Notes: a model not told the origin generated them from the sequence alone. Shown: positions 1-64,000, numbered from the stretch's first letter. The stretch: 64,000 bases of DNA from Deltaproteobacteria bacterium (GCA_007693585.1 REDH01000065.1:1-64000), one strand, 5' to 3'. A program made the numbers and translations.

Positions 1-744
1 GAGCCAGAACCACAGCCGGAGCCGGAACCCGAACCCGAGCCGGAACCCGAACCCGAGCCGGAGCCCGAGCCGGAACCCGAACCCGAACCGGAACCGGAAC
101 CCGAACCCGTGCGCGAGTCGAGAGCGGAGCCCCGGGACACCGATGAGTCCGCGGATGACCCCGAACCCGAGCGTGTCGTGGCGGCGGACGAACCTGCGGA
201 GGAGCCCGAACCGGACACACGGCCCATGCGCATCGGTCTCGAGGAGGACAGCTTCGTGGAGGAGGGTGAGGGTCCGCGCTTCGCGCTGGGGGACACGGCG
301 CGTGGCGGACGCCCGGATCGTCGGTCGCGTGATCCCGACGACACACGGAGACCGATCGAGCGTCGTGGCGACGAGTCGCGCGAGGGAACGGCGGACGGCG
401 TACCCGACGGACGCGGGGAGGAACCGGCTCCAGCCCGTCGCACGCGACGAGGCGCGACCGATCGACCGCCCCAGCTTCCCGGGCGTCCGCCGGAGTCGCG
501 GCGCTATCCGGACGTGGCGAACCGGCGCGGGATCGAGACCGACTGCCGGTACCGGGTCAGGGTCGGGACGGACGGGCGGGTCGCGGCGGTGCTGGAGATT
601 CGTTGTGTGGAACAGGGGCTCGGGTTCGAGGATGTCCTGCGGGACTATCTGCTGGAGGAGCTTCGCTTCCGGCCGGCGATTCGGGACGGCGAGCCGGTCG
701 AGGAGGAGTTCGTGAACACGCACCAGTTCCGCATTCCGCGGTGA
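1..744 (+). CDS. tonB: TonB-family energy transducer, 5' end outside the window
   Basis: This is the C-terminal part of a TonB-like protein, which carries energy from the inner membrane to outer-membrane receptors. The reading frame is open from base 1. Its first 36 codons encode 18 dipeptides, all Glu-Pro except one Gln-Pro, the classic stiff periplasm-spanning linker. A charged Arg/Asp/Glu-rich stretch follows, and the last 80 or so residues form a TonB C-terminal domain ([11 protein letters not shown], a DGRV turn, [13 protein letters not shown]). The N-terminal membrane anchor must lie upstream. The receptor gene begins 10 bases after the stop, so the two are probably one operon. Confidence 0.85.
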
Positions 745-754
745 TGGAGAGGCC

Positions 755-3511
755 ATGCAGCGAAATGGATTCCATGGGATTCGGCACCGACTGTGCGGAT
801 ACCCGTTCCCGCTCGTCACGGCCTGGGTGCTGCTCGCCGCGCCCTGGGGACTGACCTCCGCGAACGCGGGCGAGGTCATGGTGCCGGAGGTTCTCGACTC
901 GGTCGAGGCGGTCTATCCGGAGGAGGCCTTTGCTGCGGGCGTGGAGGCGGACGTGATCCTCGAGATCGAGATCACGGAGGAGGGGGAGGTCGTGTCGGTG
1001 GAGCCGCTCGAAATCGACCTCTTCGAGCCGGATCCGGACACGGGGGAGTGGATCGAGCGGCTGCTGGGTCCGGACGAAGATCCGTGGGGATTCTACCCGG
1101 CCGCGATCGAAGCGTTGTCCCGGTACCGGTTCAGACCGGCCCGCGTGGTGGACGAGGAGCATCCGGAGGGCCGTCCCATCCCTGTCGTGGTGTCCTGGCG
1201 GGTCGGGTTCGTCATCGAGGAGGTGGAGGAGACGCGCGAGGACGAAGACTTCGAGGAGGCGGACACGGTTGTGAGTGTCGACGAGGACGGCCCGGTCAAC
1301 CTGACCGGGCGGGCGCTGGAGCGGGGAACACGAGAGCGGATCGCGGCGGCCGTGGTCGCGGCGGAGCGGATCGACGGAGAGGAAGGGGAGGGGACCGTCT
1401 ACGTGGAGGCCCTGACGGATCAGGAGGGGCGCTTCAGCTTCCGCGGGCTTCCGCCGGGTCGGTATGTCCTCGTGGTGGAGGCCTCCGGCTATGAGCGAAC
1501 GCGAGCGGACGAGGAGGTGGTCGCCGGGGAGCGCACGCAGGTCACGTTCTTCATCGAGCGCGATGTGCGGGGCGGCGTCCCGGTGACCCGGACCGTGGCG
1601 GCGGAGCCGATGCGGGAGACAACACGGCGGTCGATCGAGGTGACGGAGATCAACCGGATCCCGGGAAACACGGGGGACGCGATTCGCGTGGTCCAGAACC
1701 TTCCCGGGGTGGCGAGGGCGAGCTTCGGTGGCGGGGACATCATCGTTCGGGGTTCGGCACCCGGCGACACCGTGTATCTCATTGACGGCGTGTTCATTCC
1801 CCAGCTGTACCACTTCGGGGGACTGCGGGCGGTGTTTCCGACGGACATCGTGGAGAGCATCGACTTCTATCCCGGGGCATTCAGCGCACAGTACGGGCGG
1901 GCCACCGGGGGGGTCCTGCAGGCGCGTACGAGAGCCCCACGAACGGATCGGCTCGCCGGTTATGTCGACACGAACGTCTTCGATACCGGCGTCTTCGTGG
2001 AAGGTCCCATCACGGATACGCTCTCCTTCCAGGTCGGCGCGCGTCGCTCGTACATCGACGCGCTTCTCGTCCCGTTCGCCGATACACTGGGACTGAACTT
2101 CACGACGGCACCGCGCTACTGGGACAGCCAGACCCGCCTGCACTGGCAGCCGCACCGCGACCACGAGCTGTCCCTGCTGGTGTACACGTCGGATGACCTG
2201 CTGGACCTTCTGCTGCAGGACGAGTCCGGTCTGGAGCCGGATCAGCGCGGCGGGATCCGGGCGCAGCTCTTCTTCCAGGGTGCGCTGCTCCGGGCGGACT
2301 CTCGGTTGAGCGACACCGTCCGAAACGAGTTCCGTTTCCAGGGCACGCGGCAGCGGCTGTCGTTCAGCCTGGGGGACGATATCTTCTTCAACCTCGACGG
2401 GCTGTTCTTCAACGTCCGCAACACCACCTCCTGGCAGGCGAGCGACAGGCTGACCCTGCGCGCGGGGATCGACAATCAGTTCGGGCCGGCCGAGCTGGAC
2501 ATTCGGGCCCCGCGGCCACCGCGGGAGGGAGAGGTCAGCACGGGCGAGGGGGACGACGAGCGGCTCGAGGTGGGGGCACGCGTGGCGACCTACGAGCCGG
2601 CGGCGTTCGCCGAGCTGGAGATCGCGCTGCTGGACAACCTTGTGGTGATCCCCGGCACGCGCCTCGAGTGGTATCGTTCGGTCGAGCGCTGGGCGCTGGA
2701 TGGTCGCCTCGCCGCGCGCTACGCGCTGACGGACGAGTGGACGCTGAAGGCCGGTGTGGGCACGTTCCACCAGGCCCCTTCGCCGGACGAGAGCGACCCC
2801 ACGCGAACCTTCGGCAACCCGGACCTTCGGCTGCCCTGGGCGATTCACTACGTGGGCGGAGTCGAGGCCAGCCTGTCGGACCGCTGGGAGCTGAACGCCG
2901 AGCTGTTCTGGAAGGATCTGCGCGACCGGGTGGCCCGCACGGACGCGGTCGTGGACACGCCCGGGGGGCCGCGGCCAGCGATCTACGACAACGCCGGCGT
3001 GGGTCGGGTCTACGGCCTGGAGTTGCTGATCCGGAGACAGCTTACGGAGCGGTTCTTCGGGTGGATGGCCTACACCCTCAGTCGCAGCGAACGCCGGGAT
3101 CGCCCGGGCGAGCCGTGGCGAGTGTTCGACTTCGACCAGACGCACATTCTCACCCTCCTTGGCTCGTACAACCTTCCCCGAAACTGGTCGGTGGGCGGAC
3201 GCTTTCGGCTGGTCACGGGAAACCCGTTCACGCCCATCCGCGGCGGCGTCTTCAACCCCTCCACCGACGACCATCTGGCCGTTCCCGGCGCGACCAACAG
3301 TGAGCGTCTGGGCACGTTCCACCAGCTCGACCTGCGGGTGGACAAGCGCTGGATCTTCGATCGGTGGACCCTGGGCGCCTACCTCGACCTCCAGAACGTC
3401 TACAACCGCATGAACGAGGAAGGAGTGCTCTACAACTACGACTTCACGGAGCGGGCCGCCTTCACCGGTCTCCCCATCATCCCGGCGTTCGGTCTCCGGG
3501 CGGAATTCTGA
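755..3511 (+). CDS. TonB-dependent outer-membrane receptor with N-terminal TonB-C-like and carboxypeptidase-regulatory domains
   Basis: 918 residues. A signal peptide ends at about residue 38 (SANA). Residues 45-155 resemble a TonB C-terminal domain (AVYPEEAFAAGVE, RYRFRPAR, then a PIPV strand). Residues 181-270 are a carboxypeptidase-regulatory-like beta-sandwich with DQEGRFSFRGLPPGRY. Residues 285-395 are the plug (VVQNLPGV, IIVRGSAPGDTVYLIDG, AQYGRATGGV). The remainder is a beta-barrel ending in a typical C-terminal strand with terminal Phe (FGLRAEF). GGAGAGG precedes the ATG by a few bases, fixing the start. The substrate cannot be inferred. A receptor carrying its own transducer-like domain is unusual. 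It lies between tonB and a lipoprotein gene on the same strand. Confidence 0.88.
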   Translation: MQRNGFHGIRHRLCGYPFPLVTAWVLLAAPWGLTSANAGEVMVPEVLDSVEAVYPEEAFAAGVEADVILEIEITEEGEVVSVEPLEIDLFEPDPDTGEWIERLLGPDEDPWGFYPAAIEALSRYRFRPARVVDEEHPEGRPIPVVVSWRVGFVIEEVEETREDEDFEEADTVVSVDEDGPVNLTGRALERGTRERIAAAVVAAERIDGEEGEGTVYVEALTDQEGRFSFRGLPPGRYVLVVEASGYERTRADEEVVAGERTQVTFFIERDVRGGVPVTRTVAAEPMRETTRRSIEVTEINRIPGNTGDAIRVVQNLPGVARASFGGGDIIVRGSAPGDTVYLIDGVFIPQLYHFGGLRAVFPTDIVESIDFYPGAFSAQYGRATGGVLQARTRAPRTDRLAGYVDTNVFDTGVFVEGPITDTLSFQVGARRSYIDALLVPFADTLGLNFTTAPRYWDSQTRLHWQPHRDHELSLLVYTSDDLLDLLLQDESGLEPDQRGGIRAQLFFQGALLRADSRLSDTVRNEFRFQGTRQRLSFSLGDDIFFNLDGLFFNVRNTTSWQASDRLTLRAGIDNQFGPAELDIRAPRPPREGEVSTGEGDDERLEVGARVATYEPAAFAELEIALLDNLVVIPGTRLEWYRSVERWALDGRLAARYALTDEWTLKAGVGTFHQAPSPDESDPTRTFGNPDLRLPWAIHYVGGVEASLSDRWELNAELFWKDLRDRVARTDAVVDTPGGPRPAIYDNAGVGRVYGLELLIRRQLTERFFGWMAYTLSRSERRDRPGEPWRVFDFDQTHILTLLGSYNLPRNWSVGGRFRLVTGNPFTPIRGGVFNPSTDDHLAVPGATNSERLGTFHQLDLRVDKRWIFDRWTLGAYLDLQNVYNRMNEEGVLYNYDFTERAAFTGLPIIPAFGLRAEF

Positions 3512-3524
3512 GGAGGAGCCGACG

Positions 3525-4454
3525 ATGCAACACCCGAGCAAGCCCATGATCCACCGGACCGTTCCGTTCGCCATCGGCACACTTCTGATGGCGCTCGGAT
3601 CGATGGCGTGTCTGGACACCGACTTCGAGCAGGCCTGGGAGCTCCGGAAGCTGCGCATCCTCGCCGTCGTAGCCACTCCGCCGGAGGTCGGGCCCGGGGA
3701 GGAGCTCCGGCTGGAAGCGCTGTCGTGGGCCCCCGAGGACGCACCGGTCTCGCACCATTGGGAGTTCTGCCTCGTGACAGGCGCCCCCGCGGATGGATAC
3801 CCCTGCGAAGCACTCCCGGGTGTCCCGGACCTCGATGGCCTCGACCCGCGGACCGGCGACCTTGTCACCCTCCTCAATCCCCTCGACGAAGCGATGACGG
3901 ACACCCTGTGCGAGGCGCTCGCCGGCTTCACGGGCGAGCCCTGCGTTCTCGGCGTGCCCATCATGGTGAGGCTGAGCGCGCGATCGGGAGAGGAGGAGCG
4001 GGTGAGTGTCCGGCAGGTGCTGCTGCTCACCGCGGCTGCCTCCGCCCGTCCCGACCGCAACCTCCCGCCCGAGGTTCCCGCGCTCACGTGGGATGGGCTG
4101 CCGCTCGGCCCGGAGGATCCGACGCCCGTGCCAACGCCAGCCGAGGGTGAGGACGTCCGTCTCCAGATCGCTGTCCCCGGGACAAGCGCGCAGTCCTTCG
4201 AGGATCCCCGCACGGGAGAGGAGCGCGTCGAGACGCTGACCGCATCGTGGTTCACCACCGCCGGTGAACTCGAGTTCCGGCGAACCTTCTTCGGACCCCG
4301 GGCGCCGATGGCCGAGCTGCAGCGCAATCGCCTGTCCCCGACGACCGCACGCCCCCTGGAGCCAGGCAGCACGCTCGACCTCGTGGTCGTTCTTCGCGAC
4401 AACCGCGGCGGCGTGGCTTCCATTCAGCGCAGGGTGCTTCTGGAGCACCGCTGA
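3525..4454 (+). CDS. Predicted lipoprotein downstream of the TonB-dependent receptor
   Basis: 309 residues with no enzyme motif that I recognise. The N terminus has an RT-containing basic region, a hydrophobic stretch and a lipobox-like GSMAC with Cys at about residue 29, so a lipid-anchored envelope protein is likely. The mature part opens with a beta-rich segment (LRILAVVATPPEVGPGEELRLEAL) of Ig-like character, and holds several Cys residues that could form periplasmic disulfides. A strong Shine-Dalgarno (AGGAGG) lies just before the ATG at 3525. The gene starts 13 bases after the receptor stop and is probably co-transcribed, so it may be an accessory surface lipoprotein. Function unknown. 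Confidence 0.75.
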   Translation: MQHPSKPMIHRTVPFAIGTLLMALGSMACLDTDFEQAWELRKLRILAVVATPPEVGPGEELRLEALSWAPEDAPVSHHWEFCLVTGAPADGYPCEALPGVPDLDGLDPRTGDLVTLLNPLDEAMTDTLCEALAGFTGEPCVLGVPIMVRLSARSGEEERVSVRQVLLLTAAASARPDRNLPPEVPALTWDGLPLGPEDPTPVPTPAEGEDVRLQIAVPGTSAQSFEDPRTGEERVETLTASWFTTAGELEFRRTFFGPRAPMAELQRNRLSPTTARPLEPGSTLDLVVVLRDNRGGVASIQRRVLLEHR

Positions 4455-4491
4455 ACAAAAAAGCAGTCCGGAATCTTGCAGGGGGCACAGG

Positions 4492-4513
4492 CGTTCAGGT
4501 ATACCACTGAACG
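4492..4513. repeat. Small inverted repeat before the 4544 gene
   Basis: CGTTCAG and CTGAACG form perfect 7-base arms around an 8-base spacer that contains GTATAC. It sits 38 bases after the lipoprotein stop and 30 bases before the next start. There is no T-tract, so it could be a weak terminator or an operator. Confidence 0.35.
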
Positions 4514-4543
4514 TCGGTTCCCTGCACTCCTGTTCCGGAGGAC

Positions 4544-5185
4544 ATGATGCTCGCACTCTCCGTACTGACCCGCACCCAGCCGTTCCGTTCCCCGTCAGCT
4601 CACGATGGGCCATGTTCCGGAGCGGACATGCGCCACGCCGCCACCCACAGCTCGGTGCTCGCCGGGGAGCGGTACGGCCGAGGTATCCTTCGCCCGATGG
4701 GAGGTCGTTCCAGCCTGGCGATCGTGGTTCGCGCCGCCGGCAACGAGCTCCTCGAGGTCTCCGCGCTCCGCCTGGATGATGACGGGTTCGGGAGCCTTCG
4801 CCTGGAAGTGAGGCGAGCCGACGTGACCGCCATCTCGACGGAGCTGCGCGATCTGATCGCGCGGGGAGCGGAAGCAGCGTGCATCGCCACGGATGGCAGT
4901 GCGGCCGCGGACGCGGTCGCCCGCCAGCTCACGGGCCGGGTGTCCCTGCGCACGGGAACGAGGGCGATCCGCCGGCACGCGAGGGCACGGCTGGGCCTGG
5001 AGTCGCTGCCGGGTGAGGGGAGGGCATACCGCGAGGTCCTGGCCGAACGATTCATGGACGGTTCCCCGGCGGCAGGCACGGCGCTTCGGGAGATGGCCGA
5101 GGTGGACTGCGCCACACTGATGCACCTTGCGGGGGAGGCACTGGCCACCGAGCGAACGGCACTTCATGTGGCCGTCGGCGCCTGA
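4544..5185 (+). CDS. Conserved-looking hypothetical protein
   Basis: I do not recognise this protein (up to 213 residues). Codons from about 4628 onward have the strong G/C third-position bias of neighbouring genes, so the frame is probably real. The start is uncertain. GGAGGA at 4537-4542 is only 1 base from ATG 4544 and 4 bases from ATG 4547, while internal ATGs at 4628 (MRHAAT) and 4697 (MGGRSS) are alternatives. From 4697 the protein is a compact alpha/beta-looking domain (LAIVVRAAGNELLEVSALRLDDDG). There is no signal peptide or membrane segment in the shorter forms. It converges on purM with a 17-base gap. Confidence 0.5.
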   Translation: MMLALSVLTRTQPFRSPSAHDGPCSGADMRHAATHSSVLAGERYGRGILRPMGGRSSLAIVVRAAGNELLEVSALRLDDDGFGSLRLEVRRADVTAISTELRDLIARGAEAACIATDGSAAADAVARQLTGRVSLRTGTRAIRRHARARLGLESLPGEGRAYREVLAERFMDGSPAAGTALREMAEVDCATLMHLAGEALATERTALHVAVGA

Positions 5186-5202
5186 GCGACGAGGACAGGA
5201 GC

Positions 5203-6288
5203 CTACGCGACCGGCTCCGTGGACAATCCTTCCAGGATCACGCCGCTGTCGTCACCCCGCGGCACCAGGACACCCACGGGAACGGCGTGCTCTCCGCACT
5301 GCCGCAGTGCCTTCTGGGCCTCGGCGACGCGATCCGGTCCGACGACGAGCGTCATCCCGATGCCCATGTTGAACACCCGGTACATCTCTTCCTCGGAGAC
5401 CTCGCCGATCGCGCTGATTCGCTCGAAGATCGGCTGACGCATGCCGCGCACCTCTCGCGTGTCGAAGCGGATGGAGAGATTCCCGGGCAGGGCCCGTTGC
5501 GGGTTCTCCCAAAGGCCGCCGCCGGTAATGTGCGCGAGGGCGTGGATGGGAACGTTCGCGTGCCGCAGGCTGTCGAGGAGCTTGGTGTAGATCCGGGTCG
5601 GTGTGAGCAGGACGTCGCCCAGAAGGTCCATGTCGGGCTCGAGCGCTTCATCGAGGGAGAGGCCGGCGCGTTCGAGGAGAACGCGACGCACGAGCGAAAA
5701 TCCATTCGAGTGCAGGCCGGAGGAAGGAATCGCGAGGACCACGTCACCGTCCTGACAGAGGGTACCGTCGATCCGCGTGGAGTCGGTGACCGCCCCGACC
5801 GCGAATCCGGCGAGGTCGTACTCCCCGTCGGCGTACATGCCAGGCATTTCGGCGGTCTCTCCCCCCATGAGCCAACAGCCTGCGAGTCTGCAGCCTTCGG
5901 CGACCCCGCGAACGACGTCCTCGGCCACGCCCGGGTCGAGTCGACCGGTCGCGAGGTAGTCGAGAAAGAAGAGCGGTCTGGCACCGGTGGTGAGGATGTC
6001 GTTGACGCACATCGCGACGCAATCGATCCCGATGGTGTCGTGCCGTCCGGTGGCAAAGGCGATGCGGAGCTTTGTACCGACGCCATCCGCCCCGGCCACC
6101 AGCGCGGGCGCATCGGCGCCGAAACCTGCTGCGGCGAGGTCGAACACGCCACCGAACCCACCGATTCCCCCGATGGCCCCCGGGATTCGCGTCGCCGCGG
6201 CGATCGGCCCGATTCGTCTGACCAGCTCGTCCCCGGCGTCGATGTCGACGCCTGCTGCACGGTACGCTTCGCTCTTGCCGCCACTCAT
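5203..6288 (-). CDS. purM: Phosphoribosylformylglycinamidine cyclo-ligase (AIR synthetase)
   Basis: PurM closes the imidazole ring of FGAM with ATP to give AIR, the fifth step of de novo purine synthesis, in the cytosol. The protein has 361 residues, close to the usual 345-350. It shows the PurM/ThiL signatures GADGVGTKL, the catalytic-core GGETAEMPGMY, SSGLHSNGFSL and HITGGGL. GGAGGG lies 7 bases before the ATG at 6288. It is transcribed alone on the minus strand, divergent from the glycosyltransferase gene at 6433 across about 145 bases. Confidence 0.95.
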   Translation of the reverse strand: MSGGKSEAYRAAGVDIDAGDELVRRIGPIAAATRIPGAIGGIGGFGGVFDLAAAGFGADAPALVAGADGVGTKLRIAFATGRHDTIGIDCVAMCVNDILTTGARPLFFLDYLATGRLDPGVAEDVVRGVAEGCRLAGCWLMGGETAEMPGMYADGEYDLAGFAVGAVTDSTRIDGTLCQDGDVVLAIPSSGLHSNGFSLVRRVLLERAGLSLDEALEPDMDLLGDVLLTPTRIYTKLLDSLRHANVPIHALAHITGGGLWENPQRALPGNLSIRFDTREVRGMRQPIFERISAIGEVSEEEMYRVFNMGIGMTLVVGPDRVAEAQKALRQCGEHAVPVGVLVPRGDDSGVILEGLSTEPVA

Positions 6289-6432
6289 GTCTCGGTCCCT
6301 CCGGCTGCCGGGTGGGTGTGTTCGGGTCGGCCCGGTGCGGGTGGCCGTTCAACGGCGGGCTCTGTACCGCATCGCGTCCGGACATGCTATGGCCCCGTTC
6401 GCCGGGGAGGGCCGATCAGTGGCGAGGTTCGC

Positions 6433-7131
6433 GTGCGCGTGGACGTGATCATTCCCTGCCTCAACGAGGAAGCCGCCATCGGAGGCGTCGTCCGCGGGAT
6501 CGAGGACGAACGCATCCGACAGGTCGTCGTCGTCGACAACGGCTCGACGGACGCCTCGGCGGCCCGGGCCGGCGAGGCGGGAGCCGTGGTCCTCTTCGAG
6601 GGCCGGCGCGGCTACGGACAGGCATGCCTGACGGGTCTGGACCATCTGGCGAGCGACCCGCCCGACGCGGTACTCTTCGTCGACGGCGATCAGGCGGACG
6701 ATCCGTCGGACATCCCTGTCCTCCTCGACAGGCTGGGGTCACCGGACCACGTCGACCTCGTGGTCGGAAGCCGCGCCACCGGTCCCCGTGAGCGAGGTGC
6801 GCTGCTTCCCCAGGCCCGGTTCGGCAATTGGCTCGCCACGAAGCTGATGCGTCGATTCTTCGGGGCACCCTTCACCGATCTCGGTCCGCTTCGGGTCATT
6901 CGCTGGGATGCCCTGCAACGGCTGGCGATGCAGGACCGGAACTACGGGTGGACCGTCGAGATGCAGGTGCGTGCCGTTCGTCGCGGCCTGCGCTGCGCCG
7001 AGGTTCCCGTCCACTACCGGCGGAGGGTCGGGCGGAGCAAGGTCTCCGGGACGCTCCGAGGGTCGGTGCGGGCCGGCACGGTCATTCTGCGGACGATCGT
7101 CCGGGAGGCCCTCGATGCACGCCGTCACTGA
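6433..7131 (+). CDS. Glycosyltransferase family 2 (dolichyl/polyprenyl-phosphate sugar synthase type)
   Basis: About 232 residues. The N-terminal Rossmann-like GT-A start (VDVIIPCLNEE), the VVDNGSTD motif and the acidic metal-binding VDGDQADDP identify a family 2 glycosyltransferase. The acceptor is probably a lipid carrier, though no membrane helices follow, so the enzyme would be soluble or peripheral. GTG at 6433 is chosen because GGCGAGG lies 5 bases upstream and the conserved fold begins directly after it. The frame stays open further upstream but matches nothing. The next gene overlaps by 17 bases and encodes a DUF2064 nucleotide-sugar-fold protein, a common partner of such GT2 enzymes. 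Confidence 0.8.
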   Translation: MRVDVIIPCLNEEAAIGGVVRGIEDERIRQVVVVDNGSTDASAARAGEAGAVVLFEGRRGYGQACLTGLDHLASDPPDAVLFVDGDQADDPSDIPVLLDRLGSPDHVDLVVGSRATGPRERGALLPQARFGNWLATKLMRRFFGAPFTDLGPLRVIRWDALQRLAMQDRNYGWTVEMQVRAVRRGLRCAEVPVHYRRRVGRSKVSGTLRGSVRAGTVILRTIVREALDARRH

Positions 7132-7834
7132 GCTGGGCAAACAGAGGCGTGTCCTCGCCATGATGGCCAAGGCCCCGCACCGTGGCGAGGTGAAGACCCG
7201 GCTGATCCCGGCGTGCACCGTCGGCGAGGCAGCCCTGCTGCAGCGGGCGTTTCTACTCGACCTGCTGGAGCACCCCTGGCCGGCGGTGGTAGAGCGGCAA
7301 CTGTGGCTCGCCGGACAGGACGAGACGCTCGAATCCGAGGCGATCGCCCTTGGCTGGGCGGTGCGCGCCCAGGGGGAGGGCGACCTGGGCGAACGGATGC
7401 GGGCCGTGTTCGTCTCCGAGGCACCTTCGGCGACCCTGGTGATCGGTGCGGACGTTCCGCACCTGCGGTCGGCGGACGTGGAGGGCGCGTGGGGAGCCAT
7501 CGAGGCGGGCTCGCTCGTGCTCGGCCCCGCAGTGGATGGGGGCTACTGGGCGATCGGCACATCCCGACCCGAAGCGTCCCTGTTCACGGGGATCCCATGG
7601 AGCACGTCACAGGTGCTGACCGCTACCATCGAGCGCGCGAACGCCCTCGAACTTCCCGTGACCTGCCTGCCTACCCGCCGCGATGTGGATGACGTTGCGG
7701 ACCTCGCGCGGCTGTGGCAACACTTGAACGAGTCGCGGACCGCGGCGGTGCGTCACACCCGGAGAGCCCTCGATGAGCTGCTCCGGACGTCGCCGCTGGC
7801 GGAGCGAATGGCCACGCCTCGCAAAGGGTCGTGA
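7115..7834 (+). CDS. TIGR04282/DUF2064-family glycosyltransferase-like protein
   Basis: 239 residues with a nucleotidyl/glycosyltransferase A-type fold: VLAMMAKAPHRGEVKTRLIP near the start (N-terminal nucleotide-binding loop of the family), then VIGADVPHL and GPAVDGGYWAIG. The family, related to CofC and MobA, is usually encoded beside GT2 enzymes as here, and its exact donor and acceptor are not established. CCGGGAGG lies upstream of ATG 7115, which overlaps the 3' end of the GT2 gene. The pair is probably translationally coupled and may act in glycosylation of a lipid or envelope polymer. That role is inference. Confidence 0.75.
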   Translation: MHAVTELGKQRRVLAMMAKAPHRGEVKTRLIPACTVGEAALLQRAFLLDLLEHPWPAVVERQLWLAGQDETLESEAIALGWAVRAQGEGDLGERMRAVFVSEAPSATLVIGADVPHLRSADVEGAWGAIEAGSLVLGPAVDGGYWAIGTSRPEASLFTGIPWSTSQVLTATIERANALELPVTCLPTRRDVDDVADLARLWQHLNESRTAAVRHTRRALDELLRTSPLAERMATPRKGS

Positions 7835-7876
7835 CCACAGCGTCACCGTCTGCCCCCAGCCTCACCCCACGGCATC

Positions 7877-8530
7877 ATGAGCAAAGCGTCCTCTTCGACC
7901 AGCGGTGGCACCCTGACCTACAAGGCGGGAGCCGAGATCTTCCGACAGGACGAGGCCGCCAGCCGGGTGTTCGTCATCAACGAAGGACACGTGCGCCTCG
8001 AACGACGGATCTTCCAGGAGCACTTCGTGCTCGAGAGTCTGGGTCCGGGAAGCATCATCGGGGAGGTCGCCCTCGTGCCGGACGCCACCTATCCCACCAC
8101 GGCAGTCGCCGTGGACGAGGTCAAGGTCATCGCCGTGCCGCGTGAGGACATGGAAGGGCGGATCCAGAAGAACCCCGACCTCGCCATGAAGATGGCCCGC
8201 AAGCTCGCCGTGCGCCTCGCGCAGTCGCACTTTCGACTCGCCAACTTCGCCCTGCGCAAGCCCGCCTCGCGCGTCATGCTCCAGCTCCGATTCGAGGCCG
8301 CGAGACGCGAGAGCCTGGATGGCGAGACCTTCGTTCCGCTCCCGTTCGACCTCCCCGAGGTGCTCGCCACCGAGCAGGCCACCGTCGAAGACGCCCTTCG
8401 CGCGCTCGCCCAGGAAGGCCTCATCGAACTCGATGGGGATGGGCGGTTCCGGATACACCGCATCGACGCCTTCGACCGGAAGCTCCACTACCTGGAGCTC
8501 GCCGATCGATTCGAGGGCGGATCGCGTTGA
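7877..8530 (+). CDS. CRP/FNR-family transcriptional regulator
   Basis: 217 residues: an N-terminal cyclic-nucleotide-binding-like beta-roll (residues about 10-115), a long dimerisation helix (120-150) and a C-terminal winged helix (EVLATEQATVEDALRALAQEGLI). In the phosphate-binding cassette, GEVALVPDATYPTTAVA lacks the Arg that contacts the cyclic phosphate in true cAMP/cGMP binders, so the ligand is probably something else or absent. There are no FNR-type N-terminal cysteines, so it is not an Fe-S sensor. It lies 42 bases after the DUF2064 gene and 10 bases before folC. Targets are unknown. Confidence 0.82.
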   Translation: MSKASSSTSGGTLTYKAGAEIFRQDEAASRVFVINEGHVRLERRIFQEHFVLESLGPGSIIGEVALVPDATYPTTAVAVDEVKVIAVPREDMEGRIQKNPDLAMKMARKLAVRLAQSHFRLANFALRKPASRVMLQLRFEAARRESLDGETFVPLPFDLPEVLATEQATVEDALRALAQEGLIELDGDGRFRIHRIDAFDRKLHYLELADRFEGGSR

Positions 8531-8540
8531 TCCACGGCCC

Positions 8541-9800
8541 ATGGATCGCGAAGCCTTTCTCGACCGTCTACTCGCCCAGAACCAATTCGCCATCAAGCTC
8601 GGGCTCGATGCGATGCGGGCCGCCGTTCTGTCCACCGGGCTGCAGCGCGTCGCGCGGCACATGGTACTCGTCGGCGGGACAAACGGGAAGGGCACCACCG
8701 CTGCGGCGCTCGCCTGCATTGCCCATGCCATGGGGTGGCGCACCGGGCTCTACACCTCGCCCCACCTCATCGACTTCCGGGAGCGAATCCGCGTCGACGG
8801 TGTTCCCGTATCCTGGCCGGACCTCCTCCGTATCGCGCCGGACCTCCTCGACCGGTTCGATGGGCGCCGGCAACCGGCCCAGGGCGATCGTCCCCTCACC
8901 TACTTCGAGCTCACCACATTGCTGGCGCTGGAGCACTTCCGAAGGGCAGGACCCCTCGACCTGGCTGTCATCGAGGTTGGTCTCGGGGGCAGGCTCGACG
9001 CCACCAATGTGCTCGACCGAGACCTCGTGGTCCTGACCGGAGTGGACCTGGACCACCAGGAATGGCTCGGGAACACGGTGAAGGCAATCGCGACCGAGAA
9101 GGCAGCCCTTGCCAGACCCGGAATACCCTGTCTGACGACCGAAGGCGCCGGGGGAATCGCGGAGCTGGAACGCGCGGTGAGGGAGCGCCGGGGGAGCCTC
9201 GAGCGGGTCCATTGCCGGGTTCCGGAGCCCACTCCACGGGAACGTGCCCTCTGCCTCGCCGGTGAGACCCTCCGCCACCTTCTCCTGGACACGAGCACCG
9301 GGCCTCCGTCGAGCTCCGACCTGGCGAAGCTCGACAATGCCGTCCGCTTCGCGCGGACGCGCCTTCGCTGGCCCGGCCGACAGGAGCGCCGACTCTGGGA
9401 GCACGGCACCCTGTGGCTTGACGGTGCGCACAACGCCGAGTCCGCACGGGCCAGCGCCAGGTGGCTGGAGAGCACGCGGGAGCAACGCGCTGGAGGGCTG
9501 GCGGCCGTGGTGGGACTCTCCGGCGACAGGACGGTGCGAGAAGTCCTGTCCCCGCTGCTGCCCTTGGTGGACGACTGGTGGGTCACCGCGCCCTCGAGCC
9601 GAGGGCGCAATGCCGTCGAAGTGGCACAGGAACTGGAGGCGCTCGGAGCGGTGAACGTCTCGGTGGCGGACGCCGCCGGGGGGGCGCTCGTCCATGCGTC
9701 GCATCATCGGAGGGACGTGCTGGTGGTCGGCAGTCTCTACCTGCTGGGAGATGTCCTTGACCACCTTGGCGTCACGGCCGACGATCTGGCGCTCTGGTAG
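8541..9800 (+). CDS. folC: Bifunctional dihydrofolate/folylpolyglutamate synthase
   Basis: FolC adds glutamate to dihydropteroate and to reduced folates using ATP. The protein has 419 residues, as usual. The P-loop VGGTNGKGTT, TSPHL, DATNVL, the DH...LGNT...EKA stretch and LDGAHNAES of the Mur-ligase-like C-terminal domain are all present. ATG 8541 (MDREAFLDRLL) fits the family N terminus, although no clear Shine-Dalgarno precedes it. It follows the CRP-like gene by 10 bases. A small stem-loop, ACCTTC/GAAGGT at 9809-9825, and a stronger hairpin at 9961 lie downstream. Confidence 0.93.
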   Translation: MDREAFLDRLLAQNQFAIKLGLDAMRAAVLSTGLQRVARHMVLVGGTNGKGTTAAALACIAHAMGWRTGLYTSPHLIDFRERIRVDGVPVSWPDLLRIAPDLLDRFDGRRQPAQGDRPLTYFELTTLLALEHFRRAGPLDLAVIEVGLGGRLDATNVLDRDLVVLTGVDLDHQEWLGNTVKAIATEKAALARPGIPCLTTEGAGGIAELERAVRERRGSLERVHCRVPEPTPRERALCLAGETLRHLLLDTSTGPPSSSDLAKLDNAVRFARTRLRWPGRQERRLWEHGTLWLDGAHNAESARASARWLESTREQRAGGLAAVVGLSGDRTVREVLSPLLPLVDDWWVTAPSSRGRNAVEVAQELEALGAVNVSVADAAGGALVHASHHRRDVLVVGSLYLLGDVLDHLGVTADDLALW

Positions 9801-9881
9801 ACACCTGCACCTTCTTTTCGAAGGTCGGCTCGAGGACAGCCGAGTGGCACACCCGGGCGCGAAGCAAGAGCGCTGACCTCA

Positions 9882-9951
9882 CCATGCAGCGGCTGGCACT
9901 GCACGCCCGGCCCCCTGACACTGGCCGCACCATGCAGCGGCTGACACAACG
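9882..9951. repeat. Diverged tandem duplication of about 48 bp
   Basis: The 14-mer ATGCAGCGGCTG plus CC before it occurs at 9882 and again at 9930, 48 bases apart, and the flanks are partly alike (both continue into C-rich CCCCC runs). It lies in the 190-base gap between convergent folC and the lipoprotein gene, which has no other convincing coding sequence. Confidence 0.5.
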
Positions 9952-9960
9952 CGTCCAGCC

Positions 9961-9988
9961 CCCCGCCACGCAGGCTCGGCGGGGTGTT
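9961..9988. terminator. Hairpin terminator between convergent genes
   Basis: CCCCGCC (9961-9967) pairs with GGCGGGG (9978-9984) around a 10-base loop and is followed on the plus strand by TGTTT. It would end folC transcripts. It also abuts the stop of the minus-strand lipoprotein gene. Confidence 0.55.
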
Positions 9989-9991
9989 TCC

Positions 9992-11818
9992 CTAGCGACG
10001 ACGGAGGGTTCCATAGAAGTTGCCAGGCATTTCCTCGTTTGCACCGGACTGCGCGCTCCAGCGGAACTGGCCACGCCACTGGCACCGGGCGGAGGTGGGG
10101 GTCCTGCGTCCCATGGCATCGATCTGGAAGTTGTCGTTGTTGTCGATCAGGGGGCAGGGCTGCTCGTCCGGGGTCTGCAGGATGAAGGTGTTGGTGGTGT
10201 CGGCCTCGAGGGCGAGGAACTGGTCCCGAATGGTGTCGGCGAGCGCACTGATGGCGGAGTTGCAGATCTGGAGGCAGGTGTTCGAGAGACCGCCGCAGGA
10301 CTGAGCGATCTCCTGGCAGTCGATGAACTCCCGGATGAAGGCCTCGAACCCTTCGACGCCGAAGAACTCGGGCAGGATGATGCGCTCGATGACATAGACG
10401 AGTATCTGCCCGTAGCGAAACGTCATGTCGAAGGGGTCGATCTGGAGTGCGTGATCGAACCCGAGGCCCCGACCGCCGAGCTGGATGGACCCGGTGAAGT
10501 CGCCCTCGATGGGTCGGTAGCCGAGAAGGCTGAGGTCCTCGTCGAACCGGTCGCCCTGGAACGTGATGTAGATGGCGTCGAAGACGACGGTGTTGGGCCC
10601 GGGGAGCAGCCCGTTGACGTCGGGTTCGCGCGTGATCTCGATCTCTCCCCCAAGCTCGAGGTTCTGGAAGATGTCGCGTACTTCGAGCGCCGCATCGGCG
10701 AAGTTGGTGTAGCCGCTGGGCAGGACTTCCCGCAGCAGGTCATTGACCAGCCCGATGACGAGCGGTCGAACGGAGCCGGGGATCTGGCTTCCGGCGATGG
10801 ATTCGATGATACCGACGAGCGCACCGGCGGGGTCTTCGAAGAACCCGAAGATCAGGTCAAGGACGGTCCGGATGTTGCCGGGCAGTGCATCGTAGATGCT
10901 GAGGACGGTGTCGACGGAGTAGGTGCCGGACACGATCGGGTAGAGGTCGATCATGGGGACGTCGACCTGGATCTCCTGACCCACGATGTTGTCGATGGGG
11001 AGTCCGTCGGCGCAGCCGTAGGTGACGGCCCGACCGTTGATCGTGCCGTAGGCGACCACGAACTGCATCGGCTCCTCGTCAAGCTCGATGGTGTGGGGAT
11101 GCGCCGGGATGTCGTTGTTGCGGATACCGGTCAGCTCGGGGCTGTACCATGCTGTCTCCCCGTCGCCGGGGTCATTGGGGTAGGAACCGCGGATGGTGGA
11201 GCAGAGCCTCGGCCGGTCGAAGTAGAGGAAGAGGTGGACGGTCTCCAGTTGCCGCGGACCGTCGTACAGGGCCTGGATGATGTAATCCGAGCTGTCCTTG
11301 TCGGCGACGCGGACGACGAATGTGACCGGTTCCACATCGGCGTTGCTCGGAACCGAGACGCGCACCTGAAACTGCGCGGCGAGGGTTCCCGTGCGGAGTT
11401 CGACCGCAGCCCGTCCGTCGGCGTCCGTGCGTGCCCGGGCATTGGCGAGGGAGCTGCCTGCGGCGGCGGGAATCTGGTCGTCGGGGATCCGGAAGTCGAT
11501 GTTGACATCGGGGACCGGTGCGTCCCCCTGCACGAGGCGGACGGCCAGCTCGGCGCGGGTGTCCTGCTGGACGTTGACCGACCGCGGCGTGATGAACTCG
11601 ATTGTGGTCCCTGCGGGAGCGGTGGCCCCGGGCCCGGTGGGATCCGGAACAGGCTCCTCCGTCGTGCTCGCCGGCGTCCCGGGATTGTTGGGCCGGTCCG
11701 GCGGACCCTCATCCGTGAATCCGCCGTGGACCCCAGGATCGCTTGCACAGCCGCCGAGCGTGAGCGCCGCCGCGAGAAGCGTGAGGAAGAGGCTGTACAG
11801 GATGCGTTGACGGATCAT
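9992..11818 (-). CDS. Large predicted lipoprotein with an Ig-like (Big-1 type) domain
   Basis: 608 residues. The start is set at ATG 11818, where GAGGA precedes MIRQRILYSLF and a hydrophobic segment ending in the lipobox LGGC (Cys at about 23), so it is a lipid-anchored envelope protein. A Pro/Thr-rich linker follows, then an Ig-like domain at about 60-150 with the DADGRAAVELRTG signature of Big-1/invasin repeats. The large remainder is unassigned, and its C-terminal third has clustered Cys residues (CQEIAQSCGGLSNTCLQIC) probably in disulfides. No enzyme motif is visible. It is a separate unit from sdhCAB, with a terminator between. Function unknown. Confidence 0.8.
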   Translation of the reverse strand: MIRQRILYSLFLTLLAAALTLGGCASDPGVHGGFTDEGPPDRPNNPGTPASTTEEPVPDPTGPGATAPAGTTIEFITPRSVNVQQDTRAELAVRLVQGDAPVPDVNIDFRIPDDQIPAAAGSSLANARARTDADGRAAVELRTGTLAAQFQVRVSVPSNADVEPVTFVVRVADKDSSDYIIQALYDGPRQLETVHLFLYFDRPRLCSTIRGSYPNDPGDGETAWYSPELTGIRNNDIPAHPHTIELDEEPMQFVVAYGTINGRAVTYGCADGLPIDNIVGQEIQVDVPMIDLYPIVSGTYSVDTVLSIYDALPGNIRTVLDLIFGFFEDPAGALVGIIESIAGSQIPGSVRPLVIGLVNDLLREVLPSGYTNFADAALEVRDIFQNLELGGEIEITREPDVNGLLPGPNTVVFDAIYITFQGDRFDEDLSLLGYRPIEGDFTGSIQLGGRGLGFDHALQIDPFDMTFRYGQILVYVIERIILPEFFGVEGFEAFIREFIDCQEIAQSCGGLSNTCLQICNSAISALADTIRDQFLALEADTTNTFILQTPDEQPCPLIDNNDNFQIDAMGRRTPTSARCQWRGQFRWSAQSGANEEMPGNFYGTLRRR

Positions 11819-11926
11819 CGGTTCCTCGATCGAGCGAAGCTGGCGCGCGAGCAGCAGCGGAGAGGGCAGGGGGGGCGTGGGCGAGTTGCGGGTCCCCCTT
11901 TGCGCTCGCCACCCCGGAGAGCCCCC

Positions 11927-11956
11927 AGAGTAGCGTGTTGCAAAGCACGGAATCAA
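11927..11956 (-). promoter_or_regulatory. Candidate promoter of the large lipoprotein gene
   Basis: Read on the minus strand, TTGATT and TACTCT are separated by 18 bases, a fair sigma-70-like match about 110 bases upstream of the start at 11818. Chance matches are possible in sequence of this kind. Confidence 0.25.
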
Positions 11957-12082
11957 GGTGGACGTGCAACAATGTCGCGAAGCCAGACCGTTGTGTTCGC
12001 AAGCGGAGACCACGCCGGCCACAACGCCATTCTTCCTCGTCCGTGTCCGCACGGGCGGACGCCACTGCCCTGCGATCGAGAA

Positions 12083-12109
12083 CGCCCCGCGGGATATGCC
12101 GGCGGGGCG
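12083..12109 (-). terminator. Terminator of the sdhCAB operon
   Basis: CGCCCCGC and GCGGGGCG form a perfect 8-base stem with an 11-base loop, 34 bases beyond the sdhB stop. On the minus strand it is followed by GTTCTC rather than a long T-run. Confidence 0.55.
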
Positions 12110-12142
12110 CAGGGGGGAGTGGGCAGGGGGGCGCTGGCCCCC

Positions 12143-12910
12143 TCAGGTCTCGTCCGAGATGAGGGCGGCCTTGAGGTAGAGACGGTTCATCTTCTGGATC
12201 CACTTGGTGGAGATCTCCTTGGGGCAGGCGGCCTCGCACTCGAGTGTGTTGGTGCAGGCCCCAAAGCCCTCGATGTCCATCTGGTCGACCATGCGCTTCG
12301 CTCGCTTCGTGGCTTCCGGCTGTCCTTGCGGCAGCGTGGCCAGGTGACCTACCTTGGCCGCCACGAAGAGCATGGCGGACGCGTTGGGGCAGGCGGCGAC
12401 GCAGGCACCGCAGCCGATGCAGGTGGCGGCGTCGAAGGCGTCGGAAGCGACGGTTCGCGACACGAGGATGCTGTTCGCGTCCGGGGCATTGCCGACGTTG
12501 ACGGAGTTGTAGCCGCCGGCGGCCATGATCCGGTCGAACGCCGCCCGGTCCACGGCGAGGTCCTTGAGCACCGGGAACCCGCGCGCCCGCCACGGTTCCA
12601 GGGTGAGCGTCTCCCCGTCCCTGAACTGCCGCATGTGGAGCTGGCAGGTCGTCGTCCCGTGCTGTGGTCCGTGGGCCATTCCGTTGATGACGATGCCGCA
12701 GGTGCCGCAGATGCCCTCGCGGCAGTCGTGTTCGAAAGCGATGGGTTCCTCGCCACGATTGACGAGCTCTTCGTTCACCTGGTCGAGCATCTCGAGAAAG
12801 GATGCATCGGTGGAAACGTCCTTCGCCTCGTACTTCTCGAACCGTCCGGCCTGGTCCGGCGACGTCTGTCGCCACACGCGGAGGGTGAGGTTGATCGTTC
12901 GGCTGCTCAT
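12143..12910 (-). CDS. sdhB: Succinate dehydrogenase/fumarate reductase iron-sulfur subunit
   Basis: SdhB passes electrons from the flavin to the membrane quinone site through three Fe-S clusters. In its 255 residues the plant-type ferredoxin domain has CREGICGTC plus a downstream Cys (TTTCQL) for [2Fe-2S]. The C-terminal domain has [12 protein letters not shown] for [4Fe-4S] and [12 protein letters not shown] for [3Fe-4S]. The sequence is of the form that pairs with five-helix cytochrome b558 subunits. Its ATG overlaps the sdhA stop by 1 base (TAATG), so translation is coupled. It is the last gene of the sdhCAB operon. Confidence 0.95.
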
Positions 12911-14823
12911 TACTTGTAGCTCCTCTGCGTCAGCTTCACGAACTCGAAGGTGAGCTCTTCCTTGTGGAGGGTGGGCTCATTGCCCGGCCCATTGCTCTCC
13001 CAGGCAGCGACGTGACAGAACTCGTCGTCGTTGCGGAGCGCCTCGCCCTCGGGGGTCTGGTGCTCCTCGCGGAAGTGTCCGCCGCAGGACTCCTCGCGAT
13101 GCAGGGCATCACGCGCCATCAGCTCGGCCAGCTCGATGAAGTCCGCCACACGGTTGGCCTTCTCGAGTTCCTGATTGAAGCTCGCCGTGCTGCCCGGAAC
13201 GAAGACGTTCTCCCAGAACTCGCTGCGCAGGGCGTTGATCCGCGCGATGACGTCCTCGAGTCCCTCCCTGGAGCGGCTCATGCCGACCTTGTCCAGCATC
13301 AGCATGCCGAGCTCCCGGTGGAAGCTCTCCACCGAGCGCTTGCCCTGGATGCCGGCGAGGCGCCCGAGCCGCTCGTTGACGAACGCCAGCGCTTCGCGAA
13401 CCGCCGGGTGGTCCTCGGTGATCGCTTCGGCCCGGTTCCCCGAGAGGTACCCGCCGACCGTGTACGGCAGCACGAAGTAGCCGTCGGCGAGGCCCTGCAT
13501 GAGGGCCGACGCCCCGAGGCGGTTCGCGCCGTGGTCGGAAAAGTTGGCTTCTCCGGCGACGAACAGGCCGGGGATGTTGCTCATGAGGTTGTAGTCCACC
13601 CAGAGGCCGCCCATCGTGTAGTGGGGCGCCGGGTAGATCTTCATGGGCACACGATACGGATCGTCGTCCGTAATCTTCTGGTACATGTCGAAGAGGTTGC
13701 CGTATCGCGCCCGGATGGCGTCCTCGCCGTCCCGCTCGATGGCGTCCCGGAAGTCGAGGTAGACGGCTCGACCGGTGCCCCCCACGCCGCGGCCCTCGTC
13801 GCAGACGTACTTCGCGTTGCGGCTTGCCACGTCGCGGGGCACCATGTTTCCGAAGGTCGGATACTTTCGCTCGAGGTAGTAGTCGCGCTCGTCCTCGGGG
13901 ATTTCGTTCGGCGCCCGCCGGTCCCCGGCCTGCTTGGGCACCCAGACGCGCCCGTCATTCCGGAGCGACTCGCTCATCAGTGTGAGCTTGGACTGATACT
14001 CTCCGTGCTGCGGGATGCAGGTCGGGTGAATCTGCGTGTAGCAGGGGTTTGCGAAGAGCGCGCCCCGCCGGTGTGCTCGCCACGTGGCCGTGGTGTTGCA
14101 CGTCATGGCGTTGGTCGACAGGTAGAAGACGTTCGAGTAGCCGCCGGTACACAGGACGACGGCGTCCGCCACATGAACCGACAGCTCGCCGGTCACGAGA
14201 TCCCGCACGACAATCCCGCGCGCGCGGCCATCGACGACGACGAGATCCACCATCTCCGAACGGGTGTGCAGGGTGCATCGCCCCGTGTCCACCATCCTCA
14301 TCAGACTGGAGTAGGCCCCGTAGAGCAGCTGCTGTCCGGTCTGTCCACGCGCGTAGAACGTTCTCGCGACGAGAACGCCCCCGAAGGTCCGGTTCGCCAG
14401 GGTCCCGCCGTACTCGCGGGCGAAGGGCACGCCCTGCGCCACGCACTGATCGATGATGTTCGCGGACACCTCCGCGAGCCGATGGACGTTGGACTCCCGG
14501 GCGCGGAAGTCTCCACCCTTCACCGTGTCGTAGAACAGGCGATGCACGGAATCGCCATCGTTCTGATAGTTCTTCGCCGCGTTGATGCCGCCCTGAGCCG
14601 CGACGGAGTGCGCGCGTCGTGGGCTGTCGTGGTGGGTGAAGACCCGAACCCGGTAGCCCTGCTCGCCCAGCGTCGCCGCCGCCGAGGCGCCGGCGAGCCC
14701 GGTGCCCACGATGATGACCTCGTACTTGCGGCGGTTCGTCGGACCGATGAGCTTCAGCTCCGCCTTGTGCTTGTTCCAGCGGTCCGCGATGGGTCCGGTG
14801 GGCGAATTCGAGTGCAGGGACAT
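12910..14823 (-). CDS. sdhA: Succinate dehydrogenase/fumarate reductase flavoprotein subunit
   Basis: SdhA oxidises succinate to fumarate with covalently bound FAD. It has 637 residues, typical for the b558-linked class. Visible features are the dinucleotide-binding [15 protein letters not shown] near residue 42, the flavinylation segment [13 protein letters not shown], the substrate-site [13 protein letters not shown] and [12 protein letters not shown] near the FAD. It lies between sdhC (75-base gap) and sdhB (1-base overlap). ATG 14823 is used, with CGGAGGAAG a few bases upstream on the minus strand. Confidence 0.95.
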
Positions 14824-14898
14824 GTGCTTCCTCCGAAGGGAGTGCGGAAGCCCGGGGACAGTCCCCCTCCCGGGCAGGGATCGGGGCGTGAAACGGCG

Positions 14899-15600
14899 TC
14901 AGTTCCCGCCGGCTTCGAGGGCGCCGAGCAGGATCGCGAGCGGGATGGACGCGAAGCCGACGGCGAGGAGCGCGGAGAGCGCGAACCCGACCTTCTCGAT
15001 GATCGGCGTATACTTCGGGTGATGGAAACCGATGGACCGAATGGCGCTGTGGATGCCGTGGAACAGGTGCCAGCCGATGAGCAGGCTCGCCACGATGTAG
15101 AAGCCGCCGTGGAGGGGAGAGCTGAGTGTCTCGATCACGAGCGCGCTGATTTCCTCGGTGGCCCCGGGCCCGTGCACTTCACTGCGACGAAGGCGAAAAT
15201 CCCAGATGTGCAGGGGGATGAACGCCAACACGACCAGCCCGCTCACGATCATCGTCCCCGAAGCAAGCCGGGCCACCGGCCCCTTCGGACGCTTCGACGC
15301 CGACACGGCGTAGGAGCCCCCGCGGGCCTTTCGATTGTCCGCCCAGAGCTGCAGGACGAGCCCCACGTGGAGCACGAAGAAGACCACAAGACCCAACTCC
15401 GCGAGGGGGAGCACCGGAATCTCGTGCAGCGCATGGGCGTAGTCGTCCATGCCGGTCGCACGCCCTTCTCCGGACGGCGCGAAGATCAGGAGGTTGCCCG
15501 CCAGATGAGCGATGAGGAAGCCGACGAGCGCGAGCCCGGTGAGGGCGACCAGGACCTTCTTGCCGATGGTCGACGAGAATGTCTGCGTGAACCAGTTCAA
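14899..15600 (-). CDS. sdhC: Succinate dehydrogenase cytochrome b558-type membrane subunit
   Basis: 233 residues with five hydrophobic helices. Histidines at helix positions that can bind two hemes (LIAHLAGNLL, FVLHVGLVLQL, PLHIWDF, GWHLFHGIHS) match the Bacillus/Bacteroides-type single membrane subunit, which reduces quinone and anchors SdhAB. No sdhD is present, as expected for this class. The start is a TTG at 15600 with GAGG 8 bases upstream. That Shine-Dalgarno lies inside a five-codon mini-ORF (ATG at 15614) whose TGA overlaps the TTG. It is the first gene of sdhCAB and is divergent from sucC. Confidence 0.92.
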   Translation of the reverse strand: MNWFTQTFSSTIGKKVLVALTGLALVGFLIAHLAGNLLIFAPSGEGRATGMDDYAHALHEIPVLPLAELGLVVFFVLHVGLVLQLWADNRKARGGSYAVSASKRPKGPVARLASGTMIVSGLVVLAFIPLHIWDFRLRRSEVHGPGATEEISALVIETLSSPLHGGFYIVASLLIGWHLFHGIHSAIRSIGFHHPKYTPIIEKVGFALSALLAVGFASIPLAILLGALEAGGN

Positions 15601-15796
15601 GGCGTATACCTCATCGTGCGGCGCGCGGTGTGCGGGGCCCCCGACGCGCGCCGGGAGGGGAAGTAAGTCCTGCCATGCGGCAGCTCAAGCCCGGACGAGG
15701 GGGCATCTGCAGCGGATTCGTGAAATCCGCCCCGGGCCGGGCCGAAGCGGGCCGTTACACCTTCATGCCGCGTTGCACAAGAGCCAAGCCCGGGGC

Positions 15797-15842
15797 GCGG
15801 CCCCCCGGCCACCGAACCCGCGGCCCCCCGGCCACCGAACCC
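15797..15842. repeat. Perfect 2 x 23-bp tandem repeat
   Basis: Two identical adjacent 23-base units start at 15797 and 15820. Each begins GCGGCCCCCCGGCC and ends ACCGAACCC. They sit midway between the divergent sdhC and sucC genes, 24 bases upstream of the sucC -35 element. Confidence 0.85.
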
Positions 15843-15865
15843 GCCGCCCCACACCGTATAGCCGG

Positions 15866-15894
15866 TTGACCACCGGGAAGCCGTGGTCTATGAC
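15866..15894 (+). promoter_or_regulatory. Sigma-70-type promoter of sucCD
   Basis: TTGACC (15866-15871) and TATGAC (15889-15894) are separated by exactly 17 bases. They match the consensus at 5 of 6 and 4 of 6 positions and lie about 175 bases upstream of the sucC start. Confidence 0.5.
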
Positions 15895-16068
15895 GCGCCG
15901 CGCGCAGGGCAGGCAGCCGTCGCCGGACTTCCCGATCACGGAGCCTGCCTCCTGTCACCGCCGTGTCCTCGTCGTGCACGGAGTGTCCCGCAGGTCATGT
16001 TCGACCTCGGCCGGGGGACGAGGTGCTCGACTGCGCGTCCCTCCACCCTCCGCGATCTTGGTGAGCGA

Positions 16069-17229
16069 ATGAACATCCACGAGTACCAGGCGAAGGAACT
16101 GCTCGGCCGCTACGGCGTCACCGTGCCCCGCGGCAAGGCCGTCACCAGCGTCGATGAAGCCGTCGAAGCCGCCCGTGATCTCGGCAGCGCTGTCACCGTC
16201 GTGAAGGCGCAGATCCACGCCGGCGGGCGCGGAAAGGCGGGTGGGGTGAAGCTCGCCCGCAGCCTCGACGAGGTGCGGGAGCACGCCGGGGCCATCCTCG
16301 GCGCTACGCTCGTCACCCATCAGACCGGCCCCGAGGGTCAGCTCGTCCGCCGGCTCTATGTCGAGGAGGGATGCGCGATCGACCGCGAACTCTACCTTGG
16401 CGTGGTCCTCGACCGGGAGACCAATCGCGTCACCTTCATGGCCTCCACCGAGGGGGGAACCGAGATCGAAGAGGTCGCCGAGGCGACCCCCGAGAAGATT
16501 GTGAAGGCGAACGTCCACCCGCTGACCGGGCTCACGGGATTTCAGGCACGCCAGCTCGCCTTCGCCCTGGGGCTCGAGGGCAAGGCCGTGGGCAAGGCCG
16601 TTCGCTTCATGCAGGGCCTCTACCGCGCCTTCGTCGAGCACGACGCCAGCCTCGCCGAGATCAATCCCCTCGTGCTCACCGCAGACGGGGACATCATCGC
16701 CCTCGATGCCAAGATGAACTTCGACAGCAACGCCCTCTACCGCCAGAAGGCACTCCTCGAGTACAGGGACCTCGACGAGGAGGACCCCGCCGAGATCGAG
16801 GCGTCGAAGCATGATCTGTCCTACATCAACCTGGATGGCAACATCGGGTGCATGGTCAACGGTGCCGGACTCGCGATGGCCACGATGGACATCATCAAGC
16901 ACTTCGGCGGCGAACCCGCCAACTTCCTCGACGTCGGCGGTGGTGCCACCGCCGAGCGGGTCGCCGCAGCCTTCCGGATCATCACCGGTGACCCGAAGGT
17001 CAAAGGCATCTTCGTCAACATATTCGGCGGAATCATGAAGTGCGACGTCATCGCGGAGGGCGTCGTCGCAGCCGCGCGCGAAGTTGGACTGACCGTGCCC
17101 CTCGCCGTGCGCCTCGAAGGAACCAACGTCGACCTCGGCAAGACGATCCTCGCCGAGAGCGGACTCACCATCATCGCGGCCGAAGACATGGCCGACGGTG
17201 CCCGCAAGATCATCGAGGCGGTCGGCTGA
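16069..17229 (+). CDS. sucC: Succinyl-CoA synthetase beta subunit
   Basis: SucC forms the nucleotide- and succinate-binding half of succinyl-CoA synthetase, which makes ATP or GTP in the TCA cycle. It has 386 residues (E. coli 388). The start [17 protein letters not shown] is diagnostic, followed by an ATP-grasp domain ([17 protein letters not shown]) and the C-terminal CoA-ligase domain ([29 protein letters not shown]). ATG 16069 is chosen for the conserved N terminus, although the frame is open upstream. sucD follows after 59 bases. Confidence 0.95.
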
Positions 17230-17288
17230 ACTCGGCCCGGATCAGGATTTCACCAGCACCGCAATCGATGCGGAACCGGAGGCGCAGC

Positions 17289-18164
<876 letters not shown>

Positions 18165-18321
18165 GTCGTCGAACGCCGTCGGCACGGGCAGCGTCCGGGA
18201 CGCCGCCGCTCATTGCAGGAGCTCTCCATCGATCGCGGCAACCCGCAGCGCGACACCGCCTCTTCACAGCACACAGCGCGCGACGCTCTCGACGCGCAAC
18301 AGCACACCCAAGGAGTCTTTC

Positions 18322-18747
18322 ATGGCCATCGAGCGTACCCTCAGCATCATCAAGCCCGACGGCGTCGAGCGCAACCTCGTCGGCACCATCCTGGCCCGCT
18401 TCGAGAGCGCCGGACTGCGCATCGCCGCCGGACGCCTCGTGCACCTGTCCGAGCGCGAAGCCGGCGAGTTCTACGCCGTCCACCGCGAGCGGCCGTTCTT
18501 CGGTGAGCTCGTCGAGTTCATGACCCGGGGCCCCGTGTTCATCTCCGTGCTGGAAGGCGAGAACGCGATCGCCCGCAATCGCGAGATCATGGGCGCCACC
18601 AACCCGGCCGAGGCAGCGGAAGGAACCATCCGCAAGGACTTCGCTCAGTCCATCGGCGAGAACACCGTGCACGGGTCCGATGGCCCGGACACCGCCGCCA
18701 TTGAGATCGCGTTCTTCTTCGCCGGCACGGAGCTTCACGGCGACTGA
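18322..18747 (+). CDS. ndk: Nucleoside diphosphate kinase
   Basis: Ndk transfers the gamma phosphate between nucleoside triphosphates and diphosphates. Its 141 residues are the normal size. [10 protein letters not shown] is the family start and NTVHGSDG contains the phosphorylated His117. AAGGAG lies 6 bases before ATG 18322. Its position after sucCD fits the known metabolic link between succinyl-CoA synthetase and nucleotide balancing. A hairpin terminator follows directly. Confidence 0.96.
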
Positions 18748-18777
18748 GCGCGCGTCGACAGGGCCGCCGAGCCGACG

Positions 18778-18810
18778 CGCCACGCTCCCTGCCCTGGGTC
18801 GTGGCGTTTT
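18778..18810 (+). terminator. Rho-independent terminator after ndk
   Basis: CGCCACG pairs with CGTGGCG around a 15-base loop, followed by TTTT at 18807-18810. A second overlapping hairpin, GCGCGTCG/CGACGCGC, lies just before it at 18750-18780. Confidence 0.7.
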
Positions 18811-18918
18811 GCGTGTCCGGGCCCCGAAGTCTTGCGCTCCCTTGCCTCCGGCCCGATCCCCCGTTACGCGTGGGCCGCGGCACGACGCCCGAGACGCCCC
18901 CACGGAACGGACAACCGC

Positions 18919-20109
18919 ATGAACAGCACCGCACAACGCGTGGAACCCGGAAGTGAACTTCCTCCACGACCCCCGGCCGTGGACGCCGAGGGTCGCGTGC
19001 TGCTGAAGAGCATGACCCTCGACGAGCTGGAGGTCTGGGTCACGAAGACGCTCGGCGAGAAGCGGTTTCGAGCACGACAGCTCTGGGCCTGGCTCCACAA
19101 TCGCCGCGTCTCCGATTTCGAAGAGATGACGGACCTGTCCAAGGCGTTCCGCCAGCGGCTCTCCGATGGCGCCCGAATCGACGCGCTGCGCCTCGAGTCC
19201 GTGCACGAAGCCTCCGACGGAACCCGGAAGATCCTCTGGCGAACCGATGCGGATGCGGTGATCGAGAGTGTGTGGATCCCGACCCCCAACCGCGTCACCC
19301 TGTGCATCTCGAGCCAGGTCGGCTGCGCGATCAACTGCCAGTTCTGTCTGACCGCGCGAATGGGCCTTCGCGCCCACCTCAACACGGCCGAGATCGTGGA
19401 TCAGGTGGTGCAGGTTCGCAGGATGTATGAGGAGGAGCGAAGACTCACCAACGTGGTGTTCATGGGGATGGGCGAACCCCTCCACAATCCGGACAACGTG
19501 ATCCCCGCCACCCGGATCCTCTACGACCGGCAGGGTCTCGATCTCAGTGCTCGACGCATCACGCTGTCCACGAGCGGCCTCGTGCCCCAGATTCGGCGGT
19601 TCGGAGCGGAGTCCCGGGCCCGGCTGGCGGTGAGTCTCAACGCCACCACCAACGAGGTGCGCGACTGGATCATGCCGATCAACCGCCGCTATCCGCTCGA
19701 GGAGCTCATGAGCGCCCTCGAGTCGTTCCCCCTCCGGAAGGGAGAGCGCATCACCTTCGAATACGTCCTCCTCAAGGACGTCAATGACAGCCTGGACGAT
19801 GCGCGCCGAATCCTCCGGCTCACCGCGCACATCCCCTGCAAGATCAACCTCATTCCCTTCAACCCCCACCCCGGGACGGAATTCGTGCCGTCCCCGCCCG
19901 AGCAGATCGAGGCGTTCCGTGCCTTGCTCTCCTCGCGGCACGCTTCCGTCACCGTGCGCGAGACCCGCGGGGACGATCGCATGGCAGCGTGCGGACAACT
20001 CGGCAGCCCTGGTCCCCGGCAGCCGAAGCGAATGGATCCGCCCGAGGCATTCCGGACGCACATCCGCCCATCCGACGCACCACGTGGACCAGCCGGGGAT
20101 GCCCGCTGA
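18919..20109 (+). CDS. rlmN: Dual-specificity 23S rRNA/tRNA adenine-C2 methyltransferase (radical SAM)
   Basis: RlmN methylates A2503 of 23S rRNA and A37 of some tRNAs. It has 396 residues from ATG 18919. The radical-SAM cluster cysteines are C136, C140 and C143 (CAINCQFC). The two mechanistic cysteines are C129 (TLCISSQVGC) and C358 (MAACGQLG). VFMGMGEPLHN and TLSTSGLVPQI are family motifs. A proline-rich N-terminal extension of about 30 residues precedes the usual start of the domain. The C terminus extends some 35 residues past C358. pgi follows after 35 bases. Confidence 0.95.
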   Translation: MNSTAQRVEPGSELPPRPPAVDAEGRVLLKSMTLDELEVWVTKTLGEKRFRARQLWAWLHNRRVSDFEEMTDLSKAFRQRLSDGARIDALRLESVHEASDGTRKILWRTDADAVIESVWIPTPNRVTLCISSQVGCAINCQFCLTARMGLRAHLNTAEIVDQVVQVRRMYEEERRLTNVVFMGMGEPLHNPDNVIPATRILYDRQGLDLSARRITLSTSGLVPQIRRFGAESRARLAVSLNATTNEVRDWIMPINRRYPLEELMSALESFPLRKGERITFEYVLLKDVNDSLDDARRILRLTAHIPCKINLIPFNPHPGTEFVPSPPEQIEAFRALLSSRHASVTVRETRGDDRMAACGQLGSPGPRQPKRMDPPEAFRTHIRPSDAPRGPAGDAR

Positions 20110-20144
20110 CGAATCCTGGTCTCTCGCCTCTTCCGGAGCCCGCC

Positions 20145-21506
20145 ATGGCACTCATCGAGTATCGCTTCGACAACCTGCGGCACGATCGCATCGGCAGCCG
20201 CGGGATTGATCTGCAGAGCCTCGACCGGCGCTCCATGGAGCAGGCCATCGCCGAACTCCGCGCACTCGCCTCGCAAAAGGACATCACCTTTCCGCGGCTG
20301 CCGGAAGCTCCCGTGGAGCCGATCATCGCAAGGGCGGCAGCCGACCGGAAGGATTTCTCCGACCTCCTGGTCATCGGTATCGGGGGTTCCTCCCTCGGTG
20401 CCCGTGCGCTCCTCTCGTCCTGCACGCCCGGAAATCCCGGCTGCCGTGTTCACGTGCTGGAGAACGTCGACGCCCACGAGTTCGAACGCATCTGGTCGGG
20501 TCTGGACCCGGAACGCACCTGCGTGAACGTCATCTCCAAGAGCGGCGGGACCGTGGAGACGATGGCGAACTTCCTGACCGTCCGCCAGCGGCTGCTCGAC
20601 CGCTTCGGCGTCCAGGGGGTTCGCGACCGGGTTCGGGTGACCACCGACCCGGAGTCCGGCATCCTTCGCGCGTTCGCGCAGGAGGAGGGGCTGGTGACGC
20701 TCGACGTGCCCCCCGGAGTCGGTGGGCGCTTCTCGGTGCTCAGTGCGGTCGGGCTCTATCCGCTCGCGATGGCGGGTCTGGACGTGGAGGCGCTGCTCGC
20801 CGGCGCGGCCGCGGCCCGGGACGCCGCACTCGCACCGGAGGCCGAGAGCAATCCGGCCATCTGCTTCGCTGCGCACCAGGTGGCGCTCCATGACGCGGGC
20901 ACCCGCGGCCTCGTGTTCATGCCCTATGCGACACGCCTGTTCGATACCGCGCTGTGGTTCGTCCAGCTCTGGGCCGAGAGCCTCGGGAAAGTGCGCCGAC
21001 ACGCGGATGGTCACACCGAGAACGTGGGGCCGACCCCGATCGCTGCGCTCGGGGCGAACGACCAGCACAGCCAGCTTCAGCTCTTCATGGAGGGACCGGC
21101 GGACAAGTGTGTCCTGCTGCTCGATGTGGAGGAGCGCAGGGACCTTCGCGTTCCGGCCGTTCCCGCTGTTCTCGCCGGTCTCCAGCACCTCGAGGGTCAG
21201 TCGCTGGACGACATCCGGGCCGCGGAGCTCCGGGGCGTTCGAGCGGCCCTCACCGAGGCCGGACGCCCCAACGCCACCCTCTCGCTGAAGGACACCGGGG
21301 CGCGCAGCATGGGGGCGCTGCTGATGTTCCTGCAGTGTGCGACCGGACTCGCGGGCAGCCTGCTGGGGGTTTCCTCCTACGATCAGCCCGGGGTGGAGCT
21401 TGCGAAGCGCTTTGCGCACGGACTCCTCGGGCACTCCGACCATGCGCACCTCCGGGCCGCCGCAGACCGGGCAGGGCAGGGGAAGGCGCTGACGTCCGTC
21501 CACTGA
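20145..21506 (+). CDS. pgi: Glucose-6-phosphate isomerase
   Basis: Pgi interconverts glucose-6-phosphate and fructose-6-phosphate. It has 453 residues, the shorter bacterial form (E. coli 549). It shows the SIS-type sugar-phosphate motifs GIGGSSLGAR and SKSGGTVETM, then HADGHTENVGPTPI and the conserved GANDQHSQLQLFMEGP. CCGGAG lies upstream of ATG 20145. It follows rlmN on the same strand. Downstream is a gap of 167 bases with a CCGGAGG/CCTCCGG hairpin at 21609-21634. Confidence 0.94.
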   Translation: MALIEYRFDNLRHDRIGSRGIDLQSLDRRSMEQAIAELRALASQKDITFPRLPEAPVEPIIARAAADRKDFSDLLVIGIGGSSLGARALLSSCTPGNPGCRVHVLENVDAHEFERIWSGLDPERTCVNVISKSGGTVETMANFLTVRQRLLDRFGVQGVRDRVRVTTDPESGILRAFAQEEGLVTLDVPPGVGGRFSVLSAVGLYPLAMAGLDVEALLAGAAAARDAALAPEAESNPAICFAAHQVALHDAGTRGLVFMPYATRLFDTALWFVQLWAESLGKVRRHADGHTENVGPTPIAALGANDQHSQLQLFMEGPADKCVLLLDVEERRDLRVPAVPAVLAGLQHLEGQSLDDIRAAELRGVRAALTEAGRPNATLSLKDTGARSMGALLMFLQCATGLAGSLLGVSSYDQPGVELAKRFAHGLLGHSDHAHLRAAADRAGQGKALTSVH

Positions 21507-21673
21507 GTCCTGCGTGCCGAGATCCCGCCGGGGCGGTCCATGGACCACGAGAGGCTTGCAATGACTGGCCGCATGCCGTTTAGCTGTTCGGTACACCCGA
21601 TACGGCGCCCGGAGGGAGGGGGGTTCTCCTCCGGTCCGGGCATCCTCGGGGTGGTCGGAGCTTCAGGGTAGTG

Positions 21674-22609
21674 ATGGGCAAGGACACCAAGCCGACACAG
21701 ATCACGGCCGCTGTTCGTCGCAGCGACGCGGAGGCGGGGGCGGAAGTGCACGACAACGCCTGCCTGGTGATGATCGTCGGCAAGGAGATCGGCAAGCGCT
21801 TCTCGCTTGACCAGCCCAAGCAGGTGATCGGCCGCGCCCCCCGGTGCGACATCTTCATCGACGACGGCTCCATCTCGCGCCAGCACTCCGTGGTGAAGCG
21901 GACCGCCAGCGGATACGTGTGCGAGGATCTGGACAGCACAAACGGCACGATGGTCGACGACGACTTCATCGAGAGCGTGCCTCTGCGGGACGGCGCGCTG
22001 ATTCGTGTCGGCCGCACCGTACTCAAGTTCCTGTCGGGGGCGAACCTCGAGAACGAGTACTACGCCGAAATCTACCGCCTCACGACCACGGACGGGCTCA
22101 CGCAGGCCTACAACAAGCGCTACTTCATGGAGCACATGGAGCGCGAGATGGCGCGCTCGCTCCGCTACGGACGCCAGCTTGCGGTGGTCATGGCCGACAT
22201 CGACCACTTCAAGAACCTCAATGACACCTGGGGTCACCTGGCCGGAGACGCCGTGCTCCGCACGTTCTCCGAACGGGTTCAGCGGGTCATCCGCAGGTCG
22301 GATACCCTCGCGCGTTACGGGGGCGAGGAATTCGCCATCGTGGCCCCCGAGAGCACCCTCGCCAGCGCCGCCAAGATGTCCGAAAAGGTGCGCCAGGCCA
22401 TCAGCCTCGAGCCCTTCATCGTCGACGGCGAGGAGATCACCGTGACCGCCTCGTTCGGCGTGGCGGACATCGCCGAGTATCTCGTGTGCTACCCCGGCGG
22501 CCCGGACGCAGCGCGTCGCGAAGTTCCCCGCCCCAACCTGCTGGTGCAGCTCGCCGACAAGAAGCTCTACCGCGCAAAGGCCGCAGGACGAAACCGCGTG
22601 GTCTCCTGA
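21674..22609 (+). CDS. FHA-domain diguanylate cyclase
   Basis: 311 residues from ATG 21674. Residues about 30-120 are an FHA phosphothreonine-binding domain (IGRAPRCDIFIDD, SISRQHS, DSTNGT). Residues 138-311 are a GGDEF domain with the active-site signature GGEEF at 216-220 and DIDHFKNLND for metal and substrate binding. The inhibitory RxxD site is present as RRSD at 207-210, five residues before GGEEF, so product inhibition by c-di-GMP is expected. The FHA domain suggests control by a Ser/Thr kinase. There is no membrane segment. A weak promoter, TTGCAA-17-TTTAGC, lies at 21556-21584. It converges on pyk. Confidence 0.9.
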   Translation: MGKDTKPTQITAAVRRSDAEAGAEVHDNACLVMIVGKEIGKRFSLDQPKQVIGRAPRCDIFIDDGSISRQHSVVKRTASGYVCEDLDSTNGTMVDDDFIESVPLRDGALIRVGRTVLKFLSGANLENEYYAEIYRLTTTDGLTQAYNKRYFMEHMEREMARSLRYGRQLAVVMADIDHFKNLNDTWGHLAGDAVLRTFSERVQRVIRRSDTLARYGGEEFAIVAPESTLASAAKMSEKVRQAISLEPFIVDGEEITVTASFGVADIAEYLVCYPGGPDAARREVPRPNLLVQLADKKLYRAKAAGRNRVVS

Positions 22610-22715
22610 GCACCGGACGGCAGCACACTCCACTGCGTTGCTGTCGGTGAACCGGCGCGTGTTCGCCGTTGCGGGGCGCGGTGTGGCTGCGCCAGGTGGA
22701 GGCGGTGCGCATTAT

Positions 22716-22733
22716 CTCCGGGGTTCCCCGGAG
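22716..22733. terminator. Compact hairpin between convergent diguanylate cyclase and pyk
   Basis: CTCCGGGG and CCCCGGAG are perfect 8-base arms separated only by TT. It sits between the two convergent stops. There is no clear T-tract on either strand, so the terminator role is inferred from position. Confidence 0.4.
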
Positions 22734-22791
22734 CCACGGGAGAGCCCTCGTAAACCAGCTCCCGAACCGCTGCATACCACGCTGCAACCGG

Positions 22792-24249
22792 TCAGTCCTC
22801 GTCCCCCTCGGCGAGCAGGCGATGTTCGCCGAGGGAGTGGAACTTGATGGTGTTCGTGGGCGTTCCGCGCCCGACCGGCACCCCCATCACGATGATGACC
22901 TGATCTCCATCCCGGGCGAAATGCTCACGCCGCAGGACGTCCTCTACATGTGCGATGACCTCGTCGGTGTTGTATCGGACCTCCGAGCGAACGGGCTTGA
23001 TGCCCCAGTACAGGGCCATTCGATGAAGCGTGCGTTCGCTGGGCGTGAAGGCCATGATCTCGCGGGTGGGGCGCTGGCTCATGATCAGGCGGGGGGTGCG
23101 GCCGCTGATGGTGAAGCAGGTCACCGCTCGCACCTGCAGTTCCTCCGCCGCGACCACCGCCGCCCGGGCGATGGCCGTCGGGAAGACGAGCAGCCGGCCA
23201 CGCTCCAGTGCCTCGGTAACACCGACCCGCGCGGGTCGCGCGTCCCGCTCGGCCTCTTCGATGATCCGATGCATCATGGTGACCGCCTCCACGGGATAGG
23301 CCCCGGATGCGGTCTCCCCGCTGAGCATCACGGCCGCGGTGCCATCGTAGATGGCATTGGCCACGTCCGAGGCCTCGGCGCGTGTCGGCCGGGGGCTGCT
23401 GGTCATGGACTCGAGCATCTGGGTTGCGGTGATGGACACCTTGCCCATGCGGTTGGCGAGTTCGATCGCCATCTTCTGGATGCCCGGGACCTTCTCCGGG
23501 GGCATTTCGACGCCGAGGTCACCCCGCGCGATCATGATGCCGTCGGATGCGGCGATGATGTCGTGGATGTTCTCCACGGCCTGGGGCTTCTCGATCTTGG
23601 CGATGATGTGCGGCGCATCGTTGGTGCGCGGCATCAGGTAGCGCAGCTGATGCACGTCGAGTGCGCTGCGAACGAAGGAGAGTGCGACGTAGTCCACGCC
23701 GAGTTCCAGGCCGAACGCGAGGTCCTCGCGGTCCTTGTCCGAGAGGGACGAGAGGGACAGGCCGCTGTTGGGGAGATTCACACCCTTGCGATCGCTGAGC
23801 GTGCCCCCGACCACCACCCGCGTCTCGATTCGCTCCCCGTGCACCGACTCGATGTGAAGGCGGAGCAGGCCATCGTCGATCATGACCTCGTCCCCGGCAC
23901 GGACCTCCTCGCACAGTCGTCCGTAGGACACGGAGACCCCGGTGGTGTCGCCGGGGCGTTCCTCCATCCAGAGGGTGAAGGGATCCCCGGCGGCCAGCTC
24001 CACCGGGCCATCCGGGAAGACCCCGAGCCGGATCTTCGGTCCCTGCAGGTCCTGCAGGATCGCGATGGGACGACCGATCCTCGCTCCGACCCGCCGCACC
24101 CGTTCGAAGACCGCGCGATGGTCCTCGTGGGTTCCGTGGCTGAAGTTCAGGCGGGCGACGTTCATGCCGGCCTGGGCGAGCTCCTCGATGCGCTCCTCCG
24201 TGCTCGTGGCAGGACCGATGGTGCAGATGATCTTGGCACGGCGTTGCAT
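22792..24249 (-). CDS. pyk: Pyruvate kinase
   Basis: Pyruvate kinase makes pyruvate and ATP from phosphoenolpyruvate. It has 485 residues. Motifs run KIICTIGPAT, MNVARLNFSHGTHEDH, ILQDLQGPKIR, the K-lid KIEKPQAVENI, the metal-binding MIARGDLGVEMP and TATQMLESM, then the C-terminal regulatory domain (TASGAYPVEAV, SGRTPRL). ATG 24249 has AGGAG 7 bases upstream, and the frame beyond it is spurious. A possible promoter, TTGACC (24322-24327) 17 bases from a poor -10, lies upstream. It is divergent from the LarA-like gene. Confidence 0.96.
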   Translation of the reverse strand: MQRRAKIICTIGPATSTEERIEELAQAGMNVARLNFSHGTHEDHRAVFERVRRVGARIGRPIAILQDLQGPKIRLGVFPDGPVELAAGDPFTLWMEERPGDTTGVSVSYGRLCEEVRAGDEVMIDDGLLRLHIESVHGERIETRVVVGGTLSDRKGVNLPNSGLSLSSLSDKDREDLAFGLELGVDYVALSFVRSALDVHQLRYLMPRTNDAPHIIAKIEKPQAVENIHDIIAASDGIMIARGDLGVEMPPEKVPGIQKMAIELANRMGKVSITATQMLESMTSSPRPTRAEASDVANAIYDGTAAVMLSGETASGAYPVEAVTMMHRIIEEAERDARPARVGVTEALERGRLLVFPTAIARAAVVAAEELQVRAVTCFTISGRTPRLIMSQRPTREIMAFTPSERTLHRMALYWGIKPVRSEVRYNTDEVIAHVEDVLRREHFARDGDQVIIVMGVPVGRGTPTNTIKFHSLGEHRLLAEGDED

Positions 24250-24367
24250 GGGGGGCTCCTGAGGTTCACGTTCCATCCGTTGCCGGAGGTCGCACAGGGC
24301 GGTAGAGCGCGACGCTGCGGCGGTCAAGCCGGCGCCACTCCGCTTGAGAATTGGTGGCGATGCGACC

Positions 24368-25780
24368 ATGCTGGCCCTGCGGACGGCCGGGGTGCGCGGT
24401 GCATCCCTCTTGCCCCTGCGGCCTGACGAAGAGTTGCTCATGTGCGGTTCCGATTCGACCAAGCTGATTCGCCAGTGGAAGGATGTCGTTGCCGAGGCCT
24501 TCGACCACTGTTCGTCCGTGACCATCGAGCCGCGCGAGGATTCCCTCCCGGACGAGGGTGCTCCGGACCTGGACGATCTTCTGCGACAGGCTGCCGAGGA
24601 CCCGGTGGACGCCCCGCCGCTCGGCCAGCTTCTCCACCGCGCCCGGTCCGTTGTTCTACTCGTTCCCGACGAGGAAGAACCACTCCATCCCGGGACCCTG
24701 CACACCGTCATCGCGCTGATCGACGAACTGGCGCCGGAGGCCAGGATCGAGGTGCTGCTCGTTCCCACCGGAACCGACCCTTGCATCGGTCCCGGTGACC
24801 ACCGGCAGACCGTCCGCTCCCTGTTCGCCAGCCAGACACTGGGGCGACAGCCGGCGCGGGTTCGACGGCCCGATCCCCGCACATTCCGCTCCGTCATCAC
24901 CGAGCAACCGCTCAGGCACCCAGCGACGCGAAGGGTGATTCCGGCCCTGGTTGACCCCGCCTTCTTCGACGCGGACGTGATCATCGCGCTCCACCGTGTA
25001 CGGCCCGACGTTCAGCTGGGCCTGACCGGCGGGTTCGCTTCGGTGCTCGTCGGCGCCAGCTCGCCGCGCACGCTCGCGGAGGTGCTGCACCCGGAGCTCC
25101 TGGAGTCCACGGTCTTCCCCGCCTCCCCGATGGAGCACCCGGCTCATCGCGCCTTCCGACGGATCGGCCGCGCCCTGCCGCCCGTGTTCGCCATCGCGGA
25201 GTGCCCCGGCGACGAGTCGTTTGCCTACGCGGCCGGTGCCCCTTCCGCCGTGCTTCAGGCCCTCGCCACCGATATCGACTCGCCACTTCATCACCTCTCG
25301 GGCACCCACGACGGGCTCATTCTCTTCGTCGAGCCTCACGCGGCGCGCGACCTGGAGACGGCTCTGCTACCCTATCTGCATCTGGTGCGGCAACCGACCG
25401 TCCCGCTCGTGGAGCAGGGCGCCGTGGTCCTCGTCCCCTCGGCCGAGCTGCCTGCAACTCGCGACGAGTTCTCCGCCCCGGTCACCCCGCACGGCGCCCC
25501 CGCCGGTGCACGCCTCGGCCGCGAGGCCCTCCGCGATCTGGTCACCCGCTCTGCCCGCCAGCACCCGCTCCACGTCGTGCATCCGGACGCGGGCGAGCTC
25601 CCGGAGGGGGTGCGTGCTCACCGTTCGTTCGCGCGCGCCATCCGCTCGCTCGAACTCGAGCGCACGGTCCGCAAGGGCACGGAGCAGCTCGACCTGTTGC
25701 TCACCCGTGGTGGTGGGCGTATGCTGCCGACCGGACGCTCCGACGCCCCGGATCCCCGAGCGATCCAGCGCCCTGTCTGA
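24368..25780 (+). CDS. LarA/DUF2088-like protein lacking the nickel-pincer ligands
   Basis: About 470 residues. The layout matches lactate racemase LarA: SVVLLVPDEEEPLHP and VLLVPTGTD correspond to the N-terminal Rossmann part, FFDADVIIAL and LTGGFASVLVGASSPRTL to the cofactor-site region, and DGLILFVEP to the C-terminal part. The residues that hold the nickel-pincer cofactor in LarA appear changed: GTHR is GTD, the PH motif is PD, and the Lys after the Gly-Gly is missing. One His (LHPEL) may remain. Racemase activity is therefore unlikely. ATG 24368 is chosen, with an upstream TTG (24344) as the alternative. The AGPS-like gene follows after 29 bases, probably in one operon. Confidence 0.65.
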   Translation: MLALRTAGVRGASLLPLRPDEELLMCGSDSTKLIRQWKDVVAEAFDHCSSVTIEPREDSLPDEGAPDLDDLLRQAAEDPVDAPPLGQLLHRARSVVLLVPDEEEPLHPGTLHTVIALIDELAPEARIEVLLVPTGTDPCIGPGDHRQTVRSLFASQTLGRQPARVRRPDPRTFRSVITEQPLRHPATRRVIPALVDPAFFDADVIIALHRVRPDVQLGLTGGFASVLVGASSPRTLAEVLHPELLESTVFPASPMEHPAHRAFRRIGRALPPVFAIAECPGDESFAYAAGAPSAVLQALATDIDSPLHHLSGTHDGLILFVEPHAARDLETALLPYLHLVRQPTVPLVEQGAVVLVPSAELPATRDEFSAPVTPHGAPAGARLGREALRDLVTRSARQHPLHVVHPDAGELPEGVRAHRSFARAIRSLELERTVRKGTEQLDLLLTRGGGRMLPTGRSDAPDPRAIQRPV

Positions 25781-25809
25781 ACCTCCTTCCACACCGACCG
25801 CAACGCTCC

Positions 25810-27423
25810 ATGGCCACCCAGCAAGGCGCCCCAAGCGTCCCGTTCCTGCCCGATGCGATCGCCAACGAGCTCCGCCTGCGACTCTCGCCGAGCGCCCGGG
25901 TGCGTGTCGACGACGCCGCACGCCTGCTCTACAGCAGGGACTGCTGGCCATGGCTCCTGATCCACACCCGCGCAGGGCGGCATAGCCTCCGCCCGCCCCA
26001 CGCCGTCGTTCAGCCCGCCACCATCGAGGACGTGCAGGAGACCATCCGGATGGCCGCCGCACACGGCCTGCCCGTGGTCCCCTACGGCGCCGGTTCCGGC
26101 GTCACGGGAGCAGCGGTTCCCACCCGGGGCGGGCTGACTGTCGACCTGAAACGGCTGACATCCCTCGACCTCTCTCTCGCCGGGGACGGCATCGCCCGCC
26201 TCGGTGCAGGCTGGGTTGGCGGACGCCTCGAACACGTCCTCAACCGCCGCGGGCTGACCCTCGGGCACTTTCCCTCGAGCATCGGGTGCAGCACCCTCGG
26301 CGGCTGGATTGCCACACGGTCCGCCGGACAGCTCTCCACCCGGCATGGCAAGATCGAGGACCGCGTTCTCGCGACACGTCTGGTGGACGCGAACGGCGAT
26401 CTCCGGCACGTGCCCACGCCCCACACCGACGCACTCCCGATCCTTGTCGGCTCCGAAGGAACGCTGGGCGTCCTCGTTGACGCCGACGTGGTCATCGAAC
26501 CCCTGCCGCGCGCCCGGCGCTATCGAGGCTTCCTCGCCCGAACCGTGGACGAAGCCCTCGATGCGATGCGAGAGGTCCTGCAACAGGGGCAGCGCCCCGC
26601 TGTTCTGCGGCTCTACGACGCCTTCGACACGTTCATCAGCAGCGCCCGACGCGCCACCGCCGGGGCCGCACCCTCCTCGGACGGACTCACCCGACGGCTG
26701 CGCGCGTGGATCGACCGGCGGGTCTCCGTGAGCGAGGCCCGACGCTTCGCGCTCAACGCCGGCGCCGGTCTCCTGCGCCGGACCGACATGGCCCCCATCG
26801 CCCTGAACCGGGCCGCCGACACCCTCTTCGACGGATGCCTGCTGATCGCAGGGGTCGAGGAGGCAGACGACGAACACGCGGACGCCAGCGCTGCGGACCT
26901 CTTCGGGCTCCTCGGGGACCGCCTCGATGATCTCGGCACTGCCCCGGGAGACCACTGGTACGCCCACCGCTACGACGTCTCGTACAAGCAATCGCCCGCC
27001 TACGACTCCGGAATCTTCGTGGACACGATGGAGGTCGCGGCCTCCTGGGACCGCCTTCCGCACCTGCACGCCGCGGTCCGGAGCGCCCTCGGCGACCATG
27101 TCTTCGTCATGGCCCACTTCAGCCACGCCTATGCCGCCGGCTGCTCCATCTACTTCACCTTCGCCGGCTTCGGGCGCGACGACGACGAGTGCCTGACGAT
27201 CTATGCGCGGGCGTGGAACGCCGCGCTGGCCGCCGCCGCGCGCTCCGGGGGCGCCGTCACCCACCACCACGGCGTCGGGCTGCTCAAGGCCGCCCACCTC
27301 ATCGACGATCACACCGGCGGAGGTGCGCTCTTCGACCGGGTCAAGCACGCGGTCGATCCGGACGATCGCCTCAACCCCGGCAAGCTTTGGCACGCTCCCC
27401 CGTTCGACGAGGTCAGGCCATGA
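25810..27423 (+). CDS. FAD-binding oxidoreductase of alkyl-DHAP-synthase (AGPS)/GlcD type
   Basis: 537 residues with a PCMH-type FAD domain (VVPYGAGSGVTGA, GHFPSSIGCSTLGGWIATR, GKIEDRVL, VGSEGTLGVL) and the C-terminal cap domain of the GlcD/AGPS group. Several stretches resemble alkyl-dihydroxyacetonephosphate synthase more than glycolate oxidase: STLGGW.ATR.SG, AHFSHAYAAGCSIYFTF and GGAVTHHHGVGLLK. The last contains the HHH motif that is catalytic in AGPS. That enzyme swaps the acyl group of acyl-DHAP for a fatty alcohol to start ether-lipid synthesis. ATG 25810 starts the conserved part. The stop overlaps the next ATG (ATGA). Substrate unproven. Confidence 0.8.
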   Translation: MATQQGAPSVPFLPDAIANELRLRLSPSARVRVDDAARLLYSRDCWPWLLIHTRAGRHSLRPPHAVVQPATIEDVQETIRMAAAHGLPVVPYGAGSGVTGAAVPTRGGLTVDLKRLTSLDLSLAGDGIARLGAGWVGGRLEHVLNRRGLTLGHFPSSIGCSTLGGWIATRSAGQLSTRHGKIEDRVLATRLVDANGDLRHVPTPHTDALPILVGSEGTLGVLVDADVVIEPLPRARRYRGFLARTVDEALDAMREVLQQGQRPAVLRLYDAFDTFISSARRATAGAAPSSDGLTRRLRAWIDRRVSVSEARRFALNAGAGLLRRTDMAPIALNRAADTLFDGCLLIAGVEEADDEHADASAADLFGLLGDRLDDLGTAPGDHWYAHRYDVSYKQSPAYDSGIFVDTMEVAASWDRLPHLHAAVRSALGDHVFVMAHFSHAYAAGCSIYFTFAGFGRDDDECLTIYARAWNAALAAAARSGGAVTHHHGVGLLKAAHLIDDHTGGGALFDRVKHAVDPDDRLNPGKLWHAPPFDEVRP

Positions 27424-28496
27424 CCTCCCGGGAACCCATCGACGGACGAATCTGGCCCAGTCGGGTCCACCGGGAGCTCGGGCATCCGCTGCCGGAGGAA
27501 CGCCCCCGTACCGAGCGTGAGCTGATCGGTCTGCTGGACGGACACCGGCAATGGGTCCCAGTGGCCGGCGGACACTCCGGGCGGCGCGTGCCCCACGCGG
27601 CCGCCGCATGGCTCGCGCTGGACGCCCTGCCGGCCAGCGCGGTCGTCGACCCCGTCAGCCTCTCCGCCACCGTGCGCGGCCCCATGACCTGGAGCGGACT
27701 CGAGGAGACCCTCCGGCCACACGGGCTCACCGCCAGCCGAATGGTCGGCACCGCCGCACCGCGCGGCGTGCTGTCCACCCTGGCCCGACCGCCACTGCTT
27801 CCCGCGACATGGCTCACCCCGGTCCCCCATGCGCGCTGCACCGGAATCCGGGCGGTCGACCTCACCGGCGTCCCGTACCGGGCCGTCGACGCCCCACGCA
27901 CAGCCAGCGGCCCCGACTTCCGTGCGCTCTTTCTCGGGCAGGAGGGAAGAACGGGAATCCTCCTCAACGCCACCGTGACCGTCGACCGGGTCCGTCCGCG
28001 AACGTGTTTCGCCATCCCGACACCCCGGTTGCTCGAGCTTGCACGGGATCTGCTCCCAGCCGCGCCCCATCGCCAGCTCATCGTCGGTGGCGATCTCGAG
28101 GACAGCGCTCTGCTCATCATCGACACCGATGGCGCTGAAGGCGCGCTGCTCGCGCGTCGGGCGAAGCACGCCGGGCTTCAGCCGCGCGCCTTGCCGGAAC
28201 CGTTCGCGACAGCCCCGGCCCGAGGCGCGCGCGGTTGGTCCGTCAGCGGTCCGTGGGGCCCCATGGCACCGCTCCTCGCCGTGAAGGGAGCACGCCTGCT
28301 CGCCGGTAACGCGACCCACATGGCCATCACCCTTCCGCCAGGGCGGGGGATGCACGCGCAGCGCCTGCCGCGCGCCGTGCGACAGCTCCTAGAACACTGG
28401 CCCTCCCTCGTGCGGGTGCACCCACACGGCCTCGACGACGCCGAGAGCGCAACGGATCCGCTCCTGGCGCCGAACCTCCCCGGAGATCCTGCATGA
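27420..28496 (+). CDS. GlcE-like FAD-binding subunit
   Basis: 358 residues, recognised by a divergent PCMH FAD domain: VAGGHSGRR corresponds to the pyrophosphate loop, then SLSATVRGPMTWSGLEETLRPHGL, TAAPRGVLSTLAR and LFLGQEGRTGILLNATV. The C-terminal half matches the small cap domain of GlcE proteins loosely. In glycolate oxidase GlcE is the second flavin subunit and hands electrons to GlcF. Here it overlaps the AGPS-like gene and the Fe-S gene by 4 bases each, so a complex of the three products is likely. The sequence is diverged enough that FAD binding should be treated as probable, not certain. Confidence 0.68.
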   Translation: MTSREPIDGRIWPSRVHRELGHPLPEERPRTERELIGLLDGHRQWVPVAGGHSGRRVPHAAAAWLALDALPASAVVDPVSLSATVRGPMTWSGLEETLRPHGLTASRMVGTAAPRGVLSTLARPPLLPATWLTPVPHARCTGIRAVDLTGVPYRAVDAPRTASGPDFRALFLGQEGRTGILLNATVTVDRVRPRTCFAIPTPRLLELARDLLPAAPHRQLIVGGDLEDSALLIIDTDGAEGALLARRAKHAGLQPRALPEPFATAPARGARGWSVSGPWGPMAPLLAVKGARLLAGNATHMAITLPPGRGMHAQRLPRAVRQLLEHWPSLVRVHPHGLDDAESATDPLLAPNLPGDPA

Positions 28497-29572
28497 GCGC
28501 CCACTCCCCAAAGGAGCTCCGCACCCTCGACTACTGCACATGGTGCCCGCGGCTGTGCCACTTCTCCTGTCCGTCCGCCCTCGGCGAAGCCTCCGAGGAC
28601 GCGTCGGCCTGGGGACTGATGACCCTCGCACGCACCCTCGATCGCAACGAGATGCCCGCCACCCAGGCCTCGCTCGAGCGGCTCTGGTCATGCGCGTCCT
28701 GTTACCGGTGCCAGTCCTTCTGCAAGCACGGGAACGATGTCCCGACAGTGCTCGCCACCGCCCGCGCCAATGCGGTGCGCGCCGGCGCGCTCCCGATGTC
28801 CCTCGGGCCACTGGCCGAGCAGGTCGCCACCCGGGGCGCAGCCGTGGACGACCCCGATGGCCTGAACCGTCTCCTCGCGCGGGAGCGGAGCGTCGCTGAG
28901 AAGGCCGTCGTGGCCACCTTCTTCCCAGGCTGCGATCACGCCTCCTCGTCGGAGGGACACACCCGAGTGCGGCGGACACTCGCCCTCCTCGGGGAGTTGC
29001 TCGGCGGCGAAGTGAAGCTCGCGTGGAGGGAGGATCAGGTCTGCTGCGGAGGCACCGCAAAGCGACTCGGACTCGATGACGCGCAACGACGACAGGAGCT
29101 GGGAACGGACAGCGGGACCTCCGTGAACACGCACCCGCGCATCACCGACTGCGCCGACCTCGCGATCCGGGACGGCTGGACGTCCCTCTGGTCCGTCCTC
29201 GCAGCGCACTCCAGTGAACTGGGAGATCGATGCGGAGACCTCTCGCCCGTCACCGTGGCGCTGCACGGCGGTTGCCGGGAGCGGCGACTGGCGGACACGT
29301 CCAGGGAAGAGATCGCCGTGCTCGAGGCCACAGGCATCCAGGTGGTGACCACACGTGCCGTGAACGACGTCGACGAATGCTGCGCGGGCGATCCCGTCTA
29401 CCGGGAGGCCCGACCCGATGCATCGCTGCGGGCTGCCGCGGCCGCCGCCGACTCCTGGCATGGCGTCGACGGTGAACGCGTGACCAGCGCGTGCCGCTGT
29501 GCCGCACAGTTCACGGCTGCCGGCACCCCCGTGCGATCCCTGCTGGACGTGGTGCTCGAGCGGTGCGCGTGA
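28493..29572 (+). CDS. GlcF-like iron-sulfur protein with CCG domains
   Basis: 359 residues. Two ferredoxin-type cluster motifs lie near the N terminus, CTWCPRLCHFSCP and CASCYRCQSFCKHG. Two CCG (cysteine-rich) domains follow, with QVCCGG and DECCAGDP near residues 180 and 295. This is the architecture of GlcF, GlpC and HdrB-type electron-transfer subunits. The first cluster is CxxCxxxCxxxCP and the second CxxCxxCxxxC. It probably passes electrons from the adjacent flavoproteins to a quinone or another acceptor. ATG 28493 overlaps the GlcE-like stop, and its own stop overlaps a GTG of the lipid-kinase gene. Confidence 0.8.
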   Translation: MSAHSPKELRTLDYCTWCPRLCHFSCPSALGEASEDASAWGLMTLARTLDRNEMPATQASLERLWSCASCYRCQSFCKHGNDVPTVLATARANAVRAGALPMSLGPLAEQVATRGAAVDDPDGLNRLLARERSVAEKAVVATFFPGCDHASSSEGHTRVRRTLALLGELLGGEVKLAWREDQVCCGGTAKRLGLDDAQRRQELGTDSGTSVNTHPRITDCADLAIRDGWTSLWSVLAAHSSELGDRCGDLSPVTVALHGGCRERRLADTSREEIAVLEATGIQVVTTRAVNDVDECCAGDPVYREARPDASLRAAAAAADSWHGVDGERVTSACRCAAQFTAAGTPVRSLLDVVLERCA

Positions 29573-30546
29573 GCATGGACGTGGTCGTCATCGCCAACCC
29601 GCGCGCTGGTTCCGGCCGGGGCGAGGCCCTGGCACGGAGCCTGCAGCGGCGCCTCCCCGCCGATGTGCGCGTGCTCCGCACCGCGACCGCCGGCGAGGGC
29701 GCGGCGCTTGCGAGAGCAGCCGTAGGGGAGGGCGCTCGGGAGTTGGTCAGCATCGGGGGCGACGGAACCCACAGCGAGGTTGTCGAGGGCATCCTCTCTG
29801 CCGGCGTCCCGCCCGGCGAGGTCACCCTTCGTCCCCTTCACGCAGGAACGGGAGGAGATTTCAGGCGTCTCCTCGATGCGTTCGACCCCGAGGACACCCC
29901 GTTCGAGCACTGGGTGTCCGGCAACGCCCCGCTCATTGACGCGGGTCTGCTCGAATGGACGGACGAGGAGGGCCGGCCTGCGAGGCGACATTTCCTCAAC
30001 ATGGTCACCTTCGGTCTCGGCGGACTGGTCGACCGATACGTGAACCGCGGCTCGAAGCGACTGGGAGGGCGGACGTCGTTCTTCCTCGCGACGGTGCGGG
30101 CGCTTGCCGGCTGGAAGCCTTCGCCCGTCCGGATCGTCGCCGACGGCGTCGACCGCGGAACATGGACGGTGACCAACGTGATCGTGGGCAACGGCCGCCA
30201 CTGCGGTGGGGGCATGTGCCTCGCCCCCGAGGCGCTGCTCGACGATGGTCTCTTCGAGGTCCTCATCCTGCCGGACGTTCCGCTCTTCCGATCTGCCCGC
30301 CTCGCACCCCGCCTGTACGATGGCAGTATCCATCGCCAGGAGGGTGTCACGGCGTTTCGGGCGCGGGAGATCGAAGCCATCCCGCTGGACGAGCAGCGCC
30401 CGGCCTGGCTCGATGTGGATGGCGAGGATCTCGGCCGGATCCCATGCCGCCTCAGCGTGATTCCATCGGCCATCCGGCTTCGGACACCCCGACGAGATGT
30501 GCTCCGGGCCGGGCCGGAGCACGATGGTCGGGAGGAGGCTCCTTGA
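29569..30546 (+). CDS. Diacylglycerol kinase-family lipid kinase
   Basis: About 325 residues. NPRAGSGRGE, then the catalytic GGDGTHSEVVEG and the later GTGGDF and NVIVGNGRHCGGGM motifs identify the DagK/YegS/sphingosine-kinase fold, which phosphorylates a lipid hydroxyl with ATP. GTG 29569 makes a GTGA overlap with the upstream stop, and ATG 29575 is the alternative start. The next gene, lnt, starts with a TTGA overlap. Location inside the AGPS-like cluster points to a lipid substrate such as diacylglycerol or an alkyl-glycerol. That is inference from context. Confidence 0.85.
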   Translation: MSMDVVVIANPRAGSGRGEALARSLQRRLPADVRVLRTATAGEGAALARAAVGEGARELVSIGGDGTHSEVVEGILSAGVPPGEVTLRPLHAGTGGDFRRLLDAFDPEDTPFEHWVSGNAPLIDAGLLEWTDEEGRPARRHFLNMVTFGLGGLVDRYVNRGSKRLGGRTSFFLATVRALAGWKPSPVRIVADGVDRGTWTVTNVIVGNGRHCGGGMCLAPEALLDDGLFEVLILPDVPLFRSARLAPRLYDGSIHRQEGVTAFRAREIEAIPLDEQRPAWLDVDGEDLGRIPCRLSVIPSAIRLRTPRRDVLRAGPEHDGREEAP

Positions 30547-32345
30547 CCGCGCCCCACGATGCAACGCCCGCGCCGGAGGCAGCGGTTCAGGACGCGGCGG
30601 GCGGCTTCCTCTGGCGTCTGATGCTGACCACTGCCGCCGGGGTCGGGCTCTTCATGAGCTACCCGCGCTGGGACCTCTTCCCGCTGGCGTTCGTGGCCCT
30701 CGTTCCGCTCATGCACGTGCTCGAACGGGTTCATCGCGCGCGGGACGCGTTCCGCTGGGCCTGGTGGACGGGGTTCGTCACCAACGCGGGGGGGTTCTAC
30801 TGGATCGTCGGCATGCTCGAGGAGTTCGCACACCTTCCGCTGTGGGGCGCCCTCCCCATACATCTGCTCCTCATCGCACAACAGGCCCTCGTTCTCGGTC
30901 TCGCCGGGGCCATGGCCCACGGACTGCGGCGCAGACGCGTCCCTCTGCTCTGGTCCTGGGTCCCTGCGGTGGTGGCCGCCGAAATGCTCGTCCCGCTGAT
31001 CTTCCCGTGGTTCATCGGCAACAGCCAGGCCGCCTTCCTCCTCTTCACGCAGGCGGCGGACCTCGGGGGCGTTCTGCTGCTGACGGGGCTGGTCGTCTGC
31101 GTGAATGTGGGAGTCCTGCTGATCGTCCGGGGCGCACTCCACGCCCGCGGACGTCCGGGATTCGCTCGCCTGGAATGGCGAACCCTGTTCATGGTGGCTG
31201 TTCTGTTCGCGGGGAACCTGACCTACGGCGCGGTGCGCATCGCCGAGACGGACCGACGATCCGCGGCCGCGGAGACGCTCCGTATCGGGGTCGTTCAGGC
31301 CAACATCGGAATCCGCGAGAAGGAAGACCCGGAGCGAATGCGCAACAACCTGCTGCTGCACCAGCACCATAGCGCGAACCTCGCGGCAGCCGGTGCCGAG
31401 CTCATCATCTGGCCCGAAACGGCCTACCAGGAGCGACAGTACGTCCAGGTGCTCGAGGAGGTGGACAGTCTCGCCGAAGCGATGACACGACGCCGCGTCG
31501 GATGGCGGCTGGAGCGGAATGTCACGTGGATCCCGCCCAGCACGGCTCCCCTTGTGGAAGACTGGCGCGTGGACGAGGCCACTGGACTCGGCGTCGAGGA
31601 CCGGGCCCCCGCCCACCGCGGATTCGACGTTCCGCTGCTGACCGGGGTCGTCACGACGGAGACCTTCCCGCCCGGCTCCCGGCCGCACCTTCCCCCCTAC
31701 GGCGACCACCCGCGAGGCTGGGAGGCGTTCAACAGCGCGCTGCTGCTGGACGGGGAAGGCCGCGTGCTCGGCATGGCCGACAAGGTCAAGCTGATGCCAT
31801 TCGGCGAACACGTGCCGCTCGCGCGGTTTCTCTACCGATCGACCGGAGTCAACCTGATCAACATCCTGCCCGGTGTATCCGACTTCTCCGCAGGTCAGGA
31901 GGTCCGTGTGCTCCCGCTGCCGCAGGATGGCGGAGAGCCATGGCGGATCGGAATCCTCAACTGTTACGAGGACATTCTTCCGCGATTCGGCCGGATGCTG
32001 AATACGCTCGGACCCGACCTGCTGGTGAACCTGACCAACGACGCGTGGTTCGGCGACACCAGCGAGCCCTGGCTCCACCAGCAGCTCGCCGTGTTCAGGG
32101 CCATCGAGCAACGCACCTGGTTGATCCGGTCGACCAACACGGGGGTCTCGGCCTTCATCGACCCCGTGGGCCGGGTCGTGCAGCACACCGAGACCTTCGT
32201 CGAAGAGACGCTCCTCATGGACGTCCCGATGTTGCGTGCGGGGCGCACCCCCTACATGCGACTCGGTGACTGGCCCGGGGTCCTCGCCATGCTCTGGATC
32301 GCAGCCATCTACGCCCGAACCCTCCTGCGGCGCCGCGGGTCCTGA
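30543..32345 (+). CDS. lnt: Apolipoprotein N-acyltransferase
   Basis: Lnt adds the third acyl chain to lipoproteins in the inner membrane. It has 600 residues, longer than the E. coli protein (512). Six or so N-terminal helices are followed by the nitrilase domain with the catalytic triad Glu292 (WPETAY), Lys414 (ADKVKLMPFGE) and Cys474 (LNCYED), and a final membrane helix. The Glu-to-Lys spacing is 122 residues against about 68 in E. coli, so an insertion of about 55 lies between them. The start is TTG 30543, overlapping the kinase stop, with GGGAGGAGG 5 bases upstream. The many lipoproteins in the window are its expected substrates. Confidence 0.93.
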   Translation: MTAPHDATPAPEAAVQDAAGGFLWRLMLTTAAGVGLFMSYPRWDLFPLAFVALVPLMHVLERVHRARDAFRWAWWTGFVTNAGGFYWIVGMLEEFAHLPLWGALPIHLLLIAQQALVLGLAGAMAHGLRRRRVPLLWSWVPAVVAAEMLVPLIFPWFIGNSQAAFLLFTQAADLGGVLLLTGLVVCVNVGVLLIVRGALHARGRPGFARLEWRTLFMVAVLFAGNLTYGAVRIAETDRRSAAAETLRIGVVQANIGIREKEDPERMRNNLLLHQHHSANLAAAGAELIIWPETAYQERQYVQVLEEVDSLAEAMTRRRVGWRLERNVTWIPPSTAPLVEDWRVDEATGLGVEDRAPAHRGFDVPLLTGVVTTETFPPGSRPHLPPYGDHPRGWEAFNSALLLDGEGRVLGMADKVKLMPFGEHVPLARFLYRSTGVNLINILPGVSDFSAGQEVRVLPLPQDGGEPWRIGILNCYEDILPRFGRMLNTLGPDLLVNLTNDAWFGDTSEPWLHQQLAVFRAIEQRTWLIRSTNTGVSAFIDPVGRVVQHTETFVEETLLMDVPMLRAGRTPYMRLGDWPGVLAMLWIAAIYARTLLRRRGS

Positions 32346-32454
32346 TGAGGTTTCGAGCGCGGAGACCCCGTGACCGCGAGAATTTTGACCTTCGGGAACG
32401 ATTCGGGTTGAGTCGTCCACGAGCGCCTCTCGCGCCCGATTCCCAGTGGAACCC

Positions 32455-33444
32455 ATGCCGTACGCCATCCGTCGAATCACACTCTCCCTCGTGGCCGCCA
32501 TCGGCCTCGGGTGCAGCGTCACCGCATGCGGCGGTGCTCAGCACACCGTGACGCCGGACGAAGTCGAACAGATGCAGGCCCGCATCGCCGATCTCGAGCG
32601 CAACAACGCTCGGCTGCGCGTGAGGATCGAGGACGGGGAGTCGCGTCTCTACCTGCTCCAGGATCGGGTGGAGGCCAACCGCATCGCGCTTCAGCAGCAG
32701 GGCGCCTCCATGCGGGCTGCCGGTGGTCCTCCGGCGCCCTCGACAGGACAGTCCTGGGGCTGGCAGGGACACGCGCCCCAGCCGAGCGCGCCGCCACGAC
32801 AGCAGCACACGGGACAGCCGCGCCGCATGATGCCCGAGCTTCCAACGCAGAGCCTCGGACCGGTTGACCCGGCGCCGCCGGAAACCGATGGCGAACACGT
32901 CGTCATCACACAGGACGTGTTCGAGCAGCGCTTCGGGGGCGGCGGCTCTCCGGGTTCCCCGCCTTCCGCTCCTTCCGGCGGAACGCGTGGACCCCTTCCT
33001 CCCGTCATCCCGGACTCGGAACGTATTCCGACATCCCGTGAGCTCGCGGCGCAGAGCCCCGCCTCGAACTTGTCCGCGCTCGAGCTCTACCAGGAAGGAC
33101 TGCAGCAGTTCAATGCGCGCGAGTATCGCGAGGGACTGGCTTCCATGAGACGTGTTCTGGAGATGGGACCACCGCCCAACTACACGGACAACGCGCTCTA
33201 CTGGATCGGCGAGTGCTACTACGGCCTCGGTGAGTGGGAAGACGCGCTGCGGTACTTCCAGCGCGTGGTGAGCGAACACCCGGGCGGCAACAAGGCCGCC
33301 GACGCCATGCTCAAGATTGCCCTGACACACGAGCGTCTCCAGAGCAGCAGCGACGCGATCGAGGTGCTCCGCACCCTCGTGGACATGCACCCCGGCACGA
33401 ACTCCGCCAGGCGTGCCGCCGAACGACTCCGTGAACTCGAGTAG
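32455..33444 (+). CDS. CpoB/YbgF-like TPR lipoprotein
   Basis: 329 residues. A lipoprotein signal ends at VTAC (Cys about 25). It is followed by a coiled coil (QMQARIADLERNNARLRVRIEDGESRL) and a long Pro/Gly/Gln-rich linker. At the C terminus (about 220-329) are three TPR repeats of the YbgF/CpoB type (LYQEGLQQFNAREYREGLASM, ALYWIGECYYGLGEWEDAL). CpoB trimerises through its coiled coil and links Tol/Pal constriction with peptidoglycan synthesis. No tol-pal genes lie nearby, so the exact role is open. A GTG at 32446 is an alternative start. The LysM-protein gene follows after 28 bases. Confidence 0.8.
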   Translation: MPYAIRRITLSLVAAIGLGCSVTACGGAQHTVTPDEVEQMQARIADLERNNARLRVRIEDGESRLYLLQDRVEANRIALQQQGASMRAAGGPPAPSTGQSWGWQGHAPQPSAPPRQQHTGQPRRMMPELPTQSLGPVDPAPPETDGEHVVITQDVFEQRFGGGGSPGSPPSAPSGGTRGPLPPVIPDSERIPTSRELAAQSPASNLSALELYQEGLQQFNAREYREGLASMRRVLEMGPPPNYTDNALYWIGECYYGLGEWEDALRYFQRVVSEHPGGNKAADAMLKIALTHERLQSSSDAIEVLRTLVDMHPGTNSARRAAERLRELE

Positions 33445-33472
33445 TGACCGACCCCGACCGCGAGGACTCCAG

Positions 33473-34498
33473 ATGACTCTTCGACTTCTTCGAACACTCC
33501 TGTTGGCGGCAGCCGGTGCCGGTGCGCTCGGAGCTCTCGCTCACGAGGCCGTCGCGCAGGATCAGTTCCATGATGACACCCCTGTGCACGTCGCAGGGCA
33601 GGGCGATACCCTCTGGGGCCTGAGCGAGCTGTACTTCGGTAATTCGCAGATGTGGCCGCAGCTGTGGGCGTGGAATCCCCACGTGACGAACCCGCACTGG
33701 ATCTACCCCGGAGATGTCATCTTCCTGGGCCCGCGGGCGCTTCGACCCGCGGACGGGCCCGCCCGGCATCAGGCCGCCGCGCTCCCGGACAGCGCCGGGC
33801 TCTACTTCCCGCTGGGCGGCTTCTACACGTCGACGGAGATCCCCTCCGTCGGGACCTTGCGATTCGCGAGGGCCGACCGTCGCCTGCTCCAACCCCTCGA
33901 CGAGGTCTACCTCGAGTTCGAGGAACCCGAGAACGTTCGCATCGGGGACGAGTACGTCATCAACCGCGTCGAGGGCCGAATCCAGGACCGCCGCGAGACC
34001 GTCGCGGTGAAGTATCGCACGACAGGCCGGGTTCGCGTCACGCAGGCGCACGAGTCCACACCGCTCTTCTCGGCCGAGATCACCGATCTGTACGACACCA
34101 TCGAACGCGACGACCTGCTGTTCGTCGCACAGCCGCAGATTCTTCTCGTCGAGCCGCGGGAGAACACGGTGGACCTCGAAGGGGAGATCATCGACCGACT
34201 CGACCCGATTCGCTTCATGCACCAGTTCCACACGGTCTTCATCGACCTGGGCCAGAACGACGGCGTCCGCGTCGGAAACCGGTTCTTCATGTGGCAGCGC
34301 GAAGACATGGGCGAGAGCATCCGTCTCGCACGCGAAGGCCGTGCGTACCAGGAGGAGGTTCGCTCCCTGCTGCCGTGGCAGTTCGTCGGTGAGGCCATGG
34401 CCATCTACGTCGGAGAGAACTACAGCACCGCGGTGATCCTGACGGCAAATGTCGAGGTGTCCGTCGGTCAGCGCATCACATTGCAGGCCGGCCACTGA
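33473..34498 (+). CDS. Secreted LysM-domain protein
   Basis: 341 residues. The signal peptide is cleaved near EAVAQ-D (residue about 29). A LysM peptidoglycan-binding domain follows at residues 38-85 (VAGQGDTLWGLSELYFGNSQMWPQLW, ending IYPGDVIFL). The remaining 250 residues are beta-rich and unassigned. They include a segment FIDLGQNDGVRVGNRFFMW that resembles ligand-independent beta-barrel modules in LysM proteins of deltaproteobacteria. It is probably periplasmic and bound to the cell wall. GAGGA lies before ATG 33473. It sits next to the CpoB-like gene, consistent with a wall-associated role. Confidence 0.8.
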   Translation: MTLRLLRTLLLAAAGAGALGALAHEAVAQDQFHDDTPVHVAGQGDTLWGLSELYFGNSQMWPQLWAWNPHVTNPHWIYPGDVIFLGPRALRPADGPARHQAAALPDSAGLYFPLGGFYTSTEIPSVGTLRFARADRRLLQPLDEVYLEFEEPENVRIGDEYVINRVEGRIQDRRETVAVKYRTTGRVRVTQAHESTPLFSAEITDLYDTIERDDLLFVAQPQILLVEPRENTVDLEGEIIDRLDPIRFMHQFHTVFIDLGQNDGVRVGNRFFMWQREDMGESIRLAREGRAYQEEVRSLLPWQFVGEAMAIYVGENYSTAVILTANVEVSVGQRITLQAGH

Positions 34499-34533
34499 AT
34501 CGCGGCCGGCGCAATCCGGCCTCACCATCCGAA

Positions 34534-34561
34534 ACGCCGTCGTGCATTCGCGCGACGGCGT
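34534..34561. terminator. Bidirectional terminator between LysM and Rrf2 genes
   Basis: ACGCCGTCG and CGACGGCGT form a perfect 9-base stem with a 10-base loop. On the minus strand it is followed by TTTC. It overlaps the first base of the Rrf2 stop codon. Confidence 0.55.
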
Positions 34562-35028
34562 CAGGCGTTCAGGGAAGGCTTCACGGGTCGGTCAGCAGGG
34601 ACGCGCGACGGCGCGATGCCCGACCCGCCATGCAGCAGATCAGCGAGACGTGTCCGGCGAAAGACCTCGAGCATCGCCTGTTCACCCGCGTGCCAGACAT
34701 GCGCCATGCCGCAGTCCATGCTGTGCTGGCATCCATCGCCCTGGGGCGTGCAATCGTTGAGAGCCACAGGGCCGTCTGCTGCCTCGATGACGTCGAGAAA
34801 GGTGATCTCGTCCGCGCTCCGCGCAAGCTGGAAGCCTCCACCCGCGCCACGCACGGACTGAACGAGGCCAGCCTGCACGAGCGAACGGAGAATCTTCGCG
34901 AGGAAATCCTTCGGTGCGTGCTCGCGCTCGGCGAGGTCACGGAAGGGAACCACTTCGCCCGACGGGAGCGCCGCCAGGTGCAGGGCCGCACGGAGGGCGT
35001 ACTCGACGCGTCTGGAAACCTGAAGCAT
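34561..35028 (-). CDS. Rrf2-family regulator with three cluster-type cysteines
   Basis: 155 residues. MLQVSRRVEYALRAALHLA is the classic Rrf2 start with the winged helix following, and GAGGGFQLAR is the wing. Three cysteines follow in the order C-x6-C-x5-C (CTPQGDGCQHSMDC), the place where IscR, NsrR and RirA bind an Fe-S cluster. Spacing differs slightly from E. coli IscR (x5, x5) and NsrR (x4, x5). It may sense Fe-S status, nitric oxide or redox. ATG 35028 is chosen from the family N terminus, since no Shine-Dalgarno is visible. An AT-rich candidate operator lies about 180 bases upstream. Confidence 0.85.
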   Translation of the reverse strand: MLQVSRRVEYALRAALHLAALPSGEVVPFRDLAEREHAPKDFLAKILRSLVQAGLVQSVRGAGGGFQLARSADEITFLDVIEAADGPVALNDCTPQGDGCQHSMDCGMAHVWHAGEQAMLEVFRRTRLADLLHGGSGIAPSRVPADRPVKPSLNA

Positions 35029-35206
35029 CGCGTGCAGGAGAAAGACGGAGAGAGAGAGGATACGGCCTCGATTCCGGCGGACATCGAGGGGGCCTCGGGA
35101 GGCGGACATGGTCCGCAACGGACCCGTGCTCGACCCGGCATCCGGGTCTTCCGACCGTCGCTCAGCTAAGGCTGGACGGAGGAGGGGTCAATGGGACGCA
35201 CGAGTT

Positions 35207-35221
35207 TACATAATGTATCTT
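35207..35221. promoter_or_regulatory. AT-rich candidate operator upstream of the Rrf2 gene
   Basis: TACAT-A-ATGTA is a perfect palindrome at 35207-35217. It overlaps AATGTATCTT (35212-35221), which matches one half of the NsrR consensus (AAGATACATT on the minus strand). It is a striking AT-rich island in high-GC sequence. Confidence 0.4.
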
Positions 35222-35312
35222 ATCGGACATTGAATGACCGGGACAGGGTAGTCGGGTCCACGCGGCAAGGACGCAGGAACGAGACATGGCTCGTGCGCGC
35301 GACGGCGCCGCG

Positions 35313-36068
35313 CTACTTGCCGAACAGTTTGGCGAGAAAGCCCTTCTGCGTGTTCTTCTTTCTCGTCCGGATCAACCGGAGGTTCGAGGTGGCGACCGGG
35401 TGCTTCGGGCGCAGCTCCAGCACCCTTCGGTAGCTCTGCTCGGCGAGCTCGGCGTCGTTGTCGTTGCGGGCCACGTGTCCGAGAAACAGGTGCGCATCGG
35501 CACAGTTCTCGTTCTCCTCCACGAGTTTTCGCAGCCGCACCTTCACGCCGGCCCGTTCCTTGTCCACGGCCTTTCCCTTCGGGAGCTTGTCGAGCAGTCC
35601 GTACTTTGCCCATTCACTCCATGCGAGGAACTGCGGCTCGTCGGGGTTGAGTTCGAGTGCCGTGTTGAGGTTGGACCGCGCCTGGGACAGATCGCCGCGT
35701 TCGACGAGCCGCTTGGCGAGCCGAAACAGTTCGTCCGCGCGGAGAATGGCCTCCACCTCGGCTCCTGCCGCGGCCGCATCCCCGGCCGCGAGGTTCTCGT
35801 CGTATTCCTGACGCCGTGCGGGGTTGCCGAGGACCCGCTGCGCCTCGTTGATGGCGCCGAAGACCTTCTGGAGCTTGTCCCGCACGGCGTCATCGGCCTT
35901 GAGGTCCGGATGCGCGTCCACGTGGAACTTCTTGGCCATGCCGTGGAAGGCGTGTCGAATGTCCTGACTCGAGGCATCCTGCGGCACGCCGAGCACGTCA
36001 TAGTGGGTGCGGTTGCCGAGTTCTGCGAGGATGGCGTCCACTTCGGCCAGGAATTGGTCACGTTGCAT
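35313..36068 (-). CDS. J-domain-like protein with C-terminal TPR region
   Basis: 251 residues. Residues 22-90 align with a DnaJ J domain (HYDVLGVPQDASSQDIRHAF, INEAQRVLGNPARRQEYD). At the position of the HPD tripeptide the protein reads HVD (KKFHVDAHPD, residues 47-54), with an HPD three residues later where canonical proteins read KNPD. Stimulation of Hsp70 may therefore be lost or altered. Residues 120-230 look like TPR helices (ARSNLNTALELNPDEP, AEQSYRRVLELRPKHP). There is no signal peptide or membrane segment. ATG 36068 is preceded by GGAGG at suitable spacing. Confidence 0.75.
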   Translation of the reverse strand: MQRDQFLAEVDAILAELGNRTHYDVLGVPQDASSQDIRHAFHGMAKKFHVDAHPDLKADDAVRDKLQKVFGAINEAQRVLGNPARRQEYDENLAAGDAAAAGAEVEAILRADELFRLAKRLVERGDLSQARSNLNTALELNPDEPQFLAWSEWAKYGLLDKLPKGKAVDKERAGVKVRLRKLVEENENCADAHLFLGHVARNDNDAELAEQSYRRVLELRPKHPVATSNLRLIRTRKKNTQKGFLAKLFGK

Positions 36069-36330
36069 TCGGGTCATCCTCCGTTGTCTCGTGCTTCGTG
36101 ACGCACCACGCGGTGTCATGCGGTCGCAGCGACCTGCCGCGACGTTCGGGGTACATGCTCGGGCTGGATGGGGAGACCATCGTTGCCACTCGATTTGCAG
36201 GCCTGGCTCGACTGGCCGGGTCGCAAGCCTCGGATTCTACCCTTCTCGGAGAATTCTTCAAGGAAACCCTCACGAGCCGGGACGGGTGACACCTGGGGCG
36301 GTTCACCTGTGGGTCTCATGCGTTCGGGAG

Positions 36331-36404
36331 TGGCGATGCAGGGACTTGAACCCCGGACCTAACGGATATGAGCCGTTTGCTCTAACCAGCTGAGCTACAT
36401 CGCC
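36331..36404 (-). tRNA. tRNA-Met (anticodon CAT)
   Basis: A full cloverleaf reads on the minus strand in 74 bases: acceptor stem GGCGATG/CATCGCC, D-stem GCTC/GAGC, anticodon stem AACGG/CCGTT with loop CTCATAT, T-stem CGGGG/CCCTG with TTCAAGT, discriminator A. The 3' CCA is not encoded. The anticodon CAT fits elongator Met. The lysidine-modified Ile2 tRNA has the same gene anticodon and is not fully excluded. Confidence 0.93.
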
Positions 36405-36442
36405 GAATGAGTTCGCCGCGCTTGGGCGGGGAACGGCGAGCG

Positions 36443-36471
36443 CGTATATCCGCCGCCGGCTCCGCCGTCAA
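36443..36471 (-). promoter_or_regulatory. Sigma-70 promoter of tRNA-Met
   Basis: On the minus strand TTGACG (36466-36471) and TATACG (36443-36448) are exactly 17 bases apart, 38 bases upstream of the tRNA 5' end. The element lies just downstream of the penicillin-binding protein stop, so the tRNA has its own promoter. Confidence 0.65.
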
Positions 36472-36483
36472 GCGAACTCGTCT

Positions 36484-37869
36484 CTACCGGAGGCTGGCCA
36501 GCACGGCCTCGCTCGCGAGGTGGCTTCCCCGGACCCACCATGTGGGGGTGCTGGCGACGAGACCGCTGACGGCGACGCGACGCTCGCCGCGCGCGCTGTG
36601 TCCGGTGAACCAGGTGTAGAGGAAGTAGACCTCCGGATTCACCCCGTGGGCGGGCCGGTTCGACAGCGTGCCCGTCTTGCCGCGCACACGCAGATCCGCG
36701 GGCCAGCCGCTGCGCTGCGCAAAGTAGTTTCGGGCGGTGCCGGTGGTGCACGTATCCGCCTGGGTCTGATCGAGCAGTCGGCTGTGCTCCGGCGACATTG
36801 GCCGGCGCCACTCCACCGGCCGGTGGACGTAGGACACCGTTCCGTCCGCCTCCTCGATGGCCGCGACGATGGCCGGAACCATCATGACCCCGTCGTTGGC
36901 GATCGCGGCCTGGATCATCGCCCCGTGCAGTGGTGAGAGCCACGAGTGGCGGAACCCTGCGGCGGCCCGTGCAAATTCGATCCGGTCCTCCGGCATGACC
37001 GCGCGGGACGATTCGATGCTCATCTCGAACGGGATCCGCGCATTGAAGCCGAAACGTTCCGCATGCTCCTGCAGCCGTGCCGGCGTCAGGTACCGATCGG
37101 CGAAACGCGCGAAGATGACGTTGCCCGATCGCGCCATCGCCGTGGCGAAGCTCCAGCACGTCTGGTCGAGGGCGGGGTTGGGCGTCAGGTGCGACAGTTC
37201 GAAACCACTCGTGCCACCGCTGAAGCACTCCTCCGATGAGGGGGTGACGTGGCCGTCCGCGATGAGCGCAGCCCCGGTGATGACCTTGAACACCGATGCG
37301 GCGAACGCCAGGCTCCGCCGCGCGAGCTCGGGACCGATGCGCTCCTCGTTGTGGGCGTCGGCCAGGGCGATGACGCGACCGGTCGTCGCGTCGAGCACCA
37401 CCGCCGCCTGGCCCGGCTCCGGGTGGCGCCCCACGAGGGCCTCGAGATGGCGCTGGGGTCCGCGCTCGAGCGTCAGGATGGCCGTCCTGCCGTCATCCAG
37501 CTCCGCCACGTACGCGTCCCGTCCGTCGTCCCAGCGGATTCGTTCCGCGTGTACCTGCACGTCCGCGAGGCCCCAGCGCCCCCACGGCACCTCGGGTGTT
37601 GCCTCGGCCGCCGCAGCCGTGGCCCGTTCGAGTTCGACCATCGCCCCGGCCACCGCGGCCCGGGAATCCAGCGGCGAGAGTGCGGGCAGGATGTCGCCGG
37701 CCCCCATGCCCGCTGGCGCCTCGACCACCGAGATGTAGGACACCCTCCGATCCGGAAGCGTTTGACTGGCCACGATGGTCGCGGCAAAGAGCACGGCCAA
37801 CGCTGCACCTGCAGCGGCCAGACGCGGGGAGAACCGTGCCCCCCTTTCCTCTCGACGCGTTTCGGACAT
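36484..37869 (-). CDS. Penicillin-binding protein, transpeptidase domain
   Basis: 461 residues: one N-terminal membrane helix (AGAALAVLFAATIVAS), a short periplasmic spacer and a transpeptidase domain. Active-site motifs are SVFK (Ser192/Lys195), SGN (248-250) and KTGT (from 398), so it should acylate and be beta-lactam sensitive. It lacks the long N-terminal pedestal of PBP2/PBP3 (usually about 600 residues) and has no glycosyltransferase domain. Two or more Cys residues may form disulfides. It could be a D,D-transpeptidase of unusual small size or a diverged BlaR/PBP-like protein. GGAGGAG precedes ATG 37869. Confidence 0.85.
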   Translation of the reverse strand: MSETRREERGARFSPRLAAAGAALAVLFAATIVASQTLPDRRVSYISVVEAPAGMGAGDILPALSPLDSRAAVAGAMVELERATAAAAEATPEVPWGRWGLADVQVHAERIRWDDGRDAYVAELDDGRTAILTLERGPQRHLEALVGRHPEPGQAAVVLDATTGRVIALADAHNEERIGPELARRSLAFAASVFKVITGAALIADGHVTPSSEECFSGGTSGFELSHLTPNPALDQTCWSFATAMARSGNVIFARFADRYLTPARLQEHAERFGFNARIPFEMSIESSRAVMPEDRIEFARAAAGFRHSWLSPLHGAMIQAAIANDGVMMVPAIVAAIEEADGTVSYVHRPVEWRRPMSPEHSRLLDQTQADTCTTGTARNYFAQRSGWPADLRVRGKTGTLSNRPAHGVNPEVYFLYTWFTGHSARGERRVAVSGLVASTPTWWVRGSHLASEAVLASLR

Positions 37870-37959
37870 GATGGACTCCTCCTTCCGGCTGTGGACCGGA
37901 GGCCGCGTGCGGCCCCTCCTGTCCCGAACGGCACCGGATCCTAGCAATCCCGACGGTGC

Positions 37960-39066
37960 ATGACGAGTTTTGAAGACAGCGCCCTGTGGAACTACGACCT
38001 GCCCGAGTCGCAGATCGCCGCACGCCCCACACCGCGGCGCCCGGACGCCCGCATGCTTGTCGTCCCCGGAACGGGCAGCTTCGAGGACCGCACCGTTCGC
38101 GATCTGCCCGACCTGCTCCGCGCAGGCGACCTGCTCGTCGTCAACGACGCCCGCGTCACCCCCGCGCGACTCCACGGGCGCCGGAGTACCGGTGGTGCGG
38201 TCGAGCTTCTCGTCGTGGGACTCGGCGAGGAAGGACGCTGGGAAGAGGACGGAGGGCCTTTCGTCGCCCTCCACCGCTCCAATCGCACGCTTCGCGATGG
38301 CGAACAGGTCTTTCTGGACGGGAACGGTCCCTCGCTGACGCTCGTCGAGCGGGCCGATGGCGGCCGTGCCCTCTTCTCCTGCGACGAACCGTCGCTCCTC
38401 GACGTCCTCGAACGCTGGGGCGCCATGCCGCTTCCTCCCTACATCGTCCGCAGGCGGGAGCGGCTCGACGACGCGGCGGACGTGGACGACGCCGAACGCT
38501 ACCAGACCGTGTTCGCACAACGACCCGGTGCCGTGGCCGCACCGACGGCCGGTCTGCACTTCGACCGGAACCTGCTGGACGCCGTAAGGGACCGGGGCGT
38601 CCGCACCGCACCGGTGACCCTGCTCGTGGGCACGGGTACCTTCCGACCAGTCGGCGACGGAGGACTCGCCGCCCATCCCATGCACCGCGAGTGGTACGAC
38701 GTCCCGCAGGACACCGCAGCACTGATTCGCTCGACCCGCGCCGCAGGTGGACGGGTCGTGGCCGTCGGCACCACGGTCGTCCGGACGCTCGAAGCCGCTG
38801 CACTCGGTTCCAGCGACGACGTTCCGCGCGCCGGAGCCGACTCCACCTGCCTTCTCATCCGCCCCGGACACCGGTGGCGGGTGGTCGACGCCCTCTTCAC
38901 CAACTTCCACCTGCCGCGCTCCACCCTGCTGGCCCTCGTGGCGGCCTTCGGGGGAACCGCGCGCGTCGGGGCGGCCTACGAACACGCCATCCGGTGCGGC
39001 TACCGCTTCTATTCCTACGGCGACAGCATGTTTCTGCCCGGCCCGCCCTGCCCCCCCGCATCATGA
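37960..39066 (+). CDS. queA: S-adenosylmethionine:tRNA ribosyltransferase-isomerase
   Basis: QueA transfers the ribosyl part of SAM to preQ1 in tRNA, giving epoxyqueuosine. It has 368 residues (usual about 350). Signatures are WNYDLPESQIAARP, VVNDARVTPARL, PLPPYIVR, QTVFAQRPGAVAAPTAGLHF, VGTGTFRPV and TNFHLPRSTLL. ATG 37960 overlaps no other gene. Its stop overlaps the tgt start (ATGA), the usual queA-tgt arrangement, and both belong to queuosine synthesis. Confidence 0.96.
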   Translation: MTSFEDSALWNYDLPESQIAARPTPRRPDARMLVVPGTGSFEDRTVRDLPDLLRAGDLLVVNDARVTPARLHGRRSTGGAVELLVVGLGEEGRWEEDGGPFVALHRSNRTLRDGEQVFLDGNGPSLTLVERADGGRALFSCDEPSLLDVLERWGAMPLPPYIVRRRERLDDAADVDDAERYQTVFAQRPGAVAAPTAGLHFDRNLLDAVRDRGVRTAPVTLLVGTGTFRPVGDGGLAAHPMHREWYDVPQDTAALIRSTRAAGGRVVAVGTTVVRTLEAAALGSSDDVPRAGADSTCLLIRPGHRWRVVDALFTNFHLPRSTLLALVAAFGGTARVGAAYEHAIRCGYRFYSYGDSMFLPGPPCPPAS

Positions 39067-40259
39067 CCAGCCGACTCGAGTTCACGACCCGACAGCAGGA
39101 CAGCGCCACCTCCGCCAGAGCCGGAGAGATCCGACTCGCCCGCGGCCGGATCGAGACGCCCATGTTCATGCCCGTGGGGACCGTCGGTTCCGTCAAGGGA
39201 CTGGAGCCGCGCGATCTGGTCGACATGGACGCCCGGATCATCCTCGGGAACACCTACCACCTGTACCTGCGCCCCGGGGAGCAGGTCCTCGAGCAGATGG
39301 GCGGCCTGCACCGTTTCATGGCATGGGATGGCCCCATCCTCACGGACTCCGGAGGCTTCCAGTTCTTCAGCCTCTCGCGGTTCGCCAGGGTGGACGACGA
39401 TGGCGTCCGCTTCCGGTCGCACCTCGACGGCAGCCGCCACGCGTTCACGCCCGAGTCGGTCATCGAGACACAGCGGGTCATCGGTTCGGACATCCGGATG
39501 GTGCTCGATGACTGCCCCGCCCTCCCCGCCCCCCGCAGCCGGATCCTGGAGGCCATGCGGCGCACGACCCTCTGGGCACAACGAAGCCTTCAGGCCGCGC
39601 GCCACCTCGACGGGGCCACCTTCGCCATCGTCCAGGGGGGCACCGATCGGACACTCCGGCGGGAGCACCTCGACGCGCTGTCGTCGCTGTCCTTCGAGGG
39701 GCGAACGTTCGAGGGTCTTGCCCTCGGGGGCCTCGCCGTCGGCGAGAGCGCCGCGGAGATGGACGAAGTGCTGCACGAGATCGCCCCCCGGATGCCACAG
39801 GATCGACCCCGCTATCTCATGGGAGTGGGCAAACCCGGGGATATCCTGCAGGCGATCGCGGCCGGGATCGACCTGTTCGACTGCGTTCTGCCCACCCGGA
39901 ACGCCCGCACCGGTCAGCTGTTCACGCGCGAGGGCGCCCTGAACCTGCGCAACGCCCGACATCGCGTGGACGATCGACCCATCGACGCCGAGTGCCCCTG
40001 TCCCGTCTGCGCGACCCACTCCCGCGCGTACCTCGCGCATCTCTTCCGGTCCCGGGAAATCCTCGCCCCCCGGCTCGCCTCGATCCACAACCTCCGCTTC
40101 TACCTCGACCTCGTGCGCGAGGCGCGCAGCGCCATCATCCGGGGGGACTACGAACGCTGGATGAACGCCACCATGCGGCGGTGGCAGGGCACCGGCGGAC
40201 CCGACATGGGAGCGCGCACGCAGGGAGGCTCCGGGGTTGACCCCCGGATCCCGGTCTGA
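39063..40259 (+). CDS. tgt: Queuine/preQ1 tRNA-guanine transglycosylase
   Basis: Tgt exchanges G34 for preQ1 in Asp, Asn, His and Tyr tRNAs. It has 398 residues. Present are the base-recognition aspartate in LTDSGGFQFFSL, GGLAVGE, the nucleophile Asp region DLFDCVLPTRNARTG and the zinc site CPCPVCATHSRAYLAHLF (Cys-x-Cys-x2-Cys plus His). ATG 39063 overlaps queA by 4 bases. yajC-secD-secF follow, an order shared by many proteobacteria. Confidence 0.96.
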   Translation: MTSRLEFTTRQQDSATSARAGEIRLARGRIETPMFMPVGTVGSVKGLEPRDLVDMDARIILGNTYHLYLRPGEQVLEQMGGLHRFMAWDGPILTDSGGFQFFSLSRFARVDDDGVRFRSHLDGSRHAFTPESVIETQRVIGSDIRMVLDDCPALPAPRSRILEAMRRTTLWAQRSLQAARHLDGATFAIVQGGTDRTLRREHLDALSSLSFEGRTFEGLALGGLAVGESAAEMDEVLHEIAPRMPQDRPRYLMGVGKPGDILQAIAAGIDLFDCVLPTRNARTGQLFTREGALNLRNARHRVDDRPIDAECPCPVCATHSRAYLAHLFRSREILAPRLASIHNLRFYLDLVREARSAIIRGDYERWMNATMRRWQGTGGPDMGARTQGGSGVDPRIPV

Positions 40260-40338
40260 TAACCCCTCGCGCTCCGCGAAGGCCGACCAGATTCGCCTGC
40301 GGTTCGCACTCCGTCCGAGTTCCCCGGTTTTGTCCGAG

Positions 40339-40737
40339 ATGACCAGCCCGCTTCAGCCCATGCTCGCCCAGGCGTCGGGAGCCGACTGCCTGTCGACGGG
40401 GCTCATGTTTCTTGGCATGCTGCTGATCTTCTACTTCCTGCTGATCCGCCCGCAGATCAAGGAACAGCAGAAGCTCGAGGAGATTCGCTCCGCGCTGAAG
40501 GTCGAGGACCGCGTCATCACCTCCGGGGGAATCTACGGCCGAATCGTCGACATCGAGACCGACCGGGTGACCATCGAGGTCGCGCCGAAGACGCGAATGA
40601 AGGTTGCGCGTCAGAACGTGATGCAGAAGGACGAGAGTACTCCCACGCGAACCGAGGAGCCGGCTCCGGGCCGCCGAAAGGGCCGCAAGGGGAAGGATGA
40701 CGCGAAGGAAGGCGACACGGGAAGCGACGACGACTGA
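40339..40737 (+). CDS. yajC: Preprotein translocase accessory subunit YajC
   Basis: 132 residues from ATG 40339. One membrane helix (LMFLGMLLIFYFLLIRPQ) is followed by the YajC cytoplasmic fold (EEIRSALKVEDRVITSGGIYGRIV, VAPKTRMKVAR) and a charged, probably disordered C-terminal tail of about 35 residues. YajC associates with SecD/SecF in the holotranslocon. The gene lies between tgt and secD with gaps of about 80 and 98 bases, and the five genes from queA to secF are all on the plus strand. Confidence 0.93.
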   Translation: MTSPLQPMLAQASGADCLSTGLMFLGMLLIFYFLLIRPQIKEQQKLEEIRSALKVEDRVITSGGIYGRIVDIETDRVTIEVAPKTRMKVARQNVMQKDESTPTRTEEPAPGRRKGRKGKDDAKEGDTGSDDD

Positions 40738-40835
40738 CCCGCGAGCGGGCGTCGCCCCATATCGATGAGCCCCGAGGCATCCGCACGACGACGAGTTTCG
40801 TCGCGGAGCCGGGCCCGAGCCGGAGACACGAGAGC

Positions 40836-42581
40836 ATGGAAGGCGGTTGGTGGACAAGGTTCGTGGTGATGATCGTGGCCATGGTCGCGGGCGTCATCCT
40901 TTTGATTCCCACGTTCTATGCCGTCGACGAGGACGACCCCGACTCGTGGCCGGGATGGTACGCGTGGCTGACCGACACGATCGACGCGCGGATCACGCCG
41001 GGCCTCGACCTGCAGGGGGGGCTTCACCTCCAGTACCAGGTCGACGTCGACCGCGCGATCAGTGACCGCGTCGATCGGTACGTCGAGGATCTCCGTCGCA
41101 TGGCGCGGCGCAGCCACCCGGACGCACGAGTCACCGTCGAGCGGTTGGCCGGCACCCCCGCGATCCGCGTGCGCGCCGAGGGCATCGCCGTGCGCGACGT
41201 CTTCGACGATGACACCATCCAGCTCATGAACCTTCGGGTCGTCCCCGAGGCCGGCGGCGCCGTGCGCTACGAGATGGACTCCGAGTTCATCGAGCAGCAG
41301 AAGGCCTACGCGATCGAACAGGCCATCGAGACCATCCGGCGCCGAATCGACGCCCTCGGCGTCGCAGAACCGTCGCTGAGCCGACGCGGCGAGACCGACA
41401 TCATCGTCCAGCTCCCCGGCCTCAACGAGGAGCAGTTCGAACAGGCCAAGGAGCTCATCGGCACCACCGCGCAGCTCCAGTTCAAGATGGTCCATCCGCA
41501 GGACAGGACCTTCTTCACCACCGTGGACCTGCCCGAACGCGAGGGCGTCACGATGCGCGGCGACCGGCCACAGGGCGAGTCCCTCGAGGTGCTCCGCGAA
41601 CTCTTCCGCGACGTGGAACCCCCCGCGGGCACCGAGGTTCGCTTCATCGAGGTGGAACAGACCAACCGGACGACCGCCGAAGTCGAGGTCGTCGGGTACC
41701 AGCCGATGCTCCTCTCCTCCACCGCGCAGCTCACCGGCGAATACATCACCGACGCGCGCGTCGCCGTCGACCCGCGGGACAACCGTCCGTACGTCTCCCT
41801 CACCTTCGACGCCACGGGCGCACGCCTCTTCGCGGACCTCACCGGCAACCATGTCGACGAGCAGATGGCCATCGTCCTCGATGACATCATCTCCTCCGCA
41901 CCCCGCATCAACGAGCGCATCGCCGGCGGACGCGCCCAGATCACCATGGGCCGCTCCGGATCGTACAACGAGATCTACAACCAGTCCGAGCGCCTCGTCA
42001 TCGTCCTGCGAAACGGTGCCCTGCCCGCCCCCATCGAGCTCCAGTTCGAGACCCAGGTGGGCCCCACCCTCGGGGCCGAGTCGGTCCGCTCCGGCGCCAT
42101 CTCCCTCACCGTCGCATTCCTTCTCGTCCTGCTGTTCATCCTCTGGTACTACAAGCTAGCAGGACTCATCGCCAACGTCGCGCTCTTCCTGAACGTCATC
42201 TTCATCCTGTCGATCCTCGCCTTCTTCAACGCCACCCTGACGCTGCCCGGCATCGCCGGAATCACGCTGACCATCGGCATGGCGATCGACGCGAACGTCA
42301 TCATCTTCGAACGCATCAAGGAGGAACTGCGGCTCGGCAAGACCCTGCGTTCCTCCGTGGAGTCCGGCTACGCCAAGGCCTTCTCCGCCATCATCGACGC
42401 CAACGTCACCACCGGCATCGCGTGCATCGTGCTCATGACCTACGGCTCCGGGCCCATCCGCGGCTTCGCTCTCACCCTGCTCGTCGGGGTCTTCTGCTCG
42501 CTGTACACCGCGCTGATCATCACCCGGATCGGCTTCGACTACCTGCTCGATGGCGCGAAGGTCTCGCGCATCAGCTTCTAA
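40836..42581 (+). CDS. secD: Protein translocase subunit SecD
   Basis: SecD and SecF form the RND-type membrane complex that uses the proton gradient to pull secreted proteins into the periplasm. It has 581 residues. After the first helix, GLDLQGGLHLQYQVD opens the large P1 periplasmic domain. The P1 head lies at about residues 225-375 (QLTGEYITDARVAV, YVSLTFD, AIVLDDIISSAPRI, GGRAQITMG). Five more helices follow, with the conserved TLPGIAGITLTIGMAID and NVIIFERIKEE. ATG 40836 starts the first helix. secF follows after 12 bases. Confidence 0.97.
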   Translation: MEGGWWTRFVVMIVAMVAGVILLIPTFYAVDEDDPDSWPGWYAWLTDTIDARITPGLDLQGGLHLQYQVDVDRAISDRVDRYVEDLRRMARRSHPDARVTVERLAGTPAIRVRAEGIAVRDVFDDDTIQLMNLRVVPEAGGAVRYEMDSEFIEQQKAYAIEQAIETIRRRIDALGVAEPSLSRRGETDIIVQLPGLNEEQFEQAKELIGTTAQLQFKMVHPQDRTFFTTVDLPEREGVTMRGDRPQGESLEVLRELFRDVEPPAGTEVRFIEVEQTNRTTAEVEVVGYQPMLLSSTAQLTGEYITDARVAVDPRDNRPYVSLTFDATGARLFADLTGNHVDEQMAIVLDDIISSAPRINERIAGGRAQITMGRSGSYNEIYNQSERLVIVLRNGALPAPIELQFETQVGPTLGAESVRSGAISLTVAFLLVLLFILWYYKLAGLIANVALFLNVIFILSILAFFNATLTLPGIAGITLTIGMAIDANVIIFERIKEELRLGKTLRSSVESGYAKAFSAIIDANVTTGIACIVLMTYGSGPIRGFALTLLVGVFCSLYTALIITRIGFDYLLDGAKVSRISF

Positions 42582-42593
42582 CGAGGACCACCC

Positions 42594-43850
42594 ATGGCTT
42601 CCTCCGCCGCCAAGTACAACTTCGACCTCATGGGGCGCCGTTCCACCTTCGGAATGGTCTCCGCCGCACTGGTCCTCCTCGCCCTCCTGGCCCTCGTCGT
42701 CTGGCCGGGCCCCAACTACGGCATCGACTTCGCCGGCGGAACCGACATTATCGTCCGCTTCAACGGTGAAGTCACCGACGGGGACATCCGGCAGGTCGTC
42801 GAGCAGGAACTCGGCTTCGAGAGCGTCTCCGTCCAGCGCTTCGGAAGCGCCTCCGACAACGAGTGGCTCATTCAGACACGAGAGACCAGCGCGATCCAGC
42901 CCGCGCTGCGACAGGCCGCCGCCGACGCCATCCAGGCCCGGTTCGGCGAAGGCGCCCGCGTCGAGTACAGCGACACCAGCGGAGACCGCTTCTTCGTCCA
43001 CCTGCCGGATACCGCCTACGATCTCGAGAACGCCGACGAGATCGCCGGCATCATCGATCCCAGGGTGTTCGCCCAACAGGCCCCCGCCCTCGCCGAGGAG
43101 ATCGACGCCATCTTCGCCAGCGCAGGACTCGACGACACCAGCACCGACACCTTCGGCAACCCAGCCGATCGACGCTTCCTCGTTCGCGTCCGCGCCATCC
43201 AGTCCGTTCTCGACCAGGGGCTGCGCGACTCCTTTGGCGACGTCTACGCCAACATCGAGCGCGTCGAGACAGTCGGACCACGCGTCGGTGCCCAGCTCCG
43301 AAACGACGGGATCAAGGCCGTCCTGCTCGCCCTGATCGGCATCCTCATCTACATCGCCGTTCGCTTCGACCTCCGATACGCGCCAGGCGCCGTCGCCGCA
43401 CTCGCCCACGACGTCCTCATCACACTCGGACTCCTCATGCTCCTCGGCGAGGAGATCAACCTCACGATCGTCGCGGCTCTCCTCACCATCGTCGGCTATT
43501 CACTCAACGACACCATCGTGAACTTCGACCGCATACGGGAGAACATCGAACTCGCAGGCGACCGGTTCGACATCGTCGAGCTCACCAACCGCAGCCTGAA
43601 CGAGTGCCTCAGTCGCACCATCCTCACCTCGACCACCACCCTCCTCGCCGTCGGCTCCATCTTCTTCCTCGGCGGCGGACTCATCCAGTCCTTCGGCCTC
43701 GCCATGATCATCGGCGTCATCATCGGGACCTACTCCAGCATCTACATCGCTGCGCCCATCTTCATGGTCACCAGCCGATACCTCGACGCCCGAGAGGCCG
43801 AGCGCGAGAAGCAGCTCAAGCTCAGCAGCCACGCCAGCGCAGAACTCTGA
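42594..43850 (+). CDS. secF: Protein translocase subunit SecF with enlarged periplasmic domain
   Basis: SecF completes the SecDF motor. Motifs are YGIDFAGGTDIIVRF near residue 42, SVQRFG, VGPRVGAQL at 227, AALAHDVLITLG and IVGYSLNDTIVNFDRIREN in the membrane domain. The protein is 418 residues, about 100 longer than usual (E. coli 323). The extra length lies between about 120 and 215 in the P1 periplasmic region, with a stretch DPRVFAQQAPALAEEIDAIF I cannot assign. It follows secD by 12 bases. Two adjacent hairpins lie between it and recJ. Confidence 0.95.
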   Translation: MASSAAKYNFDLMGRRSTFGMVSAALVLLALLALVVWPGPNYGIDFAGGTDIIVRFNGEVTDGDIRQVVEQELGFESVSVQRFGSASDNEWLIQTRETSAIQPALRQAAADAIQARFGEGARVEYSDTSGDRFFVHLPDTAYDLENADEIAGIIDPRVFAQQAPALAEEIDAIFASAGLDDTSTDTFGNPADRRFLVRVRAIQSVLDQGLRDSFGDVYANIERVETVGPRVGAQLRNDGIKAVLLALIGILIYIAVRFDLRYAPGAVAALAHDVLITLGLLMLLGEEINLTIVAALLTIVGYSLNDTIVNFDRIRENIELAGDRFDIVELTNRSLNECLSRTILTSTTTLLAVGSIFFLGGGLIQSFGLAMIIGVIIGTYSSIYIAAPIFMVTSRYLDAREAEREKQLKLSSHASAEL

Positions 43851-43904
43851 ATCCGCGTCACGCGATAATCGCCGGGTGGGGACTGGCGTGATGCCATCCA
43901 CCGT

Positions 43905-43930
43905 GGTTACCTTGTCACGGCAAAGTAACC
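43905..43930 (+). promoter_or_regulatory. Imperfect inverted repeat upstream of recJ
   Basis: GGTTAC (43905-43910) pairs with GTAACC (43925-43930). After one mismatch TTG pairs with CAA further in, leaving a 6-base loop. It directly abuts the second hairpin at 43931. It could be an operator or the first half of a leader structure. Confidence 0.45.
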
Positions 43931-43954
43931 TCGGGCTCCCGCACGGGAGCCCGA
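43931..43954 (+). terminator. Strong GC hairpin between secF and recJ
   Basis: TCGGGCTCCC and GGGAGCCCGA form a perfect 10-base stem with the loop GCAC. There is no T-tract, and the stem ends 12 bases before the recJ ATG. It may end sec transcripts, or it may hold the recJ initiation region in a leader structure. Confidence 0.5.
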
Positions 43955-43966
43955 CCGGATCCCACC

Positions 43967-45721
43967 ATGCGCTGGAAAAGGCACCCACAACGTTCGCAGG
44001 CCGCTGAGCACTACGCACGAGAGTTCGACATCCATCCCCTCACCGCGCAACTCCTCCTGAACCGCGGAGTCAACGGGCTGGAGCAGATGCGGACCTTCCT
44101 CGAGCCACGACTCGAAGACCTGACCGACCCGTTCCTCATGCGAGGCATGGAAACCGCGGTGCGACGCATCCGACGGGCCATCGTACGCGGCGAGCGCATC
44201 CACCTGCACGGGGACTACGACGTCGACGGGCTCACCTCCACATCCGTCACTCTCCTCGCGCTCAGACGCCTCGGTGCTCTGGTGGACTACCGGATCACCC
44301 AGCGCCACGATGCCAGCGTGGGCCTCTCTCCCTCGGCCCTCAAGCGCGACCACCTGCCCCAGCGGCCCGACCTCATCATCACCGTCGACTGCGGGACCTC
44401 CAACCTCGAAGCCATCGACCTCGCCCGCGAGCAGGGCATCGACGTCATCGTCGTCGATCACCACAGCCCGGGGCCGAGACTTCCCCGCTGCGCCGCACTG
44501 CTCAACCCCATGCAGCCCCAGTGCGGCTTCCCCTTCAAGGGGCTCGCCGCCGTCGGCGTCGCCTTCACCCTCGTCCGCGGACTGCAGCAGTTCCTCGCCA
44601 ACGACGACCGCGACTGGCCCGACCTCGGTGTCGCCGAGCTCACCGATCTCGTCGCCCTCGGCACCATCGCCGACGTCGTCCCGCTCGTCGGCGACAACCG
44701 TATCCTCGTCCGGGAAGGACTCGATCTCCTGTGCTCCGCGCGCCGACCCGGCATCTGCGCCCTGATGCGTTCCGCTGGCCTCCTCTCCGACGACTCGACC
44801 GCAACCTCCCTCCGCGACCGCCTCAATGCCCGCACCATCGGGTTCCGCGTCGCACCCCTCCTCAACGCCGCTGGACGAATGGGCGACGCGAGCCGCTGTG
44901 TCGATCTCCTGACCACCGACGCGTTCCGGACCGCGGACGCCATCGCCCGCGAGCTGGAGTCCATCAACCTCGCGCGCCAGCAGTGCGAGCGGGAGATCGT
45001 CCAGCAGGCCACCCGGGTCGCGGAGACCTTCGTCCACCCGGAAACCAACGCGCTCGTGCTCGCTGATGCGACGTGGCACCCCGGGGTCCTCGGCATCGTC
45101 GCCAGCCGGCTCGCCGACCGCTTCCACATGCCCGTGATCGTGACCTCCATCGACGAACGCGGGCTCGCAAAGGGCTCTGTCCGGAGCCCCGAAACCATCG
45201 ACGTCCTCTCCGCGCTGCACGGTTGCAGGGACCTTCTCGAAACCTTCGGCGGACACCGGGTCGCCGCGGGAGTCTCCTTCCGCGCCGAACACCTGGAGAC
45301 CTTCCGCGAGCGCTTCAACAGCGCGGTGACCGCACAGCTGCCCGACGGAACCGCGCGTGACCAGCTTCTCGAAGTGGACGCACACGTCCGCCTCGCCGAC
45401 CTGTCCTCCCGCCTTCTCTCGGAACTCGAGCGCCTCGCGCCGTTCGGGCACGGAAACCCGGAGCCCGTCTTCGAGTCCCGGGACGTCCAACCGCTCGCTC
45501 CGAGGGCCCTCGGTGGCGACAACCTCAAGGTCCGCTTCCGGGAGGGAAGCCAGACCGTACAGGCGTTCGGGTTCGGGCTCGCCTCGCGCGGCAATGACCT
45601 TCGCGCCAGGGTCGACATCCTCTACACACCGCGCCATGCGCAGTCTCGGCGTTCACGCCACCTCGAGCTCGTCCTCCGGGACATCCGCTCCCACCACCCC
45701 GACCCAGACGCGGCCGAGTAG
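43967..45721 (+). CDS. recJ: Single-stranded-DNA-specific exonuclease RecJ
   Basis: RecJ degrades single-stranded DNA 5' to 3' in recombination and repair. It has 584 residues (E. coli 577). DHH-superfamily motifs are HGDYDVDG (metal binding), TVDCGTSN, VVDHHSPG and ALGTIADVVPL. The DHHA1 part has GHRVAAGVS, preceded by ADATWHPGVLGIVASRL, and ends with the OB-fold (PFGHGNPEP). No Shine-Dalgarno is visible before ATG 43967, where a hairpin lies instead. The small membrane-protein gene follows after 11 bases. Confidence 0.96.
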   Translation: MRWKRHPQRSQAAEHYAREFDIHPLTAQLLLNRGVNGLEQMRTFLEPRLEDLTDPFLMRGMETAVRRIRRAIVRGERIHLHGDYDVDGLTSTSVTLLALRRLGALVDYRITQRHDASVGLSPSALKRDHLPQRPDLIITVDCGTSNLEAIDLAREQGIDVIVVDHHSPGPRLPRCAALLNPMQPQCGFPFKGLAAVGVAFTLVRGLQQFLANDDRDWPDLGVAELTDLVALGTIADVVPLVGDNRILVREGLDLLCSARRPGICALMRSAGLLSDDSTATSLRDRLNARTIGFRVAPLLNAAGRMGDASRCVDLLTTDAFRTADAIARELESINLARQQCEREIVQQATRVAETFVHPETNALVLADATWHPGVLGIVASRLADRFHMPVIVTSIDERGLAKGSVRSPETIDVLSALHGCRDLLETFGGHRVAAGVSFRAEHLETFRERFNSAVTAQLPDGTARDQLLEVDAHVRLADLSSRLLSELERLAPFGHGNPEPVFESRDVQPLAPRALGGDNLKVRFREGSQTVQAFGFGLASRGNDLRARVDILYTPRHAQSRRSRHLELVLRDIRSHHPDPDAAE

Positions 45722-45732
45722 CCGGAGGACCG

Positions 45733-46017
45733 ATGCGCTACACCGGGCGCTACCGCCCCCCACGAACCGGAATGCACGTCCTCAATCTCGTCGTGCTCTG
45801 CCTGGTCCTCCTCGGCATTCTCTTCGTCGGACAGAGAGCTGCGGAGTTCATGGGCGACGCCTTCGTCGACATCACGGAGCTGTCGGAGGAAGACGTCGCC
45901 GATGACGTCGAGGCCGAGGTCCTCCAGTCCACCATCCGGTCAGCCCACATCCGTGTCCACTTCGGCATCAACGAGGCGCGACGGACCGCCGCGACCCCCG
46001 ACTCGATGGAACGATGA
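45733..46017 (+). CDS. Small single-helix membrane protein
   Basis: 94 residues, not recognised. A basic start (MRYTGRYRPPRTG) precedes one membrane helix (NLVVLCLVLLGILFVGQ), and the rest is an acidic soluble tail (ITELSEEDVADDVEAEVL). The basic N terminus suggests inside, with the tail in the periplasm. GCCGGAGGACCG before ATG 45733 is a good ribosome-binding site. It overlaps trmB by 4 bases (ATGA) and follows recJ by 11, so it belongs to that operon. Confidence 0.7.
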   Translation: MRYTGRYRPPRTGMHVLNLVVLCLVLLGILFVGQRAAEFMGDAFVDITELSEEDVADDVEAEVLQSTIRSAHIRVHFGINEARRTAATPDSMER

Positions 46018-46853
46018 TCTCCGATCTGCCCCCGCTCGGCCCGGTCGAACCCGAGCTCCTGTCGCTGTTTCATCCCCGCGCGCTCGCCGCCCGCGCCGCC
46101 CGCATCGCAGAACTGCTGCACCTCCGCGAACAGTGGCAACAGACTGGGGTCATGCCCGTTGCGGTCGAGATCGGCGCACACCGGGCCGCGCACCTCGTGG
46201 GCATGGCACGCGAACACGCTCCAGCGCCAGTGCTCGGCATCGAAGTTCGGGAGAAGTACGTGCGCCTGGCTCGCGAGCGGCTCCGCAAGCATCAGGTCGA
46301 AAACGCCCTGATGCTCCACGCCGATGCGCAACTCGCCATCCCGATTCTGCTCGACCCCTCGACGGTCAAGGCCTTCCACGTCACATTCCCCGATCCATGG
46401 TGGAAGGAGCGCCACGCGGACCGACGCGTTCTTCATCCGGTCATCATGCGCGTGCTCGCACGCCGGCTGGTCGCCCGCGGACGTCTCTACCTCAAGAGCG
46501 ACGTGTTCGAGTACCTGCACCGCGTGCGCCTTATGGCACAGGCCAGCCGCGCCCTGCGTCCGCTGCCTGCCGAACGCTGGCCGGACGAACGCCACTGGAC
46601 CTGGACCGTTCGTGAGCGAAAGTGCATGAACTCCGCCATTCCGTTCGGAAGAGGATACTACGAACGGCGCGACGACTTTCCCGCCACCCTCCCCGACGAA
46701 CCGGAACAGCGCGCGGACTTCCCCTTCGACGAAGAAGCCGACCCGGCTCGGATCATCCGGGGTGCGCCCCCCCAGGACATCGAGGCGCGGCGCAGACGCC
46801 TTGGCCAGAGTCCCGCTCCGGGTGAACCCGGACCGGGCACCGGAACGTCCTGA
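46014..46853 (+). CDS. trmB: tRNA (guanine-N7-)-methyltransferase, divergent SAM loop
   Basis: TrmB methylates G46 of tRNAs. It has 279 residues (usual 220-260) with a charged C-terminal extension of about 50. The family signature FPDPWWKERHADRR is intact, as are the following LHP and a late YYERR. However, SAM motif I reads EIGAHRAAHLV, where the family has a glycine-rich EIGxGxG. Later strands (VLGIEVREKYV) are normal. The gene is probably functional but diverged. It ends 3 bases before the converging bamB-like gene. Confidence 0.85.
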   Translation: MISDLPPLGPVEPELLSLFHPRALAARAARIAELLHLREQWQQTGVMPVAVEIGAHRAAHLVGMAREHAPAPVLGIEVREKYVRLARERLRKHQVENALMLHADAQLAIPILLDPSTVKAFHVTFPDPWWKERHADRRVLHPVIMRVLARRLVARGRLYLKSDVFEYLHRVRLMAQASRALRPLPAERWPDERHWTWTVRERKCMNSAIPFGRGYYERRDDFPATLPDEPEQRADFPFDEEADPARIIRGAPPQDIEARRRRLGQSPAPGEPGPGTGTS

Positions 46854-46856
46854 ACG

Positions 46857-48032
46857 TCAGCGCAGGGTACCGGCGCGCTCCATGCGCACGGCCCAGGCCA
46901 CGCCCCGGTTGCTGAGCACGACGATGGTGTCGTCTCGAATGGCCACTGGCGACGCCACGCCATCACCCGGATTGAAGCGCTGGTGGATCCAGGGACGGTG
47001 CGCATCCAGGATCAACACGCCGTCGGAACGTCCAGGGACGATGAGGAAGCGCCCTGCATGCTGGAGAACTCCAGCGACAGACCGCTCGAGGGAAAGCCGC
47101 TCGCGAACATCCCCGCTGTCGATGTCCACCCAGTGGACCACCCCGTCGGCCGAAATGGCGACGAGCGTGGACTCGTCCACGAACGCCGGAGGCGCGGATC
47201 CCTCGACGGCCAGTCGCCACGAGCGGACCCCGGTGTCGGCTTCCAGCGCATGAAGGCCCCCCGAGAACGACGTGGCATAGACCACGCCGTCGCGCTCCAC
47301 CACCTGACCGGTCACGTCGCGGAGTCGCTGCTCGCCCTCGGCGAGATCCCGCATCCAGACGATCTCCCCGGAGGGGCTGAGATGCACGAGGGATCCGTCC
47401 GAGAAGCCCGCCCACACCCCAGCGCTGGTGATGGCTGGACGCGCCGCACCCCGCATCCGGACATCCGGAGTGACGCGCTGCCGATGCTGCCAGAGCAGCT
47501 CCATCGTCTCGCTGTCGAAGACGTGGAGCGTGTTTCGGCCACTGACGAGTGCACCACGGTTGCCGTGGAGAACCACCGAGGACACGAGCGGCTCCCCGAT
47601 GCGAAGGGACCCCCGGACTCGACCGGACGTGCCATCGAGCACCAGGACGTCTCCGGAGAGACCAGCGATCCAGACATCACGCCCCGAGACCGTGGGTCGT
47701 GCCACCACCCCACCGGCCACCTCGTGCTCCCATCGAATGCTCCCGTCGTGCAGCTGCAGACCCACGACGCGTCCGCGCTCGGTGGAGACAACGGCCACTC
47801 CGGCCCCCTCCACGAGCACGACACCCGCGCTCTCGTCGGCAAACCGTTCGCGTTGGGGTCCATCCAGCCGCACTGGCTGACGCCAGAGGGTCGACAACCG
47901 GTAGGACTCGGACGGCGTCACGACACCGGAAGACGCACGCTCCGTCCCGGCTCCGGACGGAGCCGCACAGCCGCTCGACAGGAGAAGCAGCAGACACCCG
48001 AGAACAAGGACACTGGTGACGGGACGAATCAA
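46857..48032 (-). CDS. bamB: BamB-like outer-membrane assembly lipoprotein (PQQ-type propeller)
   Basis: 391 residues. A lipoprotein signal (VLVLGCLLLLLSSGC, Cys about 22) precedes a beta-propeller of PQQ-like blades, seen as repeats such as LQLHDGSIRWEHEVAGGV, VLDGTSGRVRGSLRIGEPL and LEADTGVRSWRLAVEGS. BamB is the propeller lipoprotein of the BAM complex. The assignment is supported by the yfgM-like gene directly upstream, the same neighbours as in E. coli (yfgM-bamB-der). The start is TTG 48032, overlapping the yfgM stop (TTGA). Confidence 0.78.
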   Translation of the reverse strand: MIRPVTSVLVLGCLLLLLSSGCAAPSGAGTERASSGVVTPSESYRLSTLWRQPVRLDGPQRERFADESAGVVLVEGAGVAVVSTERGRVVGLQLHDGSIRWEHEVAGGVVARPTVSGRDVWIAGLSGDVLVLDGTSGRVRGSLRIGEPLVSSVVLHGNRGALVSGRNTLHVFDSETMELLWQHRQRVTPDVRMRGAARPAITSAGVWAGFSDGSLVHLSPSGEIVWMRDLAEGEQRLRDVTGQVVERDGVVYATSFSGGLHALEADTGVRSWRLAVEGSAPPAFVDESTLVAISADGVVHWVDIDSGDVRERLSLERSVAGVLQHAGRFLIVPGRSDGVLILDAHRPWIHQRFNPGDGVASPVAIRDDTIVVLSNRGVAWAVRMERAGTLR

Positions 48033-48757
48033 CCTTCCTCGTCGGGATGCCGGTCCAGGGCGATGCGCAGACCCTGGGCACGCTGCTCGGCGAAGTCGGC
48101 CCCCGGCGCCGCGGGATAGTCGTCCAGCACGGACTCCCATGCCGCCAGGGCAGCCTCTTCGTCCCCGGATGCATCCAGAATGTGTGCACGCTGCACGGCT
48201 GCCGCGGCGGCGAGGCCGGGGCGCTGGGCCACAACGGCGTCGAGGGTGGACAGCGCACCGTTCACATCCCCCGCCTCGGCCATGGCGACGGCCATGGCGA
48301 AGCGGGCGAGCAGCGCCTCCTCCGGCCGCGCGCTCGCCGCGAAGTGCTCGAGGTCAGCCAGTGCCTCGGCTCCGGAACCCTGCGCGAGCAACGCCCCCGC
48401 ACGAAGCACACGGACCAGGTCTCCGGCTGCGACGCCCTCGGCCAGCAGCGACTCGGTGCGCGCGACCACGTCCGCGGCCCGGTTCGGAGGAACCCCCTCC
48501 TCCCCCGGGGGAGCATTCATCACGGCCAAAGCCTCGAAGAAGCCGATGCTCGACTCCACGTGCCGATCCCGCCACGCCTCGAGGGAGAAGGATCCGACGA
48601 TGATGACCACCACAAGGCCGGCGATTCCGCCCAGGGCCCACTTCCAGTGGTCGTTCAGCCAGTCGAACGTGTCGCGCGTGGCGACCAGAATCTGATCGGG
48701 TGCGTTCGGATCGTCGGCCGCCGCGCGGTCGACCTTCTTCTTGATCTTGATGGCCAC
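48029..48757 (-). CDS. YfgM-like membrane-anchored TPR protein
   Basis: 242 residues. A lysine-rich cytoplasmic start (MAIKIKKKVD) and a membrane helix (WALGGIAGLVVVIIVGSF, about 40-58) precede a periplasmic helical TPR-like domain rich in Ala (LARFAMAVAMAEAGDVNGALSTL, LDASGDEEAALAAWESVLDDYP). YfgM (ancillary SecYEG translocon subunit) has this layout and binds periplasmic chaperones. It is encoded upstream of the BamB-like gene with a 4-base overlap. A promoter with a perfect TTGACA lies upstream. Confidence 0.75.
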   Translation of the reverse strand: MAIKIKKKVDRAAADDPNAPDQILVATRDTFDWLNDHWKWALGGIAGLVVVIIVGSFSLEAWRDRHVESSIGFFEALAVMNAPPGEEGVPPNRAADVVARTESLLAEGVAAGDLVRVLRAGALLAQGSGAEALADLEHFAASARPEEALLARFAMAVAMAEAGDVNGALSTLDAVVAQRPGLAAAAAVQRAHILDASGDEEAALAAWESVLDDYPAAPGADFAEQRAQGLRIALDRHPDEEG

Positions 48758-49073
48758 GGAAGCCTCGTCGCAGGTCGGAGAAGGGCCCGTCAGCGAGCGG
48801 GAGATGGTCCCGCGCGGTGCCCGAGCCTGAAACGCCCAGCGTTGAACACGATGGGGCAGATGCTGTCAAGCCGCGCACTGTGTGCGCCCTCCGCGGTCGC
48901 CGGAAAGAGGCAGCACCTACGCGAACCACGCCCAGGTTCGCATGACGGGGAGGCGCCACCCCAGGCTTTGCCCCAGGTCATCCTGACCCTTGGTCGGGGA
49001 CCATGATTCCGGTATGGAGAGGGCCACCCGGCCTCGTCGTTCCTCCCGCCCCGCCGGGCTCGAGGGAGTGCCC
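48758..49073. other. Divergent intergenic region
   Basis: These 316 bases separate the yfgM-bamB unit from an outer-membrane protein gene. They hold the minus-strand promoter at 48841-48869. A weak plus-strand candidate has TTGGTC (48990-48995) and TATGGA (49013-49018), 17 bases apart. I see no gene in them. Confidence 0.55.
48841..48869 (-). promoter_or_regulatory. Candidate promoter of yfgM-bamB
   Basis: On the minus strand a perfect TTGACA (48864-48869) is followed after 17 bases by TTCAAC (48841-48846), a poor -10. It lies 84 bases upstream of the start. Confidence 0.4.
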
Positions 49074-49667
49074 GTGAACGCAAGCCTGACCGCGAGAACC
49101 GCCCCGATCCCCGTGCTGGTCGGCGCCATCCTGATGCTGAGCGCCGATTCGGCCGCCGCACAGGCCTCTCCCGGCGACTGGCTCCTCGTTGGCGGCCCAC
49201 TCTATGCCGCCCAGCCCTCCTTCGCAGGCGACGCGCGCGGCGCCGGGCTGCAGGCCGGGGTCACACTGGGCCTCCCCCGGGCGCTCACCCTCGGCGCGGA
49301 CATCACCACCATCCGCCTCTTTCCCGAGAACGGCCACGGGAGCGAGGAGAACGAGCCGGTCGCGCAGCCCTTCGGGGCGCACGCGATCCACCTCGGCGTC
49401 GGCGCCAACGTCGACGTTTTCACCGTGATTCCCTGGTTGCAGCTCGCGCCGGGCCTCTGGCTCGAAGGCCCGGCCACCGAGGGAGGCGGCCGCTCCATCC
49501 GTCCCGGGGTCCGGATCAGCGTGGGCTTCGATCACCGACCCAGCCGTTCCTGGTCCACTGGCGCAGCGCTCTCCTGGTCCACCTTCGGCCCGGACTGGAC
49601 CGACCTGCCCGATCGGGTCACCTTCGCCCTGCGCTTCGGCTGGTTGCGCTCCGCCAGCGCACTCTGA
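49074..49667 (+). CDS. Predicted outer-membrane beta-barrel protein
   Basis: 197 residues, not recognised as a named family. A signal peptide ends at SAAAQA (about residue 33). The rest alternates hydrophobic and polar residues as in a small beta-barrel (LTLGADITTIRLF, RPGVRISVGFD, VTFALRFGWL). The start is GTG 49074 with GAGGGAG 5 bases upstream. An ATG at 49014 would add 20 residues and bury the signal peptide. It lies upstream of the symporter gene on the same strand. Function unknown. Confidence 0.68.
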   Translation: MNASLTARTAPIPVLVGAILMLSADSAAAQASPGDWLLVGGPLYAAQPSFAGDARGAGLQAGVTLGLPRALTLGADITTIRLFPENGHGSEENEPVAQPFGAHAIHLGVGANVDVFTVIPWLQLAPGLWLEGPATEGGGRSIRPGVRISVGFDHRPSRSWSTGAALSWSTFGPDWTDLPDRVTFALRFGWLRSASAL

Positions 49668-49771
49668 CCGTACGAACGTCCCGACTCCCGACCTCCTTGA
49701 CAGGTCGGTGGCAACCGCTCGACACATCGTCGTCGCCGGCGACCCCGTACACTTCCCCCCAAAGGCCGCCC

Positions 49772-52321
49772 ATGACCGCTCCGCTCCTCGCGCCCGTGAT
49801 TCCCAGCCCGCTCCGGCACGCGCCCGGTCGATGGGTCCCCGCGTCGATCCTCGCCCTGCTGCTCTGCTCGACCGGCTCCCTCGCCGCACAGGACATCCCC
49901 GGGGCGACCCCACCCCGTGTCAACGCGCCCGGCGCCCTCGACTCCGCACCCCTCGACCACCGCGGCGTCTCCGGAGCCCTCGACGAACAACGACGCCAGA
50001 TGCAGCGCGAAGCCGAGGTCGAGGAGCGGGACAGCCGGGCCGAGCAGCGTGAAGCCGACGCCCCGACCCAACCCGCCGAGACGACGCCCGCGCCCGCCGC
50101 CGAATCGCCAGGACTCGACGCGGATCGCACAGGTGCCGAGGTCCAGCGCACCCTCGACGCCATGGCGCCACGCGAGCGCGCCGAGGCACTCCAGATCCTC
50201 CCCGAGCGCATCGAGCCATGGGTCCCCGAGGCAAGCGACGACGCGTCACGTTCGGCCATCGAAGAGAGCATCGACCGTGCGTTCAGCGGGCTGGTTGGAA
50301 TCCTCTACCGCGCGCTCTTCTTCAACGTGCTGCCGGACGCCGTCCGCGATCGCCTGCGCCCCTCCGGCGAGCTGTCCCTCGCCATCGTCAACGAGGACGC
50401 CGGACGGCGCGCACGACAGTCCGCCCGCGCCTTCGGGTTCGAACTCCGCGAGGGCTTCGCCTTCTCCGGAGAGCGCACCGCACTCGAGGAGTGGATCACC
50501 GAACTCCCCGCGGACGATGATGTGCGCTTCGCCATCGGCACCGTCCACGCCTGGGCCGGAAGCTCCGGCGATCGTGCCGTCACCGGATTCCGCGCCATTC
50601 CGCTGCGCACCGATGCCCTCCTCCCGGCAAGCCTCATCAGCGACGTCGCCATCGTCCGGGCCCCGGATGGCGAACGCGCTGCACTCTCGCTCAGCCTCGA
50701 CCAGGAGCATCCGGACATCGCTCGGCTGCGCGAACTCAGCACGGAACACGCCGGCGCACGCCTCGCCTTCCTCCTGGACGACGCCCCAATCCTCACCCCC
50801 CGCATGGGTTCACCGCTCGAAGGAGAGCAACTCAGAATCACCGTCCAGCGCGATGTCTCCATCGAACGCCACTTCCGAGAGATCCGGCACCTCTCCACCG
50901 ACCTGCGCACCCACCTCATGGAGGGCCCCCGCATCCCCTTCATCGTGCTCTGGCTCATCGTCGGCGCGGTCTTCTTCACCCTTCGCATGGGCTTCATCAA
51001 CATCCGCGCCTTCCGGCACGCCATCGACGTCGTCCGCGGCCGCTTCGATGACCCCAGCGACAAGGGCGAGGTCTCGCACTTCCAGGCCCTCGCCTCCGCG
51101 CTCAGCGCCACCGTCGGGCTCGGAAACATCGCCGGGGTCGCCATCGCCATCGCCATCGGCGGCCCCGGCGCCGTCTTCTGGATGCTCTTCGCCGCCTTCT
51201 TCGGCATGACCTCCAAGTTCGTCGAATGCACCCTCGGCCAGAAGTACCGCAGCGTCGACGAACGCGGAAAGGTCCTCGGCGGCCCCATGATGTACCTCCA
51301 TTTCGGACTCCGCGAACGTGGACTCGGCGGACTCGGCCGCGTCCTCGCCGTCCTCTTCATGATCTTCTGCATCGGCGGATCCTTCGGCGGCGGAAACATG
51401 TTCCAGGCCAACCAGGCCTATCAGGCCATGGACGGAATCCTCCCCTTCCACCTGAGCCCGACCCTCTTCGGCCTCGTCCTCATCGTCGCAGTCGGCACCG
51501 TCATCCTCGGCGGAATCCGGCGGATCGGCCGGGCCGCAGCCGCCATCGTCCCGCTCATGTGCGCCATCTACCTCGTGGCCACCGCCTTCGTCCTCATCGT
51601 CAACGCCCACAACGTCCCCTACGCCCTCGCACACATCATCGGCGACGCCTTCACCGAAAACGCCCTCTACGGCGGGGTCGTCGGCGTCATCATCATCGGC
51701 TTCCAGCGCGCGGCCTTCTCCAACGAAGCCGGCATCGGCTCCGCCGCCATCGCCCACTCCGCGGCGAAGACCAGCCAGCCCGTGCGCGAAGGCGTCGTCG
51801 CCCTCCTCGAGCCCTTCATCGACACCATGATCGTCTGCCTCGCCACCGGCCTCGTCATCGTCGTCAGCGGCATCCTCGACACCCCGGACGGCGCCGAGCT
51901 CGCCTCCAACGGCGCGCTCCTCACGTCCGCCGCCTTCGGCTCCGCCATCTCCTGGTTCCCCTTCCTCCTCGCCATCGCCATCACCCTCTTCGCCTACTCC
52001 ACCATGCTGGCCTGGAGCTACTACGGTGAACGATGCTGGACCGGCCTCTTCGGCAACCGCTCCTCCACCGCCTACAAGATCCTCTTCCTCTTCTTCATCT
52101 GGGTCGGCTGCGTCTCCAACCTCGGAGCAGTCCTCGACTTCTCCGACCTCATGATCCTCTCCATGGCCTTCCCCAACATCCTCGGACTCTTCCTGCTGTC
52201 CGGCTCGGTCCGCAAGGACCTCGACAGCTACATGAAGAATCTGCGCGCAGGGTCCTTTGGAACCAAGGGAACCTCCGCGACCACCGACGAGCGCAACGAG
52301 GCCCCCACCCACGACGCGTGA
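49772..52321 (+). CDS. Sodium:alanine symporter (AGCS family) fused to a SecD P1-head-like periplasmic domain
   Basis: 849 residues against about 450-550 for ordinary AGCS transporters. The C-terminal part (from about 388) has roughly ten membrane helices with AGCS hallmarks: VGLGNIAGVAIAI, GGPGAVFWM, FSNEAGIGSAAIAHS and ILGGIRRIGR. The first 385 residues are extra: a signal-like segment (ILALLLCSTGSLAAQ), a Gln/Glu/Pro-rich linker, then a folded region. Residues about 290-352 resemble the SecD P1 head: ISDVAIV, LSLSLD and AFLLDDAPILTPRM against ITDARVAV, VSLTFD and AIVLDDIISSAPRI in secD at 40836. ATG 49772 is chosen, and a perfect TTGACA lies at 49697. The AGCS part is certain and the SecD relation strongly suggested. 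Confidence 0.87.
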   Translation: MTAPLLAPVIPSPLRHAPGRWVPASILALLLCSTGSLAAQDIPGATPPRVNAPGALDSAPLDHRGVSGALDEQRRQMQREAEVEERDSRAEQREADAPTQPAETTPAPAAESPGLDADRTGAEVQRTLDAMAPRERAEALQILPERIEPWVPEASDDASRSAIEESIDRAFSGLVGILYRALFFNVLPDAVRDRLRPSGELSLAIVNEDAGRRARQSARAFGFELREGFAFSGERTALEEWITELPADDDVRFAIGTVHAWAGSSGDRAVTGFRAIPLRTDALLPASLISDVAIVRAPDGERAALSLSLDQEHPDIARLRELSTEHAGARLAFLLDDAPILTPRMGSPLEGEQLRITVQRDVSIERHFREIRHLSTDLRTHLMEGPRIPFIVLWLIVGAVFFTLRMGFINIRAFRHAIDVVRGRFDDPSDKGEVSHFQALASALSATVGLGNIAGVAIAIAIGGPGAVFWMLFAAFFGMTSKFVECTLGQKYRSVDERGKVLGGPMMYLHFGLRERGLGGLGRVLAVLFMIFCIGGSFGGGNMFQANQAYQAMDGILPFHLSPTLFGLVLIVAVGTVILGGIRRIGRAAAAIVPLMCAIYLVATAFVLIVNAHNVPYALAHIIGDAFTENALYGGVVGVIIIGFQRAAFSNEAGIGSAAIAHSAAKTSQPVREGVVALLEPFIDTMIVCLATGLVIVVSGILDTPDGAELASNGALLTSAAFGSAISWFPFLLAIAITLFAYSTMLAWSYYGERCWTGLFGNRSSTAYKILFLFFIWVGCVSNLGAVLDFSDLMILSMAFPNILGLFLLSGSVRKDLDSYMKNLRAGSFGTKGTSATTDERNEAPTHDA

Positions 52322-52541
52322 GCCTCGCCTCGGCCCCCGCAAGGACTGCGCAGAACGCGATGGCGACACCGCGCAACACGACCGGGAACGGGGAACAGCA
52401 CCCGGCGCCCAGGCCACCGTTCCGTCGACCGGACCGGATCCGAACGACAGTCGCCGGCCCCTGCGCTGCAGCAGACTTCATCGCAGCGAGGAGACCCGGT
52501 GCCGGCGCCGGTCACGCCTGGCTCCCGCCGCGCCGCGAGCG

Positions 52542-54317
52542 TCAGTCGTCGTCGATCAACGCCGGTGCATCGCGACGTTGGGCGCGCTCGCGCAGGAAAA
52601 TCTTGATCGGCGCCCCCTCGAACGCGAACGCCTCCCGAAGACAGTTCCGCAGGTATCGCTCGTAGCTGAAGTGCATGAGCTCGCGCTTGTTGATCACGAG
52701 CATCAGCGTCGGCGGACCGCTCGCGACCTGGGACGCGTAGTAGATCTTCAGCCGCCTTCGGCCCTTCGACGGGGGCGGATTCCGGTTCAACGCCTCCCGC
52801 AGCACACGGTTGAGCGCGGCCGTGCTCACCCGGCGGGTATACTCCGCGTGAATCTGGCGCACGAGCGGAAGGATACGATGCACTCTCTGACCCGTCTTCG
52901 CGGAAATCGTGACCGCCGGAGCGTAGCGGTTGAAGCGAAGCTGGTCCCGCACGTCCCGGATGCGCTCGTCGGCGGTGCGGTGGTCCTTCTCGACCGCATC
53001 CCACTTGTTGAGCAGCAGCAGCGCTGCACGACCCTTCTCGTGAGCCATGCCCGCGATGCGCTTGTCCTGCGTCGAGACGCCCTCCTGAGCGCTGGCGTCG
53101 AGCACGTGCAGCACGACATCCGCCCGGTCGATGGCCTTGAATGCCTGTACGACGGAGTACTTCTCCACGGCTTCGTGGATGGACCGCTTCCGGCGGATGC
53201 CCGCCGTGTCGATGAAGAGGAAGGACTGGCCATCCACCTCGATGCGGGTGTTGACCGCGTCCCGCGTCGTGCCGGGGATGTCGCTCGTCAGGAGTCGCTC
53301 CTCGCCGAGGAGCCGGTTGATGAGGGTGGACTTGCCGGCGTTCGGTCGTCCGATGACCGCCACGGCGATGTCTTCCTCCTCGCTGCGCTCCACGTCCACG
53401 AGCCGAGGGAGGTAGGGGACGATCCGATCCATCAGCTCGTCGTAGTTCCGGCCGTGCTCGGCAGACAGGGTCACGAGCTCCGGGAACCCGAGCGCGTAGA
53501 AGTCCCCGACGAGCCCTTCGTGCCGGTCTCCGTCGATCTTGTTGACCACGGGCACCATGAGGCGATCGGCACGCCGGAGCATCTCCGCGATCTCGCGGTC
53601 CGCGGGCAGAAGGCCCGCCCGACCGTCCATGACGAAGAGGATGATGTCCGCCGCGTCCATCGCGATGCGCGCCTGCTCCTTCATCTGCGTCAGCAGCTCG
53701 TCGTCGGACTCCGGTTCGAATCCACCGGTGTCGACCACCTGAAAGGCGCGCCCGTCCCACGTTCCCTCGCCGTACTGGCGGTCGCGCGTCACGCCTGGCT
53801 CGTCCTCGACAATGGCGAAGCGCGTCCCCGTCATGCGGTTGAAGAGCCGGCTCTTTCCCACGTTCGGACGACCGACGATCGCGATCAGAGGGCGCCGCGC
53901 CCGAGGAGTGGCCGGCGTCGACACGACCGCGGCAGCTTCGGCAGCGCCCGGTGCCTCGTCTTCAGCCCACTCCTCGTCCCACTCCGCACCCTCGTCCGAG
54001 TCCCCGTCGTCCCAATCCTCCCCCTGGCCCGCCGGATCACCGTCGTCCCAGTCCGGATCGAGCGCAACGGGCGAAGCCAGGGCGGCGCGCTCCACACCAC
54101 CGGCGACGACGTCCTCGCCCTCGCCCAGGTCGAGGGTGCGGCCGACGTAGTCATCGTCACCGGGGAGCTGGCCCGGATCCGCTGGCGGAGGTGCAGGTGT
54201 CCTGCGCGTACCACGCTCCGGCGGTGGAGACGTTGCGGCCGGTCGTGCCTGCGAGGATCGCCCCGGGGAGGACCGCCCCGGCGAGCGCCGGCCCCTGTCC
54301 TTTCGTCGACTGCTCAC
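52542..54317 (-). CDS. der: Ribosome-assembly GTPase Der with long acidic N-terminal extension
   Basis: Der has two GTPase domains and helps mature the 50S subunit. The protein is 591 residues (usual 440-490). Both G domains are complete: GRPNVGKS, DTGGFE and NKID in the first, GRPNAGKS, DTAGIRRKR and NKWD in the second. The C-terminal KH-like domain follows. The extra 140 residues at the N terminus are low-complexity: a basic Arg/Ser/Pro segment, then a very acidic one with two DWDDGD units and repeated Trp-Asp/Glu pairs. The start is GTG 54317, overlapping the era stop (GTGA). era and der form one operon. Confidence 0.94.
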   Translation of the reverse strand: MSSRRKDRGRRSPGRSSPGRSSQARPAATSPPPERGTRRTPAPPPADPGQLPGDDDYVGRTLDLGEGEDVVAGGVERAALASPVALDPDWDDGDPAGQGEDWDDGDSDEGAEWDEEWAEDEAPGAAEAAAVVSTPATPRARRPLIAIVGRPNVGKSRLFNRMTGTRFAIVEDEPGVTRDRQYGEGTWDGRAFQVVDTGGFEPESDDELLTQMKEQARIAMDAADIILFVMDGRAGLLPADREIAEMLRRADRLMVPVVNKIDGDRHEGLVGDFYALGFPELVTLSAEHGRNYDELMDRIVPYLPRLVDVERSEEEDIAVAVIGRPNAGKSTLINRLLGEERLLTSDIPGTTRDAVNTRIEVDGQSFLFIDTAGIRRKRSIHEAVEKYSVVQAFKAIDRADVVLHVLDASAQEGVSTQDKRIAGMAHEKGRAALLLLNKWDAVEKDHRTADERIRDVRDQLRFNRYAPAVTISAKTGQRVHRILPLVRQIHAEYTRRVSTAALNRVLREALNRNPPPSKGRRRLKIYYASQVASGPPTLMLVINKRELMHFSYERYLRNCLREAFAFEGAPIKIFLRERAQRRDAPALIDDD

Positions 54318-55267
54318 GGGGCCTCCTCGTAGCCGAACCGGCTCAGGTCCTGAGGCCGATCCGCCCAGTCCGCCTGCACGCGCACCAGCAGCTCGAGGCG
54401 GACGTGCTGTCCGAAGAAGGCCTCCAGCCGTGCGCGGGCCGCGGTACCGATGGCCTTGAGCCGCTGCCCGCCCCGGCCGATCACGATGCCCTTCTGGCTC
54501 TCTCGCTCCACATGGATCAGGGCCTGAATCTCCAGCGCCCCGTCCCGCGGATTCTCGCTGAACAGCTCCACCTCGACGGCCACGCTGTAGGGGACCTCGC
54601 GATCGGTCTGCAGCAGCACCTGCTCGCGAATCATCTCCGCCGCAAAGAAACGCTCGGCCCGATCGGTGAGCGTATCCTCCGGGAACAGTGGCCCTGCTTC
54701 GGGAAGCTGATCCAGCAGGACACCCTCCAGGTGCCCCACGTTGTCGCCCTTCAGCGCCGACACCGGCACGATGGCGATGAACCGGGAGTCCTCACCCAGC
54801 GCGGCGAGCGCCGGCAGGAGCTGGGCACGCCCGCGGAGCTGGTCCACCTTGTTCACGACGAGGATGCACGTGACCCCGGCGGCGGCGATCTGCTCGGCGA
54901 TGTCGGCATCCTCGCCCCAGAGAGGCTGTCCCGGCCGCTGAACGAGGCTCTTCGCCTCCACCACGAACGCGCACACCTCCGTCTCGCGGATGGCGCGGAC
55001 CGCCTCGTCGACCATCGCTCGGTTCAGGCGACGGCCGCGCCGGATGCGGTGAATCCCCGGTGTGTCCAGAAAGACGAGCTGACCCCGGTCCTCCACGGTA
55101 CGGACCCCGAGAATCCGGTTGCGCGTGGTCTGCGGCTTGGGCGTCGCGATCGACAGCCGCACCCCCAGCATCGCGTTCATCAGCGTGGACTTGCCCACGT
55201 TCGGGCGGCCCACCAGTGACACGAACCCGGCCCGATACCCCTTGACGCTCTCCGACTCTCCCATCAT
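54314..55267 (-). CDS. era: GTPase Era
   Basis: Era binds 16S rRNA near its 3' end and helps assemble the 30S subunit. It has 317 residues (usual about 300). G-domain motifs are GRPNVGKST, the switch sequence PQTTRNRILG, DTPGIH and NKVD. The KH domain has GIVIGRGGQRLKAIG. ATG 55267 or 55264 could start the protein, since the two are adjacent. der is translationally coupled downstream. Unlike many genomes, rnc and recO are not adjacent. Confidence 0.95.
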   Translation of the reverse strand: MMGESESVKGYRAGFVSLVGRPNVGKSTLMNAMLGVRLSIATPKPQTTRNRILGVRTVEDRGQLVFLDTPGIHRIRRGRRLNRAMVDEAVRAIRETEVCAFVVEAKSLVQRPGQPLWGEDADIAEQIAAAGVTCILVVNKVDQLRGRAQLLPALAALGEDSRFIAIVPVSALKGDNVGHLEGVLLDQLPEAGPLFPEDTLTDRAERFFAAEMIREQVLLQTDREVPYSVAVEVELFSENPRDGALEIQALIHVERESQKGIVIGRGGQRLKAIGTAARARLEAFFGQHVRLELLVRVQADWADRPQDLSRFGYEEAP

Positions 55268-55383
55268 CACACCCCGGTTGTGCCCGGCCCATCCCCTGCA
55301 GGTTCTGCCGGACGGTCGCGTCCGGGCAGCCGGCGTAGCACCGGCGCCCCCAAAACGCCAGACAAGGCCCACGCTTTCCCGTC

Positions 55384-55845
55384 ATGCAGCCGCGCTTCAA
55401 CAGTTCTCCCGCCCCGCCTCGGGCCACACCGGCCATGGGCACGTACGACGGCACCGATGCGGTCGCGCCGTTCCCGGTTCTGCGCTTGCTGCTGCTCCTC
55501 CTCGGCGCGCTCCTCGCGGCCCTGACCCTCACCGCCTGCGAGGACGTCCACCATGAGGAGACCCGCCTCTTCGATCTCGCGGAGGAGCGCCTGCGCGCCG
55601 GGGACTACGAGGGTGCCCGCACCCTGTTCCGCCGATTCCTCGAGGAGCACCCGCAGTCGACGCTCCGTTCGCTCGCCGACCGCCGGCTCATCACCCTCGA
55701 CCGCGAGCTGGACGCGATCATGGGTCGCCGCGGGGCCCCCGCACCGATCCACGTGCCCCCGCCCGGAAGCGAGATCCTGTCGCGCCCGGAGGCGCCCCCG
55801 ACCCCGCGGGTGGATGCGCCCCGGATGCCCGCACTCGGCGACTGA
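55384..55845 (+). CDS. Small TPR-like lipoprotein
   Basis: Up to 153 residues. A strongly hydrophobic segment (LRLLLLLLGALLAALTLTAC) ends in a lipobox with Cys at about residue 52. The mature protein starts with a short helical TPR-like pair (LFDLAEERLRAGDYEGARTLFRRFLEEHP) and ends in a Pro-rich tail. ATG 55384 and ATG 55438 are both possible and neither has a clear ribosome-binding site. It is 6 bases upstream of the membrane-protein gene and may be part of that transporter operon. Confidence 0.65.
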   Translation: MQPRFNSSPAPPRATPAMGTYDGTDAVAPFPVLRLLLLLLGALLAALTLTACEDVHHEETRLFDLAEERLRAGDYEGARTLFRRFLEEHPQSTLRSLADRRLITLDRELDAIMGRRGAPAPIHVPPPGSEILSRPEAPPTPRVDAPRMPALGD

Positions 55846-55851
55846 ACCCGC

Positions 55852-57375
55852 ATGGCCTCCCAAACCCCTCAGCGCGGCGCCGCGGAGATGGCCGTCATCC
55901 GGGACATCGGCGCACTCGCCGACCGTCGACGCTCCCCCGGGCGGGGACGACTCCTGTTTCCGGCGCTCGCCCTCCTGTGCGGGGTCGCGGCCCTTCCTCT
56001 TCTCCCCGACGCGGCTGGCCCTGCGCGACCCGCAGGCGCGAGCGGACACGGCGGCCCCCTTCTGGAGACCGCCTTCGTCCTCGCCGTCCTCGTCGCGGCG
56101 GTGCTCACCTTCCGGACTCTTGAGGTCCTGTTCCGGTTCGCCGGGGTCCGCCCCATGCGGGCCCTGCCCATCGGCTCGGGCGCCTTCGCCTCCACCCGGC
56201 TCCGCGCCCTCGCCTCCGAGGCCGCCCAGGCCAGCGGCCTGCTCGCCCTGCTCTTCGTGCCCTTCGTGCCCTTCGCTCCGGCCCAGGCGTCGGCGGCGAT
56301 GCTCCTCGCCACCACCGCGCCCCCCATGGCGATCGCCATCAGTCTGGGCGCCAATGTCTTCGCGGGGGTTGCAACCCTTCGCCCGGACGGGCCCACTGCC
56401 CGCCGCATTTCCGCCCTGACCGGCGACAGCACCGGGGCCTGGCACATGGCTCCCGGTGCGGCGTTCACCCTCACCGCCATGCTCCTGCTCGTCGCCAAGC
56501 TCGGCATCGAGGAGCTGCTCCGCCCGCTGTTCGAGCCGGGCCTTCCCGCGGTCACCCGAGCCGCGATGGTCGCGCTGGCCCTCGCCTGGGTTCCGGCCCT
56601 CTGGATGGGCGTCCGCGGGCACCTCCGCCTCCGCCGGCACGCGCTCGCCCTGCTCGCGCGGTTCGAGGAAGGCGATGCGGTGCGACGCGACGCCGCCACC
56701 GAACTCTTCGCCGAGCAGGCCTCTGCACCCGGATGGATCGAGAGGCGCCTTCCTCCGCGGATCGCCCTGCTCCACCGCAAGGATCGGCTCCTCCTCGAGC
56801 GTGGCAGCCCGTTCCTGCGCGCCGGTACGGGCGCGCTGGCAGCGCTGCTGCTGCTCGTCCGCTGGGCTGCACCGGAGGCGCTGCCCGCTGCCGGATGGGC
56901 CGCCGTCGCAGGAGGCTGGCTCATCCTCGTCTTCCGTCCGCATCAACGGCTGCTCGCCCTTGACCCTGACGACGACGATGCCCCGACGGCAGCACTCGCC
57001 AGCCGCGTGGAGCGAGGCGCCGCGCGCATCTTCGCCGCGGCAAACGTCGTCGTGCTTCATGGCATCGTGCTGTCCGCGCCGCTGCTCTTGACGGGTGGCT
57101 CGTGGGGGATGCGTCTGGCCGCTCTGGGTACCCTGTGGACCGGTCTCGGCGCCGCCCTCATCGCCAGCACCGCCCTTCCCGGCCCGGTGGGACGGTACGC
57201 GGTCCCGGCCTGCTGGCTCGGAGCGACGGCCGTCTGCGCGCTGTTCGGTCCCGGAGAAGCCGTCGGCATCGTTCTTCTTCCGGCCACCCTGCTTTCGCTC
57301 TCAGGATGGGCTCTCGCATTCCGGCGGGCGCACCGACTCCACGCTGACCTCAAGACGACCGGGGGCACCCCATGA
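55852..57375 (+). CDS. Polytopic membrane protein, probable ABC transporter membrane subunit
   Basis: 507 residues with about twelve hydrophobic segments and no family motif that I recognise. A cytoplasmic loop near 255-305 is charged. The gene overlaps the following ABC ATPase gene by 4 bases (ATGA), the main reason to call it the permease of that transporter, perhaps of the ABC-2 type with a duplicated six-helix unit. The substrate is unknown. ATG 55852 follows the TPR lipoprotein stop by 6 bases, so lipoprotein, permease and ATPase probably form one operon. Confidence 0.65.
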   Translation: MASQTPQRGAAEMAVIRDIGALADRRRSPGRGRLLFPALALLCGVAALPLLPDAAGPARPAGASGHGGPLLETAFVLAVLVAAVLTFRTLEVLFRFAGVRPMRALPIGSGAFASTRLRALASEAAQASGLLALLFVPFVPFAPAQASAAMLLATTAPPMAIAISLGANVFAGVATLRPDGPTARRISALTGDSTGAWHMAPGAAFTLTAMLLLVAKLGIEELLRPLFEPGLPAVTRAAMVALALAWVPALWMGVRGHLRLRRHALALLARFEEGDAVRRDAATELFAEQASAPGWIERRLPPRIALLHRKDRLLLERGSPFLRAGTGALAALLLLVRWAAPEALPAAGWAAVAGGWLILVFRPHQRLLALDPDDDDAPTAALASRVERGAARIFAAANVVVLHGIVLSAPLLLTGGSWGMRLAALGTLWTGLGAALIASTALPGPVGRYAVPACWLGATAVCALFGPGEAVGIVLLPATLLSLSGWALAFRRAHRLHADLKTTGGTP

Positions 57376-58127
57376 CCGCGACAGCCCGCCTCGAGATCGC
57401 AGGCCTGCAGAGGCGATATGGCAGCCACAGGGCGGTGGACCATCTGGACCTCACGCTTCCGGGCGGCTGCGTCGTTGGCCTGATCGGACCGAACGGAGCC
57501 GGGAAGACCACCACCATGCGGCTCGTGGCCGGTCATCAGGCCCCGGACGCGGGCACCATTCGCGTCGACGGCGTGGACATCGCCGGCCGGCCGGACGACG
57601 CACGGCTGCGCGTGGCCCTCACGCCACAGGACATCTCGTTGCTGGAGCACCTGACCCCCGAGGAGACCCTGCGGTTCGTGGGCAGACTCCGCGGGCTGTC
57701 CGACAGCGAGGTCAGCGTGCGAACCGAGCGCTGGCTGGATGCGGCACACCTGCAACCGGTTCGGCAGCGACTGGTCCGGGAACTCTCCGGGGGCATGAAG
57801 AGAAAGCTCGCGATGGGCTGTGCGATGCTGGCGCCGGTCCCCCTTGTCCTGCTCGACGAGGCGTTCGTGGGGCTGGACCCGGAGAGCACGCACAGCCTCG
57901 AGGCGGAGCTTCGCGACTTCGCCGCGGCTGGCGGCACCATCGTACTCAGCAGTCACCTCCTCGACCTCGTCCACCGGTTGTCCGACATCGTGATCATGAT
58001 GCGGGCCGGACGGCTTGTCGCCCGATGGACCCGCGCCGAGCTCGACGCGCTCGTGCCGTCGCCCCACGCGGACCTGACCGCCCTGTATCTGCAGCATCTT
58101 GGGGAGGGTCGCACCACGGGGGCCTGA
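57372..58127 (+). CDS. ABC transporter ATP-binding protein
   Basis: 251 residues. Walker A GPNGAGKTT, Q-loop TPQDISL, signature LSGGMKRK, Walker B LVLLDEAF and the switch His in SSHLLD are complete, so it should hydrolyse ATP. The sequence type matches ATPases of ABC-2 exporters (drug, polysaccharide or unknown function). ATG 57372 overlaps the permease gene. It is the last gene of the unit, before a 370-base gap. Confidence 0.9.
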   Translation: MTATARLEIAGLQRRYGSHRAVDHLDLTLPGGCVVGLIGPNGAGKTTTMRLVAGHQAPDAGTIRVDGVDIAGRPDDARLRVALTPQDISLLEHLTPEETLRFVGRLRGLSDSEVSVRTERWLDAAHLQPVRQRLVRELSGGMKRKLAMGCAMLAPVPLVLLDEAFVGLDPESTHSLEAELRDFAAAGGTIVLSSHLLDLVHRLSDIVIMMRAGRLVARWTRAELDALVPSPHADLTALYLQHLGEGRTTGA

Positions 58128-58497
58128 TCGTCAGATGGCTGCGGCAGGTCCCGGAGGCCTCGAGGCAGGCCGCCTGGCCGGCGGGACGGTTCCGCACATG
58201 AACGCTGTCCGACTGGAATCCATCAGGAATTCGACCCACGCGCACCGTCGCGCCAAGCGAGGCGGACCGCCCCGGTTTCACAGCACCTCCAGGTGACGCG
58301 AGGAGGAGGCGCGGTCTTCGGAGGGAATGCTCCGGATGCAGCTGCCCTCGCGGACGGATCACAGGACGAGTTCGCAGGACTCGCACCATTGCCTCACGCC
58401 CGAACAGGGGTTCTCGTTGCTTGCCGTGCCCGGAAGCGGCAGCGCGTGGTTGTCGGCGCATCGGGACCTGTGCGCTCACGGAGTCATCGCGGCTCCC
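58128..58497. other. Non-coding gap between convergent genes
   Basis: These 370 bases lie between the ABC ATPase (+) and the CinA-like gene (-). Short open frames in it lack ribosome-binding sites and recognisable features. I see no convincing hairpin terminator or promoter. Confidence 0.4.
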
Positions 58498-59271
58498 TCA
58501 GCTCTTGAGACGAGCGGCGTCGAACTCCACCTCGATCAGGGCTTCGGCGGGAAGCAGCTGCTGCAGTCCTTCACTGGCGTCCTCGAGCATTCCGGCTTCG
58601 CGGCACTCAAGGGTGACTCGCGTGCGGATGGTCCCTTCGCCCAGGAGTGGGTAGGATCCGATTTCGACCGCCGGATGGCGTCTCTGGATCTCTTCGAGAA
58701 GCTCGGCGATCTCTCCCTCGCCGATCGTGAGGTAGAGGGTCTGCTGGCGCACGGGATGGGTGGCGAACCGTCTCCGGACGATCTCGAACTGCCTGCGGAA
58801 GATGCCTGGAATTCCCGGCAGGATGTAGGTGCTGGAGAGGTGATAGACCGGCCAGGGATTGCCGGCATCGAAGAGGAGGTCGCACCCTTCGGGCACCTGG
58901 GCCATTCGCAGCCACACCCGGAGCTGGTCCGGTTCGTTGGCATAGAATCTGCGGATTCCCTCCTCGAGGACGGGATGGGTGACGAGTGGCACGTCGAACG
59001 CGTTCGCCACACCGCACATGGTCAGATCGTCATGGGTAGGTCCGACGCCCCCGCTGGTGATGAGGAAGTCCGACCGGTCGCGCAGTTCCCGGACGGCTGT
59101 TGCGATTCCGGCCACGCTGTCGGGGATGACTCTCATTTCCACGAGGTCCACGCCCTGCTGTCGGAAGGACTCAACCACCAGCGGACCGTTGGCATCCTGG
59201 ATTTTTCCGGTGAGCAGCTCGTTGCCGATCAGCAGGAGGGCGCCGCGAGGTCCTGAGTTGCTATCGGTCAT
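58498..59271 (-). CDS. CinA-like molybdopterin-binding-fold protein (COG1058)
   Basis: 257 residues. GNELLTGKIQDANGP and ITSGGVGPTHDDLT are the MoaB/MogA-fold signatures of CinA N-terminal domains, which in several homologues are ADP-ribose pyrophosphatase or FAD-related hydrolases. STYILPGIPGIFRRQFE corresponds to the third CinA motif, and the last 90 residues match the small linker domain. The C-terminal NMN-deamidase (PncC) domain of full CinA is absent. ATG 59271 starts the fold. It lies 41 bases downstream of the large carboxypeptidase-regulatory protein on the same strand. Confidence 0.82.
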   Translation of the reverse strand: MTDSNSGPRGALLLIGNELLTGKIQDANGPLVVESFRQQGVDLVEMRVIPDSVAGIATAVRELRDRSDFLITSGGVGPTHDDLTMCGVANAFDVPLVTHPVLEEGIRRFYANEPDQLRVWLRMAQVPEGCDLLFDAGNPWPVYHLSSTYILPGIPGIFRRQFEIVRRRFATHPVRQQTLYLTIGEGEIAELLEEIQRRHPAVEIGSYPLLGEGTIRTRVTLECREAGMLEDASEGLQQLLPAEALIEVEFDAARLKS

Positions 59272-59312
59272 TGTTCGGAACCCATGAGGGAGCCTGGGGG
59301 GAGGTCCGGCCG

Positions 59313-61994
59313 TCAAGGGCTCGCTGCGCGGACCAGCTCGAAGGTAAGCAGTTCTCCGTCGCGGCGCACGCCGACGCTGAATCTCATCTCGGAGATGCTT
59401 CTGGCCCACAGGAGGCGGTCGTGTCTGCGCAGACCGCTCTGTGCGGCGGGTTCACCCCGGGCGATGGTATCGATGATGACGCTCCGGCCGTCGACGACCG
59501 CCGCGATGCCCCATTCCGCGAGGAGGTCGAGCATGCCTTCCGGGTCGGCACCGGCCACGCCCTGATCAAGCTGAACACGAAGCGGAACGGACGGTTCTCG
59601 CCACGGCACATAGAGGTCCATGCGTCCTCGGCCCCAGTCTTCGTGCATCGCCTCCACGACGGCCCAGACCCCCGGCGAGCTCTCGAAGTGAATACGCCCT
59701 CTGCCGTCGGTCACCTCGCGTACGGGGGGTTCGACGCCGTCCATGAAGACGAGGGCTCCGCGAACCGGAGCGCCGAGGTGGTCGACCACGTAGAGGGGCA
59801 GGCGCATCCGCCTCTCCAGCGACGGACAGACGGCTTCGACCCGGCGTCCTTCGTCGACGGAGACCTCGATGACGTGATCCTCGAATCCCTCGGCGCGACA
59901 TCGGACCTCGTAGTTCCCGGGAGCCATCTCGCCATGGAGGTGCCGGCTCCAACGGTCGAGGTCCACCTCCGGGCGCTGCCAGAGGCTGGCCGGAAGCTGG
60001 AAGAGGGGCCGCACGGAGGCGACGACGGGCGTGCGCTGACTGACGACTTCGAGTTCACCGCCACGCCGCAGGCGCCAGTCCCGCGCCTCCAGCACGCCGC
60101 CGAGTTCCCCGATCAGTGGTGCGTATCGGGGGTGGCTGATCACGATGCGTTCGGGGTTGGCGGTGCAGTGTGTCGCGTGGAAGAAGGCATCTTCCTGGAC
60201 GGTGGCGCGGCAGACGGGGAGGTCGGTGCGTCCGCGCATCATCCAGACGACGGCGCCGGCGGCGGGGGCGCCGCGCTCGGTGAACACGCGTCCTGAGAGG
60301 GACAGCATTTCCTCGCCGCTGAGCTGGATGATCAGCCCGTCCCGCCCGGATTCGGGAACGTCCACGTCGATCTGGATGGCGGCGAAGTCGGGATGGCGGA
60401 CGGAGAGTTGCGCAAGCGCGGGGGCTCCCTCGAGCACGAAGACGCCGTTCGAGGTCGTCTGGACGCTTGTCCCGGGCACCCAATCCGGGATCCCGACGGG
60501 CCGCAGGGACACCTGAGCGCCGCCGATTCCCGCTCCGGTGCGGTCCTCGACCCGGCCACGGATGCGGCGTCCCATGGGGAGCACGAACTCGAGCGGTTCG
60601 TAGACGGCATCCGCGTGCAGCGTGAGCGGGCTGCTGACGGCGGGGGCTCGACCTGCGGACTCGGCCACGATCATGACGTCTCCTGCAGGGATGCCGGCGA
60701 GTTCGAAGCGCCCGTCGTGTCGCGTGACGTATCCGAACGAGGGCACCCAGAAGAGGGTTCCGTCCGGGCGCACCAGCCGATGGAGGTCGTCGAAGTGATT
60801 GCGGCGCATTTCCCAGCGCGCACCGTCGGGGGTTTCCACCAGCGCGCTCAGGGACACTCTGGGCAGGGGGTTTCCGGCCTCGTCGCGGACGGTCCCGCGA
60901 ACGGTGGCCCCGCGGCTGAGACGAATCTGCTGATCGGGTGGGCGGCCTCCGATGTGCAGCTCTCCCTCCCATGGAAGATAGCCGGGCGCGCGGACGCGGA
61001 CGGCGTAGGTTCCTCTGGGGAGGAAGTCCACATCGAGGCCTCCGTCGGGGAGGAGCTGTCCCATGGACACCACGTGCATGGGGTGCTCCGCGATGGTCAG
61101 GACCACGCCGGGGACCGGTTCGGCGGTGCGTCGGTCGACGACATCGAGCCGGAAGGGGCGCGCGCGCTCGAGTGAGACTTCGATCCGGTCGTCCTGCGTA
61201 CCCGCGTCGTCATCGACGATCAGCCGACCGCCGAAGCCTGAGCCGAGTCCTGTTGCGGTCGCCACGACCTCGTATCGTCCGGGCCTCAGTCCGCTCAGTC
61301 GAAACCGCCCGGTCTGATCGGCGACGACGGTGCGCTGCGGGAACATTCCAGCTGAACCGACGTGCAGGACCGCACCGGGAACCGGCTCTGCCTCGTGGGT
61401 GACGATTCCGTACACGTCCCGCCCGCCCTGCAGCACCATCCGCAGCGGTGCTGCCCGCGGTCGCACGCCGATCGCCAGTGCGGGTCCGAAGCCTGGGAGC
61501 GAGGCCTCGACGACGTAGAGTCCCGGAGGGAGGTCATCGAACACGAAGAGTCCACCCGAGTCGGCGAGGGCTTCGTGGATGCTCTCGTCTTCGGCGGCCT
61601 GCGCCGTGACCATCGCTCCCGGAGCCGGCTCCCCGTTGGGGCGGAGCACCTGCCCGCGGAGCAGGTGCGACGACGTTTCGGCTTCCGGCGATGGCCCGGG
61701 TGCCGGTTCCATCCCTTCTTCGGTTTCTTCGGGACCGAAGATCTGTCTCAGCTCGTCCTGGCCGACGTCGGACGAGAGTGCGTCCATGGACACGGGCCCG
61801 TCCCGCAGGGACAGGATGAGCGCAGCCAGCAGGCCTGCGCACAGCAGCAGGAGGAGCCCCGCGATGGTGATCCATCGGCGCCTGCGCCGGACGGACGGTG
61901 TGGAAGAGGTCGCGCTGGCCTTCCCGCGGTCGGACTCGGAGTTCCCGGGAACGTGGCTGGTGCCACCCTGAAGGTCGTCGTCGTTCACCGTCAC
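59313..61994 (-). CDS. Membrane-anchored multi-domain carboxypeptidase-regulatory protein with C-terminal PDZ-like domain
   Basis: 893 residues. A cytoplasmic start with RRRRR at 36-40 and one membrane helix (ITIAGLLLLLCAGLLAALIL) anchor a long periplasmic or surface part. This holds several carboxypeptidase-regulatory-like Ig folds, each with a signature like DQTGRFRLSGLRPGRYEV, RGTVRDEAGNPLPRV or HDGRFELAGIPAGD, spread over about residues 110-560. Further beta-rich domains follow, then a PDZ-like end (DTIARGEPAAQSGLRRHDRLL) that could bind peptide C termini. No catalytic residues are visible. The start is GTG 61994 with GGAGA upstream. Function unknown; adhesion or scaffold is a guess. Confidence 0.8.
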   Translation of the reverse strand: MTVNDDDLQGGTSHVPGNSESDRGKASATSSTPSVRRRRRWITIAGLLLLLCAGLLAALILSLRDGPVSMDALSSDVGQDELRQIFGPEETEEGMEPAPGPSPEAETSSHLLRGQVLRPNGEPAPGAMVTAQAAEDESIHEALADSGGLFVFDDLPPGLYVVEASLPGFGPALAIGVRPRAAPLRMVLQGGRDVYGIVTHEAEPVPGAVLHVGSAGMFPQRTVVADQTGRFRLSGLRPGRYEVVATATGLGSGFGGRLIVDDDAGTQDDRIEVSLERARPFRLDVVDRRTAEPVPGVVLTIAEHPMHVVSMGQLLPDGGLDVDFLPRGTYAVRVRAPGYLPWEGELHIGGRPPDQQIRLSRGATVRGTVRDEAGNPLPRVSLSALVETPDGARWEMRRNHFDDLHRLVRPDGTLFWVPSFGYVTRHDGRFELAGIPAGDVMIVAESAGRAPAVSSPLTLHADAVYEPLEFVLPMGRRIRGRVEDRTGAGIGGAQVSLRPVGIPDWVPGTSVQTTSNGVFVLEGAPALAQLSVRHPDFAAIQIDVDVPESGRDGLIIQLSGEEMLSLSGRVFTERGAPAAGAVVWMMRGRTDLPVCRATVQEDAFFHATHCTANPERIVISHPRYAPLIGELGGVLEARDWRLRRGGELEVVSQRTPVVASVRPLFQLPASLWQRPEVDLDRWSRHLHGEMAPGNYEVRCRAEGFEDHVIEVSVDEGRRVEAVCPSLERRMRLPLYVVDHLGAPVRGALVFMDGVEPPVREVTDGRGRIHFESSPGVWAVVEAMHEDWGRGRMDLYVPWREPSVPLRVQLDQGVAGADPEGMLDLLAEWGIAAVVDGRSVIIDTIARGEPAAQSGLRRHDRLLWARSISEMRFSVGVRRDGELLTFELVRAASP

Positions 61995-62280
61995 GGCCCA
62001 TCTCCGCGGCGGCTGTCAGGACGGGCGTTACGGGCGGGAGCACCCGCTGCGGGTTGGGGAGTGCGGACGGTCAAGATGGGTCGTTGTCGGTGGAGGACAC
62101 GACGAGCAGCTCCCCGGACCGGGAGTTCGCCGAGTGGCTCATGGATGTAGCGCAGTGCAATGCGGCCGGTCAACGGAAGCCGCCTCGAAAGCGAGCACTG
62201 GCCTGGCCGGTTTCCCGCTCCGTCAGTCGGCGCGGTGCGTCCCGATGGCGTTCCGGGGTTCGGGGGCTGCGCGGCCTCGT

Positions 62281-62302
62281 GGCGTCCACGGCCGTGGACG
62301 CC
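62281..62302. repeat. Perfect 22-bp palindrome upstream of def
   Basis: GGCGTCCACGG is followed directly by its exact reverse complement CCGTGGACGCC, with no spacer, so it reads the same on both strands. It ends at the base before the -35 element of the def promoter, as an activator or repressor site might. Confidence 0.8.
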
Positions 62303-62331
62303 TTGAATGCCCGGCTGGCGTGCGCTATTCC
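62303..62331 (+). promoter_or_regulatory. Candidate promoter of def-fmt
   Basis: TTGAAT (62303-62308) and TATTCC (62326-62331) are exactly 17 bases apart, 69 bases upstream of the def start, directly next to the palindrome. Confidence 0.45.
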
Positions 62332-62399
62332 CGACAGCCCGTGGGGCAACCTCTGCCCCCATCCCGCCCGTTCACCGGGCCCCCGATCCACGCCTCTTC

Positions 62400-62945
62400 A
62401 TGGCCATTCTTCCCATCGTCCACTGGCCTCATCGCGCTCTGTCCACACCAGCGGCCCCGGTCGAGGCGTTCGACGGATCGCTTCACCGGCTGATCGACGA
62501 CATGGCCGAGACCATGTACGCGGCGTCCGGCGTCGGCCTCGCCGCCAATCAGGTGGATCGGCTCCATCGGGTCACGGTCATGGACTGCGCCGCCGAGGAT
62601 GAGCCGTCGCAGCTGCTCGAGATCGTGAATCCCGAGATCGTCGGGCGGGAGGGCACGCTGGTCTGGGAGGAAGGGTGTCTCAGCTTTCCTGGTCTGTACA
62701 ACGAGGTGAAGCGGGCTGCACGGGTCACCGTTCGCTATCGGGACCGCAACGGCGAGGCCTGCGAGATCACGGGAGAGGGGCTTCTTGCCGTCTGCCTGCA
62801 GCACGAGATCGACCACCTCGACGGCGTGGTGTTCATCGACCGTCTGGGACCTCTTGGACGCCGCATGGCGCTGAAGCAGTGGAAGAAGATCGAGGACGAG
62901 CTGGCCAGAGGGGGAGTGGCCCCCGGGCGGAGGAGTGGCGCGTGA
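62400..62945 (+). CDS. def: Peptide deformylase
   Basis: Def removes the formyl group from nascent proteins. It has 181 residues (usual about 170). The three metal-site motifs are intact: GVGLAANQ, EGCLSFPG with the ligand Cys, and HEIDHLDG with two ligand His and the catalytic Glu. ATG 62400 gives the standard short N terminus. The stop overlaps the fmt start (GTGA), so the formylation and deformylation enzymes are coupled as in many bacteria. Confidence 0.96.
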   Translation: MAILPIVHWPHRALSTPAAPVEAFDGSLHRLIDDMAETMYAASGVGLAANQVDRLHRVTVMDCAAEDEPSQLLEIVNPEIVGREGTLVWEEGCLSFPGLYNEVKRAARVTVRYRDRNGEACEITGEGLLAVCLQHEIDHLDGVVFIDRLGPLGRRMALKQWKKIEDELARGGVAPGRRSGA

Positions 62946-63922
62946 GCAACCCGCTGAGGGTCGTGTTCATGGGCACACCCGAGTTCGCAGTACCTTCGCT
63001 CGAGGCGCTCGCGGCGACGCCCCTGGGCGAGGTCGTCCTCGTCGTCTCGCAGCCGGACCGACCGGCGCGCCGAGGGCGCAAGGTGACGCCGCCACCGGTC
63101 GCGAGGCGTGCCCGGGAGCTCGGCCTTCCGATTTTCCAGCCGGAGACCCTGCGGTGCGAGGACGCCTTCTCGCTCCTCCGGGACCAGCACGCCGATCTCT
63201 TCGTCGTCGTGGCGTACGGGCAGATTCTGCGTCAGAACGTGCTCGACCTTCCGCGGCTGGGCTGCCTCAATGTTCATGCATCGCTCCTTCCCCGGTGGCG
63301 TGGAGCGGCGCCTATCCAGTGGGCTGTCGCGAGCGGTGACGCCGTGACCGGGGTATCTCTGATGCAGATGGAGCGTGGACTGGACACCGGCCCGGTGCTG
63401 GCGATGGCCCCCACCATGATCCGGGACGGTGAGACGGCAGGGGAGTTGCACGATCGCCTGTCCTTGCTGGGTGCGGATGTCCTGGTCAACGCGCTCACGC
63501 CCCTCTCGCGCGGCGCGCTGACGCCGGAGCCGCAGTGCAACGACCGTAGCACGTACGCTCGAATGCTGGGCGTCGGCGACAGGCGGATCGACTTCGGTCG
63601 AACGGCGTCGAGGGTGGTCTGGCACATTCACGGCATGACCCCCTGGCCCGGAGCCTGCGTCACCATTGGCGGGGAAACCCTCCGCGTTCTGCGGGCCCGT
63701 GTCGCGGCGGATGTCCCGAAGGATTCGTCGTGCGCACCGGGCAGGATTCTCGCCGCCAGTCCGGAGGAGGGTCTCATCGTGGCCTGTGGCGAAGGAACGG
63801 CCGTGGAGCTCGTGGAGATTCAGCGCCCCGGGAGACGGCCGGTGTCGGCGCGCGACTGCCTCCACGGGTTCAGCATCGCCCCCGGCCAGGACACGGTGGA
63901 CGCGGAACGGACGTGTCCGTGA
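62942..63922 (+). CDS. fmt: Methionyl-tRNA formyltransferase
   Basis: Fmt formylates initiator Met-tRNA using 10-formyl-tetrahydrofolate. It has 326 residues (usual about 315). Motifs are VVFMGTPEFAVPSLEAL, the catalytic Asn/His/Asp region (NVHASLLPRWRGAAPI, then GVSLMQMERGLDTGPVL) and the C-terminal tRNA-binding domain (HGMTPWPGA). The start is GTG 62942, overlapping def. The stop may overlap a GTG for another gene. Confidence 0.96.
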   Translation: MSNPLRVVFMGTPEFAVPSLEALAATPLGEVVLVVSQPDRPARRGRKVTPPPVARRARELGLPIFQPETLRCEDAFSLLRDQHADLFVVVAYGQILRQNVLDLPRLGCLNVHASLLPRWRGAAPIQWAVASGDAVTGVSLMQMERGLDTGPVLAMAPTMIRDGETAGELHDRLSLLGADVLVNALTPLSRGALTPEPQCNDRSTYARMLGVGDRRIDFGRTASRVVWHIHGMTPWPGACVTIGGETLRVLRARVAADVPKDSSCAPGRILAASPEEGLIVACGEGTAVELVEIQRPGRRPVSARDCLHGFSIAPGQDTVDAERTCP

Positions 63923-64000
63923 TTGGGGAGGAGCCCCGTGCGGCGACCTGTGGCGTCACCCTTTCCTGCATTGGCGGCCTGCCCGACCTGCTCGCCGCCG
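63919..64000 (+). CDS. Possible start of a further gene, cut by the window end
   Basis: An open frame from GTG 63919, in a GTGA overlap with the fmt stop, runs to the window end (27 codons). It has a high G/C third position and a hydrophobic stretch. GTG 63938 in another frame has a better Shine-Dalgarno (GGGGAGGAG, 4-base spacing) but weaker codon bias. No family can be named from so few residues. Confidence 0.3.
   Translation, partial: MIGEEPRAATCGVTLSCIGGLPDLLAA

Follow-up and report, generated by a model that had tools for sequence, protein, structure and literature searches.

A conserved gene cluster of Myxococcota combines an AGPS-like flavoprotein with GlcE- and GlcF-like subunits and a lipid kinase

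Results

The locus lies in a window of 64,000 nucleotides, the whole stretch of DNA that was analysed, from the Deltaproteobacteria bacterium assembly GCA_007693585.1 (contig REDH01000065.1). Positions 24368-32345 of this window hold six intact ORFs, all on the + strand, whose products were assigned to domain families by Pfam and NCBIfam searches. The first ORF encodes a LarA-like protein of 470 aa (24368-25780). It is not overlapped by its neighbour and is followed by a 29-base gap, in which no terminator-like site was seen. Beyond the gap lie the genes for an AGPS-like flavoprotein of 537 aa, the presumed catalytic subunit (agps-like, 25810-27423), a GlcE-like second subunit of flavoprotein fold with 358 aa (glcE-like, 27420-28496), a GlcF-like Fe-S/CCG subunit of 359 aa (ccg, 28493-29572), a YegS/DAGK-type lipid kinase (dagk, 29569-30546) and the apolipoprotein N-acyltransferase Lnt (lnt, 30543-32345). 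The first-pass annotation of this DNA had described the five genes from 25810 to 32345 as joined by 4-base overlaps, and all four overlaps are indeed present (27420-27423, 28493-28496, 29569-29572 and 30543-30546). The glcE-like and ccg overlaps use ATG starts, whereas those of dagk and lnt depend on the rarer starts GTG and TTG, respectively. The kinase has 325 aa when read from GTG and 323 aa from the alternative ATG at 29575; Lnt has 600 aa from TTG.

The flavoprotein is composed of FAD_binding_4 and FAD-oxidase_C domains (Pfam/NCBIfam). Its closest solved structures are those of AGPS (2uuu, profile E=5e-102; 4bby, 1e-77), with LDHD and other D-lactate dehydrogenases behind, and the top fold matches of its AlphaFold model (pLDDT 86) are AGPS (E=2e-33) and then LDHD (1e-27). 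In a maximum-likelihood tree of AGPS, E. coli GlcD, LDHD, paralogues from Archangium genomes and Streptomyces proteins, the operon clade was sister to the AGPS clade, with 95/97 support at the shared node and 99.8/100 for the AGPS clade itself; support for the operon flavoproteins as a single clade was moderate to weak (80/36). The AU test rejected constrained topologies that put the clade inside GlcD or grouped it with LDHD, with the GlcD-like proteins as a whole, or with the host's own GlcD-Fe-S fusion (p from 4e-7 down).

Residues equivalent to R419, Y578 and HHH 615-617 of AGPS are invariant in 43 orthologues of the flavoprotein. They correspond to R267 (codon 26608-26610, aligned via the R419H mutant chain 4bc7), Y448 (codon 27151-27153, aligned via the Y578F mutant chain 4bca) and, in the alignment, H485-H486-H487 (27262-27270). 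These histidines belong to the HHHG motif of AGPS and stand where GlcD and LDHD have GEHG, so that the glutamate of the latter is missing. The metal motif HxGDGNxH of GlcD is also absent, with SHAYAAGCSIY in its place. Thus, the description of a large flavoprotein with AGPS signatures proved correct, its firm placement inside GlcD, named beforehand as a refutation, did not occur, and the tree, the AU test and the lost metal ligands together rule out a GlcD or D-lactate dehydrogenase identity. Against these likenesses to AGPS stand a sequence identity of only ~27-31%, the separate clade with its own invariant C160, and the loss of the arginine that AGPS carries near the substrate site in its YxRD motif. 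The flavoprotein has Y392-K393-Q394-S395 instead, and the arginine column holds Q or M, occasionally S or L, in the orthologues. W383xxxR387 of the flavoprotein resembles the WxxR motif of GlcD/LDHD. A literature search on catalytic AGPS residues and on Myxococcus AGPS returned nothing direct.

The product of the third gene matches FAD_binding_4 only below threshold (Pfam, E=0.07) and evolves fast, with a mean column identity of 25-28%. Its profile was aligned by hhalign with the FAD domain of the AGPS clade (99.9%) and, over the full length, with E. coli GlcE (96.8%); its AlphaFold model (pLDDT 73) adopts the LDHD/AGPS fold (E=2e-12). The full-length alignment with GlcE led us to discard the idea of a merely decayed copy of the catalytic subunit and to keep the GlcE-like assignment, which the profiles and the predicted structure confirm. 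The fourth product, with Fer4_8 and CCG domains, aligns with its orthologues and with E. coli GlcF. Cysteines C15/18/22/26 and C67/70/73/77 form its two 4Fe-4S motifs; of its two CCG-type motifs, the first has been lost in some lineages. Partners of the GlcE and the GlcF type, as in the GlcDEF complex, are both present at the operon. The fifth product is a kinase with DAGK_cat and YegS_C domains, whose GGDGT and DGE motifs are kept among the operon orthologues. From the assignments of genes three, four and five, therefore, the operon has a GlcDEF-like anatomy with an AGPS-type catalytic subunit and an added lipid kinase.

The host genome (4.97 Mb in 223 contigs, 97.7% complete) belongs to the Myxococcota, on the Bradymonadia side. 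Orthologues of the operon occur in Myxococcota: relatives of the same class include Lujinxingia and Bradymonadaceae, and more distant ones are found in Archangium, Polyangiaceae, Kofleriaceae and Sandaracinaceae. A few MAGs with operon orthologues carry the label Wallbacteria. The flavoprotein clade itself is represented in 143 of 284 Myxococcota genomes and in 100 of 189 genera.

When the regions of 40 related genomes were compared, the order agps-glcE-ccg-dagk recurred in many families, and the genes outside it differed from family to family. Named genomes supplied 53 loci with 4 kb or more of downstream sequence. Among these, ccg was present at 39, glcE at 38 and dagk at 33, counts that rest on our own gene calls and are approximate, probably low. 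Several lineages have agps-glcE fusions, and some have agps with no dagk or glcE nearby, or with ccg only. Because the host genome contains only five DAGK_cat genes, dagk among them, repeated adjacency by chance does not appear credible to us; chance falls far short of explaining a tetrad that many families keep between different flanks. The conserved core thus consists of four genes, agps-like, glcE-like, glcF-like (ccg) and the YegS/DAGK kinase, and the expectation that the cluster would be conserved in relatives held, since all or recognisable parts of the tetrad recur across Myxococcota with changed flanks.

The original grouping of six genes survived in this core but not at its edges. The LarA-like protein has a degenerate Lar_N domain, seen as a weak partial match below the Pfam cut-off (E=2e-4), and scores far below the NCBIfam cut-offs. 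In an alignment to 9eia, the nickel-pincer motifs TGLHRP and GGRK are replaced by TGTDPC and GGFASV, and the His and Lys of the LarA nickel site are therefore missing. No relative has a LarA-like homologue adjoining the operon, and elsewhere weak partial matches only were found; this gene, private to the host genome, had been counted as part of the cluster and probably lies outside the conserved unit. A module of lactate racemase (LarA) and dehydrogenase was accordingly rejected, the LarA-like gene being degenerate and not conserved. Lnt, with its LNT_N and CN_hydrolase domains, scores above the TIGR00546 cut-off (240.6 bits). By the same approximate count it follows dagk at 15 of the 53 named loci, in some families only, and is an optional, lineage-specific tail rather than a core member.

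Discussion

The operon resembles E. coli GlcDEF in having two flavoprotein-type subunits of PCMH fold and a 4Fe-4S/CCG subunit, but its catalytic subunit is of the AGPS type, without the metal site or GEHG, and its placement in GlcD is rejected. The reaction of eukaryotic AGPS involves no net redox change and requires no electron acceptor. The operon flavoprotein shares the fold of AGPS (2uuu, 4bby), the sister position in the tree and the invariant R419, Y578 and HHH equivalents, yet it has electron-transfer partners that AGPS lacks. Therefore, either its chemistry is unlike that of AGPS or these partners serve some other purpose.

AGPS-like flavoproteins are linked to YegS-type kinases elsewhere. 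On plasmid p1 of Streptomyces fungicidicus, an AGPS-like flavoprotein gene precedes one for a kinase of the YegS/Rv2252 family, with GlpD adjoining. The likeness of this actinobacterial GlpD-TetR-AGPS-like-YegS cluster to our operon lies in the flavoprotein-kinase succession; unlike the operon, it has no Fe-S/CCG subunit, and its flavoprotein falls in the AGPS clade rather than the operon clade. We take Rv2249c-Rv2252 to be its mycobacterial counterpart. In P. aeruginosa, GliR is the common activator of PA3026 (AGPS-like), PA3025 (GlpD), PA3024 (a carbohydrate kinase), PA3023 (a YegS-type kinase) and phospholipase C, and deletion of PA3026-PA3024 caused no growth phenotype (PMC8151288). Here too an AGPS-like oxidoreductase is co-regulated with a YegS-type lipid kinase, but the redox partner is GlpD, a carbohydrate kinase is added, and GlcE and GlcF are absent.

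The union of an AGPS relative with two respiratory electron-transfer proteins and a lipid kinase in one operon suggests a membrane-linked enzyme complex, not described so far, whose substrates would be glycerolipids or glycerol compounds. We tentatively propose, with somewhat less than even confidence, that the products of the tetrad are a GlcDEF-like flavoenzyme complex, associated with the membrane and linked to (mena)quinone, in which an AGPS-type site replaces that of a 2-hydroxyacid dehydrogenase, and a lipid kinase that serves the same pathway. Complex formation, a quinone as acceptor, a lipid substrate and the direction of the reaction are what we infer. The AGPS-like subunit would use R267, Y448 and H485-487 to bind its substrate, an (ether-)glycerolipid of the glycerone or glycerol type, at the flavin, and would cleave, exchange or oxidise the sn-1 side of this lipid. 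The GlcE-like and Fe-S/CCG subunits would move electrons between its flavin and the quinone pool, putatively menaquinone; in Bradymonadales, no quinone other than MK-7 has been reported (PMC7188933). The kinase would phosphorylate diacyl- or alkylglycerol entering or leaving the pathway. The complex might serve the synthesis or remodelling of a glycerolipid, or else its breakdown, in which case alkylglycerol would be phosphorylated, oxidised to the glycerone form and then cleaved.

More doubtful is a narrower version of this proposal, according to which roughly every second Myxococcota genome sampled carries a respiratory-chain-coupled AGPS-type complex that differs from AgpS, ElbD and PlsA/GerA, makes, remodels or oxidatively cleaves ether/glycerone lipids and delivers the electrons to menaquinone. 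The operon bears on a practice in the field. AGPS homologues in metagenomes are routinely taken as markers of ether-lipid synthesis (PMC11868695), and bacterial ether-lipid metabolism is only partly mapped. Such AGPS-based counts may mislead because a large separate AGPS-like clade is tied to electron-transfer subunits and a lipid kinase. Lujinxingia and its relatives offer a cultivable test case for a redox-coupled glycerolipid enzyme.

It is unlikely, in our estimate, that the operon is strictly one of alkyl-DHAP synthase, an enzyme that replaces the acyl chain of acyl-DHAP by a fatty alcohol and so yields ether lipids, with the GlcE/GlcF-like proteins as accessories (for example, keeping the flavin oxidised) and the kinase recycling diacyl- or alkylglycerol. 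The sister-group relation to AGPS and the retained catalytic residues speak for such an enzyme; the presence of electron carriers, which AGPS does not require, and the lost YxRD arginine speak against it, as does an operon without FAR or GNPAT. The genomic background is compatible with ether lipids. Contig C19 of the host carries an elb-like set of HAD, FAR (NAD_binding_4), NAD epimerase, AMP-binding and enoyl-CoA hydratase proteins, recognised at Pfam level only, and ElbD is the main route to ether lipids in M. xanthus, where AgpS has a minor effect (PMC9131029). The PlsA-type protein with DUF2229 (PF09989) had no match in the host genome, which excludes the anaerobic PlsA/GerA route there and favours alkyl-DHAP synthesis. 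A search of the available papers for ether-lipid analysis in this group found none. M. xanthus AgpS (MXAN_1676), likewise an AGPS-family flavoprotein of Myxococcota and ~42% identical to human AGPS, is located beside a FAR/GNPAT-like protein and an NAD epimerase (PMC9131029). Where this MXAN_1676-1674 operon has those neighbours (PMC9131029), our clade is accompanied by GlcE, GlcF and the kinase, and FAR-GNPAT-like or NAD-epimerase partners are not a conserved feature among its neighbours. The known AgpS thus belongs to a different operon, which argues against alkyl-DHAP synthesis here and rules out identity of the two systems.

A low probability also attaches to a quinone-linked dehydrogenase of non-lipid compounds of the polyol, sugar-acid or glycerol-phosphate type, with the kinase acting on a related small molecule or being only co-regulated. 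AGPS-like proteins are found beside GlpD and an FGGY kinase in Novosphingobium, beside GlpK and GlpD in Microbacterium, beside a four-carbon acid sugar kinase and PdxA in Methylobacterium, and beside GlpD alone in other subfamilies of Myxococcota. The equivalents of R419, Y578 and HHH are mostly the same in these proteins of polyol/sugar kinase and GlpD operons, and the substrate of our complex may be non-lipid. Because GlpK/GlpD or sugar-kinase operons also contain flavoproteins with these residues, the AGPS signature alone is no proof of ether-lipid synthesis, and it loses the ether-lipid specificity that the first-pass annotation had given it. The theme common to these neighbourhoods is glycerol/glycerone phosphate metabolism, of which ether-lipid synthesis is one possibility only. 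Against a non-lipid dehydrogenase, the kinase of the operon is of the YegS/DAGK lipid type and not a sugar kinase. Moreover, GlpD is present in the host and in 81 of 96 genomes searched, so that plain glycerol-3-phosphate oxidation is already covered; this also disposes of the operon as a replacement for a missing GlpD. The earlier reading of a membrane-linked redox complex devoted to an altered glycerolipid therefore gains from the AGPS-like/lipid-kinase pairs of Streptomyces and Pseudomonas (PMC8151288) and loses from a signature that is not specific to ether lipids.

A 2-hydroxyacid dehydrogenase of the glycolate/D-lactate type (GlcDEF), to which the LarA-like protein might supply substrate as a racemase, is very unlikely. 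The three-gene GlcD/E/F-like layout with its GlcE- and GlcF-like subunits and the W383xxxR387 motif would fit such an enzyme, but the AU test rejects the GlcD and LDHD placements, the metal ligands and the GEHG glutamate are lost, and the LarA-like protein lacks the nickel-pincer Lys/His motifs and is not conserved. Least probable of all is mere co-transcription of four genes with no shared function, a view for which the lineages having agps without dagk, or agps and ccg alone, could be cited, but which fits poorly with a gene order that persists from family to family amid entirely different flanks, with the repeated agps-glcE fusions, and with an independent linkage of AGPS-like protein and lipid kinase in two other phyla.

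Other genes within the same genome

The two genes that follow Lnt (window 32446-34498), one for a YbgF/YfiO-like product resembling a TPR lipoprotein and the other for a LysM protein, have their own spacing and are outside the operon. The sole other clear GlcD-family protein in this genome is a YdiJ-like GlcD-Fe-S fusion on contig C25 (6485-8785 of locus L209) with FAD_binding_4, FAD-oxidase_C and Fer4_8 domains, whose gene is incomplete, being interrupted by the contig end.

Contig C19 (L207, C19:1-9362) carries an elb-like gene set spanning 552-9095, within which lie an HAD gene, a FAR-type NAD_binding_4 protein (612 aa), an NAD-epimerase/NAD_binding_4 protein (445 aa), a polysaccharide pyruvyl transferase, an AMP-binding gene, an enoyl-CoA hydratase and a putative acyl carrier protein (77 aa). 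This set resembles the elb operon of M. xanthus, but split up into separate genes.

AGPS-like proteins in other contexts

In a MAG labelled Candidatus Wallbacteria, an agps-ccg pair of the operon's clade lies 3' of a RimK-like ATP-grasp gene (L212 6125-8781), a locus where neither glcE nor dagk was recognised; either transfer or mis-binning could account for the pair.

In Archangium-type genomes, a second AGPS-like protein, in which HQHG replaces HHHG, immediately adjoins a GlpD-type dehydrogenase (L211 5627-8835; L214 5466-8701), and an AGPS-like protein is likewise paired with GlpD in Arthrobacter (L164). Novosphingobium and Microbacterium plasmids (L218, L219) place AGPS-like flavoproteins within operons of GlpD with an FGGY kinase or GlpK. 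It is this operon context that makes it unsafe to annotate such flavoproteins, which carry equivalents of the AGPS catalytic residues R419, Y578 and HHH, as ether-lipid synthases.
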